A stretch of 64,000 bases of DNA, taken from an uncultured Pseudomonadota bacterium. GTDB taxonomy: Bacteria > Pseudomonadota > Gammaproteobacteria > Steroidobacterales > Steroidobacteraceae. A program made the position numbers and the translations under genes. The first letter of the stretch is position 1; each line of letters opens with the position of its first letter. The notes beneath the pieces are model-generated. The model worked only from the letters and a program-made list of their open reading frames with translations. It was not told the origin of the DNA and made no database searches. Shown here in pieces: positions 1-64,000 of this stretch. The stretch is taken from NCBI GenBank assembly GCA_903838705.1, contig CAILZL010000023.1:1-64000 (forward strand), written 5' to 3'.

Positions 1-2330
1 ATTACTGGTCAGAATATGCGTGGGGTTCTTGCCGGTCGCCAACTTGCCGTTATGGCGGGAAGCACAGGTGCCGATTAACTTCGTGTGATCCACCTTGCTG
101 GCCGGCTTGAAGGTCGAAGTCACATGACAACTTTCACAGGTATTGCTGGTCAGTATATGCGTGGGGTTCTTGCCGGTCGCTGTCGTGCCGTTGTGGCAGC
201 TAAAACAATTCGTCGTAATACCATCATGACTGAAATGAGCTGGCTTCCATGCAAGCGGTGAGTGACAGCTGCCGCAATCAGCGGTAGTTGGAATATGCGT
301 ACCTGACTTCCCAGTAGCGGTCGTACCATTGTGGCAGGAAGCACAAGAGCCTGTGACCTGTGTGTGGTCAACTCGTGTCGCGGGTTTCCACACCGCAGTC
401 ACGTGGCAGCTCTCGCAGAGATTGCTGGTCAGAATATGGGTGGTGTTCTTGCCGGTTGCCGTGGTGCCGTTGTGGCAGGTTGAGCAGCCCGTGGTAATGC
501 CTGTGTGATCAAAGCCGGCCGGCTTCCATGCCACGGTGCTATGGCAGGACTCGCAGTTATTCGTTGCAGCCACATGATTAATCGATTTGCCGGTGGCGAT
601 GCTACCGTTATGGCACGAAGCACAGGTACCAATGACCTGTGTATGGTCAACATTGGTAACAGGCTTCCAGCTGGTGGTGGCATGACAACTCTGGCAGGTG
701 GTACTGGAAAGTATATGTGTCAGGTTCTTTCCCGTGGCCACCGTGCCGTTATGGCAGGACACACAGGTACCGATCACCTGCGTATGATCCACCTTGCTGG
801 CCGGCTTGAAGGTCGAAGTCACATGACAACTTTCACAGGCATTACTGCTGAGGATGTGCGCAGTGTTCTTACCGGTCGCTGTCGTACCGTTGTGACAGGA
901 AGAACAGCCAGTGGTAATACCGGTGTGGTCATAGCCGGCAGGCTTCCAGGCCAGTGTGCTATGGCAAGTCTCGCAAGTACTGGACGATGCTATATGACTG
1001 AGTGACTTACCGGTTGCGATGCTGCCGTTATGGCACGAAGCACAGGTACCAATGACCTGACTGTGATCAACCTTGCTTACCGGTTTGAAGACACTCGTTC
1101 CGTGACAACTATCGCAGGCGTTGCTGGTCGATATATGAGCAGTATTTTTTCCAGTGGCCGTAATTCTGTTGTGGCAGGACGCACAGGTACCGATCACCTG
1201 TGTGTGATCCACCTTGCTGGCCGGCTTGAAAGCCGCAGTCACATGACAACTTTCACAGGTATTGCTGGTCAGTATATGCGTGGGGTTCTTGCCGGTCGCC
1301 GTGCTGCCGTTATGGCAGGAGGCACAGGTACCCGATACCTGTGTGTGATCCACCTTGCTGGCCGGCTTGAAGGTTGAAGTCACATGGCAACTTTCACATT
1401 GAGTGCTGGAAGAAATATGCGTGAGATTCTTGCCCGTTGCATTCGTACCATTGTGACAACTGAAGCAGTTGCTGGTAATGCCTTGATGGCTGAATTGGGC
1501 CGGCTTCCACGCCAGTGATGCGTGACAACTGCCACAATCAGCGGTAGTAACGATGTGCGTAGCCGTTTTACCCGTTGCCGTTGTGCCGTTATGACAGGAA
1601 GCACAACTGCCTGTGACCTGCGTATGATCGACAGAAGTGACTGGCTTCCACGCCACGGTGACATGACAGGTCTCACACTGATTGCTGGACAAGATATGCG
1701 CTGCATTTTTGCCGGTACTGCGCACACCGTCATGACATCCTGAACAATTATTGCTGATGCCATCGTGAGAGAAATTCGCCGGCTTCCATGCAACGGTGGT
1801 ATGACAAGTATCGCATTCCTTGCTGGTAGGAATATGCGTAGCCAGCTTGCCCGTTGATCGAACACCGTTGTGACAGGTTGAGCAGGTCTCGGTCACGCCC
1901 GTGTGATCGAAACGGGTCGCGCTCCAGTTCAATGTTGAGTGACATGACCTGCAATCCAGACTGGTCTGAATGTGTCCCGCTGGTTTGCCAGCTGCCTGCT
2001 GGTTGTTGTGACAGCTTGCACAGGAACCGGTTACCTGGGTGTGATCAAAGCGACTGGCCGGCGTCCATGAGATGGTCGTATGACAATCGGCGCAGTTGTT
2101 CCCACTCAGGACATGATTAGCAGATTTGACACTGGCCAGAACGCGTGTACCTGCAGCATGACATCCTACACATGTTATGGGCGACCCCTTGAACACACCG
2201 CCAACATGGCATGTTTCGCATCGCACCTGGCGATGTCCGCCCGTCAGTTCAAAACCTGTTGTCAGGTGATCAAACTGACTTATCAGGCTGGTCGATGGTG
2301 CAGCAGTACTGGCTGTATCCTGAGATTGCG
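1..2330 (-). repeat. Tandem 141-bp coding repeats (diheme modules)
   Basis: The cytochrome-coding DNA is built of about 16 tandem units of about 141 bp, each encoding two CxxCH motifs. Some stretches are identical over long distances: bases 121-180 equal bases 1240-1299 exactly. This suggests recent unit duplication or gene conversion. It is a protein-coding repeat, not a CRISPR array. Confidence 0.9.
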
Positions 2331-2424
2331 CCACACCGGAATGCAGGAGGCACAATGCAGCACACAGGCAGACCATCGCCATACTGCGCAACCAATGCCT
2401 GCTGATTGTGATGATGGTTCTCAT
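1..2424 (-). CDS. Giant secreted multiheme c-type cytochrome, C-terminus beyond the left edge
   Basis: The reading frame is open from an ATG at 2424 down to base 1 (808 codons) with no stop, so it continues outside the window. Residues 1 to about 35 form a signal peptide with a hydrophobic stretch ending near GVAQSQ. After that I count 31 CxxCH heme motifs and one damaged copy (CASRH, 52-66). From about residue 100 they fall into diheme modules of about 47 residues, alternating a CESCH-like and a CASCHNGT-like motif joined by segments such as FKPASKVDHTQVIGTC and ATGKNPTHILTS; histidines in the DHT and THI segments are likely distal ligands. Many modules are nearly identical, so other frames and the opposite strand show long spurious ORFs here. 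It starts 8 bases after the 21-heme gene and is probably cotranscribed. A role as the outer or extracellular conductor is inference. Family-level call is secure; exact ortholog unknown. Confidence 0.93.
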   Translation of the reverse strand, partial: MRTIITISRHWLRSMAMVCLCAALCLLHSGVAQSQDTASTAAPSTSLISQFDHLTTGFELTGGHRQVRCETCHVGGVFKGSPITCVGCHAAGTRVLASVKSANHVLSGNNCADCHTTISWTPASRFDHTQVTGSCASCHNNQQAAGKPAGHIQTSLDCRSCHSTLNWSATRFDHTGVTETCSTCHNGVRSTGKLATHIPTSKECDTCHTTVAWKPANFSHDGISNNCSGCHDGVRSTGKNAAHILSSNQCETCHVTVAWKPVTSVDHTQVTGSCASCHNGTTATGKTATHIVTTADCGSCHASLAWKPAQFSHQGITSNCFSCHNGTNATGKNLTHISSSTQCESCHVTSTFKPASKVDHTQVSGTCASCHNGSTATGKNPTHILTSNTCESCHVTAAFKPASKVDHTQVIGTCASCHNRITATGKNTAHISTSNACDSCHGTSVFKPVSKVDHSQVIGTCASCHNGSIATGKSLSHIASSSTCETCHSTLAWKPAGYDHTGITTGCSSCHNGTTATGKNTAHILSSNACESCHVTSTFKPASKVDHTQVIGTCVSCHNGTVATGKNLTHILSSTTCQSCHATTSWKPVTNVDHTQVIGTCASCHNGSIATGKSINHVAATNNCESCHSTVAWKPAGFDHTGITTGCSTCHNGTTATGKNTTHILTSNLCESCHVTAVWKPATRVDHTQVTGSCASCHNGTTATGKSGTHIPTTADCGSCHSPLAWKPAHFSHDGITTNCFSCHNGTTATGKNPTHILTSNTCESCHVTSTFKPASKVDHTKLIGTCASRHNGKLATGKNPTHILTSN

Positions 2425-2432
2425 GATCACAG

Positions 2433-3998
2433 CTACTGCATCCGGACCTGCTTGAACGAGATTGTGGTATGACAACGCTGGCATTGCCGGCCAAACTGAC
2501 CAAAGTGCACATCGTCCCGCACATGACATGAACCGCAATCAGTGGAAAGCTTGACTTCACTCGCCGGGCGCGTGTGGCAATCCGCACAATTCAGTTTTGC
2601 ATGCGCACCAGTCAATTCGAAATGCGTTACCTTACCGTGATCGAAACTCCATATATTCCAGCCATTTGTGTTGTGACAGGTTGCGCAACTCTTGCCCAGA
2701 CTGCCCCGATGCCGGTCATCCTGCTGGTGGCAGCTATAGCAATCCGTGGCGGCATCCTTGAATTGCTTGTTGAGGTGACACTGGGCACAGGTCACAACTG
2801 CATGCAGACCGGTTAGCGGATAGTCCGTCAGATCATGGTCAAACTGAATATTCCTGCGCCAGTCATCTGACATGTGGCAATGATCGCACTGGTTACCCAG
2901 CTGTCCGGCATGGGCGTCCTGAGCACGATGGCAGGCAATGCAGGTTGTACCCAGTTTCTGGGTAGCAACATTGGCCGTATGGCAGGTGTCGCAACTAAGC
3001 TTGTCATGTGCAGCTGGCAGCGCAAATCTGCCATCGCGCACATGGTCGAACTTTGATGGCTTCCAGCTATTGTTATCATGGCAGGTATCACACTTCTGCC
3101 CCATTCGCCCTGCATGGGAATCCTGAGCTTTATGACAGCCATTGCAATCCTTTGGAATAGGATCCTGCATACGACCAGTCGTATGACAACTCACACAATC
3201 TGCATGTCCATGTACGCCCAGCAGGGCAAATCCTGTTTCTTTCGCATGATCAAATTTTGCTGTGGTCCAGCTTATGGTTGAATGACACCTGGCACAGTCA
3301 CTACCGCGTGAGTTCTGATGTACATCATCCGGGGAATGGCAGGACACACACTGAGTCGGAGTATTCTTGTACCTGTTGCCAACATGGCAGGCTGAACAGG
3401 TAACTTCGGCATGCCTGCTAGTCAGCGCGAAATGCGTCTTATCATGATCAAACTTGCCATTGAGCCATGTAACCGTACTGTGACAGGCGGCGCAATCCGT
3501 ACCCAGTTGACCATTGTGTGGCTCTGACTTTTTATGGCAGTCCACACAATTTGAGGGAGCATCCCGATATTTTTTTCCGGATTGATGGCAGCTGCTGCAG
3601 GACAGGCTCAGATGTGCGTCCTGCAGGTGGAAATCAGTACGGTCATGATCAAACTGCGCCGCGACAAACTTTACGATGTCGGCATTCCTTCCCTTGTGCT
3701 CACTGTGACACGCCTGACACTCAAGACTGGTCGCATTGGCAAGTCGACCGTGAAAACCGGTCTTTTTCTGAACATCACTGGCGACTTCTTTATGACAGGA
3801 AAGACACAGCGTGGACTGAGAGATTCGATTGCTCCGGTCATGACAGTTAGTACAACCGGCTTCGAGCTTTGCATGGGCATCGCTCAGCTTGCCGGGCATC
3901 AATAGTGTTTCGATGCTGGCCGCTGCGGCAAATTCCATACATGAGTTAGCTAACAACATGATCAGAAGGAAAGCTATTCTTTGATAACACCTGAACAT
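2433..3998 (-). CDS. Periplasmic multiheme c-type cytochrome with 21 CxxCH motifs
   Basis: About 520 residues with a signal peptide (hydrophobic core FLLIMLLAN, likely cleavage after AAAA near residue 28) and 21 CxxCH motifs, from CTNCH near residue 50 to CQRCH close to the C-terminus. Motifs recur about every 20-30 residues with intervening FDHD and HAxxxC segments whose histidines can be distal ligands, the pattern of cytochrome c7/c3-like decahaem and larger proteins. The ATG at 3998 is preferred; a TTG at 4004, immediately after the upstream stop, is in frame. It sits between the membrane cytochrome b-like gene and the giant cytochrome gene with almost no spacing, so the four genes look like one operon. 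Likely role: periplasmic electron carrier linking the inner membrane to the outer cytochrome (inference). Confidence 0.92.
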   Translation of the reverse strand: MFRCYQRIAFLLIMLLANSCMEFAAAASIETLLMPGKLSDAHAKLEAGCTNCHDRSNRISQSTLCLSCHKEVASDVQKKTGFHGRLANATSLECQACHSEHKGRNADIVKFVAAQFDHDRTDFHLQDAHLSLSCSSCHQSGKKYRDAPSNCVDCHKKSEPHNGQLGTDCAACHSTVTWLNGKFDHDKTHFALTSRHAEVTCSACHVGNRYKNTPTQCVSCHSPDDVHQNSRGSDCARCHSTISWTTAKFDHAKETGFALLGVHGHADCVSCHTTGRMQDPIPKDCNGCHKAQDSHAGRMGQKCDTCHDNNSWKPSKFDHVRDGRFALPAAHDKLSCDTCHTANVATQKLGTTCIACHRAQDAHAGQLGNQCDHCHMSDDWRRNIQFDHDLTDYPLTGLHAVVTCAQCHLNKQFKDAATDCYSCHQQDDRHRGSLGKSCATCHNTNGWNIWSFDHGKVTHFELTGAHAKLNCADCHTRPASEVKLSTDCGSCHVRDDVHFGQFGRQCQRCHTTISFKQVRMQ

Positions 3999-4004
3999 GG
4001 CCAA

Positions 4005-4916
4005 TCAATACACATTCACCGAAATCACATGCACGATTCCCGCAATCAATAACATGAAGAACAGTGGCAGATGCAACAAATGCCAGAGTGAGAACAGCTG
4101 TGTGTATGCCTGAAACTCGGAAAGCTCACGCGTTGTACCAACGCGCTGCCGTATATATCCGCGCGCCACCCGTTCCAGTCGCTTCTGCTGACTGGCCAAT
4201 ACTGCAGACTGACTTACCGCCACTCGTAATGACTGGTGGACATAGCGCGTTAACTTGTTACTCGCAATCGCGGCGAGTAAAAATGCGACAGGCGGGCGCA
4301 ATAGAACCGGGCAACTGTTGACACGTCGCAACAGCTGCTGCTCTTCATATATCAGGCGCTGAAGCAATTCCGGCATGAATGGCACTGAAAGGGTTACGGC
4401 TTTGAGTCGCTCAGCATTATTCTGCAACTCGGCTAGTGTTGTTGCGCGTTCACTCAGTCCGTGGTGGATGCGAGTATAAAAATATCTACCCACCAGTCCG
4501 CTTCCAGATACAGCCAGCATGCAGAACAACGCCACATTGCTGTTGATTGCGCCCGTACTGAAGTTGGAGTGATAGAGAATACAGATCGGACCTATCAGAC
4601 CCAGAATCATATGCACCTGAAACCATGCCTTGATACTGCCCATAAAGGACAACCAGGGTAGCCGCTTGCGGGCCGGGTATAGCAGCAACAGAAGCATCAG
4701 ACTGCCGCCGATAATTCCCAGTGCATACCCGACTCCTGACTCAGGTGTCAGATAGCGCTCAGTCGGAAACATCCATCCCAGTACCAGCAATAATCCACAG
4801 ATGATGAACATCAGACCAGTTGCCGAGAACATTGATCTGAACCTGCTGAAGAAACCGCTCTGAAAATTGCTTTCAGATGCAGCAACAGATGAACTTGCAG
4901 GCTCGCTCCTGACCAT
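4005..4916 (-). CDS. Inner-membrane protein with two bis-histidine helices, probable diheme cytochrome b
   Basis: A 303-residue protein with about five predicted membrane helices (near residues 31-50, 62-80, 99-117, 127-147 and 281-301) and a basic loop of about 130 residues between helices 4 and 5. Helix 3 carries His102 and His116 and helix 5 carries His282 and His296, both pairs separated by exactly 13 residues, the spacing that binds two stacked b hemes in cytochrome b proteins. By charge, the first His of each pair would face the cytoplasm and the second the periplasm. The start ATG overlaps the upstream stop (TGATG), indicating translational coupling, and the next gene begins at once. 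Probable function: quinone- or flavin-linked transmembrane electron transfer to or from the 21-heme cytochrome. No family name is recognised with certainty. Confidence 0.75.
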   Translation of the reverse strand: MVRSEPASSSVAASESNFQSGFFSRFRSMFSATGLMFIICGLLLVLGWMFPTERYLTPESGVGYALGIIGGSLMLLLLLYPARKRLPWLSFMGSIKAWFQVHMILGLIGPICILYHSNFSTGAINSNVALFCMLAVSGSGLVGRYFYTRIHHGLSERATTLAELQNNAERLKAVTLSVPFMPELLQRLIYEEQQLLRRVNSCPVLLRPPVAFLLAAIASNKLTRYVHQSLRVAVSQSAVLASQQKRLERVARGYIRQRVGTTRELSEFQAYTQLFSLWHLLHLPLFFMLLIAGIVHVISVNVY

Positions 4917-6220
4917 CAGGGCACCTGCCTGTTGATCTTCAGCTCTACTGGTTGCGATGACGTCGTGCTTGCACTGACAGTGTCTGTCTGCAAGTCACCA
5001 CTTTGCGCCATAGCCTGGCCACTACGGGACAGACGCGCTGAAATGGTAACAGTCCCGAACTGGGACAGCTTGCGGGTTGGCATCATGGCCTGTGAATCAT
5101 CAAGTACAAACTTCACTGGCCAGGATTTGACAGTGGTGCGATAAGCAGCCACTGGAGCAGGCGAATCCGGTGCCTTTGCATAAATGAACAACGTCATATC
5201 AGAGGTCACATTATTCCTGTAGGCCGGATCAAGCGAGACGGAACCACTCACCTTTGCCTGGGCCTGGGCCTGAATCTGGCCTTTAGACTCAGGTAAGACC
5301 TTGCCCGCCAGTGATTCTGCTTCCTTGATATTGGCATCAATGATGCTCACATCCGGAGAGCTATCAGGGATGACCTTGCGTAATTGCTGCCAGAGCTTCA
5401 ACGCTTCCGCATACCGATGTTCCTCATGAGCCAGACTGGCCTTCAACCATAGTGCCTTGCTGTGCTTGGGATCGAGCTTCAAAGCTGCATCCAGCGCAGT
5501 ACGTGTTTTTGGATTAGTGAGTGTTTTGGCAAGCGAGGCTGACACATCTGCATAATCCGCCCAGGCATCAGCGCTCATCGCCTTGAGATTAATGACCTTC
5601 TCGAAAGCGGCTCCAGATTCCGCATAATTACGTGCAGTACGCTGAAGTTGTGCAATTGCCAGCCATGAAGCCGCATCCGCCGGCTTGCGTGCAACCATCT
5701 GCTCATACGATGCCAATGCAGCCTGTTCCGCTGCGACACGGGGTACGCTTTCATTTGCTTCAGCGGGCGCAGCTGGCGCTTTTAACGAGGATTCGCCTGT
5801 GGCTTTCAGCTGATGCTTCTGGGCCAGGTCAGCCGCTTCGGTATCACCCAGAAATGCATATGACTGCTGCAGCAGCTGCCAGTCTGCATCGGTACCTCCG
5901 CCTGCTGCCAGCCGCTTTGCCAATTTCTCAGCGGCTTCAAGCATTGATCCGGTGGTACCACCTGTTGCACTGGCCGCTTCAGCATGATCAGTCAATTGAG
6001 CGAGCGCGCTCGCTTTCTGATCAATCAATTCGGGTCGCCCGATCTGGAAGTAAATCAATCCCGACACCAGCAGAAAGCAGCCGATAGCGATGGCCATGAC
6101 CCTGCCTCTATGACTTACAGGCGATTCCTGCCCCGACAGGCCACGTCGCCACAACTGCACCAGAAAAAATGCAGCGGCAACACCCGCCATGAATCCTGCA
6201 ATGAACCAGAAATAGGTCAT
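4916..6220 (-). CDS. CcmI/NrfG-like tetratricopeptide cytochrome c assembly protein
   Basis: A 434-residue protein with the layout of CcmI: an N-terminal helix (FIAGFMAGVAAAFFLV), a basic loop, a second helix (AIAIGCFLLVSGLIYF, about residues 44-60), a long periplasmic part with TPR-like repeats (about 170-290), and a C-terminal beta-rich domain (about 325-434) as in CcmI. CcmI presents apocytochromes to the heme ligation complex. No other ccm gene lies in this window, so this copy is probably dedicated to the downstream cytochromes, for which it is the first gene of the operon. Its stop overlaps the next start. No clear Shine-Dalgarno is seen at its ATG. Confidence 0.8.
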   Translation of the reverse strand: MTYFWFIAGFMAGVAAAFFLVQLWRRGLSGQESPVSHRGRVMAIAIGCFLLVSGLIYFQIGRPELIDQKASALAQLTDHAEAASATGGTTGSMLEAAEKLAKRLAAGGGTDADWQLLQQSYAFLGDTEAADLAQKHQLKATGESSLKAPAAPAEANESVPRVAAEQAALASYEQMVARKPADAASWLAIAQLQRTARNYAESGAAFEKVINLKAMSADAWADYADVSASLAKTLTNPKTRTALDAALKLDPKHSKALWLKASLAHEEHRYAEALKLWQQLRKVIPDSSPDVSIIDANIKEAESLAGKVLPESKGQIQAQAQAKVSGSVSLDPAYRNNVTSDMTLFIYAKAPDSPAPVAAYRTTVKSWPVKFVLDDSQAMMPTRKLSQFGTVTISARLSRSGQAMAQSGDLQTDTVSASTTSSQPVELKINRQVP

Positions 6221-6569
6221 AGGTAAGAACGTCTGATGAAAATTGAAGTTGATATTCTAGGTGGAGCAATGAATCAGTGCACTGTACATACCCATTTCAA
6301 TCTGATTTCAGCCGGTAGAATGCACTCCAAATCAGTTTTCAGGTAGCCCCGGAGTCATACAATTTGGCCTGCATCACACATTCAGTCCCGTAACCAGCGC
6401 AGGACTGTAGCAGGATGGTAAATTAAGCCTGCTAAGGTCAGGTTGGCTGTATACGAGCACAGACAGGCCACACCTTGCTCAGGTTTTCAACCGGATGCTG
6501 GAATTACGCAGATACATGATTCGCATTGAAATTCAAAATACGCACCAAAACTGATAGTGGAGAAATTGC
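6221..6569. other. Divergent intergenic region of the electron-transfer island
   Basis: A 349-bp gene-free stretch between the minus-strand cytochrome operon and the plus-strand oxidoreductase gene. It must hold both promoters. I see no convincing small gene, no FNR-type palindrome and no clear hairpin terminator; short ORFs here lack support. Confidence 0.5.
6559..6562 (+). promoter_or_regulatory. Ribosome binding site GGAG deciding a TTG start
   Basis: GGAG lies 7 bases before the TTG at 6570. That spacing, and the membrane helix that begins right after the TTG, support TTG as the start of the ferredoxin/FAD oxidoreductase. Confidence 0.6.
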
Positions 6570-7880
6570 TTGAGTGGCTTGTTGTATCTGGTCTACACAC
6601 TGCCCCTGCTGCTGATCTGGTGGTTTTATTCCAGAAGCCGGCATGCAGCACATCAGGCCAGTCAAAAAGCTTACGAAGAATCACGTTCCGCTGGCCTGCT
6701 GGAACCGGTCTCGTTACACCCTGTAATAAATCCCAACCTGTGTGTTGGCTGCGGATCCTGTGTACGCGCCTGCCCGGAACAACCTACCCACCAGGTGCTG
6801 GGACTGATTAATGGTAAAGCTCAGCTGATCAGTCCTACGGACTGTATCGGTCATGGTGCCTGTCGGACAGCTTGCCCGATGGATGCGATCTCGCTGGTGT
6901 TCGGCAGCGCTACACGTGGTGTCGACATACCCGTGCTGAATGCCAAGTTCGAGACCAATGTACCGGGCATTTTCATCGCCGGTGAACTGGGTGGCATGGG
7001 ACTGATCCGCAATGCACTGGAACAGGGTCGTCAAGCAGTAGAGGCGATTTGCGAACACCGACCACGTGGAAAGAAGGAACTGGATCTGGTGATCGTGGGC
7101 GCAGGGCCGGCAGGTTTTTCTGCATCGCTTGAAGCAAAATCCCGAGGCCTTCGCTGCATCACACTGGAACAGGACTCACTGGGAGGCTGCGTATTTCAAT
7201 ATCCCCGTGGAAAGGTAGTCATGACTGCGCCAGCCACCTTGCCCATGGTCGGGGAAGTACACTTCAAGCACACTTCAAAGGAAGCCTTGCTGCAATTCTG
7301 GCTTGATGCCGAACGTAAAACCGGGGTCAAGATCAACTACAAGGAACGCGTGGATCTGATCCTGAATTTGCAGGATCAAGGGTTTCTGATCCGCACCAGC
7401 GCCGGTGAATACCTGACCCGGAATATTCTGCTGGCTATTGGCCGTCGCGGCACCCCGCGCAAACTGGGCGTTCCAGGCGAAGAGTTACCCAAGGTTGTAT
7501 ATCGTCTGATAGATCCGGAACAGTACGCCAACCAGCATGTACTGGTTGTAGGTGGCGGTGACAGCGCCATTGAAGCCGCTACCAGCATTGCAGCTGTTGA
7601 AGGTGCACATGTGACGCTCTCCTACCGCGGTGCTGCGTTTGATCGTGCCAAAGCCAGCAATCGGCAGCGTCTGGAAAGCGCTGTAAAATCTGGCGCAATC
7701 GACCTGAAGCTGACTTCGCAAGTACAAAAGATTGATCCGGAATCAGTCATTCTGCTGCAAGGAGGAAAGCAGATCGAAGTGCAGAATCAATCGGTAATCA
7801 TCAGTGCTGGAGGCGTACTGCCGAATGACTTCCTGCGCAAAGTCGGCATTGAAATAGAAACCAAGTATGGAACAGCGTAA
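6570..7880 (+). CDS. Membrane-anchored ferredoxin-FAD/NAD(P) oxidoreductase
   Basis: A 436-residue protein with three parts. Residues 3-18 form one membrane helix. Residues 57-110 form a ferredoxin-like domain: a standard CVGCGSCVRACP cluster motif, then CIGHGACRTACP, where the second cysteine is replaced by His. From about residue 168 comes a two-dinucleotide flavoprotein fold related to thioredoxin reductase/YpdA: GAGPAG for FAD and GGGDSA for NAD(P)H, without a CxxC redox disulfide. It would move electrons between NAD(P)H, flavin and Fe-S centres at the inner face of the membrane. It is divergent from the multiheme cytochrome operon, which suggests it feeds or drains that chain; direction unknown. 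TTG start with a good Shine-Dalgarno. Confidence 0.85.
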   Translation: MSGLLYLVYTLPLLLIWWFYSRSRHAAHQASQKAYEESRSAGLLEPVSLHPVINPNLCVGCGSCVRACPEQPTHQVLGLINGKAQLISPTDCIGHGACRTACPMDAISLVFGSATRGVDIPVLNAKFETNVPGIFIAGELGGMGLIRNALEQGRQAVEAICEHRPRGKKELDLVIVGAGPAGFSASLEAKSRGLRCITLEQDSLGGCVFQYPRGKVVMTAPATLPMVGEVHFKHTSKEALLQFWLDAERKTGVKINYKERVDLILNLQDQGFLIRTSAGEYLTRNILLAIGRRGTPRKLGVPGEELPKVVYRLIDPEQYANQHVLVVGGGDSAIEAATSIAAVEGAHVTLSYRGAAFDRAKASNRQRLESAVKSGAIDLKLTSQVQKIDPESVILLQGGKQIEVQNQSVIISAGGVLPNDFLRKVGIEIETKYGTA

Positions 7881-9873
7881 TCACCCGAATACGAGCTTGA
7901 CCATGCATGTCGCCACGACCATTCTGGCGATGGCACTGACATTTTCCGCCATCGAAACAACGCATGCAGCGCCAGCAACAACCAGCATGGAAGGGGTTAG
8001 AGCTGCGCTGCGTCTGAAAAATTATCCAAAGGCATTTGAACTTCTTGCGTCTCTGGCCAGGACAGCAAATGCTGATGCTGAATATACACTCGGGTTACTT
8101 TACCTGAATGGTCTGGGTACAGATGCAGATGCCAGGCAGGCCCGGGAATGGATTCATCAAGCAGCCGAACATGGCGATGCTGATGCTGCATATTCACTGG
8201 CAAGCATGCTCGCCAGTGAGAGTCCCGACAGGCAGACAGAAGTACAGCAATGGCTGCACAAAGCTGCTGATAAGGGCAGTGCCATGGCCAGAATGGCACT
8301 GGAAAAGGGAGTTGAACCCTATCAGTTTCAGCCAGACAAATCCTTGAGTACTCCCGCCCTGCGCCAGTCAGCATTTTTTCTGGCTGCGCGTCAGGATGAC
8401 ATCAGACTGTTAGGCCTGTTACAAGACAAGCAGCTGCTCAAAGCCACCGATGAATTTGGTCGCAGTGCATTAGCACATGCAGCCCAGCAAGGCGCATTAC
8501 GCGCAGTGATGCTACTGCTGGCGGAAGGGGCAGATAAAGATCAGGCTGATACATACGGCATTACGCCATTAATGCTGGCCGCAGGCGCAGGTCAATCCTC
8601 AGCAGCAGCCGCTTTATTGAAGAATGGCGCCAGCATCAACTTGCAGGATCGGGTCAATAACACAGCATTGATGTATGCAGCGGCGCATGATCATGCCGAC
8701 ATTGGTCAGCAACTGCTTGATGCCGGTGCTGACATCCACAAAGTGAATGCACAGAACTGGTCAGCACTGGATTGGGCAGTACATGCCGACTGCATAACGC
8801 TGTCAAAAGCATTGCGTGCGCTCGGGCTGACGACTTCCCGCAAACCAGCCATCAGTGCCGGTACACCAGCCATTCCCCTGCAGCATGCCGCGACTAATGA
8901 TCTGTACCGGAACTGGCCTGATTTGCTGATAGCCGCCAGCCGGTCTTCACCCGACCTTCTTAACGGTGTGCTCAAACTGAATGCAAGCACCGCAATTACC
9001 GGTCCTAATTCTGAGACACCTCTGCTGGTTGCAGTAAAAACCGGTGATCTTTCAATGGTCGAAAAGCTGCTGACTGCAGGCGCAGCAACTACTGTACACA
9101 TCAGCCATACTGAAAGTCCTTTGAGCTGGGCTGTGCGGCATAATCAGACTGAGATAGTGCAACTGTTACTGACTCACGGTGCTAATCCGGATTCGCATGG
9201 AAGCAGTGAACAGGCTCCATTACTGGACGCAATCCGGCAGGAAAACGAATCAACCCTGAAGGCACTTATCACTGCCAGAGTCAACACGGATGAACGTGAC
9301 TCAATGGGACGTACCGCCGCCATGCTGGCCACCAGCCGGAACCAGAGTAACCTGCTGCGAGTTCTGCTGTCCTCAGGAATGGCACTAGACAGCACTGATA
9401 AAGAAGGCAGGACAGCACTTTGGTACGCGGCAGCAACAGGAGCCAGTGACTGCCTGCAACTTCTGGTCAACGCCAAAGCCAGCACTGGAAAACCTGACAA
9501 GAGCGACACTACTCCATTAATGATCGCCGCCGCACATGGCCATGAGAAAGCCGTAACAGTGCTGGTCAATTCTTCTGTGAGCGTTACTGCAAATATCGGC
9601 TCCACCACTGCATTGATGCTGGCAGCTGGTAACGGTCACGAAAGCGTAGTACGACAGTTACTGGCAGCCGGCAGCAAGATTGATGCTCAGAACAAGTTTG
9701 GAGATACCGCTCTGATATTTGCAGTACGCAACGGCCAGGCGCTGACTGCAAAGGCCTTGCTGACTTCAGGAGCAAACACTGAGCTGCGCAATACTGATCG
9801 CGCTTCCGCCAGAAATCTTGCCGAGAAGCTCGGTAACAAGGAACTGATCACCCTGCTGTCTCAACGCAGCTAG
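7867..9873 (+). CDS. Exported Sel1-like and ankyrin repeat protein
   Basis: A protein of up to 668 residues, overlapping the end of the oxidoreductase gene by 14 bases, so probably cotranscribed. A hydrophobic segment ending at THAAPA (about residues 15-35) looks like a signal peptide; an alternative ATG at 7903 places it at the very N-terminus. Residues about 40-145 hold Sel1-type repeats (AEYTLGLLYLNGLGTDAD, then AAYSLASMLASE), followed by about a dozen ankyrin repeats (GITPLMLAAGAGQ, NTALMYAAAHDH, TTALMLAAGNGH) to the C-terminus. These are protein-protein interaction folds. Linkage to the cytochrome genes suggests a periplasmic scaffold or assembly role, but no activity can be read from the sequence. 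Confidence 0.8.
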   Translation: MEQRNHPNTSLTMHVATTILAMALTFSAIETTHAAPATTSMEGVRAALRLKNYPKAFELLASLARTANADAEYTLGLLYLNGLGTDADARQAREWIHQAAEHGDADAAYSLASMLASESPDRQTEVQQWLHKAADKGSAMARMALEKGVEPYQFQPDKSLSTPALRQSAFFLAARQDDIRLLGLLQDKQLLKATDEFGRSALAHAAQQGALRAVMLLLAEGADKDQADTYGITPLMLAAGAGQSSAAAALLKNGASINLQDRVNNTALMYAAAHDHADIGQQLLDAGADIHKVNAQNWSALDWAVHADCITLSKALRALGLTTSRKPAISAGTPAIPLQHAATNDLYRNWPDLLIAASRSSPDLLNGVLKLNASTAITGPNSETPLLVAVKTGDLSMVEKLLTAGAATTVHISHTESPLSWAVRHNQTEIVQLLLTHGANPDSHGSSEQAPLLDAIRQENESTLKALITARVNTDERDSMGRTAAMLATSRNQSNLLRVLLSSGMALDSTDKEGRTALWYAAATGASDCLQLLVNAKASTGKPDKSDTTPLMIAAAHGHEKAVTVLVNSSVSVTANIGSTTALMLAAGNGHESVVRQLLAAGSKIDAQNKFGDTALIFAVRNGQALTAKALLTSGANTELRNTDRASARNLAEKLGNKELITLLSQRS

Positions 9874-10466
9874 TGTCCCACATTCCGGTTAATGATCGTA
9901 ATAAACCGGCTCAGGCTCCCGGTACTGCCGCGCCAGCGTGAGAACTTCTGATCCTCTTCAACCATACCACCAGGAGCAAGAGTCCAGCGCTGCGCTTGAG
10001 CCAGCGCACTCAGCTGCGCAAGAGTCACTTCATAATACATCTGGTGCGCAGTGGGTGAGGGCCGAGTGAAGACGGGCGTACTGATACCCAGGTCAGTGTG
10101 CGAATCAGCACTGATTTTGAGTTGAATAGGCTGATCATCGGCCCATAACGTGACAGAGGAATAACCCACAGCAGTTCTGGACCATTGTGAAACGCTGCGA
10201 TCAATGGTGCTCCAAAGCGTAAAAGCCAGGTAGTACTTGCGAGCTCCGGATCTGTTCACTTCAAATGCGCCTATCTCGACATAGTCGCGCACATTCACTC
10301 CGGCAGGAAAGTCCTCTCGCGACAATACAATGGGTTCAATCTGTGCAGTAATCGCCGCCGCGGTCCTTGTATCGAGCCAGCTGCGAGAATCCTTGTCAGA
10401 TATGGTGACACAGGCAGCAAGACTGACTGCAAGCAAGGTGATGAGTGAAAGTCTGAAATTGCTCAT
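9870..10466 (-). CDS. Hypothetical lipoprotein
   Basis: A 198-residue protein starting with a lipoprotein signal peptide and the lipobox LAAC (Cys19). The rest is a soluble, probably beta-rich domain with no motif I recognise. Its 3' end overlaps the convergent ankyrin gene by 4 bases, so the two share no terminator. Likely anchored to the outer or inner membrane facing the periplasm; function unknown. Confidence 0.7.
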   Translation of the reverse strand: MSNFRLSLITLLAVSLAACVTISDKDSRSWLDTRTAAAITAQIEPIVLSREDFPAGVNVRDYVEIGAFEVNRSGARKYYLAFTLWSTIDRSVSQWSRTAVGYSSVTLWADDQPIQLKISADSHTDLGISTPVFTRPSPTAHQMYYEVTLAQLSALAQAQRWTLAPGGMVEEDQKFSRWRGSTGSLSRFITIINRNVGH

Positions 10467-10526
10467 ATCGCAGATTGTGCGCAGCCGGCAAGTAAAAATC
10501 CACCAGCAAAATACATGATGTGAAAT

Positions 10527-12764
10527 TCAGTCTGGTTTTGCCGAACAATTCGTACGTAATAACAACTCAAACTCATGGGCCGGCATCGGACGTCCATAAT
10601 AGAAACCTTGTAGCTCATCGCACCCATTGGCAAGCAGATAAGCCACCTGCTCAGCATTCTCCACCCCTTCCGCCACCAGCTTCAAACCAAGGTTATGACC
10701 AAGCGCAATGATAGTACGGACGATTGCTTCACTATCCTTGTCCACCAGAATATCCTGAACAAAAGATCGATCAATCTTCAACCGGTCAACAGGAAATCGC
10801 TTCAGATAGCTCAGACTCGAATATCCCGTTCCAAAGTCATCGACTGAGATATGCACGCCCAGTGCCCGTATGTTGCTCAGCATGTCGATCAGCCGTTCCG
10901 CGTTGTGCATGACACTGCTTTCAGTGACTTCCAGCTCGAGCGCTGCTGCTGCCAGACCCGTCTGTTGCAGCACACTGGAAACGGTCTGAAGAAAATCATC
11001 CCGCTGAAACTGTCTCAGGGATACATTCACTGCAACCACCAGCGGAGACAGCCCCGCCTGTTGCCAGGCCAGATTCTGCTGACAAGCCTCGCGCAGTGCC
11101 CACTCCCCTATCGGCACGATCAGACCGGTTTCTTCAGCAACCGGAATGAATTTCCCGGGCTGCATCATTTCCTGATCAGATACACGCCAGCGCAGCAAAG
11201 CCTCAGCACCGGTTATTGCACCCGTCCGGATATCAACACGTGGCTGGTAGTAAAGACAGAACTGATTGCGCTCAAGCGCCCGCCTCAACCCGGTTTCCAG
11301 CTCCAGCCGCTCGGTCATCATGGCGTTCAGCTCTTCCGTAAAGAACTGGAAATTATTGCGACCCAGCTCTTTTGCGCGATACATGGCAGAGTCCGCGTGT
11401 TTAAGCAGCGTCTGGGCATCACCCCCATCATCAGGGTACAAGGCAATGCCGATGCTGGATGTCACATCAAACTGCCCGCTTTGTGTAATCCAGGGCAAGG
11501 TGATTTCATCCAGCAGTCTCTCCATCAGTGATGCCACTGCATCCACATCTCCCAGCCCGTTGAGCAACAGGACAAACTCATCACCACCAAGTCTTGATAC
11601 CGTATCGCCTTCACGCACACATGAACTCAGCCGCCGGCTCATTTCACACAACAGCTGATCGCCAACATGATGGCCGAGACTGTCGTTGATATATTTGAAT
11701 CTGTCCAGATCGACAAAAATCACCGCAAGGCGTGTACCGTATAACGCCGCTGTCATGATGGATTGCTGCAAGCGATCATTCAGAAGTGAACGGTTCGCCA
11801 GACCTGTCAGGGTGTCATAGTTCGCCTGCTGCTCAATGCGCTTTTCGTATAATTTCCGTTCAGTAATGTCTTCAACTGTGCCTTCATAGTGCTGCACCAC
11901 TCCGTGTTCATCGGTCACTGCGCGGGCGTTCTCAGAGATCCAGATGATCTGACCATCCTTGCGATATACCTGTGACTCAAAGCCGCTGATAAGCCCTCGC
12001 GCCTTGATGATACGCATGAATTCAGTACGCCTTTCCGGATCAACATATAGCTGAGCACGGATATCACACAGTGATCTGGCCAGATCGGCTACGGTTTCGT
12101 AACCATAAATTCGCGCAAGAGCCGGATTCGCATCCAGATACTGACCTTCAGGAGTAGTCCTGAAGATTCCTTCTATCGCATTATCAAACAGGCTGCGATA
12201 CCTTCGCTCTGCTTCCCTTAATGCCTGAAATGCCTGTTTACGATCTGTGATGTCCTGAATTATTCCTTCGATACCAAGCAGATTGCCCAGACTATCTTTT
12301 ACACCCACACCCCGTTCCCAGACCCATCTAATCTCGCCATCGGCATGTCGAATACGGTATTCGATATCAAAAGGACGTTGAGCTCCAAGCGCCTCATTTA
12401 TCGTGTCGCGCACCAGCGTCCGATCTTCTGGATCAGTGATGGTTTCATAGGAAATAGACTTGTTCATCAACAACTCATCTGGCTGGTAGCCGGTCAGGCG
12501 ATAGCATCCCTGACTGATCAGTTCCATAGTCCAGTGCTGATCATCCCTACAGCGGTACACCATGCCGTCCAGATTGGTGAGCAGTGTCTCCAGCATGCGG
12601 GCTGTTTCATAACCATGCAGTGCTGGCAACATGGATGATGACGTTGACAGAATTCGATCCACCGCCTGTTCATCAATCTCCCCAACCACGCTGGATAGTC
12701 CAGAGACAGCCGTTTCCTGCCGCCCCTGCGGCAAGAATTCATTTGTGTTGACAGCTGTATTCAT
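10527..12764 (-). CDS. PAS-PAS-GGDEF-EAL cyclic-di-GMP enzyme
   Basis: A 745-residue soluble signalling protein. Two PAS domains with PAC-type ends (about residues 65-180 and 185-305) are followed by a diguanylate cyclase domain with an intact GGDEF (RLGGDEFVLLL, near residue 390) and a phosphodiesterase domain with intact EAL (AEALLRW, near residue 515) and DDFGTGYSSL. Both catalytic signatures look complete, so it may be bifunctional, making and degrading c-di-GMP under control of the PAS sensors. No membrane helix is seen. It lies alone, divergent from the MgtA-type ATPase gene. Confidence 0.92.
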   Translation of the reverse strand: MNTAVNTNEFLPQGRQETAVSGLSSVVGEIDEQAVDRILSTSSSMLPALHGYETARMLETLLTNLDGMVYRCRDDQHWTMELISQGCYRLTGYQPDELLMNKSISYETITDPEDRTLVRDTINEALGAQRPFDIEYRIRHADGEIRWVWERGVGVKDSLGNLLGIEGIIQDITDRKQAFQALREAERRYRSLFDNAIEGIFRTTPEGQYLDANPALARIYGYETVADLARSLCDIRAQLYVDPERRTEFMRIIKARGLISGFESQVYRKDGQIIWISENARAVTDEHGVVQHYEGTVEDITERKLYEKRIEQQANYDTLTGLANRSLLNDRLQQSIMTAALYGTRLAVIFVDLDRFKYINDSLGHHVGDQLLCEMSRRLSSCVREGDTVSRLGGDEFVLLLNGLGDVDAVASLMERLLDEITLPWITQSGQFDVTSSIGIALYPDDGGDAQTLLKHADSAMYRAKELGRNNFQFFTEELNAMMTERLELETGLRRALERNQFCLYYQPRVDIRTGAITGAEALLRWRVSDQEMMQPGKFIPVAEETGLIVPIGEWALREACQQNLAWQQAGLSPLVVAVNVSLRQFQRDDFLQTVSSVLQQTGLAAAALELEVTESSVMHNAERLIDMLSNIRALGVHISVDDFGTGYSSLSYLKRFPVDRLKIDRSFVQDILVDKDSEAIVRTIIALGHNLGLKLVAEGVENAEQVAYLLANGCDELQGFYYGRPMPAHEFELLLRTNCSAKPD

Positions 12765-12978
12765 GCGCTCAGTGATAGCAAATTGATCTCCCCTTCCAGT
12801 CGGCCGCTCATCACATTTCTTCAGTAAATTCGCAGAACATTTTTATTATGATAAAAACAAGTGGTCTTCACCGCACCGCTTGCCTGCTAACAGTGCATGG
12901 TAATCACGGATTGCACAAATATGCAGCAGTGTTATAAGGACTCGAACATATATTGTTTTGAATGGATCGTCAGACACC

Positions 12979-15549
12979 ATGCGCCCACACTCAGATCCGC
13001 CACGCATTGAAACTTCCCCATGGTGGCTGCAATCGCTGCAAGCCTGTATGACCAGTTTGTCATCAAGTGCAAAGGGTCTTACTACAGACGAGGCACAAAA
13101 GCGGCTGAAGCAATATGGTACGAACGTCTTCATTGACACACCCCAGCACTCGTTACTCAGACAATTCCTGAAACGGTTCACCAACCCGCTGGTCATTATT
13201 CTGCTGGTTGCCAGTGTCGTGTCGGCCTTGACGGGCGAACTGACCAGCTTTGTGCTGATCAGCACCATGGTGATCATGAGTGTGCTGCTGGACTTTATTC
13301 AGGAATATCGAGCTGGTCAGGCAGCACAACGGCTGCGCGCAACTGTGGCAATCAGGGCAAGTGTACTGCGCGATGATATCCAGCTGGACATACCTGTCAG
13401 TCAACTGGCACCCGGTGATCTAGTCCTGCTCACGGCAGGAGACATGGTGCCTGCTGATTGCCGGGTACTGGACAGCACTGACTTCTTCGTCAATCAATCA
13501 CTATTGACGGGCGAGCCTTACCCTGTTGAAAAACATGCCCGTGAGCTGGCCGAAGATGCGGTCGAAGTCAGTCTTGCCAGTAACGCGGTATTCATGGGCA
13601 GCAGTGTCGTGAGTGGCAGCGCGCATGTCATGGTAGTCAGAACAGGGCAATCGACCGCAATGGGCAGTATTGCAGAACAGTTGATACAGACACCTGCACC
13701 CACGTCATTCGATATTGGAACCAGACGCTTTGGTCTGCTCATCATGCGACTGACAATCCTGCTGGTTCTGTTCGTGTTGCTGGTCAATGCATTTTTCAGT
13801 CGACCCTGGCTTGAATCCTTTCTATTTGCCATCGCTCTGGCCGTAGGTCTGACACCAGAATTATTACCCATGGTGGTTTCAGTGACACTGGCACGCGGCG
13901 CTCTGCGTCTTGCAGATCAGGGTGTGATCGTCAAACGTCTTGCCGCCATCCAGAATCTGGGTGCCATGGACATGTTCTGTACAGATAAAACTGGCACCCT
14001 GACGCAGGCGAGCATAGAACTCGTACAACATCTGGATACACAGGGCCGTGACAGCGAACATGTACTGCAACTTGCCTACCTGAACAGTTTTTTTGAAAGC
14101 GGCCTGAAAAGCCCACTCGATAACGCCATATTGAGTCATAAGAATATTGAAATTAATGACTGGATAAAACTTGATGAAGTGCCATTCGACTTCGAACGCA
14201 GGCGTATATCTGTACTACTGGAACACGACAACAGGCGGATTCTGATACTCAAAGGGGCACCGGAAGATGTGCTAGCCGTTTGTCGCCGCTTTGAAGATGC
14301 TGACGGGCACTCTATCAAGGACATTGATGCCGATTCCTTGCAGAAAATCAAAGCACACTACGACGATCTGTCACGCAATGGTATGCGGGTACTTGGCATT
14401 GCCTGGCGGGAAGTAGAGAAGGACCATCCTCACGCCGTTGTCTCAGATGAAACAGACCTTGTCTTTGCCGGCTATGCAGTATTCCTTGATCCGGCAAAGG
14501 ACAGCGCTGCTGCCGCACTGCGCTCGCTGCAAAACAGCGGAGTAACCATCAAGATTGTCACAGGTGACAGCGAACTGGTAACGCAGCATCTGTGCCTGCA
14601 ACTGGGGATGCCGGTAACGGGAATACTGACGGGCTCTGAAATCATGCATCTGGATGATTCCGCACTACGTGCACGGGTTGATCAGGTCAATCTTTTTTGT
14701 CGGGTAAATCCCGCCCAGAAACAGCGCATCATTCTGGCGCTGCGCGCCCGGGGACATGTAGTTGGCTATCTGGGAGACGGTATCAATGATGCTCCTTCAC
14801 TGCATTCGGCTGATGTAGGCTTGTCAGTGGACTCGGCCGTAGATGTTGCAAAGGCTGCTGCCGATATGATCCTGCTCAGGAATGATCTGCAGGTGCTGTC
14901 TGCCGGCGTGGCCGAAGGGCGTCGCACCTTTACCAATGTGATGAAGTACATGCTGATGGGCACCAGCTCGAGCTTCGGCAATATGTTCAGCATGGCAGGT
15001 GCAACTCTGTTCCTGCCATTCTTGCCGATGCTGCCGACACAAATCCTGCTCAACAACATGCTTTATGACCTTTCCGAAATCACCATTCCACTGGATCGGG
15101 TCGATGCTGCAGCACTGAATCTGCCTTGCGCATGGGATATGCGCTTCCTGCGAAATTTCATGCTCACTATGGGGCCGGTAAGTTCACTATTTGATTTCCT
15201 GACCTTCTTTCTGCTGATAAAAGTACTGCATGCCGATGAGCCCCTGTTCCACACCGGCTGGTTTATAGAATCACTGGCTACGCAGGTGCTGGTTATATTT
15301 GTGATACGCACACGCGGCAATCCACTGACCAGTCGTCCACATCCCTTACTGACCATTACCTCACTTTCCATCGTTGGAATTGGAATGCTGCTGCCATTCA
15401 TGCCATTTGCAACATTGCTTGGATTTACCACACCACCCTTGATGTTTTATCTGCTGCTACTGGTGACCACGGCGGCCTATCTGCTGCTGGCAGAACAGAT
15501 CAAGCGGATATTCTTTCGACACTACAAGCTGATTCCAGCTGCAACCTGA
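12979..15549 (+). CDS. mgtA: MgtA-type magnesium-transporting P-type ATPase
   Basis: About 856 residues with the P3B ATPase layout: an N-terminal cation ATPase segment, an actuator domain with the LLTGEP motif, the phosphorylation site CTDKTGTLT, the hinge GDGINDAPS and about ten membrane helices, six of them in the C-terminal third. The family imports Mg2+ using ATP. The ATG at 12979 is preferred; an in-frame TTG at 12958 would add seven residues. The upstream 214 bp hold no M-box-like riboswitch that I can recognise. Monocistronic; convergent with the cbb3 locus. Confidence 0.88.
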   Translation: MRPHSDPPRIETSPWWLQSLQACMTSLSSSAKGLTTDEAQKRLKQYGTNVFIDTPQHSLLRQFLKRFTNPLVIILLVASVVSALTGELTSFVLISTMVIMSVLLDFIQEYRAGQAAQRLRATVAIRASVLRDDIQLDIPVSQLAPGDLVLLTAGDMVPADCRVLDSTDFFVNQSLLTGEPYPVEKHARELAEDAVEVSLASNAVFMGSSVVSGSAHVMVVRTGQSTAMGSIAEQLIQTPAPTSFDIGTRRFGLLIMRLTILLVLFVLLVNAFFSRPWLESFLFAIALAVGLTPELLPMVVSVTLARGALRLADQGVIVKRLAAIQNLGAMDMFCTDKTGTLTQASIELVQHLDTQGRDSEHVLQLAYLNSFFESGLKSPLDNAILSHKNIEINDWIKLDEVPFDFERRRISVLLEHDNRRILILKGAPEDVLAVCRRFEDADGHSIKDIDADSLQKIKAHYDDLSRNGMRVLGIAWREVEKDHPHAVVSDETDLVFAGYAVFLDPAKDSAAAALRSLQNSGVTIKIVTGDSELVTQHLCLQLGMPVTGILTGSEIMHLDDSALRARVDQVNLFCRVNPAQKQRIILALRARGHVVGYLGDGINDAPSLHSADVGLSVDSAVDVAKAAADMILLRNDLQVLSAGVAEGRRTFTNVMKYMLMGTSSSFGNMFSMAGATLFLPFLPMLPTQILLNNMLYDLSEITIPLDRVDAAALNLPCAWDMRFLRNFMLTMGPVSSLFDFLTFFLLIKVLHADEPLFHTGWFIESLATQVLVIFVIRTRGNPLTSRPHPLLTITSLSIVGIGMLLPFMPFATLLGFTTPPLMFYLLLLVTTAAYLLLAEQIKRIFFRHYKLIPAAT

Positions 15550-15603
15550 GTGGAGCCCGCAAACAGAAATGACATTCCCCGGAATCGCAGGATCGCTTCA
15601 ACA

Positions 15604-16287
15604 TCAATGATGTTGCACCGCCATCCTGATCGTCCACATTCCGAAACCCACCATGAGTACACCGGACATCACCTTCCATCCATAAAAACCGAAAATGCGC
15701 TGCATCTGAGCCATCAGGAGACTACTGCTCATCATCATGGGCAGTGTCCCCAGACCAAACACCAGCATCAACAACGCACCATGCAGAGCACTGCCACCAA
15801 GCACTCCGAGCAACAACATGGAGTACACCAGACCACAGGGCAACCAGCCCCATAGCGCGCCCAGTAACAATGCCTGTGATATTCCGGATCTGGGGATTTT
15901 CTGACTGAGTGGTGCCAGCGTTCGCCACACCATCGCCCCGCTCTTTTCAATCGCAGTCAGCAGCCGCAAGGAAAATAAGATCTGACAGCCCATCAGCACG
16001 ATCAGAATACCGGCAGTCAGCCGCAGATAAAGCATGAGGCCAGGTAATGCCACCAGGCGCAACATCACTCCGCCCACACCACCACCTAATGCACCGGCCA
16101 TGGCGTAGCTCAGCAATCTTCCCAGCTGATAAATGGCCGTGTGAGCAAAGGCACCTGCAGCGGTCTTACCTGCAGCACGCGCACGCACACCCAGAGCACC
16201 GGACAGGCCACCGCACATGGCCATACAATGCAAACTTCCTGATACACCCGCAATAAATGCAGCTGCATAACTCAGCTCACCGTTCAT
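15604..16287 (-). CDS. TauE/SafE-like membrane protein of the cbb3 locus
   Basis: A 227-residue protein with about six membrane helices and the N-terminal motif HCMAMCGG typical of the sulfite exporter TauE/SafE-like (DsbD/UreH-related) proteins found next to ccoS and ccoI. The paired cysteines and histidine suggest copper or thiol handling during cbb3 oxidase assembly, by context. Its ATG overlaps the ccoS stop (CATGA), so translation is coupled. It is the last gene of the cbb3 maturation set. Confidence 0.85.
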   Translation of the reverse strand: MNGELSYAAAFIAGVSGSLHCMAMCGGLSGALGVRARAAGKTAAGAFAHTAIYQLGRLLSYAMAGALGGGVGGVMLRLVALPGLMLYLRLTAGILIVLMGCQILFSLRLLTAIEKSGAMVWRTLAPLSQKIPRSGISQALLLGALWGWLPCGLVYSMLLLGVLGGSALHGALLMLVFGLGTLPMMMSSSLLMAQMQRIFGFYGWKVMSGVLMVGFGMWTIRMAVQHH

Positions 16288-16460
16288 GTACCAGCCGCAT
16301 CATACTTGTTGCTGTCATCAGACTCGGGCTGGCTCAATATGTCCCACGCGGGTGTTTCCAGATCATCAAACTGACCGGAACCCACCGCCCAGATAAAAGC
16401 CCATACCGCTATTCCGATCAGCACCAGACTCAGCGGTATCAGGATCAGCAACATACTCAT
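16284..16460 (-). CDS. ccoS: CcoS, cbb3 oxidase maturation protein
   Basis: A 58-residue protein. One N-terminal membrane helix (LLILIPLSLVLIGIAVWAFI) is followed by the CcoS hallmark WAVGSGQFDDLETPAWDIL. CcoS is required for insertion of heme and copper cofactors into CcoN in other bacteria. Its ATG overlaps the ccoI stop by ATGA and its own stop overlaps the next start, as is usual for this operon. Confidence 0.93.
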   Translation of the reverse strand: MSMLLILIPLSLVLIGIAVWAFIWAVGSGQFDDLETPAWDILSQPESDDSNKYDAAGT

Positions 16461-18922
16461 ACGGGATTGATCGCTGTATGCAATGTACGCTGCAACACTG
16501 TATCTCCAGCATCCTGCCGGCTATCCCGTAGCAACCGTGCGGCGTTTAATACAACCAGAACGGAACTGAGTGACATCCCAATAGCAGCCAGCCATGGCGG
16601 AATCAGACCCAAGGCTGCCAGGGGAATGGAAGTAATATTGTAGAAGGCTGCCCAGTAAAGATTTTGCCGCATGATTTTACGAGCACGCCGGGCTATCAGA
16701 ATGACGCATGGCAGGGATGACAATTGATTGCTCAGTAATACCGCATCGGCGCTGGCATGTGCCAAACCACTGCCCGCCCCCATTGCTATCGAAACTCCGG
16801 CAGCACTCAGCACCGGTGCGTCATTGATGCCATCCCCCACCATCGCCACTTCTCCCTTAGACTGTAATTGCTGTATGGCTTTTAATTTATCTTCCGGCTT
16901 ACATCGGGATTGATACTGATTGATACCGCAGACAGCTGCGACGGATTCAACGACCTGCCCAGCGTCTCCACTAAGAATAGACGTGCTGATTCCAGCGTCA
17001 TTAAGTTGTCTGACACACTGAATCGCATCAGACCTGAGAGGATCGGTGAGCTCGAATCGTGCCAGCACTTTTTCGTCACCACTCAAAACTACCGATGCAT
17101 CGTCAGGATCATACGAATGTTTATTAGCAGCAGCAAAAGCTGGACTGCCCAGGCGATAAGTAATTCCTTCAATCACTCCCTGCACACCCCCACCGGGAAC
17201 GATGTGCAGGTCATTTACAGTCCATCGAGCAATCCCCCGCGCCTGGAAAGCCCGAGCGACCGGATGCTCAGCACCGATTTCAAGTGAAGCAGCAATATCA
17301 TGGCATTGCACGACACTGAGACATGACATGACCTGAGTTCGGCCAATACTGACAATACCGGTACTGAGAGTACCAGTCTTGTCGAACACTACATGACTGA
17401 TACTTGCCAGTTTTTCAATTGCATCACCATGCGTAATCAACAGCCCTCTTCTTGCCATTGCGGCGCTGGCCGCAGCTATCACTGCGGGTGTTGCCAATGA
17501 CAACGCACAAGGACAACTGACCACCAGCACAGCCAGAATAGCTTCAAAAGCACGCTCAGGATTGAAATGCCACCAGACAATACCGACCAATATGCTTAGC
17601 ACGATCAGAATCTGCAAAAAATATCTGGCCACTCTATCCGCTGCCAGAGCAAGGTGCGGCTTGTCGGCCTGAGCGCGCTCCAGCAATCTGATCACACCGG
17701 AAAGAGCGGTTTTTCCACCCACTGCGGATATTCTAACTCGTATTGGTGATTCAACATTCACGGTACCAGCCAGCACACTGGAACGCACAGTGCGTTTCTG
17801 CGGCATTGCCTCACCCGTCAACATCGATTCATCCACTGTTGAGCAACCAACCGTCACCTCACCATCAGCAGGCAATACAGCCCCCGCACGTATCAATACA
17901 TCATCACCAACCTGTAACAGCGAAACAGGTATTTCCTGAATAATCTCATTACCTTCACTATCACGTGAGTAACGCTGCGCACTGACGGGTTGCAAGCTTG
18001 CCAGGGCATCGCCACGGCTGGCGCTTCGATGCCGTAAAACCATCTCAACATAGCGACCAAGACTCAGAAGAAATACAAACATGGTGACTGAATCAAAGTA
18101 GGTATCCCCTGCACCGAGGAGCGTATGGTAAACACTGGTAAGGTATGCCATGAGCAAGGCCAGCGTCACCGGTACATCCATATTGATAGTCCTGTTGCCA
18201 AGCGCACGCACAGCACCATATAAAAACGGCCACCCGGAATAGAACATGACTGGAGTGGTCAGCAGCATGGAAATCAGCTGCAGATAATGCTGGACCGGAA
18301 CTGCCATATGCGTCTGGTCACGCAGATACAGGGGCAATACATACATCATCACCTGCATCATGCCAATGCCAGCCACACCGATTCTACGTAACGCATTGCG
18401 CCGCTCCGTCTCCTTGTGATGCCGGACAGAGTCGGCTGTCACAGGCTGCGCCTGATAGCCCAAGCCACTCAGTGCGCGCAACAGATCTGCCATTTGCAAT
18501 CGATTGTGATCCCACTCGACCCGAACCCGGGCAGTTGCGACACTCACTCCGACTTTGGTGACTCCCGGAAGACGACCCAGCCCGCGTTCGATCAACCAGC
18601 CACATGCAGCACAACGGAAACCCTCAACAAGCAAGTTCACCTCACAATATCCAGCCGTATCAGTATGTACATACTGAGCAGCTATTTCAGGTCGAGCGAA
18701 AAACTGCAACTTGTCATCGTGATTCTGTCCGGACTGCTGCGCGGGTTGACTGCGAAACCGGTAGTAGTCAGTCAGCCCCATCCCTGCAATCAACTCAGCC
18801 ACAGCCCGGCAACCCTCGCAGCACATGGTTGCAGGCCCATCCGGAAGCTGGGCAAATACTTTAGTTCCAGCGGGAACGGGTTCTGCACAGTGATAGCAGA
18901 GTGACGAAGATCGGGTATTCAC
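16457..18922 (-). CDS. ccoI: CcoI, copper-exporting P1B-type ATPase for cbb3 assembly
   Basis: An 821-residue protein with the CcoI/FixI layout: an N-terminal cysteine-rich metal-binding segment (CYHCAEP and CCEGCRAV), an HMA domain with CAAC (about residue 100), membrane helices, an actuator with LTGEAMP, the copper-site CPC motif (SCPCALSLATP), the phosphorylation site FDKTGTLS and the hinge GDGINDAP. It supplies copper for the binuclear centre of CcoN. GTG start at 18922, three bases after the upstream stop; the 3' end overlaps ccoS. Confidence 0.94.
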   Translation of the reverse strand: MNTRSSSLCYHCAEPVPAGTKVFAQLPDGPATMCCEGCRAVAELIAGMGLTDYYRFRSQPAQQSGQNHDDKLQFFARPEIAAQYVHTDTAGYCEVNLLVEGFRCAACGWLIERGLGRLPGVTKVGVSVATARVRVEWDHNRLQMADLLRALSGLGYQAQPVTADSVRHHKETERRNALRRIGVAGIGMMQVMMYVLPLYLRDQTHMAVPVQHYLQLISMLLTTPVMFYSGWPFLYGAVRALGNRTINMDVPVTLALLMAYLTSVYHTLLGAGDTYFDSVTMFVFLLSLGRYVEMVLRHRSASRGDALASLQPVSAQRYSRDSEGNEIIQEIPVSLLQVGDDVLIRAGAVLPADGEVTVGCSTVDESMLTGEAMPQKRTVRSSVLAGTVNVESPIRVRISAVGGKTALSGVIRLLERAQADKPHLALAADRVARYFLQILIVLSILVGIVWWHFNPERAFEAILAVLVVSCPCALSLATPAVIAAASAAMARRGLLITHGDAIEKLASISHVVFDKTGTLSTGIVSIGRTQVMSCLSVVQCHDIAASLEIGAEHPVARAFQARGIARWTVNDLHIVPGGGVQGVIEGITYRLGSPAFAAANKHSYDPDDASVVLSGDEKVLARFELTDPLRSDAIQCVRQLNDAGISTSILSGDAGQVVESVAAVCGINQYQSRCKPEDKLKAIQQLQSKGEVAMVGDGINDAPVLSAAGVSIAMGAGSGLAHASADAVLLSNQLSSLPCVILIARRARKIMRQNLYWAAFYNITSIPLAALGLIPPWLAAIGMSLSSVLVVLNAARLLRDSRQDAGDTVLQRTLHTAINPV

Positions 18923-18925
18923 AGA

Positions 18926-19138
18926 CTATTTAAGTGGTGGAGTTACCGAGTTGACTACGTGCTGGTGAGCTCCAGTTTGTGTAGAGAGTGATTCTACTGG
19001 GTCAATCGACAACGCCTGATCAGGGTACTGCCACACCAGATAAAGAGTTATTAAACCACCTATAACGGCTAACGCAGGCGGCACGAGCAGCAACCATGCA
19101 GCGCGGTTACCACTTTTTTCAATTGTGCTGGTCGACAT
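18926..19138 (-). CDS. Small membrane protein in the FixH/CcoH position
   Basis: A 70-residue protein with a single membrane helix (WLLLVPPALAVIGGLITLYL, residues 15-34) and a short periplasmic tail. It lies between ccoG and ccoI with gaps of 8 and 3 bases, where ccoH/fixH is normally found. FixH proteins usually have a much longer periplasmic domain, so this is either a very short FixH relative or an unrelated replacement. No conserved motif is visible in the tail. Confidence 0.65.
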   Translation of the reverse strand: MSTSTIEKSGNRAAWLLLVPPALAVIGGLITLYLVWQYPDQALSIDPVESLSTQTGAHQHVVNSVTPPLK

Positions 19139-19146
19139 ACATTGCC

Positions 19147-20553
19147 TTACATTGGTGAGAAAAAACGGGACTCAGAAGCAGACTGCAAGTGTTGCTGGTC
19201 AGTACTGATGACATTGAACCTGACCGGATGTGATCCGCCTTTATCAGGAGCAGGCGCGGCTACGCGCAGGGTGACACTCAGCACTTCGCTGGCTGGCACC
19301 TGCAAATCAGCGTTGCTCAAGACAATCCTGGCATCCTGTATACCAGTTACACTGAGTTTGTATGAGTGAGATTTGCTGTCCTTGTTGATAAGGCGAATTG
19401 TATACACGTTCTCAATCAGTCCATCCTCGGTTTCGTGGTACATGGCGGTTCTGTCCCTCAGTACATCCAGCACAACCAGACTGCGATGCGTCACTGCATA
19501 GGCATACCCCACCACCAGCAACCCAAGCAGCAGCCCATAGATCATGGTCCGCGGTCTCAGGACATGCGGTGAGTTACCGTCAATGGCCGACTGCGTTGAA
19601 TAGTGAACCAGTCCACGTGGATAATTCATCTTGTCCATAACCGAGTCACAGGCATCAATGCACGCAGCGCATGCAATGCACTCGTATTGCAGCCCTTTGC
19701 GGATATCAATTCCGGTAGGGCAGGCCTGTACGCATAACGTACAGTCGATGCAATCCCCCAGCCCTTCAGACTTGTACGCCATCCCTCTACCGCGCGAACC
19801 ACGCGGTTCACCACGTACAGCGTCATAACTGATGATCAGCGTGTCCTTATCAAACATCGCGCTCTGGAAGCGCGCATAGGGGCACATGTATTTGCATACC
19901 TGCTCACGCATGTAGCCGGCATTGCCATATGTTGCAAATCCATAAAACAACACCCAGAAAGTTTCCCACGGGCCGGTTGAGAAACCGTTCAGCTCATGAA
20001 ACAGTGTTCGCACCGGTGTAAAGTAACCAACAAAGGTAAACCCGGTGTACAGACCGAAACTCACCCACAGAACCTGCTTGGCTCCCTTACGCCATAACTT
20101 GTTCAGATTCCATGGCGCCTTATCCAGCTTTATCCGCTGCTGACGATTGCCCTCAGTCAGACGCTCCATCCACACAAATGCATCAGTCCATACGGTCTGG
20201 GGACAGGCATAACCACACCACAAGCGTCCAGCCACAGCCGTGAAAAAAAACAGAGAAAGCGCAGCAATGATCAACAACCAGGTCAGGAAGAAGAAATCCT
20301 GCGGTAGAAAGATCATATTAAATATATAGAACCTGCGTGCCGGCAGATCGAAAAGCACCGCCTGCCGCCCGTCCCATTTAAGCCATACCAGTCCGTAGAA
20401 AATCCCCAGCAGGACCAGTGTTGCCAGTGTGCGCAGGTTGCGATACCGACCCGGTACTTCTCGCGGATAGATTTTTTGCTGTGCAGCGTAAAGCGCTTCA
20501 CTCTGACCAGACGGCTGCGTTAAAGCCGGTTCACGTTGCGGTCTGTCACTCAC
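19147..20553 (-). CDS. ccoG: CcoG, cbb3 oxidase assembly ferredoxin-like protein
   Basis: A 468-residue protein of the CcoG/FixG/RdxA family. It has several membrane helices, the RLWCGYACPQTVW motif near residue 110, two 4Fe-4S motifs (CIDCTLCVQACP and CIACAACIDACD, about residues 268-300), and a C-terminal immunoglobulin-like periplasmic domain. CcoG reduces copper for delivery to the cbb3 oxidase in Rhodobacter. GTG start two bases after the upstream stop; full length for the family. Confidence 0.94.
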   Translation of the reverse strand: MSDRPQREPALTQPSGQSEALYAAQQKIYPREVPGRYRNLRTLATLVLLGIFYGLVWLKWDGRQAVLFDLPARRFYIFNMIFLPQDFFFLTWLLIIAALSLFFFTAVAGRLWCGYACPQTVWTDAFVWMERLTEGNRQQRIKLDKAPWNLNKLWRKGAKQVLWVSFGLYTGFTFVGYFTPVRTLFHELNGFSTGPWETFWVLFYGFATYGNAGYMREQVCKYMCPYARFQSAMFDKDTLIISYDAVRGEPRGSRGRGMAYKSEGLGDCIDCTLCVQACPTGIDIRKGLQYECIACAACIDACDSVMDKMNYPRGLVHYSTQSAIDGNSPHVLRPRTMIYGLLLGLLVVGYAYAVTHRSLVVLDVLRDRTAMYHETEDGLIENVYTIRLINKDSKSHSYKLSVTGIQDARIVLSNADLQVPASEVLSVTLRVAAPAPDKGGSHPVRFNVISTDQQHLQSASESRFFSPM

Positions 20554-20555
20554 AA

Positions 20556-20870
20556 TTATCCCTGCTTGCCCTGCTCTTTCCCGTGCGATACCGGCTGGAC
20601 AAAATGTTCATGAGATGTATCCAGCATGTAAGCAGTGAGACTTGCAGCGCTCGCAGCAACAAACCAGAACCCGAAAAAGCCGAGTGCATATGTGGTCATG
20701 TCATTAGGCAACCACCATGGATAATTGAGTATCGCGCTCAGATCCTCTGGATCAACAAAGGCAAAAAAAAGCATGGTAGATACACTTGCAACCAGAAATG
20801 ATATCCAGATGACCACCGCAACATCTTCACGCAGACGCGACCAGTGAACTTCATCTGGATTGTCACTCAC
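20556..20870 (-). CDS. Small two-helix membrane protein of the cbb3 locus
   Basis: A 104-residue protein with two membrane helices (about residues 17-40 and 59-81), GTG start, located between ccoP and ccoG. It is not one of the standard Cco proteins. Tight spacing to ccoG suggests cotranscription and a possible accessory role in the oxidase. Function unknown. Confidence 0.75.
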   Translation of the reverse strand: MSDNPDEVHWSRLREDVAVVIWISFLVASVSTMLFFAFVDPEDLSAILNYPWWLPNDMTTYALGFFGFWFVAASAASLTAYMLDTSHEHFVQPVSHGKEQGKQG

Positions 20871-20894
20871 GAGCTCACCCCGCTACAGGATTCG

Positions 20895-21791
20895 TTATGG
20901 ATGAGACAAGCCATACACATAAGCAGCCAGCAACCGGACTTTAGTTTCACCCAGCAGCGGCAGGTGTGCGGGCATCTCGTTACTTCGGCCATTGGTTACC
21001 GTTTCACGCAATACATTCATTGAGCTGCCGTACAGCCATACCTTGTCGGTGAGATTGGGCGCACCTACTGCCTGATTGCCTCTTGCATCAACACCATGGC
21101 ATGCAACACAGATGGTAGCGAATCGTTGCTTGCCGGGTTCAATCCATTCTTCAGGCACCTTGCGGCCACTCAAGCTGAGCACATAAGCAGATACTTCTTC
21201 TACGCCCTGCTTGCCCAGAATTGCCACCCAACCGGGCATCACTCCTTTGCGGCCATGCGCTATCGTTTCGTATATGGTTTCCGGATTGCCGCCCCATAGC
21301 CAGTCGTTGTCGGTCAGATTGGGAAATCCGCTATTTCCCCGTGCATCGGCGCCGTGGCAGGCCGCACAGTTATTGGCAAACAGATTTCTGGCAGCAGACA
21401 TGGCCTCGGCATTTTTCGACAGACTCACCAAGTCCATTTTTGCAAATTGTCCGTATCGAGCTTCAAATACCGCCTGAGTCTGTGCCTGCTCCTGAGCCAG
21501 CTGGGCGCTCGATGTCCATCCTCTTGTCCCTGCATAATTTCCCAGACCCGGATACAGGGACAGATAAATAAACCCGAACAGGATGGTGAGTATGAACAGC
21601 CAAAGCCACCAGCGTGGCAGGGGATTGTTGTACTCCTCGATTCCATCCCATGAGTGACCTGTAGTATTGCTCTCGGTATTAGCCGTCCGGCGTCTGGCAG
21701 TCCACCAGATCAACCACAGGCAGGCAAGCATGTTTGCCACAGACATCACTATCACGAACCAGGCCGCAGGCGACGACATCAAGGAACTCAT
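20895..21791 (-). CDS. ccoP: CcoP, diheme c subunit of cbb3 oxidase
   Basis: A 298-residue subunit with two N-terminal membrane helices (about residues 7-30 and 59-80) and two cytochrome c domains with CAACH (about residue 141) and CVACH (about residue 228), each followed by GxDARGN. CcoP passes electrons from soluble cytochrome c to CcoO and the binuclear centre. Its ATG overlaps the ccoQ stop. Length is normal for the family. Confidence 0.96.
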   Translation of the reverse strand: MSSLMSSPAAWFVIVMSVANMLACLWLIWWTARRRTANTESNTTGHSWDGIEEYNNPLPRWWLWLFILTILFGFIYLSLYPGLGNYAGTRGWTSSAQLAQEQAQTQAVFEARYGQFAKMDLVSLSKNAEAMSAARNLFANNCAACHGADARGNSGFPNLTDNDWLWGGNPETIYETIAHGRKGVMPGWVAILGKQGVEEVSAYVLSLSGRKVPEEWIEPGKQRFATICVACHGVDARGNQAVGAPNLTDKVWLYGSSMNVLRETVTNGRSNEMPAHLPLLGETKVRLLAAYVYGLSHP

Positions 21792-21982
21792 GCTTGCTTG
21801 CTCCTGCCACTGAGCTCATTCTCTTTCACATTCACCCCGGAATGAAATTCCTCATCCTTTTCAAGAGGCAGTCGTGCTGCATAGTCATAGACATGCTTGT
21901 TACGCTTGCCATACAGCCACACCACCAGCATGATGAATGACAGCATCAGGCACAGAGTCAGAATTCCACGAACAATGCTCAC
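21788..21982 (-). CDS. ccoQ: CcoQ, small subunit of cbb3 oxidase
   Basis: A 64-residue protein with one N-terminal membrane helix (about residues 3-23) and a charged cytoplasmic tail with [10 protein letters not shown]. Position between ccoO and ccoP with overlapping start and stop codons at both ends, and size, identify it as CcoQ, which stabilises the oxidase complex. GTG start. Confidence 0.88.
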
Positions 21983-22587
21983 TGCGCAACGCTCCCGTGG
22001 TACTTCAGAGTTTGCAGATAGACGATCACTGCTTCCAGCTCGCTCCTGCCTTTAACCTCACCTTCAGCGGCAGCGATCTCAGCATCGCTGTAAGGCGCAC
22101 CCAGTATGCGTAACACACGCATCTTCCCGGAGGTATCCGCACCATCAAGCTTGTTCTCAGCCAGCCACGGAAATCCGGGCATGTTGGATTCCGGTACCAC
22201 ATCGCGTGGATTGATCAGGTGGATACGATGCCATTCATCTGAATAACGACCACCGACGCGAGCCAGATCAGGCCCGGTGCGTTTGGATCCAAACTGGAAC
22301 GGGTGGTCGTATACTGACTCACCCGCCAGTGAATAATGTCCATATCGATCCGTATCTCCCTTGAGCGTGCGCACCATTTGCGAATGGCAGTTGTAACAGC
22401 CTTCACGCACATAGATATCACGCCCTTCAAGCGCCAGCGCACTGTACGGCCTGACTCCCGGCGATGCTTGCACTACTGAACTCTGGAAATACAGCGGTAC
22501 AATCTCTACCAGACCACCAATACTGATCACGATGGCAATCAGTACGCCCATCAAGGCTGCTTTCTTCTCAACAATTTCATGGCTCAT
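21979..22587 (-). CDS. ccoO: CcoO, monoheme c subunit of cbb3 oxidase
   Basis: A 202-residue subunit with one N-terminal membrane helix (about residues 11-33) and a cytochrome c domain whose heme site is [10 protein letters not shown] near residue 62; a distal Met is offered by [10 protein letters not shown]. CcoO relays electrons from CcoP to CcoN. It begins 14 bases after ccoN and overlaps ccoQ at its 3' end. Confidence 0.96.
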
Positions 22588-22601
22588 GTGTACGTACTCA
22601 A

Positions 22602-24065
22602 TTATGCAGCAGCAGCCTGTACCGCCACTGCCTCATTGGCAGCGCGTGGCTCAGGTGTTCTGAGCGTTCTGATGACGTTGTAAACCATGATCAACATACC
22701 AGTCAGATACAGCACGCCGCCCAGCAGTCGTACGGCGTAGTATGGATAAGTGAACTTGAGCGACTCGACAAAGGTATAGGTCAGCGAGCCATCGGTATTG
22801 GTAGCGCGCCACATCAGACCCTGCATCACACCGGCAATCCACATCGAAGTGATGTAAAGCACAACACCGATGGTGGCGATCCAGAAATGCCAGTCAATCA
22901 GGCGGGTACTCCACATTCCGGGCTTGTTAAACACTTTTGGCAGCAATGAATACATGGTGCCTATAGTGATGAAGGCCACCCATCCAAGCGCACCGGAATG
23001 CACATGGCCGATGGTCCAGTCAGTGTAATGTGATAAAGCATTGACCGTTTTAATCGACATCATTGGTCCTTCAAACGTGGACATGCCGTAAAACGACAGC
23101 GATACCACCATGAACTTCAGTACCGGATCAGTACGCAATTTGTGCCATGCGCCCGACAAGGTCATCATGCCATTGATCATGCCACCCCAGCTTGGCGCGA
23201 GCAGAATCAGGGAAAACACGACGCCCAGAGACTGAGCCCAATCCGGCAGACTGGTGTATTGCAGATGATGTGGCCCAGCCCACATGTACACAGAGATCAA
23301 GGCCCAGAAGTGCACGATAGACAGGCGATAGGAATAGATTGGACGTTCAGCCTGCTTGGGAACGAAGTAATACATCATGCCCAGGAACCCAGCGGTGAGG
23401 AAAAATCCTACAGCGTTGTGGCCATACCACCACTGCACCATCGCATCTACAGTGCCTGAGTAGATGATGTAGGACTTGGTCAGCGAAACTGGAATCGCGA
23501 TATTGTTAACGATGTGTAACACTGCAATAGTGATGATGTACGAAGCAAAGAACCAGTTAGCAACAAAGATGTGCTTCATCTTTCGTCTGGCCAAAGTGCC
23601 AAAGAAAACTATGCCATAGCATACCCAGACAATTGCGATCAGCAGATCTATCGGCCATTCCAGTTCTGCATATTCCTTGCCCTGGGTAATCCCCATCGGC
23701 AGAGTAATCGCAGCCAGTACAATCACCAGCTGCCAGCCCCAGAAAGTAAAGGCTGCAAGCCCATCCGAAAACAGACGGACATGGGAAGTTCGCTGTACCA
23801 CGTAATAGGAAGCGGCAAACAATCCCGACCCACCGAACGCAAAAATCACGGCATTGGTGTGCAAGGGTCGCAACCGACTGAAAGTCAGCCAGGGAATATC
23901 GAAGTTCAATGCTGGCCAGAGCAACTCAGCAGCAATCCATACACCCACCAGCATACCAACCACACCCCATACGACGGTCATGATGGTGAACTGACGCACT
24001 ATTTTATCGTTGTAGACCGGACTGATTGATGGATTGGTTCTGGCAGTCTCGGTGTCGTGACTCAT
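22602..24065 (-). CDS. ccoN: CcoN, catalytic subunit of cbb3 cytochrome c oxidase
   Basis: A 487-residue polytopic membrane protein with about twelve helices and the heme-copper oxidase histidines, for example [11 protein letters not shown] near residue 67, the [11 protein letters not shown] helix and the [10 protein letters not shown] helix. As first gene of ccoNOQP it encodes the high-affinity terminal oxidase that reduces O2 to water at low oxygen and pumps protons. I found no canonical FNR box (TTGAT-N4-ATCAA) in the 261 bp upstream, so its oxygen regulation cannot be read from the sequence. Confidence 0.97.
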
Positions 24066-24326
24066 GCTTGCACTCTAGGAAAACTGCATATCGCAGTCAT
24101 CTGAGATTATAGATACCTTAATCAGATCTACCCAATACGGATTGGCAAGGCATGTATAAGTAGAAGTCACTATGTACCAGAGTAAACCAGCCGGAAACGC
24201 TTTGATAGAATTGCCGCATCACCTGAACAGCATGCTGCACATTAACGAATCTCAATGGTCAGCAAACTGAATTCAGTACTACGCTACAATCGCCCTGCAA
24301 CTTAAACTCAAATAAGTGAGCTCATC

Positions 24327-24803
24327 ATGTCTAACAAGCTAACCGCAGCCATCACCCTGTCCGCCCTGTCATTAGCAGCCTGTGCAAAAAAAGAAGCAGC
24401 ACCAGCTCCTGCCGCTCCTGCGCCAACTGCGTTGATGCAACCTGTCGCAAACGTAAAGCAGGTCATGCTTGGCATCGTCATTCCCGCTTCAGACATTTTG
24501 TTCGGGGTGGCTGCTACCGCACCCGCCGATGACACAGCCTGGGCAAAAGTACAGGCGAATGCCGTTGCCCTCGCTGAGGCCGCCAAATTACTGACAGACA
24601 GCTCACGGAAAAGGGATGATGCTGAGTGGATAACCAAAGCACAGGCACTGTATGACACCGCAAACGCAGCAGCAGCAGCAGCAGCTGAAAAGAATGCGGA
24701 AAAAACCTCGGATGCTGGCAATGCAGTGTATGACGCCTGCGACGGATGTCACATGAAGTACATGCCAGCACGTCAGGGAGAAAGCAGCAACCCCGCTCAG
24801 TAA
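24327..24803 (+). CDS. Monoheme c-type cytochrome lipoprotein, cytochrome c'-like
   Basis: A 158-residue protein with a lipoprotein signal peptide (LSLAAC, Cys19), an Ala/Pro-rich linker, an alpha-helical body and a C-terminal CDGCH (about residue 137) followed by MKYMP. A heme motif near the C-terminus of a four-helix protein is typical of class II cytochromes c (c'/c556). It is divergent from the cbb3 operon and could donate electrons or bind NO; neither is shown. It ends before a strong terminator. Confidence 0.8.
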   Translation: MSNKLTAAITLSALSLAACAKKEAAPAPAAPAPTALMQPVANVKQVMLGIVIPASDILFGVAATAPADDTAWAKVQANAVALAEAAKLLTDSSRKRDDAEWITKAQALYDTANAAAAAAAEKNAEKTSDAGNAVYDACDGCHMKYMPARQGESSNPAQ

Positions 24804-24874
24804 ACCCCCGCGAACAATTAAAATACCGGAGTGAGCGGCGCTCAGTTGCCAGAACATTCAGCAGGAAGCGAAAT

Positions 24875-24911
24875 AAAAAAGCGAGTGGATACCTGTATCC
24901 ACTCGCTTTTT
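24875..24911. terminator. Strong bidirectional intrinsic terminator
   Basis: The palindrome GCGAGTGGATAC/GTATCCACTCGC (24881-24892 and 24895-24906) is flanked by A6 on the left and T5 on the right. It can stop transcription of the plus-strand cytochrome and of the minus-strand metallophosphoesterase array that converges on it. Confidence 0.9.
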
Positions 24912-24929
24912 GATATAGATAAGTAATTC

Positions 24930-26531
24930 TTATAGCAGTTTCGGATTCTGTTTTCGTGCCTTGATCGTATACGAATCGGCAACCATGCCGTCCTTATGCG
25001 TCGCATCTTCCTCTTTAGGAAGATATGTCTGCACGTAATCTACCTTCACATCTTCAGGTGATACACGAACACGGATGTAGCCGCTGCCACCCAGCACCGT
25101 ACCATGCAGGTAATTGTAGGATTTTGATGTCGGCCCAGCATCGAAGCGACCTTCACGGGCAGGCATTGGCCCTTCCTGATACACCATGCCATCCAGATCC
25201 TGCTTCGCATACAGGTGGTCATGACCATGAAACCAGATAGTTGCATTGTTGGCTACCAGCATAGGATGAATTGGCATAGCCCAGCCCGGACGCGCCTTAT
25301 CAAAGCCCCAGGTACCATCAAGGTTATAGCCACCCATCTCCAGATATTTAACTGTTTCGATCCCTCCGCGCATCATGCCCCGCATGTCCAGACCGCCGAT
25401 GAGGTTATGCGAGAACAGAAATTTGTAGCTAGCCTTGCTGGTTTCAAGAGTCTTTTTCAGCCATTCATACTGTTCCTTGCCCAGTGTGGTCCACCAGTCG
25501 CCCGCCTGTTCCGGTGCAATGGGTTTGTACCAGTAAGGATCAAGCACGATGAACTGCGCATCACCCCACTGCCATGAATAGTAAGATTGACGCAGACCAA
25601 CAATCGGCTCTGCAGTAGCACCACCCGAGTAAAAGCCATTTGGCTCAGGATTCGGGAAATACTGCTTACGAGCTACTGTGCCCCAGATCGCCAGGTTTTC
25701 GGGCGTGCCGTCGTTGTTCCTCGCCCACTCACCTTCATGATTTCCAATCGCCAGATATAGCGGTACTGAATGATTGATGAGATCGTAGTAGGAACGCAGC
25801 AGCTGCACTCGATCCACTACACCAGGTTTGGTTGGTGGACGCATTCTGTCGCTCTGAAAGTTGTCGCCCAGGTCGAACATGAAGTCCGGCTTGTCGGCCA
25901 GCATTTTCTTGAGTGTCAGACGATAAGCGTCCATGTTGCTGTCACCGCCCAGATGAGGATCAAACTGGGCAACGAAGGTGAACGTACTACCCGGTGGTCG
26001 TGCGGTGTGGAAGGTATGCTCGGCACGTGCAATGTACTTTGCATCCGTTACACCTAATTCCCGATATTGCATGCGGTAAAAATATTGCATATTCGGTTTG
26101 AGCTGAGTCAGTCGGACATTGAACGGTTCACCTGCACGGTACTTGCCGGGGCTGGTCTTATCAGTATACGTACCCTGCTTGGTACCGTATTCATAGTAGG
26201 CCTCGACGTCCTTGGCGGGTGCAGCATTGATGGTGATGGTTGTATCAGTCGGTCGCCCGAGTAATTCCAGCGCAGCAAATGCAGGATCATTCACACCGTG
26301 TGGGTACACCGATGAACCCATTCCACCGCTACCCCCACCTTCGCCACCGCCGCCTCCACCCGGGGGACTCAAACTACCGGCCCCCTGATAGGACTCCACC
26401 ACGAGCTTCGGATCCGCCGCTTCCTTGTAGGGAAACATTGTCTTGTTCTGTGGCTGCACTGTCAGTGCGCCCAGTGAAGCAGTCGCCAGCAAGACCCCCG
26501 CGACCAGCATCAACTTCTGACCATTTTTCAT
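24930..26531 (-). CDS. Secreted metallophosphoesterase with FnIII-like N-domain, paralog 1
   Basis: A 533-residue exported protein: signal peptide to about residue 27, a glycine-rich linker (about residues 57-72), a purple-acid-phosphatase-like N-terminal domain (about 90-180, with LKPNMQYFYRMQYRE), then a calcineurin-like phosphoesterase domain. Metal-site motifs are all present: DPH (FDPHLGG), GDN, GNHEGEW, FSHNL and GHDH. Such enzymes hydrolyse phosphate mono- or diesters at a two-metal centre; substrate unknown. It is the last of four tandem paralogs and ends at a strong terminator. GGAG lies 8 bases before the ATG. Confidence 0.85.
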   Translation of the reverse strand: MKNGQKLMLVAGVLLATASLGALTVQPQNKTMFPYKEAADPKLVVESYQGAGSLSPPGGGGGGEGGGSGGMGSSVYPHGVNDPAFAALELLGRPTDTTITINAAPAKDVEAYYEYGTKQGTYTDKTSPGKYRAGEPFNVRLTQLKPNMQYFYRMQYRELGVTDAKYIARAEHTFHTARPPGSTFTFVAQFDPHLGGDSNMDAYRLTLKKMLADKPDFMFDLGDNFQSDRMRPPTKPGVVDRVQLLRSYYDLINHSVPLYLAIGNHEGEWARNNDGTPENLAIWGTVARKQYFPNPEPNGFYSGGATAEPIVGLRQSYYSWQWGDAQFIVLDPYWYKPIAPEQAGDWWTTLGKEQYEWLKKTLETSKASYKFLFSHNLIGGLDMRGMMRGGIETVKYLEMGGYNLDGTWGFDKARPGWAMPIHPMLVANNATIWFHGHDHLYAKQDLDGMVYQEGPMPAREGRFDAGPTSKSYNYLHGTVLGGSGYIRVRVSPEDVKVDYVQTYLPKEEDATHKDGMVADSYTIKARKQNPKLL

Positions 26532-26583
26532 GTTTATTGCTCCGTGATGTATCTGATATTAGTTGTCATGCAAAAACTTGATA

Positions 26584-28017
26584 TCACTTGCGTGACTTGA
26601 TCGTGTATGAATCACCCAGCATTGCGTTCTTGAGTGTCGCAGTCTCCTGTTGCGGTAACCAGGTTTGTACGTAGTCCACTTTCACATCATCTGGCGACAC
26701 ACGAACCCGCAGGTAGCCGGTCCCACCCACTACAGTACCGGTATATTTGTAGGGATTTCTTGCGTTAGTTCCCGCATTCTTGCTGCCGGGCATCGGGCCT
26801 TCCTGATACACAATGCCGTCCATTTCTTCCTTGGCATACAAGTGATCATGGCCATGGAAAAAGATAGTTGCCTTGTTATCAATTAACAACTGATGAATTG
26901 GCTTGCCCCAACCCGGACGCGCCTTGTCAAAGCCCCAGGTGCCATCGAGGTTGTAACCACCCCATTCCAGGTTTTTCACGGCCGATATGCCACCGCGCAT
27001 CAGTCCATTCATATCTGCACCACCAATCAGGTTGTGTGCGAACACAAACTTGTAGTTGGCCTTGCTGGTTTCAAGCGTCTTCTTCAGCCAGTCGTATTGC
27101 TCACGACCCAGCGTCAGGAACCAGTCGCCACTTAATTCAGGTGCAACAGGCTGATGCCAGTAAGGGTCCAGCACGATGAACAGCGCATCACCCCACTGCC
27201 ACGCATAGTTCGCCTGTCGCAAGCCTATAAATGGCTCCTGTGTAGTGCTGCCAGTATAGAAACCATTGGCCTCCGGACCCGGCGCATAGCGCTTGCGCGC
27301 CAGCGTGTTGTAAACGGCTACGTTATTAGGTGTACCGTTGAGATACTTCCCCCACTCGCCCTCATGGTTACCGACCGCCATGAACAATGCCGCAGAATGA
27401 GTCAGCAGATCGTAGTAGGGACGGATCAGCTGAAACCGATCTTCAACGCCTTCCTTTGTCGCAGGCCTCAGCTTCTCTACAAATGAGTTATCACCCACAT
27501 CAATAAGAAAATCCGGCTTATCAGCCAGCATATTCTTTAGCGTAAGTTTGTACGCATCTTCGTTGGTGTTTTCATCCATATGCGGATCAAACTGAGCGAC
27601 GAAGGTAAAGGTACTGCCAGGTGGACGCGCTGTGTGGAAGGTATGCTCTGCCCTAGCGATATATTCAGCCGCACCGGGTTCGCGATAACGCATGCGGTAA
27701 AAGTACTGCGTATCCGGCTTGAGCTTGTCGATCAGCACATTAACGGGTTCATTGGCCGGTAAAGTTGTCATGGCGGTCTTGCCGGTATAGACACCAGATT
27801 TGGTGCCGTACTCGTAATAGGCTTCCAGCTTCTTGATCGCGCCGGCATTCACCGTAATCGCGGTGTCGGTAGGCCTCGCCAGTAACTCCTGAGCAAAAAA
27901 CAGTGGATCAGTTACCCAGTGCTGGTGAGTACCCAGACCGGCATTCGATGCAGAAAATGCAACGTTAGCGGTCATCAATAAAGCCACTGAAGCGGCCATG
28001 TAACGAACAAATTTCAT
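26584..28017 (-). CDS. Secreted metallophosphoesterase with FnIII-like N-domain, paralog 2
   Basis: A 477-residue paralog with a signal peptide cleaved near FSASNA, the PAP-like N-domain (about residues 45-135) and a complete metal site: DPH (FDPHMDE), GDN (DVGDNSF), GNHEGEW, FAHNL and GHDH. It lacks the long glycine linker of paralog 1. A perfect 10-bp hairpin lies 30-60 bases upstream of its start. Highly similar blocks shared with the neighbours, for example KPNTQYFYRMRYREP-like and GGYNLDGTWGFDKARPGW, show origin by tandem duplication. Confidence 0.85.
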   Translation of the reverse strand: MKFVRYMAASVALLMTANVAFSASNAGLGTHQHWVTDPLFFAQELLARPTDTAITVNAGAIKKLEAYYEYGTKSGVYTGKTAMTTLPANEPVNVLIDKLKPDTQYFYRMRYREPGAAEYIARAEHTFHTARPPGSTFTFVAQFDPHMDENTNEDAYKLTLKNMLADKPDFLIDVGDNSFVEKLRPATKEGVEDRFQLIRPYYDLLTHSAALFMAVGNHEGEWGKYLNGTPNNVAVYNTLARKRYAPGPEANGFYTGSTTQEPFIGLRQANYAWQWGDALFIVLDPYWHQPVAPELSGDWFLTLGREQYDWLKKTLETSKANYKFVFAHNLIGGADMNGLMRGGISAVKNLEWGGYNLDGTWGFDKARPGWGKPIHQLLIDNKATIFFHGHDHLYAKEEMDGIVYQEGPMPGSKNAGTNARNPYKYTGTVVGGTGYLRVRVSPDDVKVDYVQTWLPQQETATLKNAMLGDSYTIKSRK

Positions 28018-28048
28018 GATTTCTTCCCCGTTGATACTTAAAACTCAT

Positions 28049-28074
28049 TAACCACCGGCATATTCCGGTGGTTA
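28049..28074 (-). promoter_or_regulatory. Intercistronic hairpin in the phosphoesterase array
   Basis: A perfect 10-bp inverted repeat (TAACCACCGG, 6-nt loop, CCGGTGGTTA) between paralogs 3 and 2. On the transcribed strand it is followed by a short T-rich stretch, so it could be an attenuating terminator or an mRNA-stabilising hairpin. Confidence 0.55.
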
Positions 28075-28096
28075 TACCTCGTGATTAAAAACCACC

Positions 28097-29524
28097 TCAA
28101 CGCGGCTTCAATGTGTAGGAATCTATAACCATTCCATTTTTATGCGCAGCCGTTTCCTTGGAAGGCAGCCAGGTTTCAACGTATTCGACTTTTACGTTCT
28201 CGGGTGACACGGTAACGCGTGCATAGCCGGTACCCCCAAGAATCGTACCCTGCGAATAGTTGTAGACCTTGGCGCGATCATTAAGCTCGGTATTGCCTGC
28301 GCTGGGTTGCGGCCCGGTCTGATAAATCACGCCATCCAGCTCCTGCTTGACGTAGGTGTGGTCATGACCCTTGAAGTAAATAGTGGCCTTGTTGTCGGCC
28401 AGAATATTGTGGATGGGCTTTGGCCAACCCGGACGCATCTTGTCCCATCCCCAGGTACCGTCGTAATTGTACCCGCCCATCTCCAGGAACTTGACTCCCT
28501 CAACACCACCACGTGCTCCGCCACCAGAAGTTCGCTGACCACCGATGAGACTGTGTGCGAACACGAACTTGTACTTGGCCTTGCTGGTTTCCAGAGTCTT
28601 TTTCAGCCAGTCATACTGTTCACGGCCCAGCGTCATACCCCAGTCGCCACCGCCCTGTTCCGGTTTGTTCCAGTAGGGATCGAGCACAATGAAGAGTGCA
28701 TCACCCCAGACCCACGAATAATTTGCCTGACGCAGCCCCATGAAAGGCTCAGGCTTGCCGCTCGCGGTATAAAAACCGTTTGGCTCCGGATTCGGAATAT
28801 ATTTCTTGCGGAAGACCGTATCCCAAACCGCAAGATTGTTAGGGGTACCGTCAAGATGGCCCGGGTTCTCACCTTCATGACCACCCAGAGCAAGGAACAT
28901 CGACGTTGAGTGATTCAGGAGGTTGTAGTACGAACGCAACAGTTGCACGCGATCTTCAACCCCTTCTTTGGTAGGCGGACGTAATTTGTCGGTGAAGAAG
29001 TTATCGCCAAGAGAAATATAGAAGTCCGGCTTTTCTGCCGCGATGTTCTTCATGGATAGCTTGAAGGTCTCATCATCCGTGTTGTCATCCAGATGGTCAT
29101 CGAAAGTCACCACAAATGAATAGGTGCTGCCGGGAGCGCGCTGCGTGTAGAACGAATGTTCCGCACGACTGTTGAAAGTAGTCGACCCGGGCTCACGATA
29201 CCGCATGCGGTAAAAATATTGAGTGTTAGGTTTCAGCTTGTCGATCAGCACATTGACGCCTGCATTGGCCTGAAAAAGCGTGATATCCGTCTTGCCTGTA
29301 TACGCCCCCGGCTTGGTGCCGTACTCGTAGTACACCTCCAGATTTTTTGTGGCGGAAGCATTAACAGTGATTGAGGTATCAGTGGGCCGACCCAGCATTT
29401 CCTGTGCAACAAACAGGGGATCATTGGTCGCTCGCACATGATTACCCAATGCATTCTGCGCCTGCGCGCCGACACTGGCTAAAGCCAGGGCAGCAGCGAT
29501 GCTGTAACTCAGTACTTTATTCAT
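28097..29524 (-). CDS. Secreted metallophosphoesterase-like protein, paralog 3 with altered metal site
   Basis: A 475-residue paralog with signal peptide (cleavage near AQAQNA), PAP-like N-domain and phosphoesterase domain. The metal site departs from its sisters: GNHE is replaced by GGHE (ALGGHEGE), removing the asparagine that normally bridges metal and phosphate; the first motif is DDH rather than DPH. GDN and GHDH are retained. It may have reduced or altered activity, or a binding role. AGGAA lies shortly upstream of the ATG. Fold assignment is good; activity uncertain. Confidence 0.82.
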   Translation of the reverse strand: MNKVLSYSIAAALALASVGAQAQNALGNHVRATNDPLFVAQEMLGRPTDTSITVNASATKNLEVYYEYGTKPGAYTGKTDITLFQANAGVNVLIDKLKPNTQYFYRMRYREPGSTTFNSRAEHSFYTQRAPGSTYSFVVTFDDHLDDNTDDETFKLSMKNIAAEKPDFYISLGDNFFTDKLRPPTKEGVEDRVQLLRSYYNLLNHSTSMFLALGGHEGENPGHLDGTPNNLAVWDTVFRKKYIPNPEPNGFYTASGKPEPFMGLRQANYSWVWGDALFIVLDPYWNKPEQGGGDWGMTLGREQYDWLKKTLETSKAKYKFVFAHSLIGGQRTSGGGARGGVEGVKFLEMGGYNYDGTWGWDKMRPGWPKPIHNILADNKATIYFKGHDHTYVKQELDGVIYQTGPQPSAGNTELNDRAKVYNYSQGTILGGTGYARVTVSPENVKVEYVETWLPSKETAAHKNGMVIDSYTLKPR

Positions 29525-29594
29525 GGTTCAATTCCTGCCTGTTTTCCAGATCAATGGGTAGCGATAAAAACAATCAACTTGATGAATCTGATAT

Positions 29595-31133
29595 TCATAA
29601 CTTGCGAGCCTTGATCGTATAGCTGTCACCGATCATGCCGTCCTTGTGTGTAGCGTCTTCTTCCGACGGCAGATAAGTCTGTACGAAATCTACCTTGACG
29701 TCGTCGGGCGATACCCGAACCCGCAGATAGCCACTGCCGCCAACCACCGTTCCATGCGTGTAATTGTAGTCCTTGGCTGCCGTGGTTGCGTCGTACTTGC
29801 CGATGCGCGCAGGCACCGGACCTTCCTGATAAACCAGGCCATCCAGATCCTGCTTCACGTACAGATGGTCATGACCATGAAAGTAAATTGTCGCATTGTT
29901 GGCGACGAGCAACTGGTGTATTGGCATTGCCCAGCCGGGACGAGCCTTGTCGAAGCCCCAAGTACCATCCAGATTGTAGCCACCCATTTCCAGATACTTT
30001 ACGGTTTCAATTCCGCCCCGCATCAGGCCTTTCATGTCCAGGCCACCGATCAGGTTGTGTGAGAACACAAACTTGTATTTTGCTTTACTGCTCTCCAGCG
30101 TCTTCTTCAGCCAGTCATATTGCTCCTTGCCAAGTGTAGTCCACCAGTCACCGGCCAATTCAGGAGCGACCGGCTGATTCCAGTAAGGGTCCAGTGCAAT
30201 GAATAATGCGTCGCCCCACTGCCATGCATAGTTCGACTGGCGAAGGCCAACATATGCCTCATTACGAGTGCTGCCGGTATAAAACCCATTCGGCTCAGGA
30301 TTCGGATAATACTTTTTACGCGTCAGCGTATGCATGACTGCGATATTGTTGGGCGTGCCGTCCAGGTTACGCGCCCACTCACCCTCATGATTACCCAATA
30401 CGAGGTACAGCGGGACTGAATGATTGATCAGATCAAAATAGGAACGCGTCAACAGATTACGGTTTGTCAGATGCGCCTGAAATTTTTCTATTCCCATTGA
30501 TTTTGGGTTTTCCCTGTCCACAAACGCCGTATCACCAAGGTCAATCATGAAATCAGGGTTGTCGGCAGCCATCTTCTTGAGAGTCAGTTTGTAGGCATCC
30601 ATGTTGTTGCCTTCCATCAGATGCGGGTCAAACTGAACCACATAGGTGAAAGTACTACCCGGCGAACGCTGCGTCATGAAGGCGTGTTCGGCACGCGCTG
30701 TGAAAGTTGCTGCACCAGCTTCCTTGTAGCGCATACGGTAGTAATAACGGGTATCAGGCTTGAGGTTATCAATCAGAACATTGGCTGGCACACCGCTGGT
30801 GTACTTCACCACTTCCGTCTTGCCACTGTACGAGCCGGACTTTGTTCCATATTCAAAGTAGGCGTCCAGATTTTTCAGTGCTGCCACGTTGACGGTAACC
30901 GACTTATCGGTGGGACGACCCAGCAGCTCCTGGCCAATGAACAGAGGATCAGTGGTGCCACGCGGATGATCGACATATCCGGAAGTCGACGGCTGCGATA
31001 CCGTCACTGACTTGGTATCCTTCACCGCCTCCTTGAATTCGAAGCTGCGCGGATCACGGTACTGCTGCTGAGCGATTGCCACTGCAACCAGCGAAGCCAA
31101 CGAGCCTGCAATCAGGATCATTCTGGTGTTCAT
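29595..31133 (-). CDS. Secreted metallophosphoesterase with FnIII-like N-domain, paralog 4
   Basis: A 512-residue protein from the ATG at 31133, preceded by a strong AGGGGG 7 bases upstream; an upstream in-frame start at 31220 is less likely because the signal peptide (MILIAGSLASLVAVAIA) follows the inner ATG. It has the PAP-like N-domain, DPH, GNHEGEW, FSHNL and GHDH, with GDT in place of GDN. It is the first gene of the four-gene array and closest in sequence to paralog 1. Likely transcribed from the gene-free region to its right. Confidence 0.84.
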   Translation of the reverse strand: MNTRMILIAGSLASLVAVAIAQQQYRDPRSFEFKEAVKDTKSVTVSQPSTSGYVDHPRGTTDPLFIGQELLGRPTDKSVTVNVAALKNLDAYFEYGTKSGSYSGKTEVVKYTSGVPANVLIDNLKPDTRYYYRMRYKEAGAATFTARAEHAFMTQRSPGSTFTYVVQFDPHLMEGNNMDAYKLTLKKMAADNPDFMIDLGDTAFVDRENPKSMGIEKFQAHLTNRNLLTRSYFDLINHSVPLYLVLGNHEGEWARNLDGTPNNIAVMHTLTRKKYYPNPEPNGFYTGSTRNEAYVGLRQSNYAWQWGDALFIALDPYWNQPVAPELAGDWWTTLGKEQYDWLKKTLESSKAKYKFVFSHNLIGGLDMKGLMRGGIETVKYLEMGGYNLDGTWGFDKARPGWAMPIHQLLVANNATIYFHGHDHLYVKQDLDGLVYQEGPVPARIGKYDATTAAKDYNYTHGTVVGGSGYLRVRVSPDDVKVDFVQTYLPSEEDATHKDGMIGDSYTIKARKL

Positions 31134-31834
31134 TTCATTACCCCCTAAAAGAAAGCAAGCACCTGTATTTAACGAGCTTCCTGACTGCTCAGACTTGCTG
31201 AATGAAGTTGCGTTCCGCAAGGAATTCCATCGATTCCCGACACGACCTTGCCAAAACAGCTTGCCTGCTGAATTTGCACCAAATCAGCGCCAGTGGGAAG
31301 AGGCCGGCAGGGAGTGAAGAGCCTACTTTTTGTATTTTATTGTCAAGTGTGTGTAGAGCCATGAATCCTCAGCAGACACGGTTTGCACACAAGGATTGCC
31401 ACAACTTGACGATTTGACTGAGCGACATGGTATTGATGATTTATTTCATCTCACCCGCATCGAGTCAGCAGCTATCGAATCCCATCAATTCAACAAGAAC
31501 GCATGGCGAATCCAATCTGTCTCCAGCATCACCAACATGAATAAAACACGGAAAATCATGATTAATGTTAATATCTTGCGCCCCTGAGGCGGTCACCCTA
31601 TAGTGCAGACAGAATGATTTTTCCGGGTCAACCGCCTGTAAAACTCGATAGGGCTTCTGAATTTTCACTTCCAGCTGCTTACACGGCCGGCCGGAACCTC
31701 AAACCATGTGTTATACGACGAGCAACAGGTCATGCGACAGCATGGCTCCGTAAGGGTTGCGGCTGATGCCCGTCAGATTCTTTTCCTGCATGCCACTTGA
31801 TAGATAGCGAATTAAGCGAAGAGGAAATGCAAAG
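31134..31834. other. Gene-free divergent region between phosphoesterase array and metal module
   Basis: About 700 bp without a convincing gene; short ORFs on both strands lack family resemblance and Shine-Dalgarno sequences. It should contain the promoters of the two divergent transcription units. The segment 31587-31654 has two interleaved complementary pairs (AGGCGGT/ACCGCCT and CCCTAT/ATAGGG), a weak hint of a structured leader. No Zur or Fur box is evident. Confidence 0.5.
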
Positions 31835-32629
31835 ATGCTTACCATTGCGATTGCCTGCGCCGCATTCTGCGCCACTCTTGCAGGTGGTTTGTTCGCGCTA
31901 TGGCTCAAGGACAAGCTCCATCTGATACTGGGATTCAGCGCGGGTGCAGTAATCGCAGTTGCCTTCTTCGATCTGCTCCCCGAAGCCGTAGAACTGGGCG
32001 GCAAATTCCATTCCCCGGATGTACTGATGTCCTGTGCAGCCCTGGGCTTTCTGATCTACCTTGCCCTGGATCGAATTCAGTTCTTCCACGCCCAGCGTCA
32101 CCATCATCGCCATGACCATGACCATGACCACGAACACGACCATGGTCATCACCATGTTTCAGCAGGCCACCCTGCCGAACATCTCCTGCCCAACAAACTT
32201 CGCGGCACGCTCAGTGCCGGCAGTTTTTCAGCCCACAGTTTTCTTGACGGCGTAGTGATCGGTCTGGCATTTCAGGCCTCACATACGGCAGGCATTATTG
32301 TCACCATTGGTGTCCTGACGCATGATTTCTCTGACGGCATCAACACCATGAATGTGGTGCTGAAAAACCATGGCAGCCGGCGTGATGCACTGCGCTGGCT
32401 GGCAACCGATGCAATTGCACCCGGGCTGGGTATGGCATCCACCCTGTTCTTCACCCTGCCCGAAAGCACTCTGGGCATCTTTCTGGCAATGTTCGCCGGC
32501 TTTTTTCTGTACATCGGCGCCAGCGATCTCATTCCGGAAAGTCATCATGCCCATCCGAAATTCCTGACTACTGCAATGACAATTACGGGTGCGGCCGTGC
32601 TCTATATGGCGGTAAGATTCGCCAGCTAA
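31835..32629 (+). CDS. ZIP-family divalent metal transporter with histidine-rich loop
   Basis: A 264-residue polytopic membrane protein of the ZIP family, with about eight helices. The loop between the third and fourth helices (about residues 88-108) is a run of His-Asp repeats (HHHRHDHDHDHEHDHGHHH). The ZIP signature helices are present: AHSFLDGVVIGLAF and ITIGVLTHDFSDGINT-like, with the paired H/D/N metal ligands. ZIP proteins carry Zn2+, Fe2+ or Mn2+ into the cytoplasm; the His-rich loop suggests zinc or cobalt/nickel handling. GAGGA before the ATG. First gene of the metal module. Confidence 0.9.
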   Translation: MLTIAIACAAFCATLAGGLFALWLKDKLHLILGFSAGAVIAVAFFDLLPEAVELGGKFHSPDVLMSCAALGFLIYLALDRIQFFHAQRHHHRHDHDHDHEHDHGHHHVSAGHPAEHLLPNKLRGTLSAGSFSAHSFLDGVVIGLAFQASHTAGIIVTIGVLTHDFSDGINTMNVVLKNHGSRRDALRWLATDAIAPGLGMASTLFFTLPESTLGIFLAMFAGFFLYIGASDLIPESHHAHPKFLTTAMTITGAAVLYMAVRFAS

Positions 32630-32688
32630 GAAAGCTTGAAAACAGTGCATCAGGCACAGGTACCACCTGACCAGACTGCGGAGTAAAG

Positions 32689-34674
32689 ATGCTGATCGAT
32701 CTGGAAAATGAAGAGACCAATCTGAGTGAAATGCCGCGCATACAACGCGCGCCTTTTCATGCACGACGCCTGTTGACTCTATCGACCTGCCTGACGCTGG
32801 CAGGAATTATCAGCCTTTTCATTGCCTGGAAAATGCTGCCGTCGCTGTGGCGAACGCTTCTTGGCAATAACGCTGCCGCACTGCTGGTACTCGCGGCCGG
32901 GCTGGAGTCTGCCTATGTGATTGCCCGCTGGCGCTGCAGGGCCATCGGCGTGAACAGCAAACCAGCCTGGGCCAGATGGCGACGTTCTCCAGTCAAGGAG
33001 ACCACTGATGAAACCTCCGCAGTTTCCAGCAACGAGGATGTCACTACCCCACCCTCCCGATTCAGCAAATACAGAAAATACTTCCTCTGGATCCGGACAT
33101 TGGACGAACGTTTCATCCAGAAAATCAGCAGCGAATTTATTGAGGCACTCTGGCTGGGCGGCCTATCAGCACTGGCCTGGTTTGCAGTTCGAACAAGCTG
33201 GAACCTGACCTTGAGCGGTTCTGATCTCGGTCAGGTGGGCAGCATCGCTGGCGGATCTGCCTTATTGCTGGCATTCGGCATGCTGGTACTTGAGCGTGCC
33301 TTCGCAAGCACTCACGCCGCCGAATGGCCCGAGTCCATGCGCATGGCACAGTTAACCCGTGTCACAATCACAACGCTACTGCTTACTTCTCTGGTGCTGT
33401 TTTTCAGCGCCTGGTCCCGCGTCTGGCCGGCACGGCTGGCTGCCTTCATCGGCATTCTCCCTGCAGCCGTTGCAGGCGAACTGATTCTGCGCGCCATTTT
33501 TTCTACTTTCAGCAAACGCACGGAGCATATTGAACCCCGCCTGCTTGCTGACAGTTTTCTGGCCGGCTTTTTCCATTGGCCACTGCGCCCCTTCCATACC
33601 CTGCAGGATGAACTCAAGACGCGTTTTGGCATCAACCTGAAACAGAACTGGGCCTTCGCCTTCATCCGTCGCCGCTCCCTACCGGTGCTAAGCGTGATCG
33701 CAGTGATTGCCTGGCTACTCACCGGCATCAGCGAAATCCGAATAGATGGCCGTGGTATTTATGAACGATTCGGTAAGCCGGTAGAAGTAGTAGGTCCGGG
33801 CTTGCATGCCGGTTTGCCATGGCCCTTCTCCAGAGTGATTCCGGTTGAAAATGGAGTCATACATGAACTGGCCACGTCGGTTTCTGAAGGCGATACTTCC
33901 GCTCCGCCAGATGACAGCACTGCGGACAGTCAGGCGCCCGACAGCGCCAACCGGCTCTGGGATGCTTCACATGCTGCTGAAAAAACCCAGGTCATCGCCA
34001 GCGTCGCCAATGACAAGCAGAGTTTTCAGGTCGTCAACATGGATGTGCGCTTTATCTACCGCATTGGCCTGACGAATGAAGCCGCTCTGGCCGCCACCTA
34101 TAACAGTGCGGATGTCCCCGCATTGATCCGCAGCACCGCCAACCGGATTCTGGTTCAGGACTTTGCTTCACGGTCGCTGGATCGCCTGCTGGGTGACGCG
34201 CGGACACAGCTGGCAGATGACATCGGCACAGCAGTACAAAGCGAACTGATTCGTCTGAATAGCGGTGTCGAACTGCTCGCCACCATACTTGAAGCGATCC
34301 ATCCACCCGCCGGTGCTGCCAATGCCTATCATTCCGTACAGGCCGCACAGATTACCGCCATCGCATCTGTGGCACGCGAACGCGGCAATGCCGCCCAGCA
34401 GATCAATGATGCACAGATGAGCGCCAGTCTTTCACACGACAAAGTGACTGCCACTGCAAGTGAAACCAAAGCCAATGCTCAAGTGACCAACCTGCGCTTC
34501 GCCGCTGAACAAAAAGCCTATCGCAGTGCGGGCAAAGCCTTCCTGCTTGAACAGTACTACACCCAGCTCGGCAAAGGATTGTCTAACGGTTCATTGATCA
34601 TTATGGATCATCGTATTGGCGGTGCCGTTACCCCAACGATTGATCTGCGAACCTTTGCACTGCCTTCCGAATAG
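32689..34674 (+). CDS. Polytopic SPFH/band-7 protein, HflK-like
   Basis: A 661-residue fusion: an N-terminal membrane domain with about six helices (to about residue 270), one more helix near residue 340, then an SPFH/band-7 domain starting at EIRIDGRGIYERFGKPVEVV and a coiled-coil C-terminal region rich in Ala, Gln and Glu. SPFH proteins form membrane scaffolds that in the HflK/HflC pair regulate the FtsH protease. The added polytopic domain differs from E. coli HflK. GGAG lies 5 bases before the ATG. Followed by two more SPFH genes and a metal ATPase, so probably one operon. Confidence 0.85.
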   Translation: MLIDLENEETNLSEMPRIQRAPFHARRLLTLSTCLTLAGIISLFIAWKMLPSLWRTLLGNNAAALLVLAAGLESAYVIARWRCRAIGVNSKPAWARWRRSPVKETTDETSAVSSNEDVTTPPSRFSKYRKYFLWIRTLDERFIQKISSEFIEALWLGGLSALAWFAVRTSWNLTLSGSDLGQVGSIAGGSALLLAFGMLVLERAFASTHAAEWPESMRMAQLTRVTITTLLLTSLVLFFSAWSRVWPARLAAFIGILPAAVAGELILRAIFSTFSKRTEHIEPRLLADSFLAGFFHWPLRPFHTLQDELKTRFGINLKQNWAFAFIRRRSLPVLSVIAVIAWLLTGISEIRIDGRGIYERFGKPVEVVGPGLHAGLPWPFSRVIPVENGVIHELATSVSEGDTSAPPDDSTADSQAPDSANRLWDASHAAEKTQVIASVANDKQSFQVVNMDVRFIYRIGLTNEAALAATYNSADVPALIRSTANRILVQDFASRSLDRLLGDARTQLADDIGTAVQSELIRLNSGVELLATILEAIHPPAGAANAYHSVQAAQITAIASVARERGNAAQQINDAQMSASLSHDKVTATASETKANAQVTNLRFAAEQKAYRSAGKAFLLEQYYTQLGKGLSNGSLIIMDHRIGGAVTPTIDLRTFALPSE

Positions 34675-34712
34675 CAGCAAACCTTACACAGAATGACTTA
34701 CCTTAAATTTTT

Positions 34713-34718
34713 AAGGAG
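34713..34718 (+). promoter_or_regulatory. Ribosome binding site AAGGAG deciding a TTG start
   Basis: AAGGAG ends 6 bases before the TTG at 34725. No ATG lies nearby in frame, so TTG is the start of the second SPFH gene. Confidence 0.75.
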
Positions 34719-34724
34719 CGAACT

Positions 34725-35795
34725 TTGACTACTGAACACAAAGACCACGATCATCATGATCACAGCAGTCATGATCACGACCACGACCATGACTATGACC
34801 ATGACCAAGGACATGAACACAGCGCAGGTCATAGCCATATCGGTCATCATCACCATCATCATGGTGACCGCGAAGACGTACCCTTCCCGCGCCGACGGGT
34901 ATTGATTGCAATTCTGCTGGTCGCATTCGCCATTGCAACTGCAAGCCTTGTGCAGGTGCGCTCCGGTGAAGCTACTGTCGTAACCCGCTTTGGCAATCCT
35001 TCGCGTGTGTTGTTACAACCAGGCCTTGCATGGCGCTGGCCGATTCCATTTGAATCCACCATCCCTGTCGATCTGCGTCTGCGCACCACCTCCAGCGGTC
35101 TGCAGGATGTGGGTACGCGCGACGGCCTGCGTATTATTGTTCAGGCCTATGTGGCTTGGCAGGTTCAGCCGGATGCGGCAAATGTACAGCGCTTCATGCG
35201 TGCAGTGCAGAATCAGCCCGATGAAGCGGCAAGACAGATACGGACTTTTGTCGGCTCCGCACTGGAAACCACTGCCAGCGCGTACGACCTTTCAAGTCTG
35301 GTCAATACCGATGGCTCAAAAGTTCTCATCAATGACTTTGAATCACGCCTGCGTGAACAGATCGAAAAGCAATTGCTGACAACTTACGGTGTGCGTGTGG
35401 CACAGGTTGGACTGGAACGACTCACCTTGCCTGCGGTAACTCTGGCAGCCACAGTGGATCGCATGCGGGCAGAACGTGAAACCATTGCCGCCGAAAGAAC
35501 CGCAGTGGGTAATCGTCAGGCAGCAGAAATTCGTTCTGCGGCAGAACGCGATGGCCGTATTATTCAGGCAGAAGCCACCGTAAAAGCCGCCGATATCGAA
35601 GCGCAATCCCGTGTTCAGGCCGCTGCCATCTATGGCAAGGCATATGCGCAGGCACCACAGCTTTATAACCTGCTGCGTTCGCTTGATACGCTCAATACCA
35701 TTATCAATCCGGGCACCAAGGTGATACTGCGCACTGATGCAGCTCCGTTCCGTGCACTGGTTGACGGCCCACCGGGTCTGGACCGGAGCAAGTAA
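34725..35795 (+). CDS. SPFH/band-7 protein with histidine-rich N-terminus
   Basis: A 356-residue protein. Residues 5-48 are dominated by His and Asp (HDHDHDHDYDHDQGHEH, then HHHHHHG), resembling metal-binding tails of zinc transporters and chaperones. A membrane helix follows (VLIAILLVAFAIATASLV, about residues 58-75), then an SPFH domain (SGEATVVTRFGNPSRVLLQP) and a helical region with AERDGRIIQAEATVKAADIE. Its cytoplasmic His-rich tail may store or sense Zn2+ for the neighbouring ATPase (inference). TTG start; its stop overlaps the next start (TAATG). Confidence 0.85.
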   Translation: MTTEHKDHDHHDHSSHDHDHDHDYDHDQGHEHSAGHSHIGHHHHHHGDREDVPFPRRRVLIAILLVAFAIATASLVQVRSGEATVVTRFGNPSRVLLQPGLAWRWPIPFESTIPVDLRLRTTSSGLQDVGTRDGLRIIVQAYVAWQVQPDAANVQRFMRAVQNQPDEAARQIRTFVGSALETTASAYDLSSLVNTDGSKVLINDFESRLREQIEKQLLTTYGVRVAQVGLERLTLPAVTLAATVDRMRAERETIAAERTAVGNRQAAEIRSAAERDGRIIQAEATVKAADIEAQSRVQAAAIYGKAYAQAPQLYNLLRSLDTLNTIINPGTKVILRTDAAPFRALVDGPPGLDRSK

Positions 35796-36859
35796 TGTCG
35801 AATATCGAGAGTGACAAGCAGGGCAGCCCGTGGATGCAGGCGGGGCGACTGGTGTTCGTCGCGCTGTATGGCGTGACGCTGCTGGCCGCATGGCGCTGGG
35901 GTGTAACCAATATTCAGCAGGTCAGCCCGGACAAGCGAGCAGTTGTATTGCGCATGGGCGCGATATCACGCGTGCAGAATGCCGGACTGCTGCTGGCCTG
36001 GCCACAGCCTTTTGAACAGGTCGTGATGCTGCCTTCCGCCGAGAGTGTGATTGAACGTCGCGTGGAAACTCTGCTGCGTTCGGCACGTGCGACACAGGCT
36101 GATATATCAGGCGTCGATGAAGAAGATCCATCCGGCTCCAGTGCGGATACCTTTGCAGGTTCCGGCTTTCTGCTGACCGGTGATGCGGGCATCGTACAAC
36201 TGGATGTCAGGGTATTTTATAAAGTCTCGAATCCCACTGACTTCGTTCTGCAGGGCGATCATGTCCTGCCTGCACTGGATCGCATCGTGACCCGCAGTGC
36301 TGTGGCAGTATGTGCAGCTCGTGACCTGGACACTATTCTGGTGGCGCGCCCTGAACTGATGGGCAACGACAGCAACATCGCTGAGCAACGCGAACGGTTG
36401 CGAGGCGAACTGGTTCAAAGCATCAACAAAGCATTGAATGCATTACAGACTGAAGGCATTGGTATCGGCATCGAAGTTGTACGGGCTGACGTACAGTCTT
36501 CCCTGCCCGCCACGACCGTCAATGCATTCAACGCCGTACTGACCGCCAGCCAGCAGGCAGAAAAAGGTATTGCGGATGCCCGCACCGGTGCCGCATGGGA
36601 ACTTCAGAACGCAACCCAGAACGCTGACCGCCTGTTGCAGGTTGCTCAGGCTCAGGCATCGGAACGGCTGGCCAAGGCGCAATCCGATACCGCGAGCATG
36701 CTGAAGCTGGCTGATTCGATCAAGGACAAGACCGATCCCGGATTGATGATGCGTATTTACCGTGAACGCATGCCGGCGATTCTCTCCAAAGCTGGAACGC
36801 TGACCATGGTCAACCCCAAAGATGATTCTCACCTGATCATTCAAGGAACAGGAAAATGA
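35795..36859 (+). CDS. SPFH/band-7 protein, HflC-like
   Basis: A 354-residue protein with one N-terminal membrane helix (about residues 15-35), an SPFH domain (SPDKRAVVLRMGAISRVQNA) and a C-terminal helical segment (NADRLLQVAQAQASERLAKA). It is the HflC-like partner to the two upstream SPFH proteins. Overlapping codons at both ends (TAATG with the previous gene, ATGA with the next) indicate translational coupling with the metal ATPase. Confidence 0.85.
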   Translation: MSNIESDKQGSPWMQAGRLVFVALYGVTLLAAWRWGVTNIQQVSPDKRAVVLRMGAISRVQNAGLLLAWPQPFEQVVMLPSAESVIERRVETLLRSARATQADISGVDEEDPSGSSADTFAGSGFLLTGDAGIVQLDVRVFYKVSNPTDFVLQGDHVLPALDRIVTRSAVAVCAARDLDTILVARPELMGNDSNIAEQRERLRGELVQSINKALNALQTEGIGIGIEVVRADVQSSLPATTVNAFNAVLTASQQAEKGIADARTGAAWELQNATQNADRLLQVAQAQASERLAKAQSDTASMLKLADSIKDKTDPGLMMRIYRERMPAILSKAGTLTMVNPKDDSHLIIQGTGK

Positions 36860-38799
36860 GCGCTGTTCATACCGAAGTACATGCCAGCATGTTGTCCGGC
36901 GAAGAGCAGCGCACCGCTGCCCGTCAGCTCACGGTGGCGATGGTTGCGCTTGGCCTGTTTGCGCTGGGTCTGCTCTGGACCTGGCTGGCACCTCAACAAT
37001 CCGGGGTCGGTCAGTTGCTGCTCGGCGCCGCAGCATTGCTGGTGGCCATTCCCGTGGTGCGTTCGGGCTGGTACAGCCTGCGTTATCCGGATCTGCATGG
37101 CATCACGGATCTGCTGATCGCACTGGCTATGCTGGGTGCATGGGCCAGTGGTGATCTGATGACTGCCGTGCTGCTGCCTGTGATCATGATCTTCGGCCAT
37201 GTGCTGGAAGAACGCAGCGTGATCGGCTCACAGGAAGCCATTACAGCATTGGGTCGCCTGACCCGCAGCCGCGCCCGCGTCATCAACAACGATGGCAGCA
37301 TCACTGAAGTGGACAACGCGAAGCTGCGTCCCGGTGATCGTGTGGAAATCCGTGCGGGTGATCGTGTACCTGCTGATGGTCGTGTACTGGAAGGCAGAGC
37401 CAGTCTTGATACTGCGCCTATCACGGGCGAATCTGTGCCACTCGAAGCCGGTGTGGGTATGGAAGTATTCGGCGGTGCAATCAGCCTTGACGGCTTGCTG
37501 CGAATCGAAGTAACACGTACAGGACATGAATCGACACTGGGCAAAGTGATCAGCCTTATGCAGAGTGCCGAGCGCTCCAAACCCCCTATTACACGGTTGC
37601 TGGAACGCTATGCCGGTCAGTATCTGGTGCTGGTACTGCTGATTGCTGCGGTCACCTGGTTCATTACCAACAATGCTCAAGCCATGCTCGCGGTACTTGT
37701 GGCTGCGTGCCCCTGTGCACTGGCGCTGGCAGCACCGGCCACCGCCATTGCCGGCATCGCCGTGGCTGCACGGCACGGCATCCTGATTCGCGGCTCTGCG
37801 TTTCTTGAAGAACTCGCCGACACCACTTCACTGGTTGTAGATAAAACCGGCACGCTGACATTTGGCACCTTGCACCTGCATGAGATTCGCGTACAGCCGC
37901 ACATTGATCGTGATGTGGTGCTGAGAATTGCTTCCAGCCTTGGCTCAGCCAGCAGCCATCCCATCAGCCGTGCTCTTGCAGGACTCATGAGCAGTGAACA
38001 GCACCTGCCACTCACAGATGTACGCGAACGTCATGGCATGGGTGTGATTGCTCGTACCGAACATGGCGAAGCCGCGCTGGGACGCCCTGAACTGTTCGAA
38101 ACCACCGGTATTACAGCACCGTCACCGCCCGCACATGATGGCCCGATTGCCGGTGTGGCACTCGACGGGCGCTTCCTCGCCTGGCTGCTGCTCTCCGATA
38201 CGCTCAGACCGGAAGCCTCGGTTGCATTGGCAGAATTGCGCACACTGGGTCTGAACCGGCAACTGCTGCTGACCGGTGACCGCCGCAGCGTGGCCGAAAC
38301 ACTGGCGAAAGAAGTGGGCATCACTCAGGTACAGGCACAAGCCTTTCCGGAAGACAAACTCAACTGTGTCACCACCGAAGCGAAAAATGGATTCCGTCCG
38401 ATGGTGGTCGGTGATGGCATCAATGACTCACTCGCATTGAAAGCAGGTGTGGTCGGTGTGGCAATGGGTAAAGGCGGTTCTGATATTGCCCTGGCTTCCG
38501 CAGACATCGTGCTGATCGGCAGCGACCTGCGACGACTGGGTACCTGCATCCGACTGAGCAGACGCTGCCGTCAGATTCTGAACGTCAACGTCATTATCGG
38601 ACTGGGGTGGACACTGGCCATCGTAGCTGCTGCTGCGTTTGGTCTGTTAGGTGTTGCAGGCGCAATGATCGCAGCGGTGCTACACAACCTCAGCACTCTA
38701 CTGGTATTAGCTAACGCAGGTCGCCTGCTGCGATTCCAGGAATCACTGCCCAAGCTCAAGCCGGCGCGTCATGATTTCAAAGGCACACTGGGTACCTAA
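36856..38799 (+). CDS. P1B-type heavy-metal ATPase without N-terminal metal domain
   Basis: A 647-residue cation ATPase with about eight helices, actuator motif ITGESVP, CPC in the metal-site helix (AACPCALALAAPAT, about residue 286), phosphorylation site VDKTGTLT and hinge GDGINDS. It has no HMA domain before the first helix. In the last helix pair the expected Zn (K and DxG) or Cu (MxxSS) residues are absent; instead there is HNLST (near 38683), closer to HEGST of P1B-4 pumps. Exports a soft or transition metal from the cytoplasm; which one is open. Translationally coupled to the SPFH genes. Confidence 0.88.
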   Translation: MSAVHTEVHASMLSGEEQRTAARQLTVAMVALGLFALGLLWTWLAPQQSGVGQLLLGAAALLVAIPVVRSGWYSLRYPDLHGITDLLIALAMLGAWASGDLMTAVLLPVIMIFGHVLEERSVIGSQEAITALGRLTRSRARVINNDGSITEVDNAKLRPGDRVEIRAGDRVPADGRVLEGRASLDTAPITGESVPLEAGVGMEVFGGAISLDGLLRIEVTRTGHESTLGKVISLMQSAERSKPPITRLLERYAGQYLVLVLLIAAVTWFITNNAQAMLAVLVAACPCALALAAPATAIAGIAVAARHGILIRGSAFLEELADTTSLVVDKTGTLTFGTLHLHEIRVQPHIDRDVVLRIASSLGSASSHPISRALAGLMSSEQHLPLTDVRERHGMGVIARTEHGEAALGRPELFETTGITAPSPPAHDGPIAGVALDGRFLAWLLLSDTLRPEASVALAELRTLGLNRQLLLTGDRRSVAETLAKEVGITQVQAQAFPEDKLNCVTTEAKNGFRPMVVGDGINDSLALKAGVVGVAMGKGGSDIALASADIVLIGSDLRRLGTCIRLSRRCRQILNVNVIIGLGWTLAIVAAAAFGLLGVAGAMIAAVLHNLSTLLVLANAGRLLRFQESLPKLKPARHDFKGTLGT

Positions 38800-38833
38800 A
38801 CAGGAGCAACAAGGGTTGCCGGATGAAGGCTGA

Positions 38834-39457
38834 TTGCCTTTTCTGCAACCAATTTACAAGCTTTCGACAAATTACAGCCAACTCGATCACGTGACCATCC
38901 TCAGTGCATTTACCCGCTATCCTGATGAAGCAGCGCTTATCGGACGCATGTTGGCGGGGTATGCTGACTTAGAGATTGGCCTCATGCACTGCGCCAAACA
39001 AGTGCGTGGAGATTTAGACCTCGCTCTAAAGACGATGTTTAATGGACGTGGCAATAGCCAGCGAATCGATCTGGCAGTCGCCATTGCCAAACGCCCATAC
39101 GATGAATTAGGACTTGGCCATGAATTCGACTCCGCCATCGCCGCGATGCGCTATTGTCTCCGCATAAGAAATCTATACGCTCACTGCACATGGTGGGCTG
39201 ACAACACGGGTGAACTCGCTTTTGCAAATCTGGAAGATCTCGCAAAGCTGAATGTTGTAGTGAACGAAAACGACCTGCATAACCTAACAGTCAATCATGT
39301 CAACGTGACACACCTTCAGGCTCAGTTCAATTATTTTGAGTACACGGACGACTTGCTTATGGGCGTCCTTCAAGAAGGAAATCGCAAATCTGGCAAACAA
39401 GATATTCCATCTGTAGTTGTACCCGCTGCGTTGGCAACGCCACCGCTGAAAATGTGA
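38834..39457 (+). CDS. Hypothetical protein with possible HEPN-type RX4H motif
   Basis: Up to 207 residues, soluble and mostly helical, no signal peptide. The stretch LRIRNLYAHC (residues 109-118) contains R112-N-L-Y-A-H117, which fits the RX4-6H motif of HEPN ribonuclease domains; an earlier helix has DLEIGLMHCAK. The start is uncertain: TTG at 38834 has a weak upstream GAAGG; a GTG near 38891 is an alternative. It follows the metal module in the same direction but its base composition looks somewhat more AT-rich, which may indicate a separate origin. No obvious antitoxin partner is adjacent. Confidence 0.6.
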   Translation: MPFLQPIYKLSTNYSQLDHVTILSAFTRYPDEAALIGRMLAGYADLEIGLMHCAKQVRGDLDLALKTMFNGRGNSQRIDLAVAIAKRPYDELGLGHEFDSAIAAMRYCLRIRNLYAHCTWWADNTGELAFANLEDLAKLNVVVNENDLHNLTVNHVNVTHLQAQFNYFEYTDDLLMGVLQEGNRKSGKQDIPSVVVPAALATPPLKM

Positions 39458-39497
39458 ACAATACTGAAGACTGCTGACCACAGATTGCAGTCAACAT

Positions 39498-40757
39498 TTA
39501 CCAGAATATCGTCATCCCCGCTGTTGCCCACAGCGTAACCATCATCAATATCAAGCCCGCCACGACGCGCAGGCCGAACGCCCTGCCGCCGCTGATGAAA
39601 GCGACGATTGCTTTCGAGAAGGTATTGGCGCTGACTGCCAGCAGAATGGTGAATATCGCTGTGCTGCTGGACATGGTGCCGTGAGCCGCAAGCGTGGCTG
39701 CAGATGCAGTAGAAGCATGTGCATCGGCGAACCCTACCAGCGCTACGCCGATGCTGGCACCCATTGATCCGTAACGATCAGCAAGAAATGCCGAAACATA
39801 CATGACAGCGGTCACCAGCAAGGCAAACCCGAAAGAATGTTTCAACTCGAAGGCGCGCCCGGACAGGTCATTACTGATCTGTGATTGCTCGGCATCTCGT
39901 GCAAGCCATACACCATAGGAAACCGCAACCACACCGACGACCAGTAAAGCAGGCAACATGGAATTGGCCAGCACCGGATTGGCCAGATACAGAATCATGA
40001 TCAACTGCAACACTGTTGACACAGAGGACAGCGCTGCGCCCGCTGATGCTGCCCGCATCCATGCCGGTGTGATGCGCGTATGAGCCGCCATTGAGGCAAT
40101 GGTGGCAGTGCTGGAAACAAAGCCGCCACAGAATCCCGCCAGTGCAAGACCATGGCTGTTTTTGAAGGCGCGCATGGCGATATAGCCTGCGGCATTGATC
40201 AGCAGCACCAGCACTGTGATACGCCAGATCAGACGTGGATTCACCACACCATACGGATCAAGTGCATGATCAGGCAGCAAAGGCAACACGATCAGCGCCG
40301 CAGCCGCAAGCAACATGCCATCGAGCACTTCGCGATCCGAGAGTCGTCGCTTGATCAGCTCGTGTAACCAGCTGCGTGATGCAAGCAGCAATGCGACGAT
40401 AACGCCCAGTGCAGCTGTAACTTTCGGATGTGGCACTGCCAGCACACCCAATGCATAGGCGACCAGCAAGGCGACTTCCGTTGTTAACCCCGGATCACCA
40501 TTGCGGGTACGCCAGTAAGATACCGCCGCAAGCAGCGTGATACCCACCCCGAACACTGCAACGAGCACAGACATGCTTGCGGTTGCAGCGATGGCGCCGA
40601 GCAACGCAACCAGCACGAAAGTACGCACACCTGCTGCGCCACGAGTGGGTCCGGTGCCCTTGTTACGCTCACGTTCAGCACCAATCAGCAGACCCACGCC
40701 CAATGCCACTACAAAACCACTGAGTATGGGCGACCAGATAGCGATGAATGTGTTCAT
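39498..40757 (-). CDS. MgtC/SapB-family membrane protein with DUF4010
   Basis: A 419-residue polytopic protein. The N-terminal region matches the MgtC/SapB family (GVGLLIGAERER followed by AGVRTFVLVALLGAIAA); the remainder (about residues 180-419) is the DUF4010 type with many helices, including NSHGLALAGFCGGFVSSTAT. MgtC proteins are linked to low-Mg2+ growth and virulence in other bacteria, but DUF4010 members are uncharacterised. Convergent with the HEPN-like gene; not in an operon with the dehydrogenase genes. Confidence 0.85.
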   Translation of the reverse strand: MNTFIAIWSPILSGFVVALGVGLLIGAERERNKGTGPTRGAAGVRTFVLVALLGAIAATASMSVLVAVFGVGITLLAAVSYWRTRNGDPGLTTEVALLVAYALGVLAVPHPKVTAALGVIVALLLASRSWLHELIKRRLSDREVLDGMLLAAAALIVLPLLPDHALDPYGVVNPRLIWRITVLVLLINAAGYIAMRAFKNSHGLALAGFCGGFVSSTATIASMAAHTRITPAWMRAASAGAALSSVSTVLQLIMILYLANPVLANSMLPALLVVGVVAVSYGVWLARDAEQSQISNDLSGRAFELKHSFGFALLVTAVMYVSAFLADRYGSMGASIGVALVGFADAHASTASAATLAAHGTMSSSTAIFTILLAVSANTFSKAIVAFISGGRAFGLRVVAGLILMMVTLWATAGMTIFW

Positions 40758-40850
40758 GGGAGTATCAAAAGGGTAAACAACCCGTCCCGCAGAAACCAGC
40801 GTGGGAACCCCTGATCTGAAATCACCACATCCATGTGAACATTGTGTGCG

Positions 40851-42641
40851 TCAATGCTTCTTCTTCGGGATATACAGATCCGTAAGCGTGCCTTCAAAAG
40901 CTTCCGCAGAGAATGCCACGGTTTCAGCCAGTGTGGGATGCGCATGAATGGTGGCGCCGATATCAGCGGCATCGCAGCCCATTTCGATGGCAAGAGCAAT
41001 CTCCGCAATGAGTTCACCGGCATTGGTACCCACCACTCCACCACCTACCACCCGATGCGTTTCCGTGTCGAATAGCAGCTTGGTCATGCCTTCATCCCTA
41101 CCCAGCGCCAGTGATCGACCACTTGCAGCCCAGGGGAAACTGGCTTTTTCGTAGGCAATGCCTTTGGCCTTGGCTTCAGTTTCGGTCAGCCCCACCCAGG
41201 CGATTTCCGGATCAGTGTAGGCCACTGCCGGAATGATCCGCGCATCAAAGTACCGCTTCTCGCCAAACGCCACTTCAGCCGCGAGCTTGCCTTCATGGGT
41301 AGCCTTATGTGCCAGCATCGGCTGTCCCACAATGTCACCAATGGCAAATATATGCGGCACATTAGTACGTTGCTGTTTATCTACTGGAATAAAGCCACGT
41401 TCATTGACGACCACACCCGCCGCTTCAGCATTCACTTTCCTGCCGTTGGGCGCACGCCCTACTGCCAGCAGCACTTTGTCGTAAAGCTGTGGTTCGATGG
41501 CCGCTGCGCCATCAGTAGCACCTTCAAAGCTGACACGGATTCCTTCCTTCAGTGCTTCCACCTTGGTGACTTTGGTTTTCACCATGATTTTTTCATATCG
41601 CCTGGCTATTCGCTTTTCAAGCGGCTTGACCAGATCACGATCGCAGCCTGTTACCAGTCCGTCCATCAATTCGACAACGCTGACTTTCACTCCCAGCGCT
41701 TCATAGACCGTAGCCATTTCCAGTCCAATGATGCCACCGCCTACTACCAGCATGCGTTTGGGCAGATTGAGCTCAAGCGCACCTGTTGAGTCAATGATGC
41801 GTGGATCATCAGGATAACCCGGCAGTTTCACAGGTTCCGATCCTGCAGCAATAATGCAGTTCCTGAAGCTGACGCGACGTTGTTCGTTACCGTTTTTCAC
41901 ATCAAGTTCATGGGGCGATGCAAACTGACCTGTGCCATGGATGACTTCCACCTTGCGCTGTTTTGCCAGCCCGGTTAACCCGGAAGTCAGCTTGCTGATA
42001 ACACTGTTTTTCCAATGCCGTAGCTTGTCGATATCAATGGTCGGTTTGCCGAATGTAATTCCGTGCTCTGCCATTTCCCGCGCTTCATCTATCACCTTGG
42101 CGGCATGCAGCAGCGCTTTGGAAGGAATGCACCCGACGTTCAGACAAACTCCGCCCAGCGTGGGCCAGCGCTCAATCAACGCCACTTTCATACCAAGATC
42201 AGCCGCACGGAAGGCAGCGGTATACCCACCGGGTCCTGCACCTAGCACCACCACATCAAAATCATATTGTTCTAAGGGGGCAACAGCACTGGAGGAATCA
42301 GCCTCAGGCGCAAACATCGGTGTAACAACGGGTGCGGAAGCAGGAGCGGGAGCTGTTGCCGCAGCGGGTTGAGTTGCATTATCTCTGGCGACTGCCGCAA
42401 CCGATTCTGCAACTTCGACACTCAGCACGAGGGTGCCCCTGGATACACGCGTACCCTTGTTCACTGCCAGTGAGTGCACCACACCGGCAACAGTACTGGG
42501 TACATCAATGCTGGCTTTTTCGGTCTCAACGGTGATGAGCGGGGTATCCACCTCCACGCGATCACCAACTTTTACCAGAACGTCAATGACTTCAACATTC
42601 TTGAAGTCACCCATATCAGGAACCAGGATTTGCTGAATCAT
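40851..42641 (-). CDS. lpdA: Dihydrolipoyl dehydrogenase with N-terminal lipoyl domain (E3)
   Basis: A 596-residue E3 with an extra lipoyl domain at residues 1-75 (lipoyl lysine in VETEKASIDVPS), an Ala-rich linker, then the flavoprotein: GAGPGG near residue 132, redox disulfide GGVCLNVGCIPSKA, NAD-binding VVGGGIIGLE and the C-terminal HAHPTLAET with the catalytic histidine. It reoxidises dihydrolipoyl groups of the pyruvate dehydrogenase complex with NAD+. The lipoyl-E3 fusion is known in beta- and some gammaproteobacteria such as Neisseria. Third gene after aceE and aceF. Confidence 0.96.
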   Translation of the reverse strand: MIQQILVPDMGDFKNVEVIDVLVKVGDRVEVDTPLITVETEKASIDVPSTVAGVVHSLAVNKGTRVSRGTLVLSVEVAESVAAVARDNATQPAAATAPAPASAPVVTPMFAPEADSSSAVAPLEQYDFDVVVLGAGPGGYTAAFRAADLGMKVALIERWPTLGGVCLNVGCIPSKALLHAAKVIDEAREMAEHGITFGKPTIDIDKLRHWKNSVISKLTSGLTGLAKQRKVEVIHGTGQFASPHELDVKNGNEQRRVSFRNCIIAAGSEPVKLPGYPDDPRIIDSTGALELNLPKRMLVVGGGIIGLEMATVYEALGVKVSVVELMDGLVTGCDRDLVKPLEKRIARRYEKIMVKTKVTKVEALKEGIRVSFEGATDGAAAIEPQLYDKVLLAVGRAPNGRKVNAEAAGVVVNERGFIPVDKQQRTNVPHIFAIGDIVGQPMLAHKATHEGKLAAEVAFGEKRYFDARIIPAVAYTDPEIAWVGLTETEAKAKGIAYEKASFPWAASGRSLALGRDEGMTKLLFDTETHRVVGGGVVGTNAGELIAEIALAIEMGCDAADIGATIHAHPTLAETVAFSAEAFEGTLTDLYIPKKKH

Positions 42642-42742
42642 GTAAGCAGCTCTTGCAGAATGCGCTTGTTCAAATGGCTCAATTCGTTTGTTCGTGAGAG
42701 CAGGCAGATTGGCTGCACTCCCTGTGATGTCAGCCTATCGTG

Positions 42743-44041
42743 TCAGGAACTGACTGCCAGCAGGCCGGCTGCATTGGCCAACTGTCTGGCAAGGTAAGTT
42801 GTGAAGCGCGCGCCCAGCGCACCATCCACAACACGATGATCATATGCCAGCGTAAAGGGCAGTATCAGGCGCGCATCAAAGCCATGCGTGACCGGGTTGT
42901 ACACAGATTTCATGGATGATCTTGATACCCCCAGGATGGCCACCTCAGGTGCATTGATAATCGGCGTAAACGCCGTACCACCGATGCCACCCAGACTGGA
43001 AATGGTGAAACAGCCTCCCTGCATGTCAGCGGCACCCAGCTTGCCTTCGCGTGCTTTCTCGGACAATGCTGCCAGATCGCTGGCAATGCCGAAAACAGTT
43101 TTCTGATCAGCATTACGAATCACCGGCACCACCAGACCATTAGGCGTATCTGCTGCGAAGCCGATATTCACATACGACTTGAACACCAGATTCTGGCCAC
43201 TGGCATCCAGTGAAGAATTGAATACCGGAAACTCTTTCAGCGTCTTGACCACGGCAAGTATGACGAAAGCGAGCGGCGTCAACTTGATGTTGCGCGCCTC
43301 CGCTTCTGACTTGAGCTGTTTGCGCATGGACTCAAGATCGGTGATGTCTGCCTCATCCATCTGCCAAACATGCGGCACATTCACCCAGCTGGCATGCAAA
43401 CGTGAACCGGATATTTTCTGTATACGACCCAACGGCCTGACTTCGACGGCACCAAACTTTGCGAAGTCCACTTCCGGCACTTTCGGTAAGGCGGCACCAC
43501 TGCCACCACCTGCAAGCGCCTGCTTCACCCAGCTCTTTACGTCTTCCGGTGTAATGCGACCCTTGATGCCCGAGCCAGTTACGCGCGAAAGATCCACTCC
43601 CAGTTCACGCGCAAAACGCCGTACGGACGGACTGGCATGCGCCCGGGCAAAACCGGCTTCATTTATAACCGGCAGATTCGAGGCAACGACAGGGGCAACC
43701 ACGGGTGCAACAGCGACTGCTACTGGCTTGACTGGTGGACGCTGGGCCTCTACCACTGTTGCAGTCGAAGGAGCCGTTACAGCAGGCGCTGCACTGGCCG
43801 GTGCCGCACTCACTTCGAGTTTCAGAATCAAACCACCTTTGGAGATGCGGTCGCCTTTCCTGATAGCAAGCGACTGCACCACACCCGCCGCTGTACTCGG
43901 CACATCCATGGTTGCCTTTTCAGTTTCAATGGTAATCAGTGCGGTATCAATTTCGACATGATCACCGGGATTGACCAGCACGTCGATCACTTCAACTTCC
44001 TTGAAGTCACCAATATCAGGAACGTATATGTCTTGTGCCAT
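42743..44041 (-). CDS. aceF: Dihydrolipoamide acetyltransferase, E2 of pyruvate dehydrogenase
   Basis: A 432-residue E2 with one lipoyl domain (lysine in IETEKATMDVPS, residues 1-75), an Ala/Pro/Val-rich linker, a peripheral subunit-binding domain (SPSVRRFARELGVDLSRVTG, about residue 136) and the acetyltransferase core ending with the active site DHRVVDG. It moves the acetyl group from E1 to CoA. E. coli E2 has three lipoyl domains; one plus one on E3 is the alternative arrangement seen here. Confidence 0.96.
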   Translation of the reverse strand: MAQDIYVPDIGDFKEVEVIDVLVNPGDHVEIDTALITIETEKATMDVPSTAAGVVQSLAIRKGDRISKGGLILKLEVSAAPASAAPAVTAPSTATVVEAQRPPVKPVAVAVAPVVAPVVASNLPVINEAGFARAHASPSVRRFARELGVDLSRVTGSGIKGRITPEDVKSWVKQALAGGGSGAALPKVPEVDFAKFGAVEVRPLGRIQKISGSRLHASWVNVPHVWQMDEADITDLESMRKQLKSEAEARNIKLTPLAFVILAVVKTLKEFPVFNSSLDASGQNLVFKSYVNIGFAADTPNGLVVPVIRNADQKTVFGIASDLAALSEKAREGKLGAADMQGGCFTISSLGGIGGTAFTPIINAPEVAILGVSRSSMKSVYNPVTHGFDARLILPFTLAYDHRVVDGALGARFTTYLARQLANAAGLLAVSS

Positions 44042-44136
44042 GACGGTTCAACTGTGAATCTGATTTGAATCTGTTTGTGAGCAGGTGATATGCAACATGC
44101 ACGGCATTTTCAGGTACTGCACATGTTCAGACCTGA

Positions 44137-46800
44137 TTACAGCGACGCAGGATTAGGTTTGCTGGCATCAATGTGCCTGGCGACGTAATCCTGTGCAATT
44201 TGCTTGTCCAGCTTACCTTCATCCGCCAGCGCCTTGAGCGACGCAGCCACTATGTAGTGCCTGTCCACTTCAAAATGACGCCGCAATGCAGCACGGCCAT
44301 CCGAACGGCCATAACCGTCTGTGCCCAGCACCACATAACGACCGGGCACCCACTGACGGATCTGATCTGCTACTACCTTCATGTAATCGGTTGAAGCAAT
44401 GAAAGGTCCTTTGGAACCGGACAGTGTCTGTGTGATGTAGCTGTCACGCTGCCTGTCGGCAGGATGCAGCAGATTCCAGCGTTCAACATCCAGTGCTTCG
44501 CGACGCAATTCAGAGAAGCTGGTACAGCTGTAGATGTCAGAGCTGATCTTGAATTCCTGCTCCAGAATAACCGCAGCGGCCTCGACCTCACGCAGGATGG
44601 TACCTGAACCCAGCAATGTCACCTTGCTGGTGGTTTTACCTACAGACTTCAGCAGATACATGCCTTTGAGAATGCCCGCTTCGGTGCCGGTCGGCATGGC
44701 CGGGTGAGCATAGTTTTCATTCATGCAGGTCAGGTAGTAGAAAATATTTTCCCGTTCCTGATACATGCGACGCATGCCGTCCTGAATGATAACTGCCAGT
44801 TCGTAAGAGTAGGTCGGATCGTACGCGACGCAATTTGGAATCGTGGAAGCAGCCAGCAGGCTATGTCCGTCCTGATGCTGCAACCCTTCACCGGCAAGCG
44901 TTGTACGTCCGGCTGTGGCACCGAGCAGGAACCCTCGCGCCTGCATATCTCCTGCTGCCCACAGATAATCTCCCACGCGCTGGAAACCGAACATTGAGTA
45001 ATAGATGTAGAACGGAATCATGTTCACGCCATGATTGGCGTAGGCAGTTGCAGCAGCGATCCATGAAGAAACAGCACCACCTTCATTGATACCCTCTTCA
45101 AGAATCTGTCCCTTCTTGTCTTCCTTGTAGAACATCAGCTGATCCGCATCCTGCGGTGTATAGAGCTGACCCTTGGATGAATAAATGCCTACCTGACGGA
45201 ACAGACCTTCCATACCGAAGGTGCGTGCTTCATCGGGAACAATCGGTACCACGTACTTGCTGATTTCCTTGTCTTTCAGCAAAACCTGCAGGATGCGCAC
45301 AAACACCATGGTAGTGGATATATCTCGATCCCCTGTGCTCTGCAGCAGGGAATCAAAGGCTGAGAGCGCGGGCACCTTGAGTGCAGGCGCAACGTCCTGT
45401 CGCTTCGGCAGGTAGCCACCGAGTTTCTGACGCCGTTCATGCAGATACTTCATCTCCGGACTGTTTTCCGGCAGACGCTGGAATGGTGCATTGAGAATCT
45501 GTTCGTCAGTGATATCAACACCGATCCGGTCACGCACTTCGCGCAGCGCCTGATCATCCAGTTTTTTCTGCTGATGGGTGATGTTCTGGCTCTCGCCATA
45601 ACGGCCCATCTTGAAGCCCTTGACGGTCTTCGCAAGAATTACAGTTGGCTGACCCTTGTGCGCCATTGCAGCGGCATAGGCGTTGTAGACTTTCTGCGAA
45701 TCGTGGCCACCGCGATTCAGGTGCCATATGTCTTCGTCAGACATATTGGCTACCATTTCTTTCAGCTCAGGATATTTGCCAAAGAAATTTTCGCGGGTAT
45801 AGGCCCCACCCTTCGCCTTGAAATTCTGATATTCGCCGTCGACACATTCTTCCATCACCCGGCGCAGTAACCCCTTGGTATCTTTCGCAAGCAGCGGATC
45901 CCAGCGTGATCCCCAGACCACCTTGATTACATTCCAGCCGGCACCAAGGAAAGCCGCTTCTAGCTCCTGAATGATCTTGCCATTACCGCGCACTGGGCCA
46001 TCAAGTCGCTGCAGGTTGCAGTTGATGACAAACACCAGGTTATCGAGCCCTTCACGCACCGGCAGCGTCAGTGCGCCCATTGATTCGGGCTCATCCATTT
46101 CACCATCACCGAGGAAAGCCCACACCTTGCGATCAGTGGTAGGCACGATGCTGCGATTTTCCAGATAACGCTGAAAACGCGCCTGATAGATTGCCATCAT
46201 CGGGCCCAGACCCATCGACACGGTAGGGAACTGCCAGAACTGTGGCATGAGCTTCGGGTGTGGGTAGGAACTCAGACCTTTATCGCTCTCCACTTCTTTA
46301 CGGAAGAACTTGAGATTTTCCTCAGTAAGGCGCCCTTCCATGAAAGCGCGCGAGTAGATGCCGGGCGAGGCATGACCTTGAACAAAAATCATATCACCGG
46401 GATGCTGCTCTGAAGCAGCACGCCAGAAATGGTTAAAGCCCACCTCATACAAGGTAGCGGCCGAAGCGTAGGTGGCAATGTGCCCACCGTATTCGGAACT
46501 CTCACGATTTGCTTTGACGACCGTTGCCAATGCATTCCAGCGAATGTAGGCCTCGATCCGGCGCTCCAGCGCCCGATCGCCGGGATAGGGTCTTTCCTGT
46601 CCGACCGCTATGCTGTTTACATAAGCCGTATTTGGTTTGAAGGGCAGGTAGACGCCCGAACGGCGGGTTTGATCGACCAATTGCTCCAGCAGGTAATGGG
46701 CGCGTTCAGCACCATGAACCTTGATGACCGCGTCAAGTGACTCCAGCCATTCCTGGGTTTCTTGCGGGTCGACATCTTGGGGAATCGGATTTTCCGTCAT
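44137..46800 (-). CDS. aceE: Pyruvate dehydrogenase E1 component, homodimeric
   Basis: An 887-residue homodimeric E1, the full length of the AceE family. Conserved features include the thiamine diphosphate motif GDGEMDEPES (near residue 230) with the downstream NCNLQRLDGPVRGNGK, and AGRTTLAGEGLQHQDGHS in the middle domain. It decarboxylates pyruvate and acetylates the E2 lipoyl group. First gene of aceE-aceF-lpdA; the promoter must lie in the 70 bp shared with the divergent aminopeptidase gene. No PdhR-type operator was identified. Confidence 0.97.
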   Translation of the reverse strand: MTENPIPQDVDPQETQEWLESLDAVIKVHGAERAHYLLEQLVDQTRRSGVYLPFKPNTAYVNSIAVGQERPYPGDRALERRIEAYIRWNALATVVKANRESSEYGGHIATYASAATLYEVGFNHFWRAASEQHPGDMIFVQGHASPGIYSRAFMEGRLTEENLKFFRKEVESDKGLSSYPHPKLMPQFWQFPTVSMGLGPMMAIYQARFQRYLENRSIVPTTDRKVWAFLGDGEMDEPESMGALTLPVREGLDNLVFVINCNLQRLDGPVRGNGKIIQELEAAFLGAGWNVIKVVWGSRWDPLLAKDTKGLLRRVMEECVDGEYQNFKAKGGAYTRENFFGKYPELKEMVANMSDEDIWHLNRGGHDSQKVYNAYAAAMAHKGQPTVILAKTVKGFKMGRYGESQNITHQQKKLDDQALREVRDRIGVDITDEQILNAPFQRLPENSPEMKYLHERRQKLGGYLPKRQDVAPALKVPALSAFDSLLQSTGDRDISTTMVFVRILQVLLKDKEISKYVVPIVPDEARTFGMEGLFRQVGIYSSKGQLYTPQDADQLMFYKEDKKGQILEEGINEGGAVSSWIAAATAYANHGVNMIPFYIYYSMFGFQRVGDYLWAAGDMQARGFLLGATAGRTTLAGEGLQHQDGHSLLAASTIPNCVAYDPTYSYELAVIIQDGMRRMYQERENIFYYLTCMNENYAHPAMPTGTEAGILKGMYLLKSVGKTTSKVTLLGSGTILREVEAAAVILEQEFKISSDIYSCTSFSELRREALDVERWNLLHPADRQRDSYITQTLSGSKGPFIASTDYMKVVADQIRQWVPGRYVVLGTDGYGRSDGRAALRRHFEVDRHYIVAASLKALADEGKLDKQIAQDYVARHIDASKPNPASL

Positions 46801-46870
46801 TTGGCTTTACTCGGCACGGCATTGCGTGGGCAGGTATCATCGTGATTTGCCTAAAAGGGGTCAAGAAACG

Positions 46871-48379
46871 ATGGACTCGCTCCTGCCGCCCAAATATTCG
46901 CCCAAAATTAAATACATAGATGAACCTCTGTCGGATGACACACTGGCGAAGCACAAACTGAACTTGGTGATTGCCAACAGAAAGAGTGAGAAAACCCTGC
47001 TAAGGCAGTGTCCACGCGGCCCGGAGCTCCTTTTGCAGTACCAGGAGAGCGAGGAGTCCGGGCAGGCATCTGCCCCTCCATTACTGCATTTAAGCCCCAC
47101 CAAACAGAGTGGAGCGCTTTTGTTAATTTTTGTTAACACCCGGCGAAGCCGCTTTGAGATGCTGCAAACAGCAGCAAAACTGTGGAAAGAAGCTGCAAAA
47201 CACCAAGCCAGCAGCATCGCATTAAGCACATTGGGATTTGAACCGGAGGAATCCCATGCTTTGCTTGATGCATTACTGGCAGCGGTACTGGCCGGTAACG
47301 CCCAGTTACCCAGCTTCAAAAGCAAAGCAGACAAGCATCCGCTGAAATCACTCACCCTGCTGCACGGATCGGCATCGCGCTATGCAACCACACTGGCCAC
47401 GCAGGCGGGGAATCATCTGGCTCGCTGGCTCACCACACTGCCACCCAACAAGCTTGATTGCGTCCGTTATCGCCAGGCACTGCAAGAGCTGGCCGGTCAT
47501 CACGGCTGGCAGAGCGAGTTTCTCGATATCTCTAACCTGAAAAAACAGAAAGCCGGCGCCTTCCTTGCTGTATCACGCGCCAACGCACACAGCCAAGCGG
47601 GCATCATGCGCCTGAGTTATCGCGGCCAAAGCCACAAGAACAAGCAGCGTTACAAAGTGACCCTTATAGGCAAAGGTATCTGCTTTGATACCGGTGGAAT
47701 AAATCTCAAATCACATAAAGGCATGTACGACATGCACACCGACATGCAGGGTTCTGCCGTTGCGGTGGGGACTTTGCTGGCGTTATCGCAACTCAAGGTA
47801 CCGTTTGATATTGAGTGCTGGCTTGCCCTGACTGAAAATGAAATCGGACCCAACGCCTATCGACCCCAGGAAGTCATCACTGCAGCCAATGGAGTCACGA
47901 TTCAGGTAGTACACAGTGATGCCGAAGGCCGGATGGTGCTGGCAGACACACTGGCTCTTGCTGCCAGAAACAAACCGGATCTGATGATCGACTTTGCCAC
48001 CCTGACCGGAGCCTGTGTCAGTGCATTAACTGAACGCATGAGCGGAGCCTTCAGTAATCGATTCCAGTTACGTGACAGCATTGAAGCTGCCGGACGCAAT
48101 AGTGGCGAGCGCGTGTGGAGCTTCCCGATGGATAGCGACTTCGATACGGAACTCGACAGTCCACTGGCTGACATCATGCAATGTACAATGGACAACAAGG
48201 GCGATCACATACTGGCCGCACGTTTCCTGAATCGATTTGTGCCCGAGGACATTCCCTGGGTGCACATTGATTTGTCCTCTGCCAGCAAGACAGGAGGTCT
48301 TGCGCATATTCCGACTGAAATCACCGGCTTTGGCATTCGCTGGGCTGTGGAATTCATTACCCGACATACATTCAACTGA
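46871..48379 (+). CDS. M17-family leucyl aminopeptidase
   Basis: A 502-residue protein from the ATG at 46871; upstream in-frame extension would run into aceE and is rejected. The C-terminal catalytic domain carries the M17 signatures: GKGICFDTGGINLK with the metal-binding lysine and aspartate, DMQGSA, and the SDAEGRMVLADTL motif (the family usually has NTDAEGR). It releases N-terminal residues from peptides with two metal ions in the cytoplasm. Followed by pyrC after 17 bases. Confidence 0.92.
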   Translation: MDSLLPPKYSPKIKYIDEPLSDDTLAKHKLNLVIANRKSEKTLLRQCPRGPELLLQYQESEESGQASAPPLLHLSPTKQSGALLLIFVNTRRSRFEMLQTAAKLWKEAAKHQASSIALSTLGFEPEESHALLDALLAAVLAGNAQLPSFKSKADKHPLKSLTLLHGSASRYATTLATQAGNHLARWLTTLPPNKLDCVRYRQALQELAGHHGWQSEFLDISNLKKQKAGAFLAVSRANAHSQAGIMRLSYRGQSHKNKQRYKVTLIGKGICFDTGGINLKSHKGMYDMHTDMQGSAVAVGTLLALSQLKVPFDIECWLALTENEIGPNAYRPQEVITAANGVTIQVVHSDAEGRMVLADTLALAARNKPDLMIDFATLTGACVSALTERMSGAFSNRFQLRDSIEAAGRNSGERVWSFPMDSDFDTELDSPLADIMQCTMDNKGDHILAARFLNRFVPEDIPWVHIDLSSASKTGGLAHIPTEITGFGIRWAVEFITRHTFN

Positions 48380-48396
48380 TTCTGAGCAGCCCACGC

Positions 48397-49452
48397 ATGA
48401 ATGAACTCAAGACCCTTACCCTGCGTCGACCTGATGACTTTCACCTGCACCTGCGCGATGGTGAGTATCTTGCGGCTGTTCTGCCTTTTACAGCGCGACA
48501 ATTTGCACGTGCAGTTGTTATGCCCAATCTTAAGCCGCCCGTCACAACGGTAGAGCTGGCCGGTGCGTATCGCCAGCGCATCCTTGCAGCACTACCCGGC
48601 GCACAGCACTTTGAACCGCTGATGACGTTGTACCTCACCAACAACACGACACCTGCAGAAGTACGTAAAGCCAGAGACTGCGGATTCATTGTTGGCTGCA
48701 AGCTCTATCCTGCCGGTGCCACAACACACTCTGATGCTGGAGTGACAGCGATCGAAAAGATTTCTCCGGCACTGGAAGCCATGCAGGAATGCGACCTGGT
48801 ATTACAGGTGCATGGTGAAGCCACACAGAGCGATGTTGACGTATTTGATCGCGAAGCCATCTTCATCGACAGAACACTGAGCATTTTGACAGAGCGCTTT
48901 CCAGCTCTGAAAATCGTCTTTGAACATGTCACCACCCGTCAGGCAGTTGAATTTGTGCAACAGGCACGTGCTGGAGTGGCCGCAACCATCACCCCGCAAC
49001 ATCTTCTGCACAACCGTAATGCCATTTTCCAGAATGGCATCCGCCCGCATTACTACTGCCTGCCTGTTCTGAAGCGTGAGGCTGATCGTCAGGCACTGCT
49101 GACAGCGGCCACCAGTGATAATCCTCGCTTCTTCCTTGGCACTGACAGCGCACCACACGCACAGCACACCAAGGAAACCGAATGCGGTTGTGCCGGCATG
49201 TTCTCGGCTCATGCCGCGCTTGAGTTGTATGCAGAAGCATTCGAGCAGGCTGGCAGGCTGGATCGGCTTGAAGCATTTGCCTCGGAACGTGGCGCTGATT
49301 TTTATGGTTTACCCCGCAATGCGGGTCATGTTGAGCTGGAGCGCGTAAACTGGGTTCCACCAAAACACTATCAATTCGGCAAGGATCAGCTTGTTCCCAT
49401 GCGTGCCGGAGAAACCATCAGCTGGCGGTTTCGCAGTGAGCAACCCGCATGA
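48397..49452 (+). CDS. pyrC: Dihydroorotase, class II
   Basis: A 351-residue enzyme of pyrimidine synthesis, interconverting carbamoyl-aspartate and dihydroorotate. Metal ligands are visible: HLHLRDG (residues 17-23), the carboxylated lysine in CKLYPAG near residue 103, VHGE, a further His in FEHVTT and the catalytic Asp in GTDSAPH. Length is right for class II. Its stop overlaps the rnt start by ATGA. Confidence 0.97.
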   Translation: MNELKTLTLRRPDDFHLHLRDGEYLAAVLPFTARQFARAVVMPNLKPPVTTVELAGAYRQRILAALPGAQHFEPLMTLYLTNNTTPAEVRKARDCGFIVGCKLYPAGATTHSDAGVTAIEKISPALEAMQECDLVLQVHGEATQSDVDVFDREAIFIDRTLSILTERFPALKIVFEHVTTRQAVEFVQQARAGVAATITPQHLLHNRNAIFQNGIRPHYYCLPVLKREADRQALLTAATSDNPRFFLGTDSAPHAQHTKETECGCAGMFSAHAALELYAEAFEQAGRLDRLEAFASERGADFYGLPRNAGHVELERVNWVPPKHYQFGKDQLVPMRAGETISWRFRSEQPA

Positions 49453-50090
49453 GTAATTCCAGGAAAGAGAAATCACCCATTGCCAACCGCTTTCGCGGTT
49501 TCCTGCCGGTCGTGGTTGATGTTGAAACAGGCGGTTTCAACCCAAATACCGATGCCCTGCTTGAGATTGCAGGCGTAGTCATCGAAATGCAGGAAGACGG
49601 TAATCTGATACGAGGTGAGACCTGGCGTTACCATGTGCAACCCTTTGCTGGGGCAAACATGGAAGCAGCATCACTGGCCGTCAATGGCATTGATCCATTC
49701 CACCCGCTACGCCCCGCTCTTCCTGAATCCGAAGCACTCACGCGCTTGCTAGGCGATATCAGACGTGCCGTCAAGGACAGTGGCTGCAACCGTGCGGTAC
49801 TGGTCGGACACAACGCTTACTTTGATCTGAATTTCCTCAACGCAGCCGTGACCCGCTGTGATATCAAGCGCAATCCGTTCCATCCCTTTTCCTGTTTTGA
49901 TACCGCCACACTGGGTGGCGTGGCATTTGGTCAGACTGTACTGGCCAAGCTCGCATTGGCTGCGGGTGTACAGTGGGATTCCAGCGAAGCACACTCCGCT
50001 GCTTACGATGCAGAGATCACCGCTGATCTGTTCTGCATGATCTGCAACCGTTTCAGGGGAATCTACGAAACGTCCCTGCTGACAGAATGA
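49449..50090 (+). CDS. rnt: Ribonuclease T
   Basis: A 213-residue DEDDh exonuclease. Exo I is VVDVETGG (D and E near residue 23), Exo II lies in GHNAYFDLNFL and Exo III in HSAAYDAEITADLF. RNase T trims the 3' ends of tRNA and other stable RNAs. It overlaps pyrC by four bases, an arrangement also found in pseudomonads. A hairpin without a T-run follows at 50097-50119. Confidence 0.96.
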   Translation: MSNSRKEKSPIANRFRGFLPVVVDVETGGFNPNTDALLEIAGVVIEMQEDGNLIRGETWRYHVQPFAGANMEAASLAVNGIDPFHPLRPALPESEALTRLLGDIRRAVKDSGCNRAVLVGHNAYFDLNFLNAAVTRCDIKRNPFHPFSCFDTATLGGVAFGQTVLAKLALAAGVQWDSSEAHSAAYDAEITADLFCMICNRFRGIYETSLLTE

Positions 50091-50096
50091 TTGAAG

Positions 50097-50119
50097 CGGG
50101 TGTGACTGCCACACACCCG
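50097..50119. terminator. Weak hairpin between convergent rnt and grxD
   Basis: An 8-bp stem (CGGGTGTG/CACACCCG) with a 7-nt loop lies between the convergent 3' ends. No T-run follows on either strand, so terminator function is uncertain. Confidence 0.35.
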
Positions 50120-50125
50120 TACCGG

Positions 50126-50446
50126 TCAACCCTGAGCTGAAACTGAACTGATTACTTTCTTCAGTTCACCACTGTTGTACATCTCAACGATGATGTCGCA
50201 ACCGCCGATCAACTCACCATTCACATACAGCTGCGGATATGTAGGCCAGTTCGAATACTGCTTGAGCGCTTCACGCAACTCAGGTTCCTCGAAGATATTG
50301 ACCGATTCGAACCTGGCATCTACTGCATTAAGTGCCCGAACAGCAGTTGCGGAAAACCCGCACTGCGGAAAATCTGGTGTACCTTTCATGTACAGCAGAA
50401 CCGGATTACTGGAAAGCTGGGATTTGATACGTTCAATAACGTCCAT
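50126..50446 (-). CDS. grxD: Monothiol glutaredoxin GrxD
   Basis: A 106-residue monothiol glutaredoxin with the CGFS active site (KGTPDFPQCGFS, about residue 27), WPTYPQLYVNGELIGGCDI and the glutathione-binding TYPQ segment. Such proteins carry [2Fe-2S] clusters between assembly and target proteins. The ATG at 50446 is preceded by AGGTG at good spacing; an in-frame GTG at 50455 would add three residues. Confidence 0.95.
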   Translation of the reverse strand: MDVIERIKSQLSSNPVLLYMKGTPDFPQCGFSATAVRALNAVDARFESVNIFEEPELREALKQYSNWPTYPQLYVNGELIGGCDIIVEMYNSGELKKVISSVSAQG

Positions 50447-50645
50447 TGCGATCACCTGAATATATACATTGCTCGATTTTCAAGCCGTTGAATTATGGAG
50501 GCCATACGTCTATTCTTCAACGGCTTTCAGCCAGACTGCCACCCGGTCACGCAGTATCCGGGTACAAAACTGAACTTTCAGCAGGGCAGTCTTCTTATTT
50601 TTTTTCGCGTTTTCGCAGCTTTCGCTCTTGGGAGATTACTCAATC

Positions 50646-51245
50646 ATGAATCCACTCAACTCTGTATTGGGCGCCATTACGACCGGCATTGTGCTGGTTA
50701 TTTTGCTGGCGTTGATTCTGACCGGACAAAGTGTGGCGATTTCGCAGCTGCATCTTGATCGCTGGTTGCATATCGTATCCGGCATCACTTGGATCGGTCT
50801 GCTGTATTACTTCAACGTGGTACAGGTTCCAGGACTGGCTGCAGCGGCGGCTGACAAAGGCGGCCCGGGCGGCGCCGGAGTCAGCAAGTACATTGCACCA
50901 CGTGCACTACTGTGGTTTCGCTGGGCAGCTGTCGCCACCTGGCTCACCGGTGCTTACTACCTGATGATCGGTTACGGCAGCGCTGCCACCCTGCATATGG
51001 CCTTCACGCTCCAGCCGGGTTTCCGCACTATCGGCATCGGCGCCTGGCTGGGCACCATCATGCTGTTCAACGTCTGGGTATTTATCTGGCCGAACCAGAA
51101 AAAAGTTCTGGGTCTGGTAGCAGCATCTGATGAAGAAAAAGCCAAGTCACGCAAAGTTGCACTGATTGCATCGCGCACCAACTTTGCCTTGTCACTGCCG
51201 ATGCTGCTGTGCATGGCAGGTCAGGGGCATGGCCTGGCCTTCTGA
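50646..51245 (+). CDS. PuuD-like (urate oxidase N-terminal type) membrane protein
   Basis: A 199-residue integral membrane protein with about four to five helices. It resembles the membrane domain of PuuD/Urate_ox_N proteins: WLHIVSGITWIGLLYYFNVV near the N-terminus, then RALLWFRWAAVATWLTGAYY and MLFNVWVFIWPNQKKVLG. In PuuD this region is fused to a cytochrome c domain; here no CxxCH is present. The histidines in the helices could bind heme. An in-frame TTG at 50628 is possible. Ends before an intrinsic terminator. Substrate unknown. Confidence 0.8.
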   Translation: MNPLNSVLGAITTGIVLVILLALILTGQSVAISQLHLDRWLHIVSGITWIGLLYYFNVVQVPGLAAAAADKGGPGGAGVSKYIAPRALLWFRWAAVATWLTGAYYLMIGYGSAATLHMAFTLQPGFRTIGIGAWLGTIMLFNVWVFIWPNQKKVLGLVAASDEEKAKSRKVALIASRTNFALSLPMLLCMAGQGHGLAF

Positions 51246-51300
51246 TCATGCTGTGATGAACCAGACTATTATCATCACCCTGAAAATTACGCACATGATG

Positions 51301-51330
51301 GAAACCCGGCACTCGCCGGGTTTCTGTTTT
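51301..51330 (+). terminator. Intrinsic terminator after the PuuD-like gene
   Basis: A 10-bp stem GAAACCCGGC/GCCGGGTTTC (51301-51310, 51315-51324) with a 4-nt loop, followed by TGTTTT. It separates the PuuD-like gene from nadC, which starts 20 bases later. Confidence 0.8.
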
Positions 51331-51350
51331 CAGAAATCCGCTTAGCCGAT

Positions 51351-52211
51351 ATGTCGAATTTCAATCTTGCCACTGAGATACAGCGATCTGTCACGCGAGC
51401 GCTCGCGGAAGATGTCGGCTCAGGTGATCTGACAGCGGCACTGGTCCCGTCATCATCAACGGCATCAGCAACTGTCATTACACGTGAGCCGGCGATTCTG
51501 TGCGGTCGAGCCTGGTTTGACGAGGTCTTTCTGCGTCTGGACCCCGCTATCGCGATCGAGTGGAACTACATGGACGGCGAACGCGTAGCGGCCAACTCTG
51601 TTCTGTGTTCACTTCAAGGCTCAGCCCGACCATTGCTGACTGGTGAACGCACTGCACTGAATTTCCTGCAGACGCTATCCGGGACAGCAACTGAAACACG
51701 CCGCTATGTCGATGCCATTACCGGCCTGGGCTGCAAGGTGCTCGACACCCGCAAAACCATTCCAGGACTACGTCGCGCACAGAAATATGCCGTGATTTGT
51801 GGCGGGGGCACCAATCATCGTGTTGGTTTATTTGATGCAATCCTGGTCAAGGAAAACCACATCATCGCAGCCGGTTCGATCACCGCAGCCGTGGCACAGG
51901 CACGCGCCACAGCCGGTGAATGCATGGTAGAGGTTGAAGTTGAAGATCTGCATGAACTGGAAGAAGCGCTGAGCACTGACATTGATCGCGTGCTTCTGGA
52001 TAACTTCACCAATGAACAGCTGATTGAAGCGGTAAAGCTGAAAGTAGCCCGGAAGGGTTACCACGTACAGCTGGAAGCCTCAGGCAATGTCACACTGGAA
52101 ACCATTCGTGATATTGCCAGAACAGGTGTCGATTTCATCAGCATCGGCGGTCTGACTAAACACCTGCACGCAATCGACCTGTCAATGCGCTTTCAATTCA
52201 GCAATCAATAA
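51351..52211 (+). CDS. nadC: Nicotinate-nucleotide diphosphorylase (quinolinate phosphoribosyltransferase)
   Basis: A 286-residue NadC. It converts quinolinate and PRPP to nicotinate mononucleotide in NAD synthesis. Motifs include EDVGSGDLTAALV near the N-terminus, VLDTRKTIPGLR, GGGTNHRVGLFDAILVKENH (about residues 147-166), VEVEDL and the C-terminal ISIGGLTKH. Full length. It begins right after an upstream terminator, so it probably has its own promoter in or near that hairpin. Confidence 0.96.
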   Translation: MSNFNLATEIQRSVTRALAEDVGSGDLTAALVPSSSTASATVITREPAILCGRAWFDEVFLRLDPAIAIEWNYMDGERVAANSVLCSLQGSARPLLTGERTALNFLQTLSGTATETRRYVDAITGLGCKVLDTRKTIPGLRRAQKYAVICGGGTNHRVGLFDAILVKENHIIAAGSITAAVAQARATAGECMVEVEVEDLHELEEALSTDIDRVLLDNFTNEQLIEAVKLKVARKGYHVQLEASGNVTLETIRDIARTGVDFISIGGLTKHLHAIDLSMRFQFSNQ

Positions 52212-52264
52212 CACAATTGCAGCAGCAAGCATTGACTGCAGAACTTTCTTATTTCTTTTAGCTG

Positions 52265-54976
52265 CTACCTGGGCGATGGCAACTTGCCTTCGTGCCTCTC
52301 TTCACCCTGAATTTTCAGAACTCGCTGCGGCATGGATATCCCATAGCCCTGCGCATAATCAACGCCCAGACTGCGTAACATGTCGATGATTTCCTGGTTC
52401 TCAGCAAACTCGGCAATGGTGCGTTTGCCGGTGAGGTGTCCGATTTCGTTGATGGAGCGGACCATTTCCCGGTCGATTGGATCATGCAGCAGATCTTTCA
52501 CAAAACTGCCGTCGATCTTGAGGAAATCCACCGGGAAGTGTTTGAGATATCCGAATGAAGACAGCCCTGTACCGAAATCATCCAGAGCAAAGCGGCAACC
52601 GATGTCTTTCAATGCCTGAATAAACCGGTTTGCCTGCGAGAAACTGGCTACTGCAGCAGTTTCGGTAATCTCGAAACATATCTTGGAACCGTCAATTCCG
52701 CTGCGATGCAGCTGGTCTATTACAAAAGGCAGGAACTTGTCATCACTCAGACTCTGCCCTGACAGATTTATTGAGCACATAGCCAGCTTCTCACGCTCAT
52801 CTGCCTCGGATACCAGCCAGCGCAATGCGTGCTCGATGACCCAGCGATCTATGGCTGGAGTGATGTTGTAGCGCTCGGCGGCAGATATAAACTGATCTGG
52901 CGCGATGATCTTGCCCTGCTCGTCACGCATACGCAGCAACAGCTCGTAATGCAAACCGGCTTCATTGCCATGCAGTGGCAGAATTATTTGCCTGAAAATT
53001 TCAAAACGCCCTTCTTCCAGAGCATTGTTGATACGCGCCGCCCATTGCATCTCACGACGCCGGCGCATCAGATCCAGATCGTTTTCCTGGAAACTGTAGA
53101 TCCGGTTACGACCCGCTTCCTTGGCAGCCGCACAGGCCGCTTCAGCAGCAGAAATGATTCCAGCAACGCCATCGTTATCAGCTGTGATCGGCACCACACC
53201 GATACTGGCGCCCATGCGGAAAGTACGCTCCTCCCAGTTGAACTTGTAATTGCGCACAGCCTCGCGCAGCGAGTCTGCCAGACGCATAGCTTCATCCATC
53301 GTGAACGCTTCCAGCAGGATGCCGAATTCATCACCACCCAGACGCGATACCGTATCACGCCAGCGAACCTTGGACTTCAGCAAGGCACCTACCTGCCCGA
53401 GTAATGCATCTCCTGCATTGTGACCGCAGCTGTCATTAACAATCTTGAACTGATCGAGATCCAGATAGCAGATGGCGTATGACTCTTCGCGCGCCCTTGC
53501 ACTCTTCAATGCATGCTCCACACGCTGCTCGAATTCATGACGATTAACGAGGCCAGTCAGAATGTCATGACTGGCGTGATAGGAAAGCTTGCGATTGAGC
53601 TCACGACTTTCGCTGACATCATGGAACACCAGCACCCCGCCAGACACCGCGCCCGCCCCATCACGAATGGGTGAGGCACAGCTTTCAATATACAGTTCAT
53701 TGCCATCGCGACGAATAAGCAGGGTTGGCCGGACGGACTTGATACTATGTGTGCGACGTATGGCCACCATAAGCGGATTTTCCAGCGGCTCGCAGGTCTC
53801 TTCATGAAAACCACGGAATACGTCATCAATTGACCGGCCCATGGCATCTGCCACTCGCCAGCCAGTCAGATTTTCAGCAATCGGGTTCAGATATTCGACC
53901 TGCCCCAGCGCATCTGTAGTAATCACGCCATCGCCAATGGATTGCAGAGTAATCTGTGCAGACTCCTTTTCGCGAAACAGCGCTTCTTCGTAGAGCTTGT
54001 TTTCGGTGATATCCAGTTCTACGCCCACCAGTCGCAGCAACTTGCCTTCATCATTGGTAAGCGCCTTGGCCCGCGATGTCACCCAGCGCCAGTCACCGGA
54101 ACGATGTCTTACCCGGTGGGTGCTTTCAAAGTATTCACTGCTGCCGGAAAGGTGCTCGCGCAACAGGCTTTCCACTGATTCAAGATCGTCACCATGTACA
54201 AACTGACGCCAGTCCCTGACATCAATCAGCTCATCATCTGCATACCCCAGCATGGCTTTCCAGCGTGGTGACAGATACAGGGTGCCCCGCTCATAATCCA
54301 GATCCCACAAGCCGTCGTGCGCACTTTGCATGGCCAGATCATCACGCACCTGCACATACGACAGCTCATTTCTGACGCGATACCGCTCCAGACCCGCTGC
54401 ATAGCTGGAAGCGACCAGCTTGAGCAGCAAATGTACTTCTGCATCCCATGACTCACGCGGATGAGTGGCGCACAGGCACACATAACCAATGCTGTGTCCC
54501 TGCACAACCACCCCGGCCATCAGCGCGGAACTGATCTGCATCTCTGAAAATCGTAGTGCGAGTTCGGATAACCCGGCTGTATCTACAGTATTTCGCAACT
54601 CAAGCAGGCGCTGACTATCCAGCCGCTCACACAGAGCCGCACCGGAGGCAATGCTTTCACCGGTCAGGACATCAGGATGGCAAACGATATAAACACTGCA
54701 GGCACTCAGTACTTTGTCGATGTGTTGCCGCTCTGTATCAAACAGGGCGATAAACATCGCATCAGCAGCGGCCAGTTCGCGCACATTCTGCAGAACAGCG
54801 CAGACCCCGGCATCATCACCATGCAGCTCGGCAGATTGCAGCTGAACTATCAGACGGGTAAGCGATGCATCCATGGCAACGGGAGGGATTGATCGGGAAC
54901 GACTTCTGGTACCCGCAGCTAGTTTACTGTTCTGATCTGTTTGTGACACTGATATGCCGGTCTGTTTGTTGCTCAT
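52265..54976 (-). CDS. GAF-PAS-PAS-GGDEF-EAL cyclic-di-GMP protein
   Basis: About 903 residues. A GAF-like domain (about 40-190) is followed by a PAS domain (about 210-335, YFESTHRVRHRSGDWRWV), a second PAS (about 340-460), a diguanylate cyclase domain with intact GGDEF (RLGGDEFGILL) and an EAL-type domain whose signature is YELLLRM in place of EAL. The catalytic Glu, DDFGTGLSSF and KIDGSFV are kept, so phosphodiesterase activity is plausible. GTG at 54985 or ATG at 54976; the ATG is preferred. Soluble. Confidence 0.9.
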   Translation of the reverse strand: MSNKQTGISVSQTDQNSKLAAGTRSRSRSIPPVAMDASLTRLIVQLQSAELHGDDAGVCAVLQNVRELAAADAMFIALFDTERQHIDKVLSACSVYIVCHPDVLTGESIASGAALCERLDSQRLLELRNTVDTAGLSELALRFSEMQISSALMAGVVVQGHSIGYVCLCATHPRESWDAEVHLLLKLVASSYAAGLERYRVRNELSYVQVRDDLAMQSAHDGLWDLDYERGTLYLSPRWKAMLGYADDELIDVRDWRQFVHGDDLESVESLLREHLSGSSEYFESTHRVRHRSGDWRWVTSRAKALTNDEGKLLRLVGVELDITENKLYEEALFREKESAQITLQSIGDGVITTDALGQVEYLNPIAENLTGWRVADAMGRSIDDVFRGFHEETCEPLENPLMVAIRRTHSIKSVRPTLLIRRDGNELYIESCASPIRDGAGAVSGGVLVFHDVSESRELNRKLSYHASHDILTGLVNRHEFEQRVEHALKSARAREESYAICYLDLDQFKIVNDSCGHNAGDALLGQVGALLKSKVRWRDTVSRLGGDEFGILLEAFTMDEAMRLADSLREAVRNYKFNWEERTFRMGASIGVVPITADNDGVAGIISAAEAACAAAKEAGRNRIYSFQENDLDLMRRRREMQWAARINNALEEGRFEIFRQIILPLHGNEAGLHYELLLRMRDEQGKIIAPDQFISAAERYNITPAIDRWVIEHALRWLVSEADEREKLAMCSINLSGQSLSDDKFLPFVIDQLHRSGIDGSKICFEITETAAVASFSQANRFIQALKDIGCRFALDDFGTGLSSFGYLKHFPVDFLKIDGSFVKDLLHDPIDREMVRSINEIGHLTGKRTIAEFAENQEIIDMLRSLGVDYAQGYGISMPQRVLKIQGEERHEGKLPSPR

Positions 54977-55104
54977 TTCCCGCACTCAGCCTGTAGAAAC
55001 AAGGTCATGCTGAAACATTCCAGACAACCCAATTCATAATCACAGCTTATTGTCTCAAATTTATTAGTGAACAAGCCAGCTCTGTTAGCAGCCAGAATAA
55101 CTCT

Positions 55105-55860
55105 TCAAGCCTTGCTTAACTCAGCTTGCGCCTGCAGATAGGTATCATGCAACCGTTCGGCCAGCTGCTGTTGCAGGGCCTCCATTTCCTCTGCTGTGAC
55201 TTTACGCGGCGGCAAATACGGCTCGCCGATGGCGATCACAATGCGTGAAAACGGGAATGGCAGTACAAATTTGTCCCAGGTACCAAAGATTTTTGCCCTG
55301 CGGGCTGCATAGGCAAGAGATACGATCGGTACACCACATAGCTGTGCGACCGTGATGGCACCTCCCTTGAATATGAAGCGAGGACCACGTGGCCCGTCAG
55401 GCGTAATAAGTGGCGACAGCCTCTCAACCTTCACTTGCTTGTAGAGCACCCGAACTGCCTGTGCACCCGTATACGTACCCGAGCCGCGAATCACCTGTGC
55501 ACCGTACGCCCGGGCCAGCATACTGGGCGCTTCACCATCCAGCGACGGACTGATCAGAAAACCAATGCGCAAACCCTTGATGCGTCGTGCCGCCACATAC
55601 CGCGCGCACAACAACAGGTGCTGATGCCAGCATACCGGTACCACCGCCCCATGTTCACTGATCGCAGACTGCAGACGGTCCTCGCCCACGAAGCGTATCC
55701 GGCCCGTTCGCCACAGCACTTCCAGTAAGATCACGCTCAATCCTACTGCCAGCCGATAAGCCATCATCCGCCAGAATGTCATTGTGCGAGCAGAACGACT
55801 CTTGCGTGTAGCGCGGTTTGCTGAGTTTCCCTCAGAAGGTTGATTCGGGATGCCGGTCAT
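55105..55860 (-). CDS. DUF374 lysophospholipid acyltransferase-like protein
   Basis: A 251-residue protein of the DUF374 group, related to lipid A and lysophospholipid acyltransferases. An N-terminal membrane segment (RLAVGLSVILLEVLWRTG) is followed by VCWHQHLLL (the HX4D-like block), SLDGE, ITPDGPRGPR (the substrate-binding block) and VPIVSLAYAARRAK. Probably acylates a lipid at the inner membrane; substrate unknown. It stands alone between the c-di-GMP gene and the TauE/SafE permease. Confidence 0.85.
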   Translation of the reverse strand: MTGIPNQPSEGNSANRATRKSRSARTMTFWRMMAYRLAVGLSVILLEVLWRTGRIRFVGEDRLQSAISEHGAVVPVCWHQHLLLCARYVAARRIKGLRIGFLISPSLDGEAPSMLARAYGAQVIRGSGTYTGAQAVRVLYKQVKVERLSPLITPDGPRGPRFIFKGGAITVAQLCGVPIVSLAYAARRAKIFGTWDKFVLPFPFSRIVIAIGEPYLPPRKVTAEEMEALQQQLAERLHDTYLQAQAELSKA

Positions 55861-55935
55861 TGAGTATCTTGTTGCTATTGGATGTCTTGCTGCCAGGTAC
55901 TACAAGCACCGGCATATTAACCGAGATGACCTGAC

Positions 55936-56742
55936 TCAATGCAGACTGCGCCAGATCATGCGACCCGCGGTCAGCAGCAGGAAAATCCCGAATGCCGAAT
56001 GAAGCTGCCTTCTGCTCATAGTGTGCGCCCATTGTGCGCCCAGAGGAGCAGTCAGCCAGGTGGCCGGGGCAATCAGTGCAAAGCCAAGCCAGTTGACATA
56101 GCCGATGCCAAACGGCGGCATGGCAAGCCCGCTGGTGTCGGCCAGCAGGTATCCGATAGTGGCGGGCAATGCGATCCATAAACCAATCAACGATGCCGTG
56201 CCTACCGCACGCTGAATTGAGTAATTGCACAAGGTCATGGCCGGTACGCTTAATGATCCGCCGCCAATGCCCATCAGGGTTGATATCAAACCGATCAGGA
56301 AAGGCAACCAGTGGGCGCGCCAGCCGTGCGGCAACGTATCGCGCAGAACCACAACCTCTACCGGCAGAAACATTTTCAGCGCAACCAGTGTGGCCACTAC
56401 TGCAAAAATCATCCTGAGCACACCCGCATCCAGCCGGGTCGCCAGTATCACACCTGAAAACGCGCCTATCACAACTGGTACTGCCCACGCCTGAATGACG
56501 GCATCATCAATTGCATCACGACGCCGGTGCGCACGTGATGAAGCGATGGCCGTAGGGATGATGGTCGCCAGCGAAGTTGCTACTGCAATTTTTATACTGA
56601 GTGAAGAGTCTGTACCGCACAGGGTCAACACCCACTCCAGCACCGGTACCAGCACAATGCCGCCACCCACCCCCAGCAGTCCGGCAATGACACCCGATAC
56701 TGCTCCTGCCGCAAGCAGTGACAGCACAAATAACAATGCCAT
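55936..56742 (-). CDS. TauE/SafE-family membrane permease
   Basis: About 268 residues with eight or so helices. The N-terminal GVIAGLLGVGGGIVLVPVL and the repeated MGIGGGSLSVPAM motif in the second half are the hallmark of the TauE/SafE (DUF81) family of anion exporters, whose members move sulfite, sulfoacetate or other organic anions. The ATG at 56742 is preferred over a GTG at 56763. It follows the CoA-transferase genes in the same direction, so export or uptake of an organic acid is possible. Confidence 0.9.
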   Translation of the reverse strand: MALLFVLSLLAAGAVSGVIAGLLGVGGGIVLVPVLEWVLTLCGTDSSLSIKIAVATSLATIIPTAIASSRAHRRRDAIDDAVIQAWAVPVVIGAFSGVILATRLDAGVLRMIFAVVATLVALKMFLPVEVVVLRDTLPHGWRAHWLPFLIGLISTLMGIGGGSLSVPAMTLCNYSIQRAVGTASLIGLWIALPATIGYLLADTSGLAMPPFGIGYVNWLGFALIAPATWLTAPLGAQWAHTMSRRQLHSAFGIFLLLTAGRMIWRSLH

Positions 56743-56834
56743 TGATGCATTTAGATGGACCACTGGATGCTCATCAATTGATTGCTGAATTTACGAATCA
56801 ATTTGCAGATAAACAGTCAGCAGATTCAGGCTGC

Positions 56835-57605
56835 TTAACTGGCAGCATGTGCCGCTCTGGTTCTGGCATGCAACTCCCGCAACACGCTGAGCTCAGCCGC
56901 ATCTGGCGATGGCGTGCTCTGAACATGCGAAGCATAGCGAACATTCCAGCCTGTATTGTCCTGAATCTGTTCACGACTGACGCCAGGATGAATTGACATC
57001 ACAGTCATTTCGCGCGTTTCCGGATCAGGCTCGAATATGCACAGGTCAGTAATCAGGCGTGTCGGCCCTCTGGTTTTAACACTCTGTCGTTGCCGATGAC
57101 CTCCGCCTTCACCATGACCCAGCGATGTCATGAAATCCAGCTTGTCCACAAACGATCGTCTGGAATGCTGCATGATGATGAACACTTCACCACAATGCGT
57201 AGCAATCTCCGGCGCACCGCCGCCGCCCGGCAGTCGTACTTTGGGATGCTGGTAATCACCCATCACCGTTGTATTGAGGTTGGCGAACCGGTCAATCTGC
57301 GCGCCACCCAGAAAACCCACAGTGATGCGTCCGCCTTGTAACCAGTATCGAAACATCTCTGGTACGTCCACCGTGGTCAGCGCTGTATCACACAGCTCAC
57401 CATCACCAATCGACAGCGGTAATACCGACGGTCTGGTTTCTATCGTGCCGGATTCATAGATCAGGGTGATATCAGGTGCATGTGTCAGTCGCGCAAGATT
57501 TGCCGCAGCTGAAGGCGCACCAATACCGACGAAACAGATGTCCTCATTGCGCAACGAGCGGGCTGCTGCAATGGTCATCATTTCATTCTGGGAATATTCA
57601 TTCAT
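56835..57605 (-). CDS. CoA-transferase subunit B (3-oxoadipate CoA-transferase-like)
   Basis: A 256-residue subunit of a family I CoA-transferase, with the block YESGTIETRP that carries the catalytic glutamate, CFVGIGAPSAAANLARL near residue 24 and a glycine-rich GGGGAPEIA. It works with the A subunit encoded just upstream, 39 bases away. The heterodimer activates a 3-oxoacid with succinyl-CoA; linkage to a 3-oxoadipyl-CoA-type thiolase points to 3-oxoadipate, though related acids cannot be excluded. Confidence 0.88.
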   Translation of the reverse strand: MNEYSQNEMMTIAAARSLRNEDICFVGIGAPSAAANLARLTHAPDITLIYESGTIETRPSVLPLSIGDGELCDTALTTVDVPEMFRYWLQGGRITVGFLGGAQIDRFANLNTTVMGDYQHPKVRLPGGGGAPEIATHCGEVFIIMQHSRRSFVDKLDFMTSLGHGEGGGHRQRQSVKTRGPTRLITDLCIFEPDPETREMTVMSIHPGVSREQIQDNTGWNVRYASHVQSTPSPDAAELSVLRELHARTRAAHAAS

Positions 57606-57644
57606 ATAAGTTAGCGGGCAGTCATTGACTATGCTGTAGATGAC

Positions 57645-58508
57645 TTATCTCCTGTCCAGCACATGCGTCTGCATCCACGCCAGGAAACCATCACGATCAC
57701 GAGCAATCTTGTCCCAGGCAATATAAAAATTATTGTCCCTCGGGTAATAGCCATGTGCGTAGGAAGGGTGGGCACCTTTGGGCACACAGGCAATTACAGT
57801 CACCGTCCAGGATGGCAGGATCACCGCATTGCTGCTTCGTGGCCCGAGGTCGTCAACAATTTCCTCTACCGTCACAATGGAGCGTCTGGCAGCCAGCACG
57901 GCCTGCTTCTGCACGCCTACAATGCCTTCAAACATCACGTTACCGCGGCGGTCTGCTTTCTGCGCATGGACGATGGCCACGTCGGGACGTATTGCCGGTA
58001 CTGCCGCCAGCTGTTCACCCGTAAACGGACACTCGATGGTTTTTATATTGGCATTCACGCGGCGCAGCTCTGCACCCACATAGCCTCGGAATACCGCACA
58101 GGGAAGCCCAGCTGCACCTGCATCATAGGCATTGGCCATGGCTGCATGAGAATGTTCTTCAAGTATCAGCGGCTGTGGCCAGCTGTGCTCCACCGCATCA
58201 CGAAACCGATGCAGTGAACCGACCCCGGGATTACCACCCCACGAGAACATCAGTTTGTCGGCACAACCCATACCGATCAGCTGGTCGTAGAGAATATCCG
58301 GCGTCATGCGGATCAAAGTCAGATGCTTGCGTTGCTGACGAATCACTTCATGACCTGCCGCGTAAGGAATGAGATGCGTAAAGCCTTCCATTGCGACCAC
58401 ATCGCCATCGCGCACACACTGCGCCACCGCCTCGTGCAGTGAAACAATCCGGGCACGGCCACTCACCGTCATTTGCTTTTCAGACAGCTGATCCAGTCCA
58501 GTTGCCAT
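57645..58508 (-). CDS. CoA-transferase subunit A (3-oxoadipate CoA-transferase-like)
   Basis: A 287-residue alpha subunit with DGDVVAMEGFTHLIPYAAGH near the N-terminus, GGNPGVGSLHRFRDA and HAQKADRRGNVMF, typical of the longer 3-oxoadipate/glutaconate CoA-transferase A family. Start ATG at 58508 with GGAAAGGG upstream, inside the end of the thiolase gene; three bases separate the two reading frames. Forms the heterodimer with subunit B. Confidence 0.9.
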   Translation of the reverse strand: MATGLDQLSEKQMTVSGRARIVSLHEAVAQCVRDGDVVAMEGFTHLIPYAAGHEVIRQQRKHLTLIRMTPDILYDQLIGMGCADKLMFSWGGNPGVGSLHRFRDAVEHSWPQPLILEEHSHAAMANAYDAGAAGLPCAVFRGYVGAELRRVNANIKTIECPFTGEQLAAVPAIRPDVAIVHAQKADRRGNVMFEGIVGVQKQAVLAARRSIVTVEEIVDDLGPRSSNAVILPSWTVTVIACVPKGAHPSYAHGYYPRDNNFYIAWDKIARDRDGFLAWMQTHVLDRR

Positions 58509-58511
58509 CGA

Positions 58512-59720
58512 TCAAACCCTTTCCAGCAATAGTGCGATGCCCTGACCGACACCGATACACATAATGCACAAGGCATAGCGGCCCTGCGTACGCTGCAACT
58601 GATACATCGCAGTTGTAGCCAGACGTGCACCGCTGGCACCCAGCGGATGTCCCACCGCAATAGCGCCCCCATTGGGGTTAACCTGGGGCGCATCATCAGG
58701 CAGACCCAGTTGCCTTAATACCGCCAGTGCCTGTGCCGCAAAGGCTTCATTCAGTTCAATCACATCCATCTGCTGGATATTCATACCGGCTCTGTCCAGC
58801 AGCTTTTTAACTGCCGGCACCGGTCCCATGCCCATGATGCGAGGCTCAATACCCGCACTGACCGACGTGATAATCCTTGCCCGTGGTGTCAATGCATGAC
58901 GTTTGATCGCATCGGCACTGGCTATCAACAGAGCACAGCTGCCGTCGTTAATTCCTGAGGCATTACCCGCCGTGACCGTGCCATCCGCCCGCACTACAGG
59001 CGACAACTTCTGCAAGGCAGCCAGCGTCGTATTTGCACGTGGATGTTCATCCACGCTAACGATTCTTGGTTCACCTTGACGTTTCGGGATAGTCACCGGA
59101 ACGATCTCATCTGCAAACAGCCCTGCTGCGAGTGCGTTCGCATAACGCTGCTGACTGCGCAGAGCGAACAGATCCTGATCTGCTCGAGCGATGTTGTATT
59201 CAGCTGCCACATGCTCAGCCGTCTCCGGCATGGCATCGACACCATAGAGTTTTTTCATAGCCGGATTGATGAAACGCCAGCCGAGAGTGGTGTCTTCAAG
59301 TTTCGCTGAGCGTGAAAATGCACCTTCTGCCTTGTTCATGACGAACGGCGCCCGGGTCATGCTTTCCACTCCACCGGCAATCACCAGCTCAGCATCCCCT
59401 GCACCGAGTGCACGTGCAGCCTGCGCCACCGCCTCCAGTCCCGAGCCGCACAAACGATTCACCGTCACACCGGGCACGGTGACCGGCAACCCTGCCAGCA
59501 GCAGTGACATACGGCCAACATTCCGATTGTCCTCACCCGCCTGATTGGCACAGCCGTAAATCACATCATCCAGCGCTGTCCAGTCCACTCCCGGATTGCG
59601 CGCAATCAATGCACGCAGCGGCACGGCTCCCAGATCATCCGGGCGGACTTCAGCCAGCGCGCCCCCATAGCGACCAAACGGGGTGCGGACGGCATCGCAG
59701 ATAAACGCATCTTTAAGCAC
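58512..59720 (-). CDS. pcaF: Thiolase, 3-oxoadipyl-CoA thiolase-like
   Basis: A 402-residue degradative thiolase. Catalytic residues are visible: the acyl-accepting Cys in VNRLCGSGLEAV (about residue 90), His in GGAIAVGHPLGASGAR and the second Cys in CIGVGQG. The start block DAVRTPFGRYGGALA matches PcaF/PaaJ proteins. With the CoA-transferase it would turn 3-oxoadipate into succinyl-CoA and acetyl-CoA, the end of aromatic degradation. No ring-cleavage genes are in the window. GTG start with AGGTGA upstream. Confidence 0.88.
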   Translation of the reverse strand: MLKDAFICDAVRTPFGRYGGALAEVRPDDLGAVPLRALIARNPGVDWTALDDVIYGCANQAGEDNRNVGRMSLLLAGLPVTVPGVTVNRLCGSGLEAVAQAARALGAGDAELVIAGGVESMTRAPFVMNKAEGAFSRSAKLEDTTLGWRFINPAMKKLYGVDAMPETAEHVAAEYNIARADQDLFALRSQQRYANALAAGLFADEIVPVTIPKRQGEPRIVSVDEHPRANTTLAALQKLSPVVRADGTVTAGNASGINDGSCALLIASADAIKRHALTPRARIITSVSAGIEPRIMGMGPVPAVKKLLDRAGMNIQQMDVIELNEAFAAQALAVLRQLGLPDDAPQVNPNGGAIAVGHPLGASGARLATTAMYQLQRTQGRYALCIMCIGVGQGIALLLERV

Positions 59721-59851
59721 TGATCACCTGACAAGCTCTGACAATATCCGGAAGACAAGGCTCGCCAGTATTCCGATGGCCGGCTTGCGTTGCAAGCCAG
59801 ACAGTGCATTCCCTGCCATAATCATGGTTCTTCCATGCCAGCCACTCCATC

Positions 59852-60379
59852 ATGAAATTCTGCTCCAGCTGTGGACACACAATTGAAGTCAAAGTCCCAC
59901 CGGGTGACCACCTGCCCCGCCACACCTGCCCGGCTTGCGGCATCATTCACTACCAGAATCCGCGCATCATTGCCGGCTGTCTGCCGGTCTGGGAAGACCG
60001 GATTCTGATCTGTCGCCGTGCCATAGAACCGCGTCATGGCTTCTGGACTTTGCCGGCCGGTTTTATGGAAAACAACGAAACCGTTGCCCAGGGAGCCGCC
60101 CGGGAAGCCCAGGAAGAAGTACTGGCCGACGTCGAAATTGGCTCGTTGCTGGCGGTGGTCAATGTGCTGCACACCCACCAGGTACATATGATGTTCCGCG
60201 CCCGGCTGCGCAATCTCGACTTTGGAGTCGGACCAGAAAGCCTGGAGGTCAAGCTGGTTCGCGAACATGAAATCCCCTGGCACGAACTGGCGTTCCAGAG
60301 CATCCACTTCAGCCTGCAAAGGTTTCTGGAAGACCGTGCCGCCGGACAGGAATTGCTGCACATGCACACCCTGCCCTGA
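59852..60379 (+). CDS. Nudix hydrolase with N-terminal zinc ribbon
   Basis: A 175-residue protein. A zinc ribbon with CSSC and CPAC pairs (residues 4-30) precedes a Nudix domain (about 38-150). The Nudix box is GFMENNETVAQGAAREAQEE: the key E and REAQEE metal ligands are present, with the usual final glycine replaced by Leu. Zinc ribbon plus Nudix is the layout of NudC/ADP-ribose-type pyrophosphatases. Likely hydrolyses a nucleotide diphosphate derivative. Divergent from the thiolase gene. Confidence 0.88.
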   Translation: MKFCSSCGHTIEVKVPPGDHLPRHTCPACGIIHYQNPRIIAGCLPVWEDRILICRRAIEPRHGFWTLPAGFMENNETVAQGAAREAQEEVLADVEIGSLLAVVNVLHTHQVHMMFRARLRNLDFGVGPESLEVKLVREHEIPWHELAFQSIHFSLQRFLEDRAAGQELLHMHTLP

Positions 60380-60474
60380 TACAGGACGTAAAACCTTGCT
60401 TGCGCTCTGCCCACGCTTTGGCAGAATAGCGACCCCTCGCGCCCCCGCACGGCGGAATTCTGGAGCTGATCTCA

Positions 60475-60798
60475 ATGACTTTTGTTGTCACCGAAAACTG
60501 TATCAAGTGCAAGTACATGGACTGTGTGGAAGTCTGCCCGGTGGACTGCTTCCATGAAGGCCCCAACTTTCTGGTGATTGATCCCGATGAATGCATCGAC
60601 TGCACTCTGTGCGAACCTGAGTGTCCGGCTGAAGCCATTCACTCCGAAGAAGAAGTTCCTAAAGGGCAGGAACATTTCCTGAAGCTGAATGCCGAGCTGG
60701 CCAAGAACTGGCCGGTGATTACCGAGCGCAAGACCCCTCCAGCCGACGCCAAGGACTGGGATGGCAAGCCTGACAAACTGAAACTGCTGGAACGTTGA
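60475..60798 (+). CDS. fdxA: Ferredoxin FdxA, 7Fe/8Fe type
   Basis: A 107-residue ferredoxin with [17 protein letters not shown] at residues 9-25 and [12 protein letters not shown] at about 40-51. The interrupted first motif is characteristic of 7Fe ([3Fe-4S][4Fe-4S]) ferredoxins, and the C-terminal extension matches FdxA of pseudomonads. Cytoplasmic electron carrier. GGAG upstream; strong terminator after the stop. Confidence 0.95.
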
Positions 60799-60821
60799 TA
60801 GCCGCTTTTTCATGCTCAAAC

Positions 60822-60849
60822 AAAAAGGCCCGCAATGCGGGCCTTTTTT
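60822..60849. terminator. Bidirectional intrinsic terminator between fdxA and xerD
   Basis: Stem GGCCCGC/GCGGGCC (60827-60833, 60837-60843) with a 3-nt loop, flanked by A5 and T6. It serves the convergent fdxA and xerD genes. Confidence 0.9.
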
Positions 60850-60874
60850 CATCGTTAGCTTCAGGACCGGCTAT

Positions 60875-61831
60875 TCATCCACGCGGATGATGCTGTGCAT
60901 GCAGTTCCTTCATGCGTTCGCGTGCCACGTGTGTGTAAATCTGTGTTGTTGACAGATCACTGTGTCCCAGCAACATCTGTACAACGCGCAGATCAGCTCC
61001 GTGATTCAGCAGGTGTGTCGCAAATGCGTGTCGCAAGGTGTGTGGTGATAATTCCTTGTTGATACCACCCTTCATGGCATATCGCTTGATGATGTGCCAG
61101 AACGCCTGACGGGTCATGTGGTCACCACGGCGGGTCGGGAACAGGTATTCGGACTGTCTTTCCAGCAGAATTTCCATGCGCGCACCCTGTGCAAACTGGG
61201 CAAGCCAGCGCACTGACTCCTCACCCAGTGGAATCAGACGTTCGCGGTTGCCTTTACCAACAATGCGCACCACACCCTGATTCAGATTTACCTGTGAAAG
61301 TTTGAGATTAACCAGCTCGGTTACACGCAAGCCTGTGGCGTACAGCACTTCAAGCATGGTGCGATCCCGGTTGCCCAGTGGATCCTTGATCACCGGTGCC
61401 TCCAGCAACGCATCCACCTCAGCTTCACTCAGCGACTTGGGCAGCGCACGACCAATCTTGGGCATGGCAATCTGCGAAGTCGGATCTTCTGTGACCATAT
61501 TCTCGCTTAGCAGATAGCGATAGAAACGGCGGAAACTGGATAATTGCCTGGCGGATGAGCGGGGCCGGGCGCCTTCTTCGACGCGCCACGCCATGAATGA
61601 CAGCAGATCAGCACGACTTGCCGTCTCAACCTGACTGCCGTGTTGCTTTAACCAGCGATCAAGGCCGACCAGATCTGCTCGATAAGCAGACAGCGTGTTA
61701 GGCGACAAACCACGTTCCATCCATACCGCATCAAGGAAGCGGTCGATGACTGAAGCATTTGCTGAAGTTCGTTTGCCTGACACAACCTGCTCTGACTTCG
61801 TGTAAACCGAGTTTTTAGGTAATGCGCTCAT
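60875..61831 (-). CDS. xerD: Tyrosine recombinase XerD
   Basis: A 318-residue site-specific recombinase. The SAM-like core-binding domain (about 25-115) precedes the catalytic domain with R in TGLRVTELVNL, K in VGKGNRERL, HTLRH, the H of LGHSDLSTTQ and nucleophile Tyr in IYTHV. Works with XerC at dif to resolve chromosome dimers. About 20 residues longer at the N-terminus than typical XerD; a start further downstream is possible. Not near a phage or integrated element. Confidence 0.92.
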   Translation of the reverse strand: MSALPKNSVYTKSEQVVSGKRTSANASVIDRFLDAVWMERGLSPNTLSAYRADLVGLDRWLKQHGSQVETASRADLLSFMAWRVEEGARPRSSARQLSSFRRFYRYLLSENMVTEDPTSQIAMPKIGRALPKSLSEAEVDALLEAPVIKDPLGNRDRTMLEVLYATGLRVTELVNLKLSQVNLNQGVVRIVGKGNRERLIPLGEESVRWLAQFAQGARMEILLERQSEYLFPTRRGDHMTRQAFWHIIKRYAMKGGINKELSPHTLRHAFATHLLNHGADLRVVQMLLGHSDLSTTQIYTHVARERMKELHAQHHPRG

Positions 61832-62064
61832 TTAAGGTTTTTCCAGACTGCATCCGCACTGTGGTTATCACTGCGGCAATGTTCATCCCGCCAAGCGGGG
61901 TATGACGCAGTATGCTCAGCGGAGAATTCATGGTTGTGATTACAGTCACAGAACATATTCTCGATTAACATAAAGAGAATCAGTTCACAGAAAATGCCCC
62001 GCTTAACACTTGTTTGGACACTATTCGCCTTGCATTCGTTCACGTCAGATGGCCCGGTTGCGCA

Positions 62065-62841
62065 ATGACCACCCCCCTGAAAGCTGTTTTCCGGTTGATT
62101 TACGGTTTCTATGTCTGGCTGGGACTGGCTCTGCTGGGCAGCGTAACGCTGATTTTTCTGCTGATACTGCCCGGACTTAAACGCCGCCGTGTCCTGTCCA
62201 GATTCGCAGCGCGCTGCCTGTTGAGAATGGTCGGCGTCCGGTACGAATTGCGCCAGTCATCCCTGTTACCCGCTTCGCCCTGTGTCGTCGTTGCCAATCA
62301 CAGCAGCTATCTGGACGGGGTCGTGATGAAAGCCGTCCTGCCGGCGCACTATTCCTTTGTAATCAAGAAGGAAATGGTACGTGTCCCCATGGCGGGGTTA
62401 TTACTACGCCGGATCGGTTCGCTGTTTGTTGATCGCGCCAACCGCCATGCGGGCGGCATGGATACACGTCGCATCATGCGCGACGCACAGGCCGGCCAAT
62501 CCATGGTTTTCTTTCCGGAAGGCACCTTCACGCACCGGGTCGGATTGCAGGCTTTTCATCTGGGTGCATTCGTCACCGCACAGCGTACACAATTGCCAGT
62601 AGTTCCCATCGCATTACATGGCACGCGCCGTATCCTGCGCCCGGGCAGTCCATGGCCACGGCCTGGCAAGGTGGTCATAGAAGTACTGGGCACCCTGCCG
62701 GCACATTCAGTACGCAAGGATCGCAGTCAGACAGAAGCCCTGCGCGATCAGGCACGCGCTCGTATATTGATGGCACTGGGAGATCCAGATCTGTCAAGCG
62801 ATGCAGAACGCGATACCCAGGAAACATCCGGTGTTGAGTGA
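62065..62841 (+). CDS. 1-acyl-sn-glycerol-3-phosphate acyltransferase-like (PlsC family)
   Basis: A 258-residue PlsC-family protein from the ATG at 62065. One N-terminal membrane helix (about residues 12-35) is followed by the acyltransferase motifs NHSSYLDG (HX4D), RIGSLFVDR, FFPEGTFT and VVPIALHG. Makes phosphatidic acid or acylates another lysolipid at the inner membrane. An upstream in-frame start at 62014 has no support. Confidence 0.9.
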   Translation: MTTPLKAVFRLIYGFYVWLGLALLGSVTLIFLLILPGLKRRRVLSRFAARCLLRMVGVRYELRQSSLLPASPCVVVANHSSYLDGVVMKAVLPAHYSFVIKKEMVRVPMAGLLLRRIGSLFVDRANRHAGGMDTRRIMRDAQAGQSMVFFPEGTFTHRVGLQAFHLGAFVTAQRTQLPVVPIALHGTRRILRPGSPWPRPGKVVIEVLGTLPAHSVRKDRSQTEALRDQARARILMALGDPDLSSDAERDTQETSGVE

Positions 62842-62969
62842 CCTGCGTGAAGTACACTATAAGGCTGAAATTGCATGATCAGATTCAGCCAGCCCAGACT
62901 GAGCAGGATTTGACGATCCACTTACCGTTCAGCAGCTGAACGCTTTATCCGGACCGGTTACACTCAATA

Positions 62970-63536
62970 ATGCTTATTCTGATTGTTGGCCTCATTCTGT
63001 TTTTCACATTGCATTCACTAGCCATCTACGCGCCACGCTGGCGTGAAAAGAAACGGCAGCAGCTGGGATCAGTTAGCTGGCGCTGGATCATTTCACTGTG
63101 TTCATTACTGTGTCTGGGCCTGATTGCCTGGGGTCTTTTCAGCGCACGCCAGACTCCCATCGTGCTTTACGTGCCGCCAGCCTGGGCAAAACAGACCACC
63201 GACCTTTTGATGCTGGCCGTATTCCCGATGCTGTATGCCACCTTCCTGCCCTGCCGAATTCGCAGTGCACTGAAGTATCCCGATCTCGTTGCCATTAAGA
63301 CCTGGGCGCTTGCGCACCTGCTGGTCAATGGCATGCTGCACGAAGTACTGTTGTTTGGCAGCTTTATGGCCTGGGCCGTAGTCAATCGCATATCTCTCAA
63401 GCGCAGAATACGCCTGCTGCCGCTAGGCGCACGCTCAGAGTTCAATGACCTCGTGTGCATCATCGCCGGACTGGTCACTTACATCGTGATTGCCTTCTTC
63501 CTGCACTACAGAATCATCGGCGTCATGCCCCTGTAA
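62970..63536 (+). CDS. NnrU-family membrane protein
   Basis: A 188-residue membrane protein with about five helices. The opening FFTLHSLAIYAPRWREK, the block IKTWALAHLLVNGMLHEVLL and a C-terminal helix agree with the NnrU family, first linked to denitrification but related to isoprenoid-desaturase-type helices with conserved histidines. No nitrogen-oxide genes are nearby, so a denitrification role is not supported here. Confidence 0.8.
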   Translation: MLILIVGLILFFTLHSLAIYAPRWREKKRQQLGSVSWRWIISLCSLLCLGLIAWGLFSARQTPIVLYVPPAWAKQTTDLLMLAVFPMLYATFLPCRIRSALKYPDLVAIKTWALAHLLVNGMLHEVLLFGSFMAWAVVNRISLKRRIRLLPLGARSEFNDLVCIIAGLVTYIVIAFFLHYRIIGVMPL

Positions 63537-63550
63537 CCTGCAAGAGGAAG

Positions 63551-64000
63551 TCAGCTGGCAACGTACACTGGATAATCGGTATATCCCTTTGCGCCGGGTG
63601 TATAGAACGTAGCGAAATCTGGCGCATTAACTGGTGCACCGGCCTTCCAGCGCGCAACCAGATCAGGATTAGCCAGGAACGGTTTACCCACTGCGATCAG
63701 ATCAGCTCTGCCTGCGGCCAGATCACTCTCTGCGCGCTGGGCATCGTAACCACCAGAAAGAATCAGCGTCCCTTTGAATTCGCTGCGGAACATCGCTTTT
63801 ATGGCATCGGGCACTTCAGGTGCGCCCATCGGCGAATGATCGACCAGATGTATATAGAGCAGCCCGCGCGCATTAAGCTGCTGAGCCAGATAGGTGTAAT
63901 CAGCTCCCATAGCGTCATAAATCGGCATGTCGTTGAACACACCATATGGAGACAATCGAATAGCGACTTTATCCTTGCCAATCGCCTTGATAGCCGCATC
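63551..64000 (-). CDS. Old yellow enzyme (NemA-like ene-reductase), C-terminal part
   Basis: The last 149 codons of an FMN-dependent OYE-family reductase; the frame is open to base 64000, so the gene continues to the right. Features include IRLSPYGVFNDM near the edge, GTLILSGGYDAQRAESDL, and the phosphate-binding VGKPFLANPDL followed by FYTPGAKGYTDYP. NemA-like enzymes reduce activated alkenes, N-ethylmaleimide and nitrate esters with NADPH. The substrate here is unknown. Confidence 0.9.
   Translation of the reverse strand, partial: DAAIKAIGKDKVAIRLSPYGVFNDMPIYDAMGADYTYLAQQLNARGLLYIHLVDHSPMGAPEVPDAIKAMFRSEFKGTLILSGGYDAQRAESDLAAGRADLIAVGKPFLANPDLVARWKAGAPVNAPDFATFYTPGAKGYTDYPVYVAS

Follow-up and report, generated by a model that had tools for sequence, protein, structure and literature searches.

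PCC3 as a predicted outer-wall conduit and the place of the locus

PCC3 is a predicted electron conduit of the bacterial outer wall (He et al. 2017, PMC5566968). As described in the published accounts (PMC5566968, PMC10734462), it has four components; nearly all of the loci analyzed here also contain an FeS-flavoprotein and, in most cases, an ankyrin protein. The published median heme numbers are 34 for the extracellular and 21 for the periplasmic multiheme cytochrome (MHC) (PMC5566968). In PCC4, too, an inner-membrane protein (IMP) with similar motifs neighbors multiheme cytochromes, together with an FeS redox protein, but PCC4 is reported to have no extracellular MHC, smaller cytochromes, and IMPs without significant overall homology to those of PCC3 (PMC5566968). 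A PCC4-like set was seen in G779, where a single weak IMP match of alphaproteobacterial type (3.3e-21) stands with a flavoprotein-like frame and 10- and 4-heme genes. The Mtr/Mto/Pio and OmcA/MtrC systems share the porin-cytochrome principle. Membership in Mtr/Mto or OmcA/MtrC was rejected, with decaheme families below the curated cut-offs (for the MtrA/DmsE type, TIGR03508 had 0 matches above cut-off in the genome) and with no MtrB_PioB among the Pfam families of 38 porin homologs.

The locus lies at positions 1 to 10466 of the window, the whole 64,000-nucleotide stretch analyzed from contig C23, and consists there of minus-strand conduit genes, a divergent plus-strand pair, and a small minus-strand gene. 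All genes named in the earlier note were recovered, including the minus-strand genes for a CcmI-like protein, a probable diheme cytochrome b, a 21-heme cytochrome, and a giant cytochrome. Judged from sequence, the locus is almost certainly a PCC3 cluster. It has a porin, an extracellular-type MHC, a 21-heme periplasmic-type MHC, and an IMP of about 300 amino acids with both PCC3 motifs; the genes for the porin barrel, giant cytochrome, 21-heme cytochrome, and IMP, recognized by sequence or model, stand in PCC3 order, and the heme counts (at least 41 against 34, and 21 against 21) are near the published medians (PMC5566968). The CcmI-like and lipoprotein genes are additions to PCC3 in this lineage. 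The likeness to clusters of iron-oxidizing Gallionellaceae drawn in the earlier note held for the gene set, which with its porin on contig C35 is a conduit cluster of a kind known from iron oxidizers. It did not hold for the host, which is not a member of the Gallionellaceae and whose relatives are other gammaproteobacterial metagenome-assembled genomes from lakes, soil, and groundwater, mostly freshwater.

Genes of the conduit and its neighbors

The giant cytochrome MHCx is represented in the window by its N-terminal 808 amino acids (1..2424, minus strand), with a likely signal peptide and 31 CXXCH motifs spaced 23 to 24 residues apart; one motif close to the window edge reads CASRH. The gene is open at base 1 and was cut by the assembly, since window base 1 is also base 1 of contig C23. 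Its probable C-terminal end lies on contig C35 (L007 18498-19397, minus strand), where a 299-amino-acid cytochrome fragment with 10 CXXCH and one CX3CH is open at the contig end. On sequence evidence the two pieces are likely one gene, in which case MHCx carries at least 41 CXXCH motifs, with further ones possibly in the gap. An extracellular-type MHC with very many hemes, a feature of PCC3, is thus present (31 in the window and 10 on C35), its location being predicted. The 21-heme cytochrome MHCp (2433..4004, minus strand) has 21 CXXCH motifs in 523 amino acids and is of periplasmic type by predicted location; homologs with 21 CXXCH occur in 68 of the 80 named loci. Pfam Cytochrome_C7 matched MHCx at 2.1e-43 and MHCp at 2.9e-28. 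Chance origin of the motifs was ruled out, as 1000 residue shuffles gave a mean of 0.44 for MHCx and 0.30 for MHCp, with a maximum of 3 for each.

The outer-membrane beta-barrel porin gene is located 7 bases after the cytochrome fragment (L007 16019-18490, contig C35), and so the porin that the earlier note had proposed to look for left of base 1 is present, tied to the window by the contig-end argument. The C35 porin matched porins of related clusters by BLAST, with 45.8% identity to that in L035. The porin modeled with AF2 was a relative, that of L091, rather than the window genome's own; it gave 22 strands from residue 376 (pLDDT 83.7), and its Foldseek matches (best 3.4e-11) were, among the at least 50 listed, all outer-membrane barrels. 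Of the other neighbors expected in the earlier note, no NHL gene was recognized near the C35 porin when the open reading frames, covering 19 kb on C35 and 16 kb in the window, were read by eye, and neither NHL nor peptidyl-prolyl isomerase genes were recognized as cluster members adjoining it. Such genes, along with the undecaheme UetJ, characterize the Uet clusters of Tenderiales type. A PpiD-like peptidyl-prolyl isomerase, named by eye, lies about 11 kb from the porin amid protease genes.

The IMP, a probable diheme b protein of 303 amino acids (4005..4916, minus strand), had no Pfam match. It carries WX3HX13H twice and SGXXG (here SGLVG), at positions 98, 139, and 278, and the model places the helices accordingly. 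The published PCC3 features, namely, about 300 amino acids, five transmembrane (TM) helices, SGXXG on TM4, and WX3HX13H on TM3 and TM5, are all found, with the TM count taken from hydropathy and the model and with a sixth, weaker hydropathy peak near residues 201 to 222. Residues H102, H116, H282, H296, W98, W278, S139, G140, and G143 did not vary in any of the 55 IMPs aligned. Against the PDB, the IMP sequence gave 11 matches, with E values from 0.063 and none meaningful, and Foldseek gave no match at E ≤ 0.001. In a second structural comparison SpNOX superposed at an rmsd of 2.8 to 3.0 over 111 to 114 residues (8qt6: Z 8.4, rmsd 2.8, 111 residues, where a Z below about 13 for helical proteins may reflect no more than a common arrangement), and STEAP1, Dcytb, b561, and bc1 cytochrome b superposed at 3.3 to 4.2; ABC exporters outranked these by Z at an rmsd near 7. 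NADPH oxidases and ferric reductases (SpNOX and STEAP) share with the IMP two HX13H pairs, on TM3 and TM5, and may share a b-type helical bundle, which superposes at 2.8 to 3.8 Å with Z in a range that is ambiguous for helical proteins. The IMP differs from them in having five predicted TM helices and no fused FAD/NADPH domain. The IMP is best read as a probable diheme b protein resembling this group, in which two b hemes would span the inner membrane, with H102/H282 toward the cytoplasm, H116/H296 toward the periplasm, and the long TM4-TM5 segment on the cytoplasmic side.

The CcmI/CycH-like TPR protein (4916..6220, minus strand; Ig_CycH at 1.1e-30) is a second copy, another CycH-Ig gene being located on contig C22. 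Its gene was found in 57 of 61 named loci against 7 of 38 class-wide loci by profile search, and it was therefore rejected as a core PCC3 part. The same was concluded for the small putative lipoprotein of 198 amino acids (9870..10466, minus strand), found in 0 of 24 class-wide loci and without a Pfam or NCBIfam match; in this lineage its relatives usually follow the porin, but here it occupies the other flank. Both profiles were derived from members of the order, and distant forms may have escaped them. The Sel1/ankyrin-repeat protein (7867..9873, plus strand) has a probable signal peptide and looks exported; it was present in 50 of 55 named and 27 of 31 class-wide loci.

The FeS-flavoprotein and its co-occurrence with the inner-membrane protein

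The gene for the membrane-anchored FeS-flavoprotein FeSFAD (6570..7880, plus strand, TTG start) is divergent from the conduit genes. The earlier note had described it as a ferredoxin/FAD/NAD(P) oxidoreductase, in agreement with its single hydrophobic segment at the N terminus, its pair of ferredoxin-type motifs (CX2CX2CX3CP and CX2HX2CX3CP), and its Pyr_redox domain. The fold is of the FAD/NAD(P) two-dinucleotide type; R353, R359, and K361 are conserved after the second dinucleotide motif, and there is no conserved redox cysteine beyond the FeS ligands. The C-terminal two thirds resemble YpdA/TrxR-like flavoproteins (Bdr 7a7b, 5.2e-40), from which FeSFAD differs by its membrane segment, its ferredoxin domain, and the cysteine-to-histidine change in the second motif, and it scored below the YpdA curated cut-off (167.2 against 339.9 bits). 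The probable partner of the IMP is a TrxR/YpdA-type flavoprotein with a ferredoxin domain, unlike in NADPH oxidases. No IMP-flavoprotein fusion with both scores above 60 bits, which could have proved contact, was found among the loci.

Among 369 class-wide genomes, the IMP was detected in 42, the flavoprotein in 44, and both in 41, so that the flavoprotein was present in 41/42 genomes with the IMP and in 3/327 without it; in a phylum sample (n = 398), 7 genomes had the IMP, 7 the flavoprotein, and 6 both. These genomes are not independent samples, the samples overlap (e.g., in G000, G143, and G196), the E cut-offs differed between searches (1e-20 and 1e-60), and several of the 14 loci used to train the HMMs appear under different names in the set of 80 named loci. 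All five genomes with two IMPs also had two flavoproteins. IMP and flavoprotein tree distances were correlated (r = 0.82), a value reached in 0 of 200 permutations. Of the loci with at least 4 kb upstream, 61 were named and 38 class-wide; the flavoprotein was linked to PCC3 in 59 of the former and 34 of the latter, and it was kept across 36 of 272 sampled genera, with gene order varying and presence not.

The flavoprotein was absent from the locus in L078 and L113 among the 61, and in L138, L147, L154, and L158 among the 38. In these last four cases, G143, G326, and G059 carry it on another contig and G295 farther along the same contig. In G059 and G326, of one genus, that contig has no PCC3 genes and the flavoprotein is still retained. 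Retention without linkage was rejected for G143 and G769, where both halves belong to a single cluster interrupted within the giant cytochrome. Incomplete or divergent cases were G247 (IMP with no more than a flavoprotein fragment), G234 (flavoprotein, ankyrin protein, porin, and 11-heme gene, where the contig ends), G155 (a split flavoprotein on a 3.5-kb contig), G091 (a flavoprotein in two pieces with TGA between), and G196 (a different protein matching profile positions 120 to 430 only). The flavoprotein is very probably a functional, near-obligate partner of PCC3. Its co-occurrence speaks for partnership, not for electron transfer as such. The earlier note had called the combination with an ankyrin/Sel1 protein and an FeS-flavoprotein less described. 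This agrees with main-text passages of the PCC3 papers (including PMC5566968 and PMC10734462), in which no mention of either protein was found, but class-wide the two are a standing part of PCC3. Apparently new against these texts are the near-obligate FeS-flavoprotein and the almost equally constant ankyrin protein.

Electron source and direction of flow

The two large cytochromes may form part of a continuous electron path, as the earlier note had proposed. In the mechanism favored here, FeSFAD would be the membrane-tethered cytoplasmic NAD(P)H module of the IMP, with electrons passing from NAD(P)H to FAD, the two FeS centers, and the IMP hemes, as in an NADPH oxidase with a separate dehydrogenase half. 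From the IMP they would continue through the 21-heme periplasmic wire and the porin to the giant surface cytochrome, which would hand them to an external acceptor, for example Fe(III) or humic matter. In this scheme the CcmI-like protein would help attach heme to the large cytochromes, and the ankyrin protein would act as a scaffold in the periplasm. Direct electron transfer from flavoprotein to IMP is somewhat favored, a mainly outward flow has about an even chance, and the same balance applies to the mechanism as the best explanation of the whole. That PCC3 is an NAD(P)H-fed exporter, in which a split NADPH-oxidase-like module discharges reductant outside, and not an iron oxidase, is put forward tentatively.

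Less likely, though to be taken seriously, is PCC3 as first proposed, with electrons from an outside donor such as Fe(II) entering through the porin and the IMP into the quinone pool, and with the flavoprotein as a side branch or a regulator of quinone/NAD(P) balance. A quinone link and inward flow were proposed by He et al. (PMC5566968), PCC3 occurs in iron oxidizers, and quinone-type cytochrome b is likewise among the folds that the modeled IMP resembles. RuBisCO was more common in genomes with the IMP (29/42) than without it (144/327, uncorrected for kinship), which fits lithotrophic uptake, although none was found in the window genome at E ≤ 1e-60. Published expression data are divided on the direction: for Sideroxydans CL21 a significant upregulation in iron-oxidizing cells is reported for the IMP of PCC3 copy 2, whereas in Sideroxydans lithotrophicus ES-1, which has two PCC3 clusters, PCC3 is reported as lower on Fe(II) than on thiosulfate, and the ES-1 extracellular cytochrome Slit_1448 has the value 0 throughout the eight columns of the proteome table. 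The inward model also leaves the near-obligate NAD(P)-type flavoprotein without a role, and by established bioenergetics a simple two-heme protein could not let Fe(II) drive the uphill reduction of NAD(P)+ in opposition to the membrane potential.

An assembly role is improbable, in which the flavoprotein together with the CcmI-like and ankyrin proteins would provide reductant and chaperoning for loading the giant cytochromes with their dozens of hemes, with the IMP as part of that assembly. The cluster-linked second CcmI-like copy, the presence of this gene in 57 of 61 named loci, and the apparent export of the ankyrin protein would suit such a role, but by the class-wide counts (34/38 against 7/38) the flavoprotein does not depend on the CcmI-like gene; the flavoprotein also lacks a conserved dithiol, and its closest solved relatives reduce disulfides, yet as separate soluble enzymes. 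Less probable still is hitch-hiking, with the genes for the flavoprotein and the ankyrin protein as long-standing neighbors that have no functional tie to the conduit. Linkage and co-transfer alone could yield part of the co-occurrence; against this reading stand its persistence across genera and changing gene orders, the matched copy numbers, and the unlinked retention in G059 and G326.

Returning to the NAD(P)H-fed reading, the conserved flavoprotein partner gives a testable idea of the electron source of PCC3. Several papers list PCC3 among candidate iron oxidases and as a possible marker. Should PCC3 include a flavoprotein of NAD(P) type dedicated to it, electrons may pass through the conduit in the opposite direction, or the link may be to NAD(P) instead of quinone, and the reading of PCC3 genes in lake, soil, and sediment metagenomes would then change.

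The PCC3 locus and its probable continuation on a second contig

The left edge of the window is the end of contig C23, where four genes lie on the minus strand: a CcmI/CycH-like gene (6220-4916), the gene for an inner-membrane protein of about 300 aa (IMP; 4916-4005), a cytochrome gene with 21 CXXCH heme motifs (4004-2433), and, from 2424 to beyond the contig edge, a giant cytochrome gene with 31 CXXCH motifs in the window. Divergent from these are the genes for a FeS/FAD/NAD(P) flavoprotein (6570-7880) and an ankyrin/Sel1 protein (7867-9873). Gene calls and a domain search confirmed the four minus-strand genes and the divergent flavoprotein gene of the earlier note, which had proposed an extracellular-electron-transfer island, and its two very large multiheme cytochromes were borne out by motif counts (21 and 31) far exceeding those of shuffled sequence.

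Within its own genome, the giant protein had a single other strong match (62% identity across a repeat region), at the extreme end of contig C35, where an open frame encodes 299 aa with 10 CXXCH motifs and one CX3CH. The gene for an 823-aa protein ending in Phe starts 7 bases past this fragment, and related clusters have the same order of giant cytochrome and then porin. The genome holds one IMP, and at least two further genomes (G143 and G769) have contig breaks inside the same gene. On these grounds, C23 and C35 are taken as neighboring contigs with one giant cytochrome gene split between them, and the outer-membrane porin that the earlier note had sought left of base 1 has a candidate on C35, linked by this contig-end argument.

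The 823-aa protein matched its counterpart in related clusters by BLAST (e.g., 45.8% identity to that of locus L035), without a Pfam match at E ≤ 0.001. Ahead of the barrel, its homologs carry SPOR (28/38) and TPR_16 (32/38) domains, which may anchor the porin to peptidoglycan (e.g., L091 17023-19488). The AlphaFold2 model of the L091 homolog (pLDDT 83.7, pTM 0.67) has 22 strands from residue 376 and matched outer-membrane barrels, the best at 3.4e-11 among the 50 listed of 299 matches (E ≤ 0.001). Directly past the C35 porin (L007 13243-15759) are three HupE/UreJ-family genes, possibly Ni/Co metal permeases.

All sequence features of PCC3, the predicted conduit of porin, extracellular and 21-heme periplasmic multiheme cytochromes and IMP, were found in the locus (He et al. 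2017, PMC5566968). By sequence, it is a member of this already described kind, for which conduction is putative; the proposed likeness to iron-oxidizer porin-cytochrome clusters held for sequence features, with electron conduction predicted.

None of the four His, the two Trp, or the SGXXG residues varies among the 55 aligned IMPs. In the IMP model (pLDDT 86.7), the His pairs sit on transmembrane helices, and TM4 is joined to TM5 by a long helical stretch. Foldseek gave no match at E ≤ 0.001; a second structural comparison matched SpNOX (Z 8.4, 2.8 Å, 111 residues; other entry Z 7.5, 18% identity), bc1 cytochrome b (Z 9.2, 3.7 Å), STEAP1 (7.8), Dcytb (7.8), and b561 (7.3). ABC exporters outrank these b-type matches by Z, yet superpose at about 7 Å. 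He et al. had already remarked on the ferric-reductase-like motif spacing (PMC5566968). Because the motifs join the structural matches, whose scores alone are no proof, the IMP is read as a probable diheme b protein of NOX/STEAP/cytochrome b-like general fold.

Flavoprotein and ankyrin genes accompanying PCC3

Profiles were run on the open frames of two locus sets, the 80 top-ranked of 429 named loci carrying an IMP relative and 40 of 47 class-wide IMP matches from 369 genomes, counting only loci with enough sequence. The flavoprotein was present at 59/61 named and 34/38 class-wide loci, the ankyrin protein at 50/55 and 27/31, the porin at 38/40 and 22/24, the CcmI-like gene at 57/61 and 7/38, and a small lipoprotein at 31/40 and 0/24. 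The flavoprotein and ankyrin protein therefore accompany PCC3 generally, and the CcmI-like and lipoprotein genes mark this lineage, within reach of the profiles used. Regardless of neighborhood, 42 of the 369 genomes had the IMP (E ≤ 1e-20), 44 the flavoprotein (E ≤ 1e-60), and 41 both (Fisher p about 1e-49, kinship ignored). All two-IMP genomes carry two flavoproteins (5/5), and phylum-wide (398 genomes) 7 had the IMP and 7 the flavoprotein, 6 of them shared. Between-locus distances of IMP, flavoprotein, porin, and ankyrin protein correlated (r 0.81-0.88; 0/200 permutations as high).

The association was indeed little described: the main texts of PMC5566968, PMC10734462, and PMC12442390 never use the word "ankyrin", and "ferredoxin" is absent from the main text of PMC5566968 and appears in that of PMC10734462 only where PCC3 is not the subject. 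A search of open-access journal papers found none with both PCC3 and ankyrin, and none in which porin-cytochrome and extracellular electron transfer appear alongside flavoprotein and diheme cytochrome b.

In most related clusters the small lipoprotein gene follows the porin; in the window (9870-10466) it adjoins the ankyrin gene at the other end of the cluster, which suggests that this genome has undergone a rearrangement. Locus L125, titled Nitrospinaceae (outside Proteobacteria by title), combines a 33-heme gene with genes for the IMP, the flavoprotein, and the ankyrin protein, possibly through horizontal transfer or binning error. In a PCC4-like set (L176, G779), the IMP is weak, a frame of 836 aa matches the flavoprotein weakly, and 10- and 4-heme genes are present, hinting that PCC4 too would pair IMP with flavoprotein. 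A further multiheme gene of the window's genome encodes 736 aa with 8 CXXCH (L199 7331-9541, contig C42). In a class-wide relative (L196 1022-13237, G269 contig C17, continuing L133 12022), the giant PCC3 cytochrome has 4,071 aa and 133 CXXCH with no internal stop, followed by a porin; the largest heme count known to He et al. was 85 (PMC5566968), and a narrow literature search turned up nothing larger. With few repeated 60-mers (15/12,156), the frame is not an obvious assembly repeat artifact.

Flavoprotein features and direction of electron flow

Because hydrophobic residues 1-19 precede Arg and His, the sequence suggests that the remaining flavoprotein domain is cytoplasmic. It has two ferredoxin motifs, the second with His for the second Cys (14/14 aligned; 98/100 frames, one of the two exceptions a truncated gene). 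The remainder shares the FAD/NAD(P) fold of YpdA/thioredoxin reductase but has no conserved redox cysteine pair on inspection of sequence and alignment. R353, R359, and K361 are invariant (14/14) and, by analogy with thioredoxin reductase, may confer NADPH preference. The second FeS center may be [3Fe-4S] or His-ligated [4Fe-4S], since Child et al. 2018 (PMC6237146) report [3Fe-4S] clusters for examined ferredoxins with His and other residues there.

Electrons would pass from NAD(P)H through FAD, FeS, the two b hemes of the IMP, the 21-heme protein, and the porin to the giant cytochrome. As in NADPH oxidases, such outward flow is downhill with the membrane potential, unlike electron transfer from Fe(II) to NAD(P)+. 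Both PCC3 clusters of Sideroxydans ES-1 were lower on Fe(II) than on thiosulfate (PMC8788666), and PCC3 proteins stood at middling or low percentiles in magnetite and other columns, with Slit_1448 at 0 throughout (PMC12016527). Against the outward reading, the copy 2 IMP was higher in iron-oxidizing cells of Sideroxydans CL21 (PMC12442390), and more of the genomes with the IMP have RuBisCO than of those without (29/42 vs. 144/327, kinship ignored); the genome studied here had no match to the RuBisCO large chain at E ≤ 1e-60. By record titles, IMP relatives are MAGs from lakes, soil, groundwater, and one Mn enrichment. Lake humic matter has been proposed as acceptor for porin-cytochrome genes in general (PMC6344600). 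On the same contig as the locus, cbb3 oxidase genes (CcoN, CcoO, CcoP, and CcoG, 19147-24065) lie with a P-type ATPase gene within 16457-24065; the set is consistent with microaerobic respiration. The route from NAD(P)H to the giant cytochrome would be the simplest one to assign a task to each conserved part.
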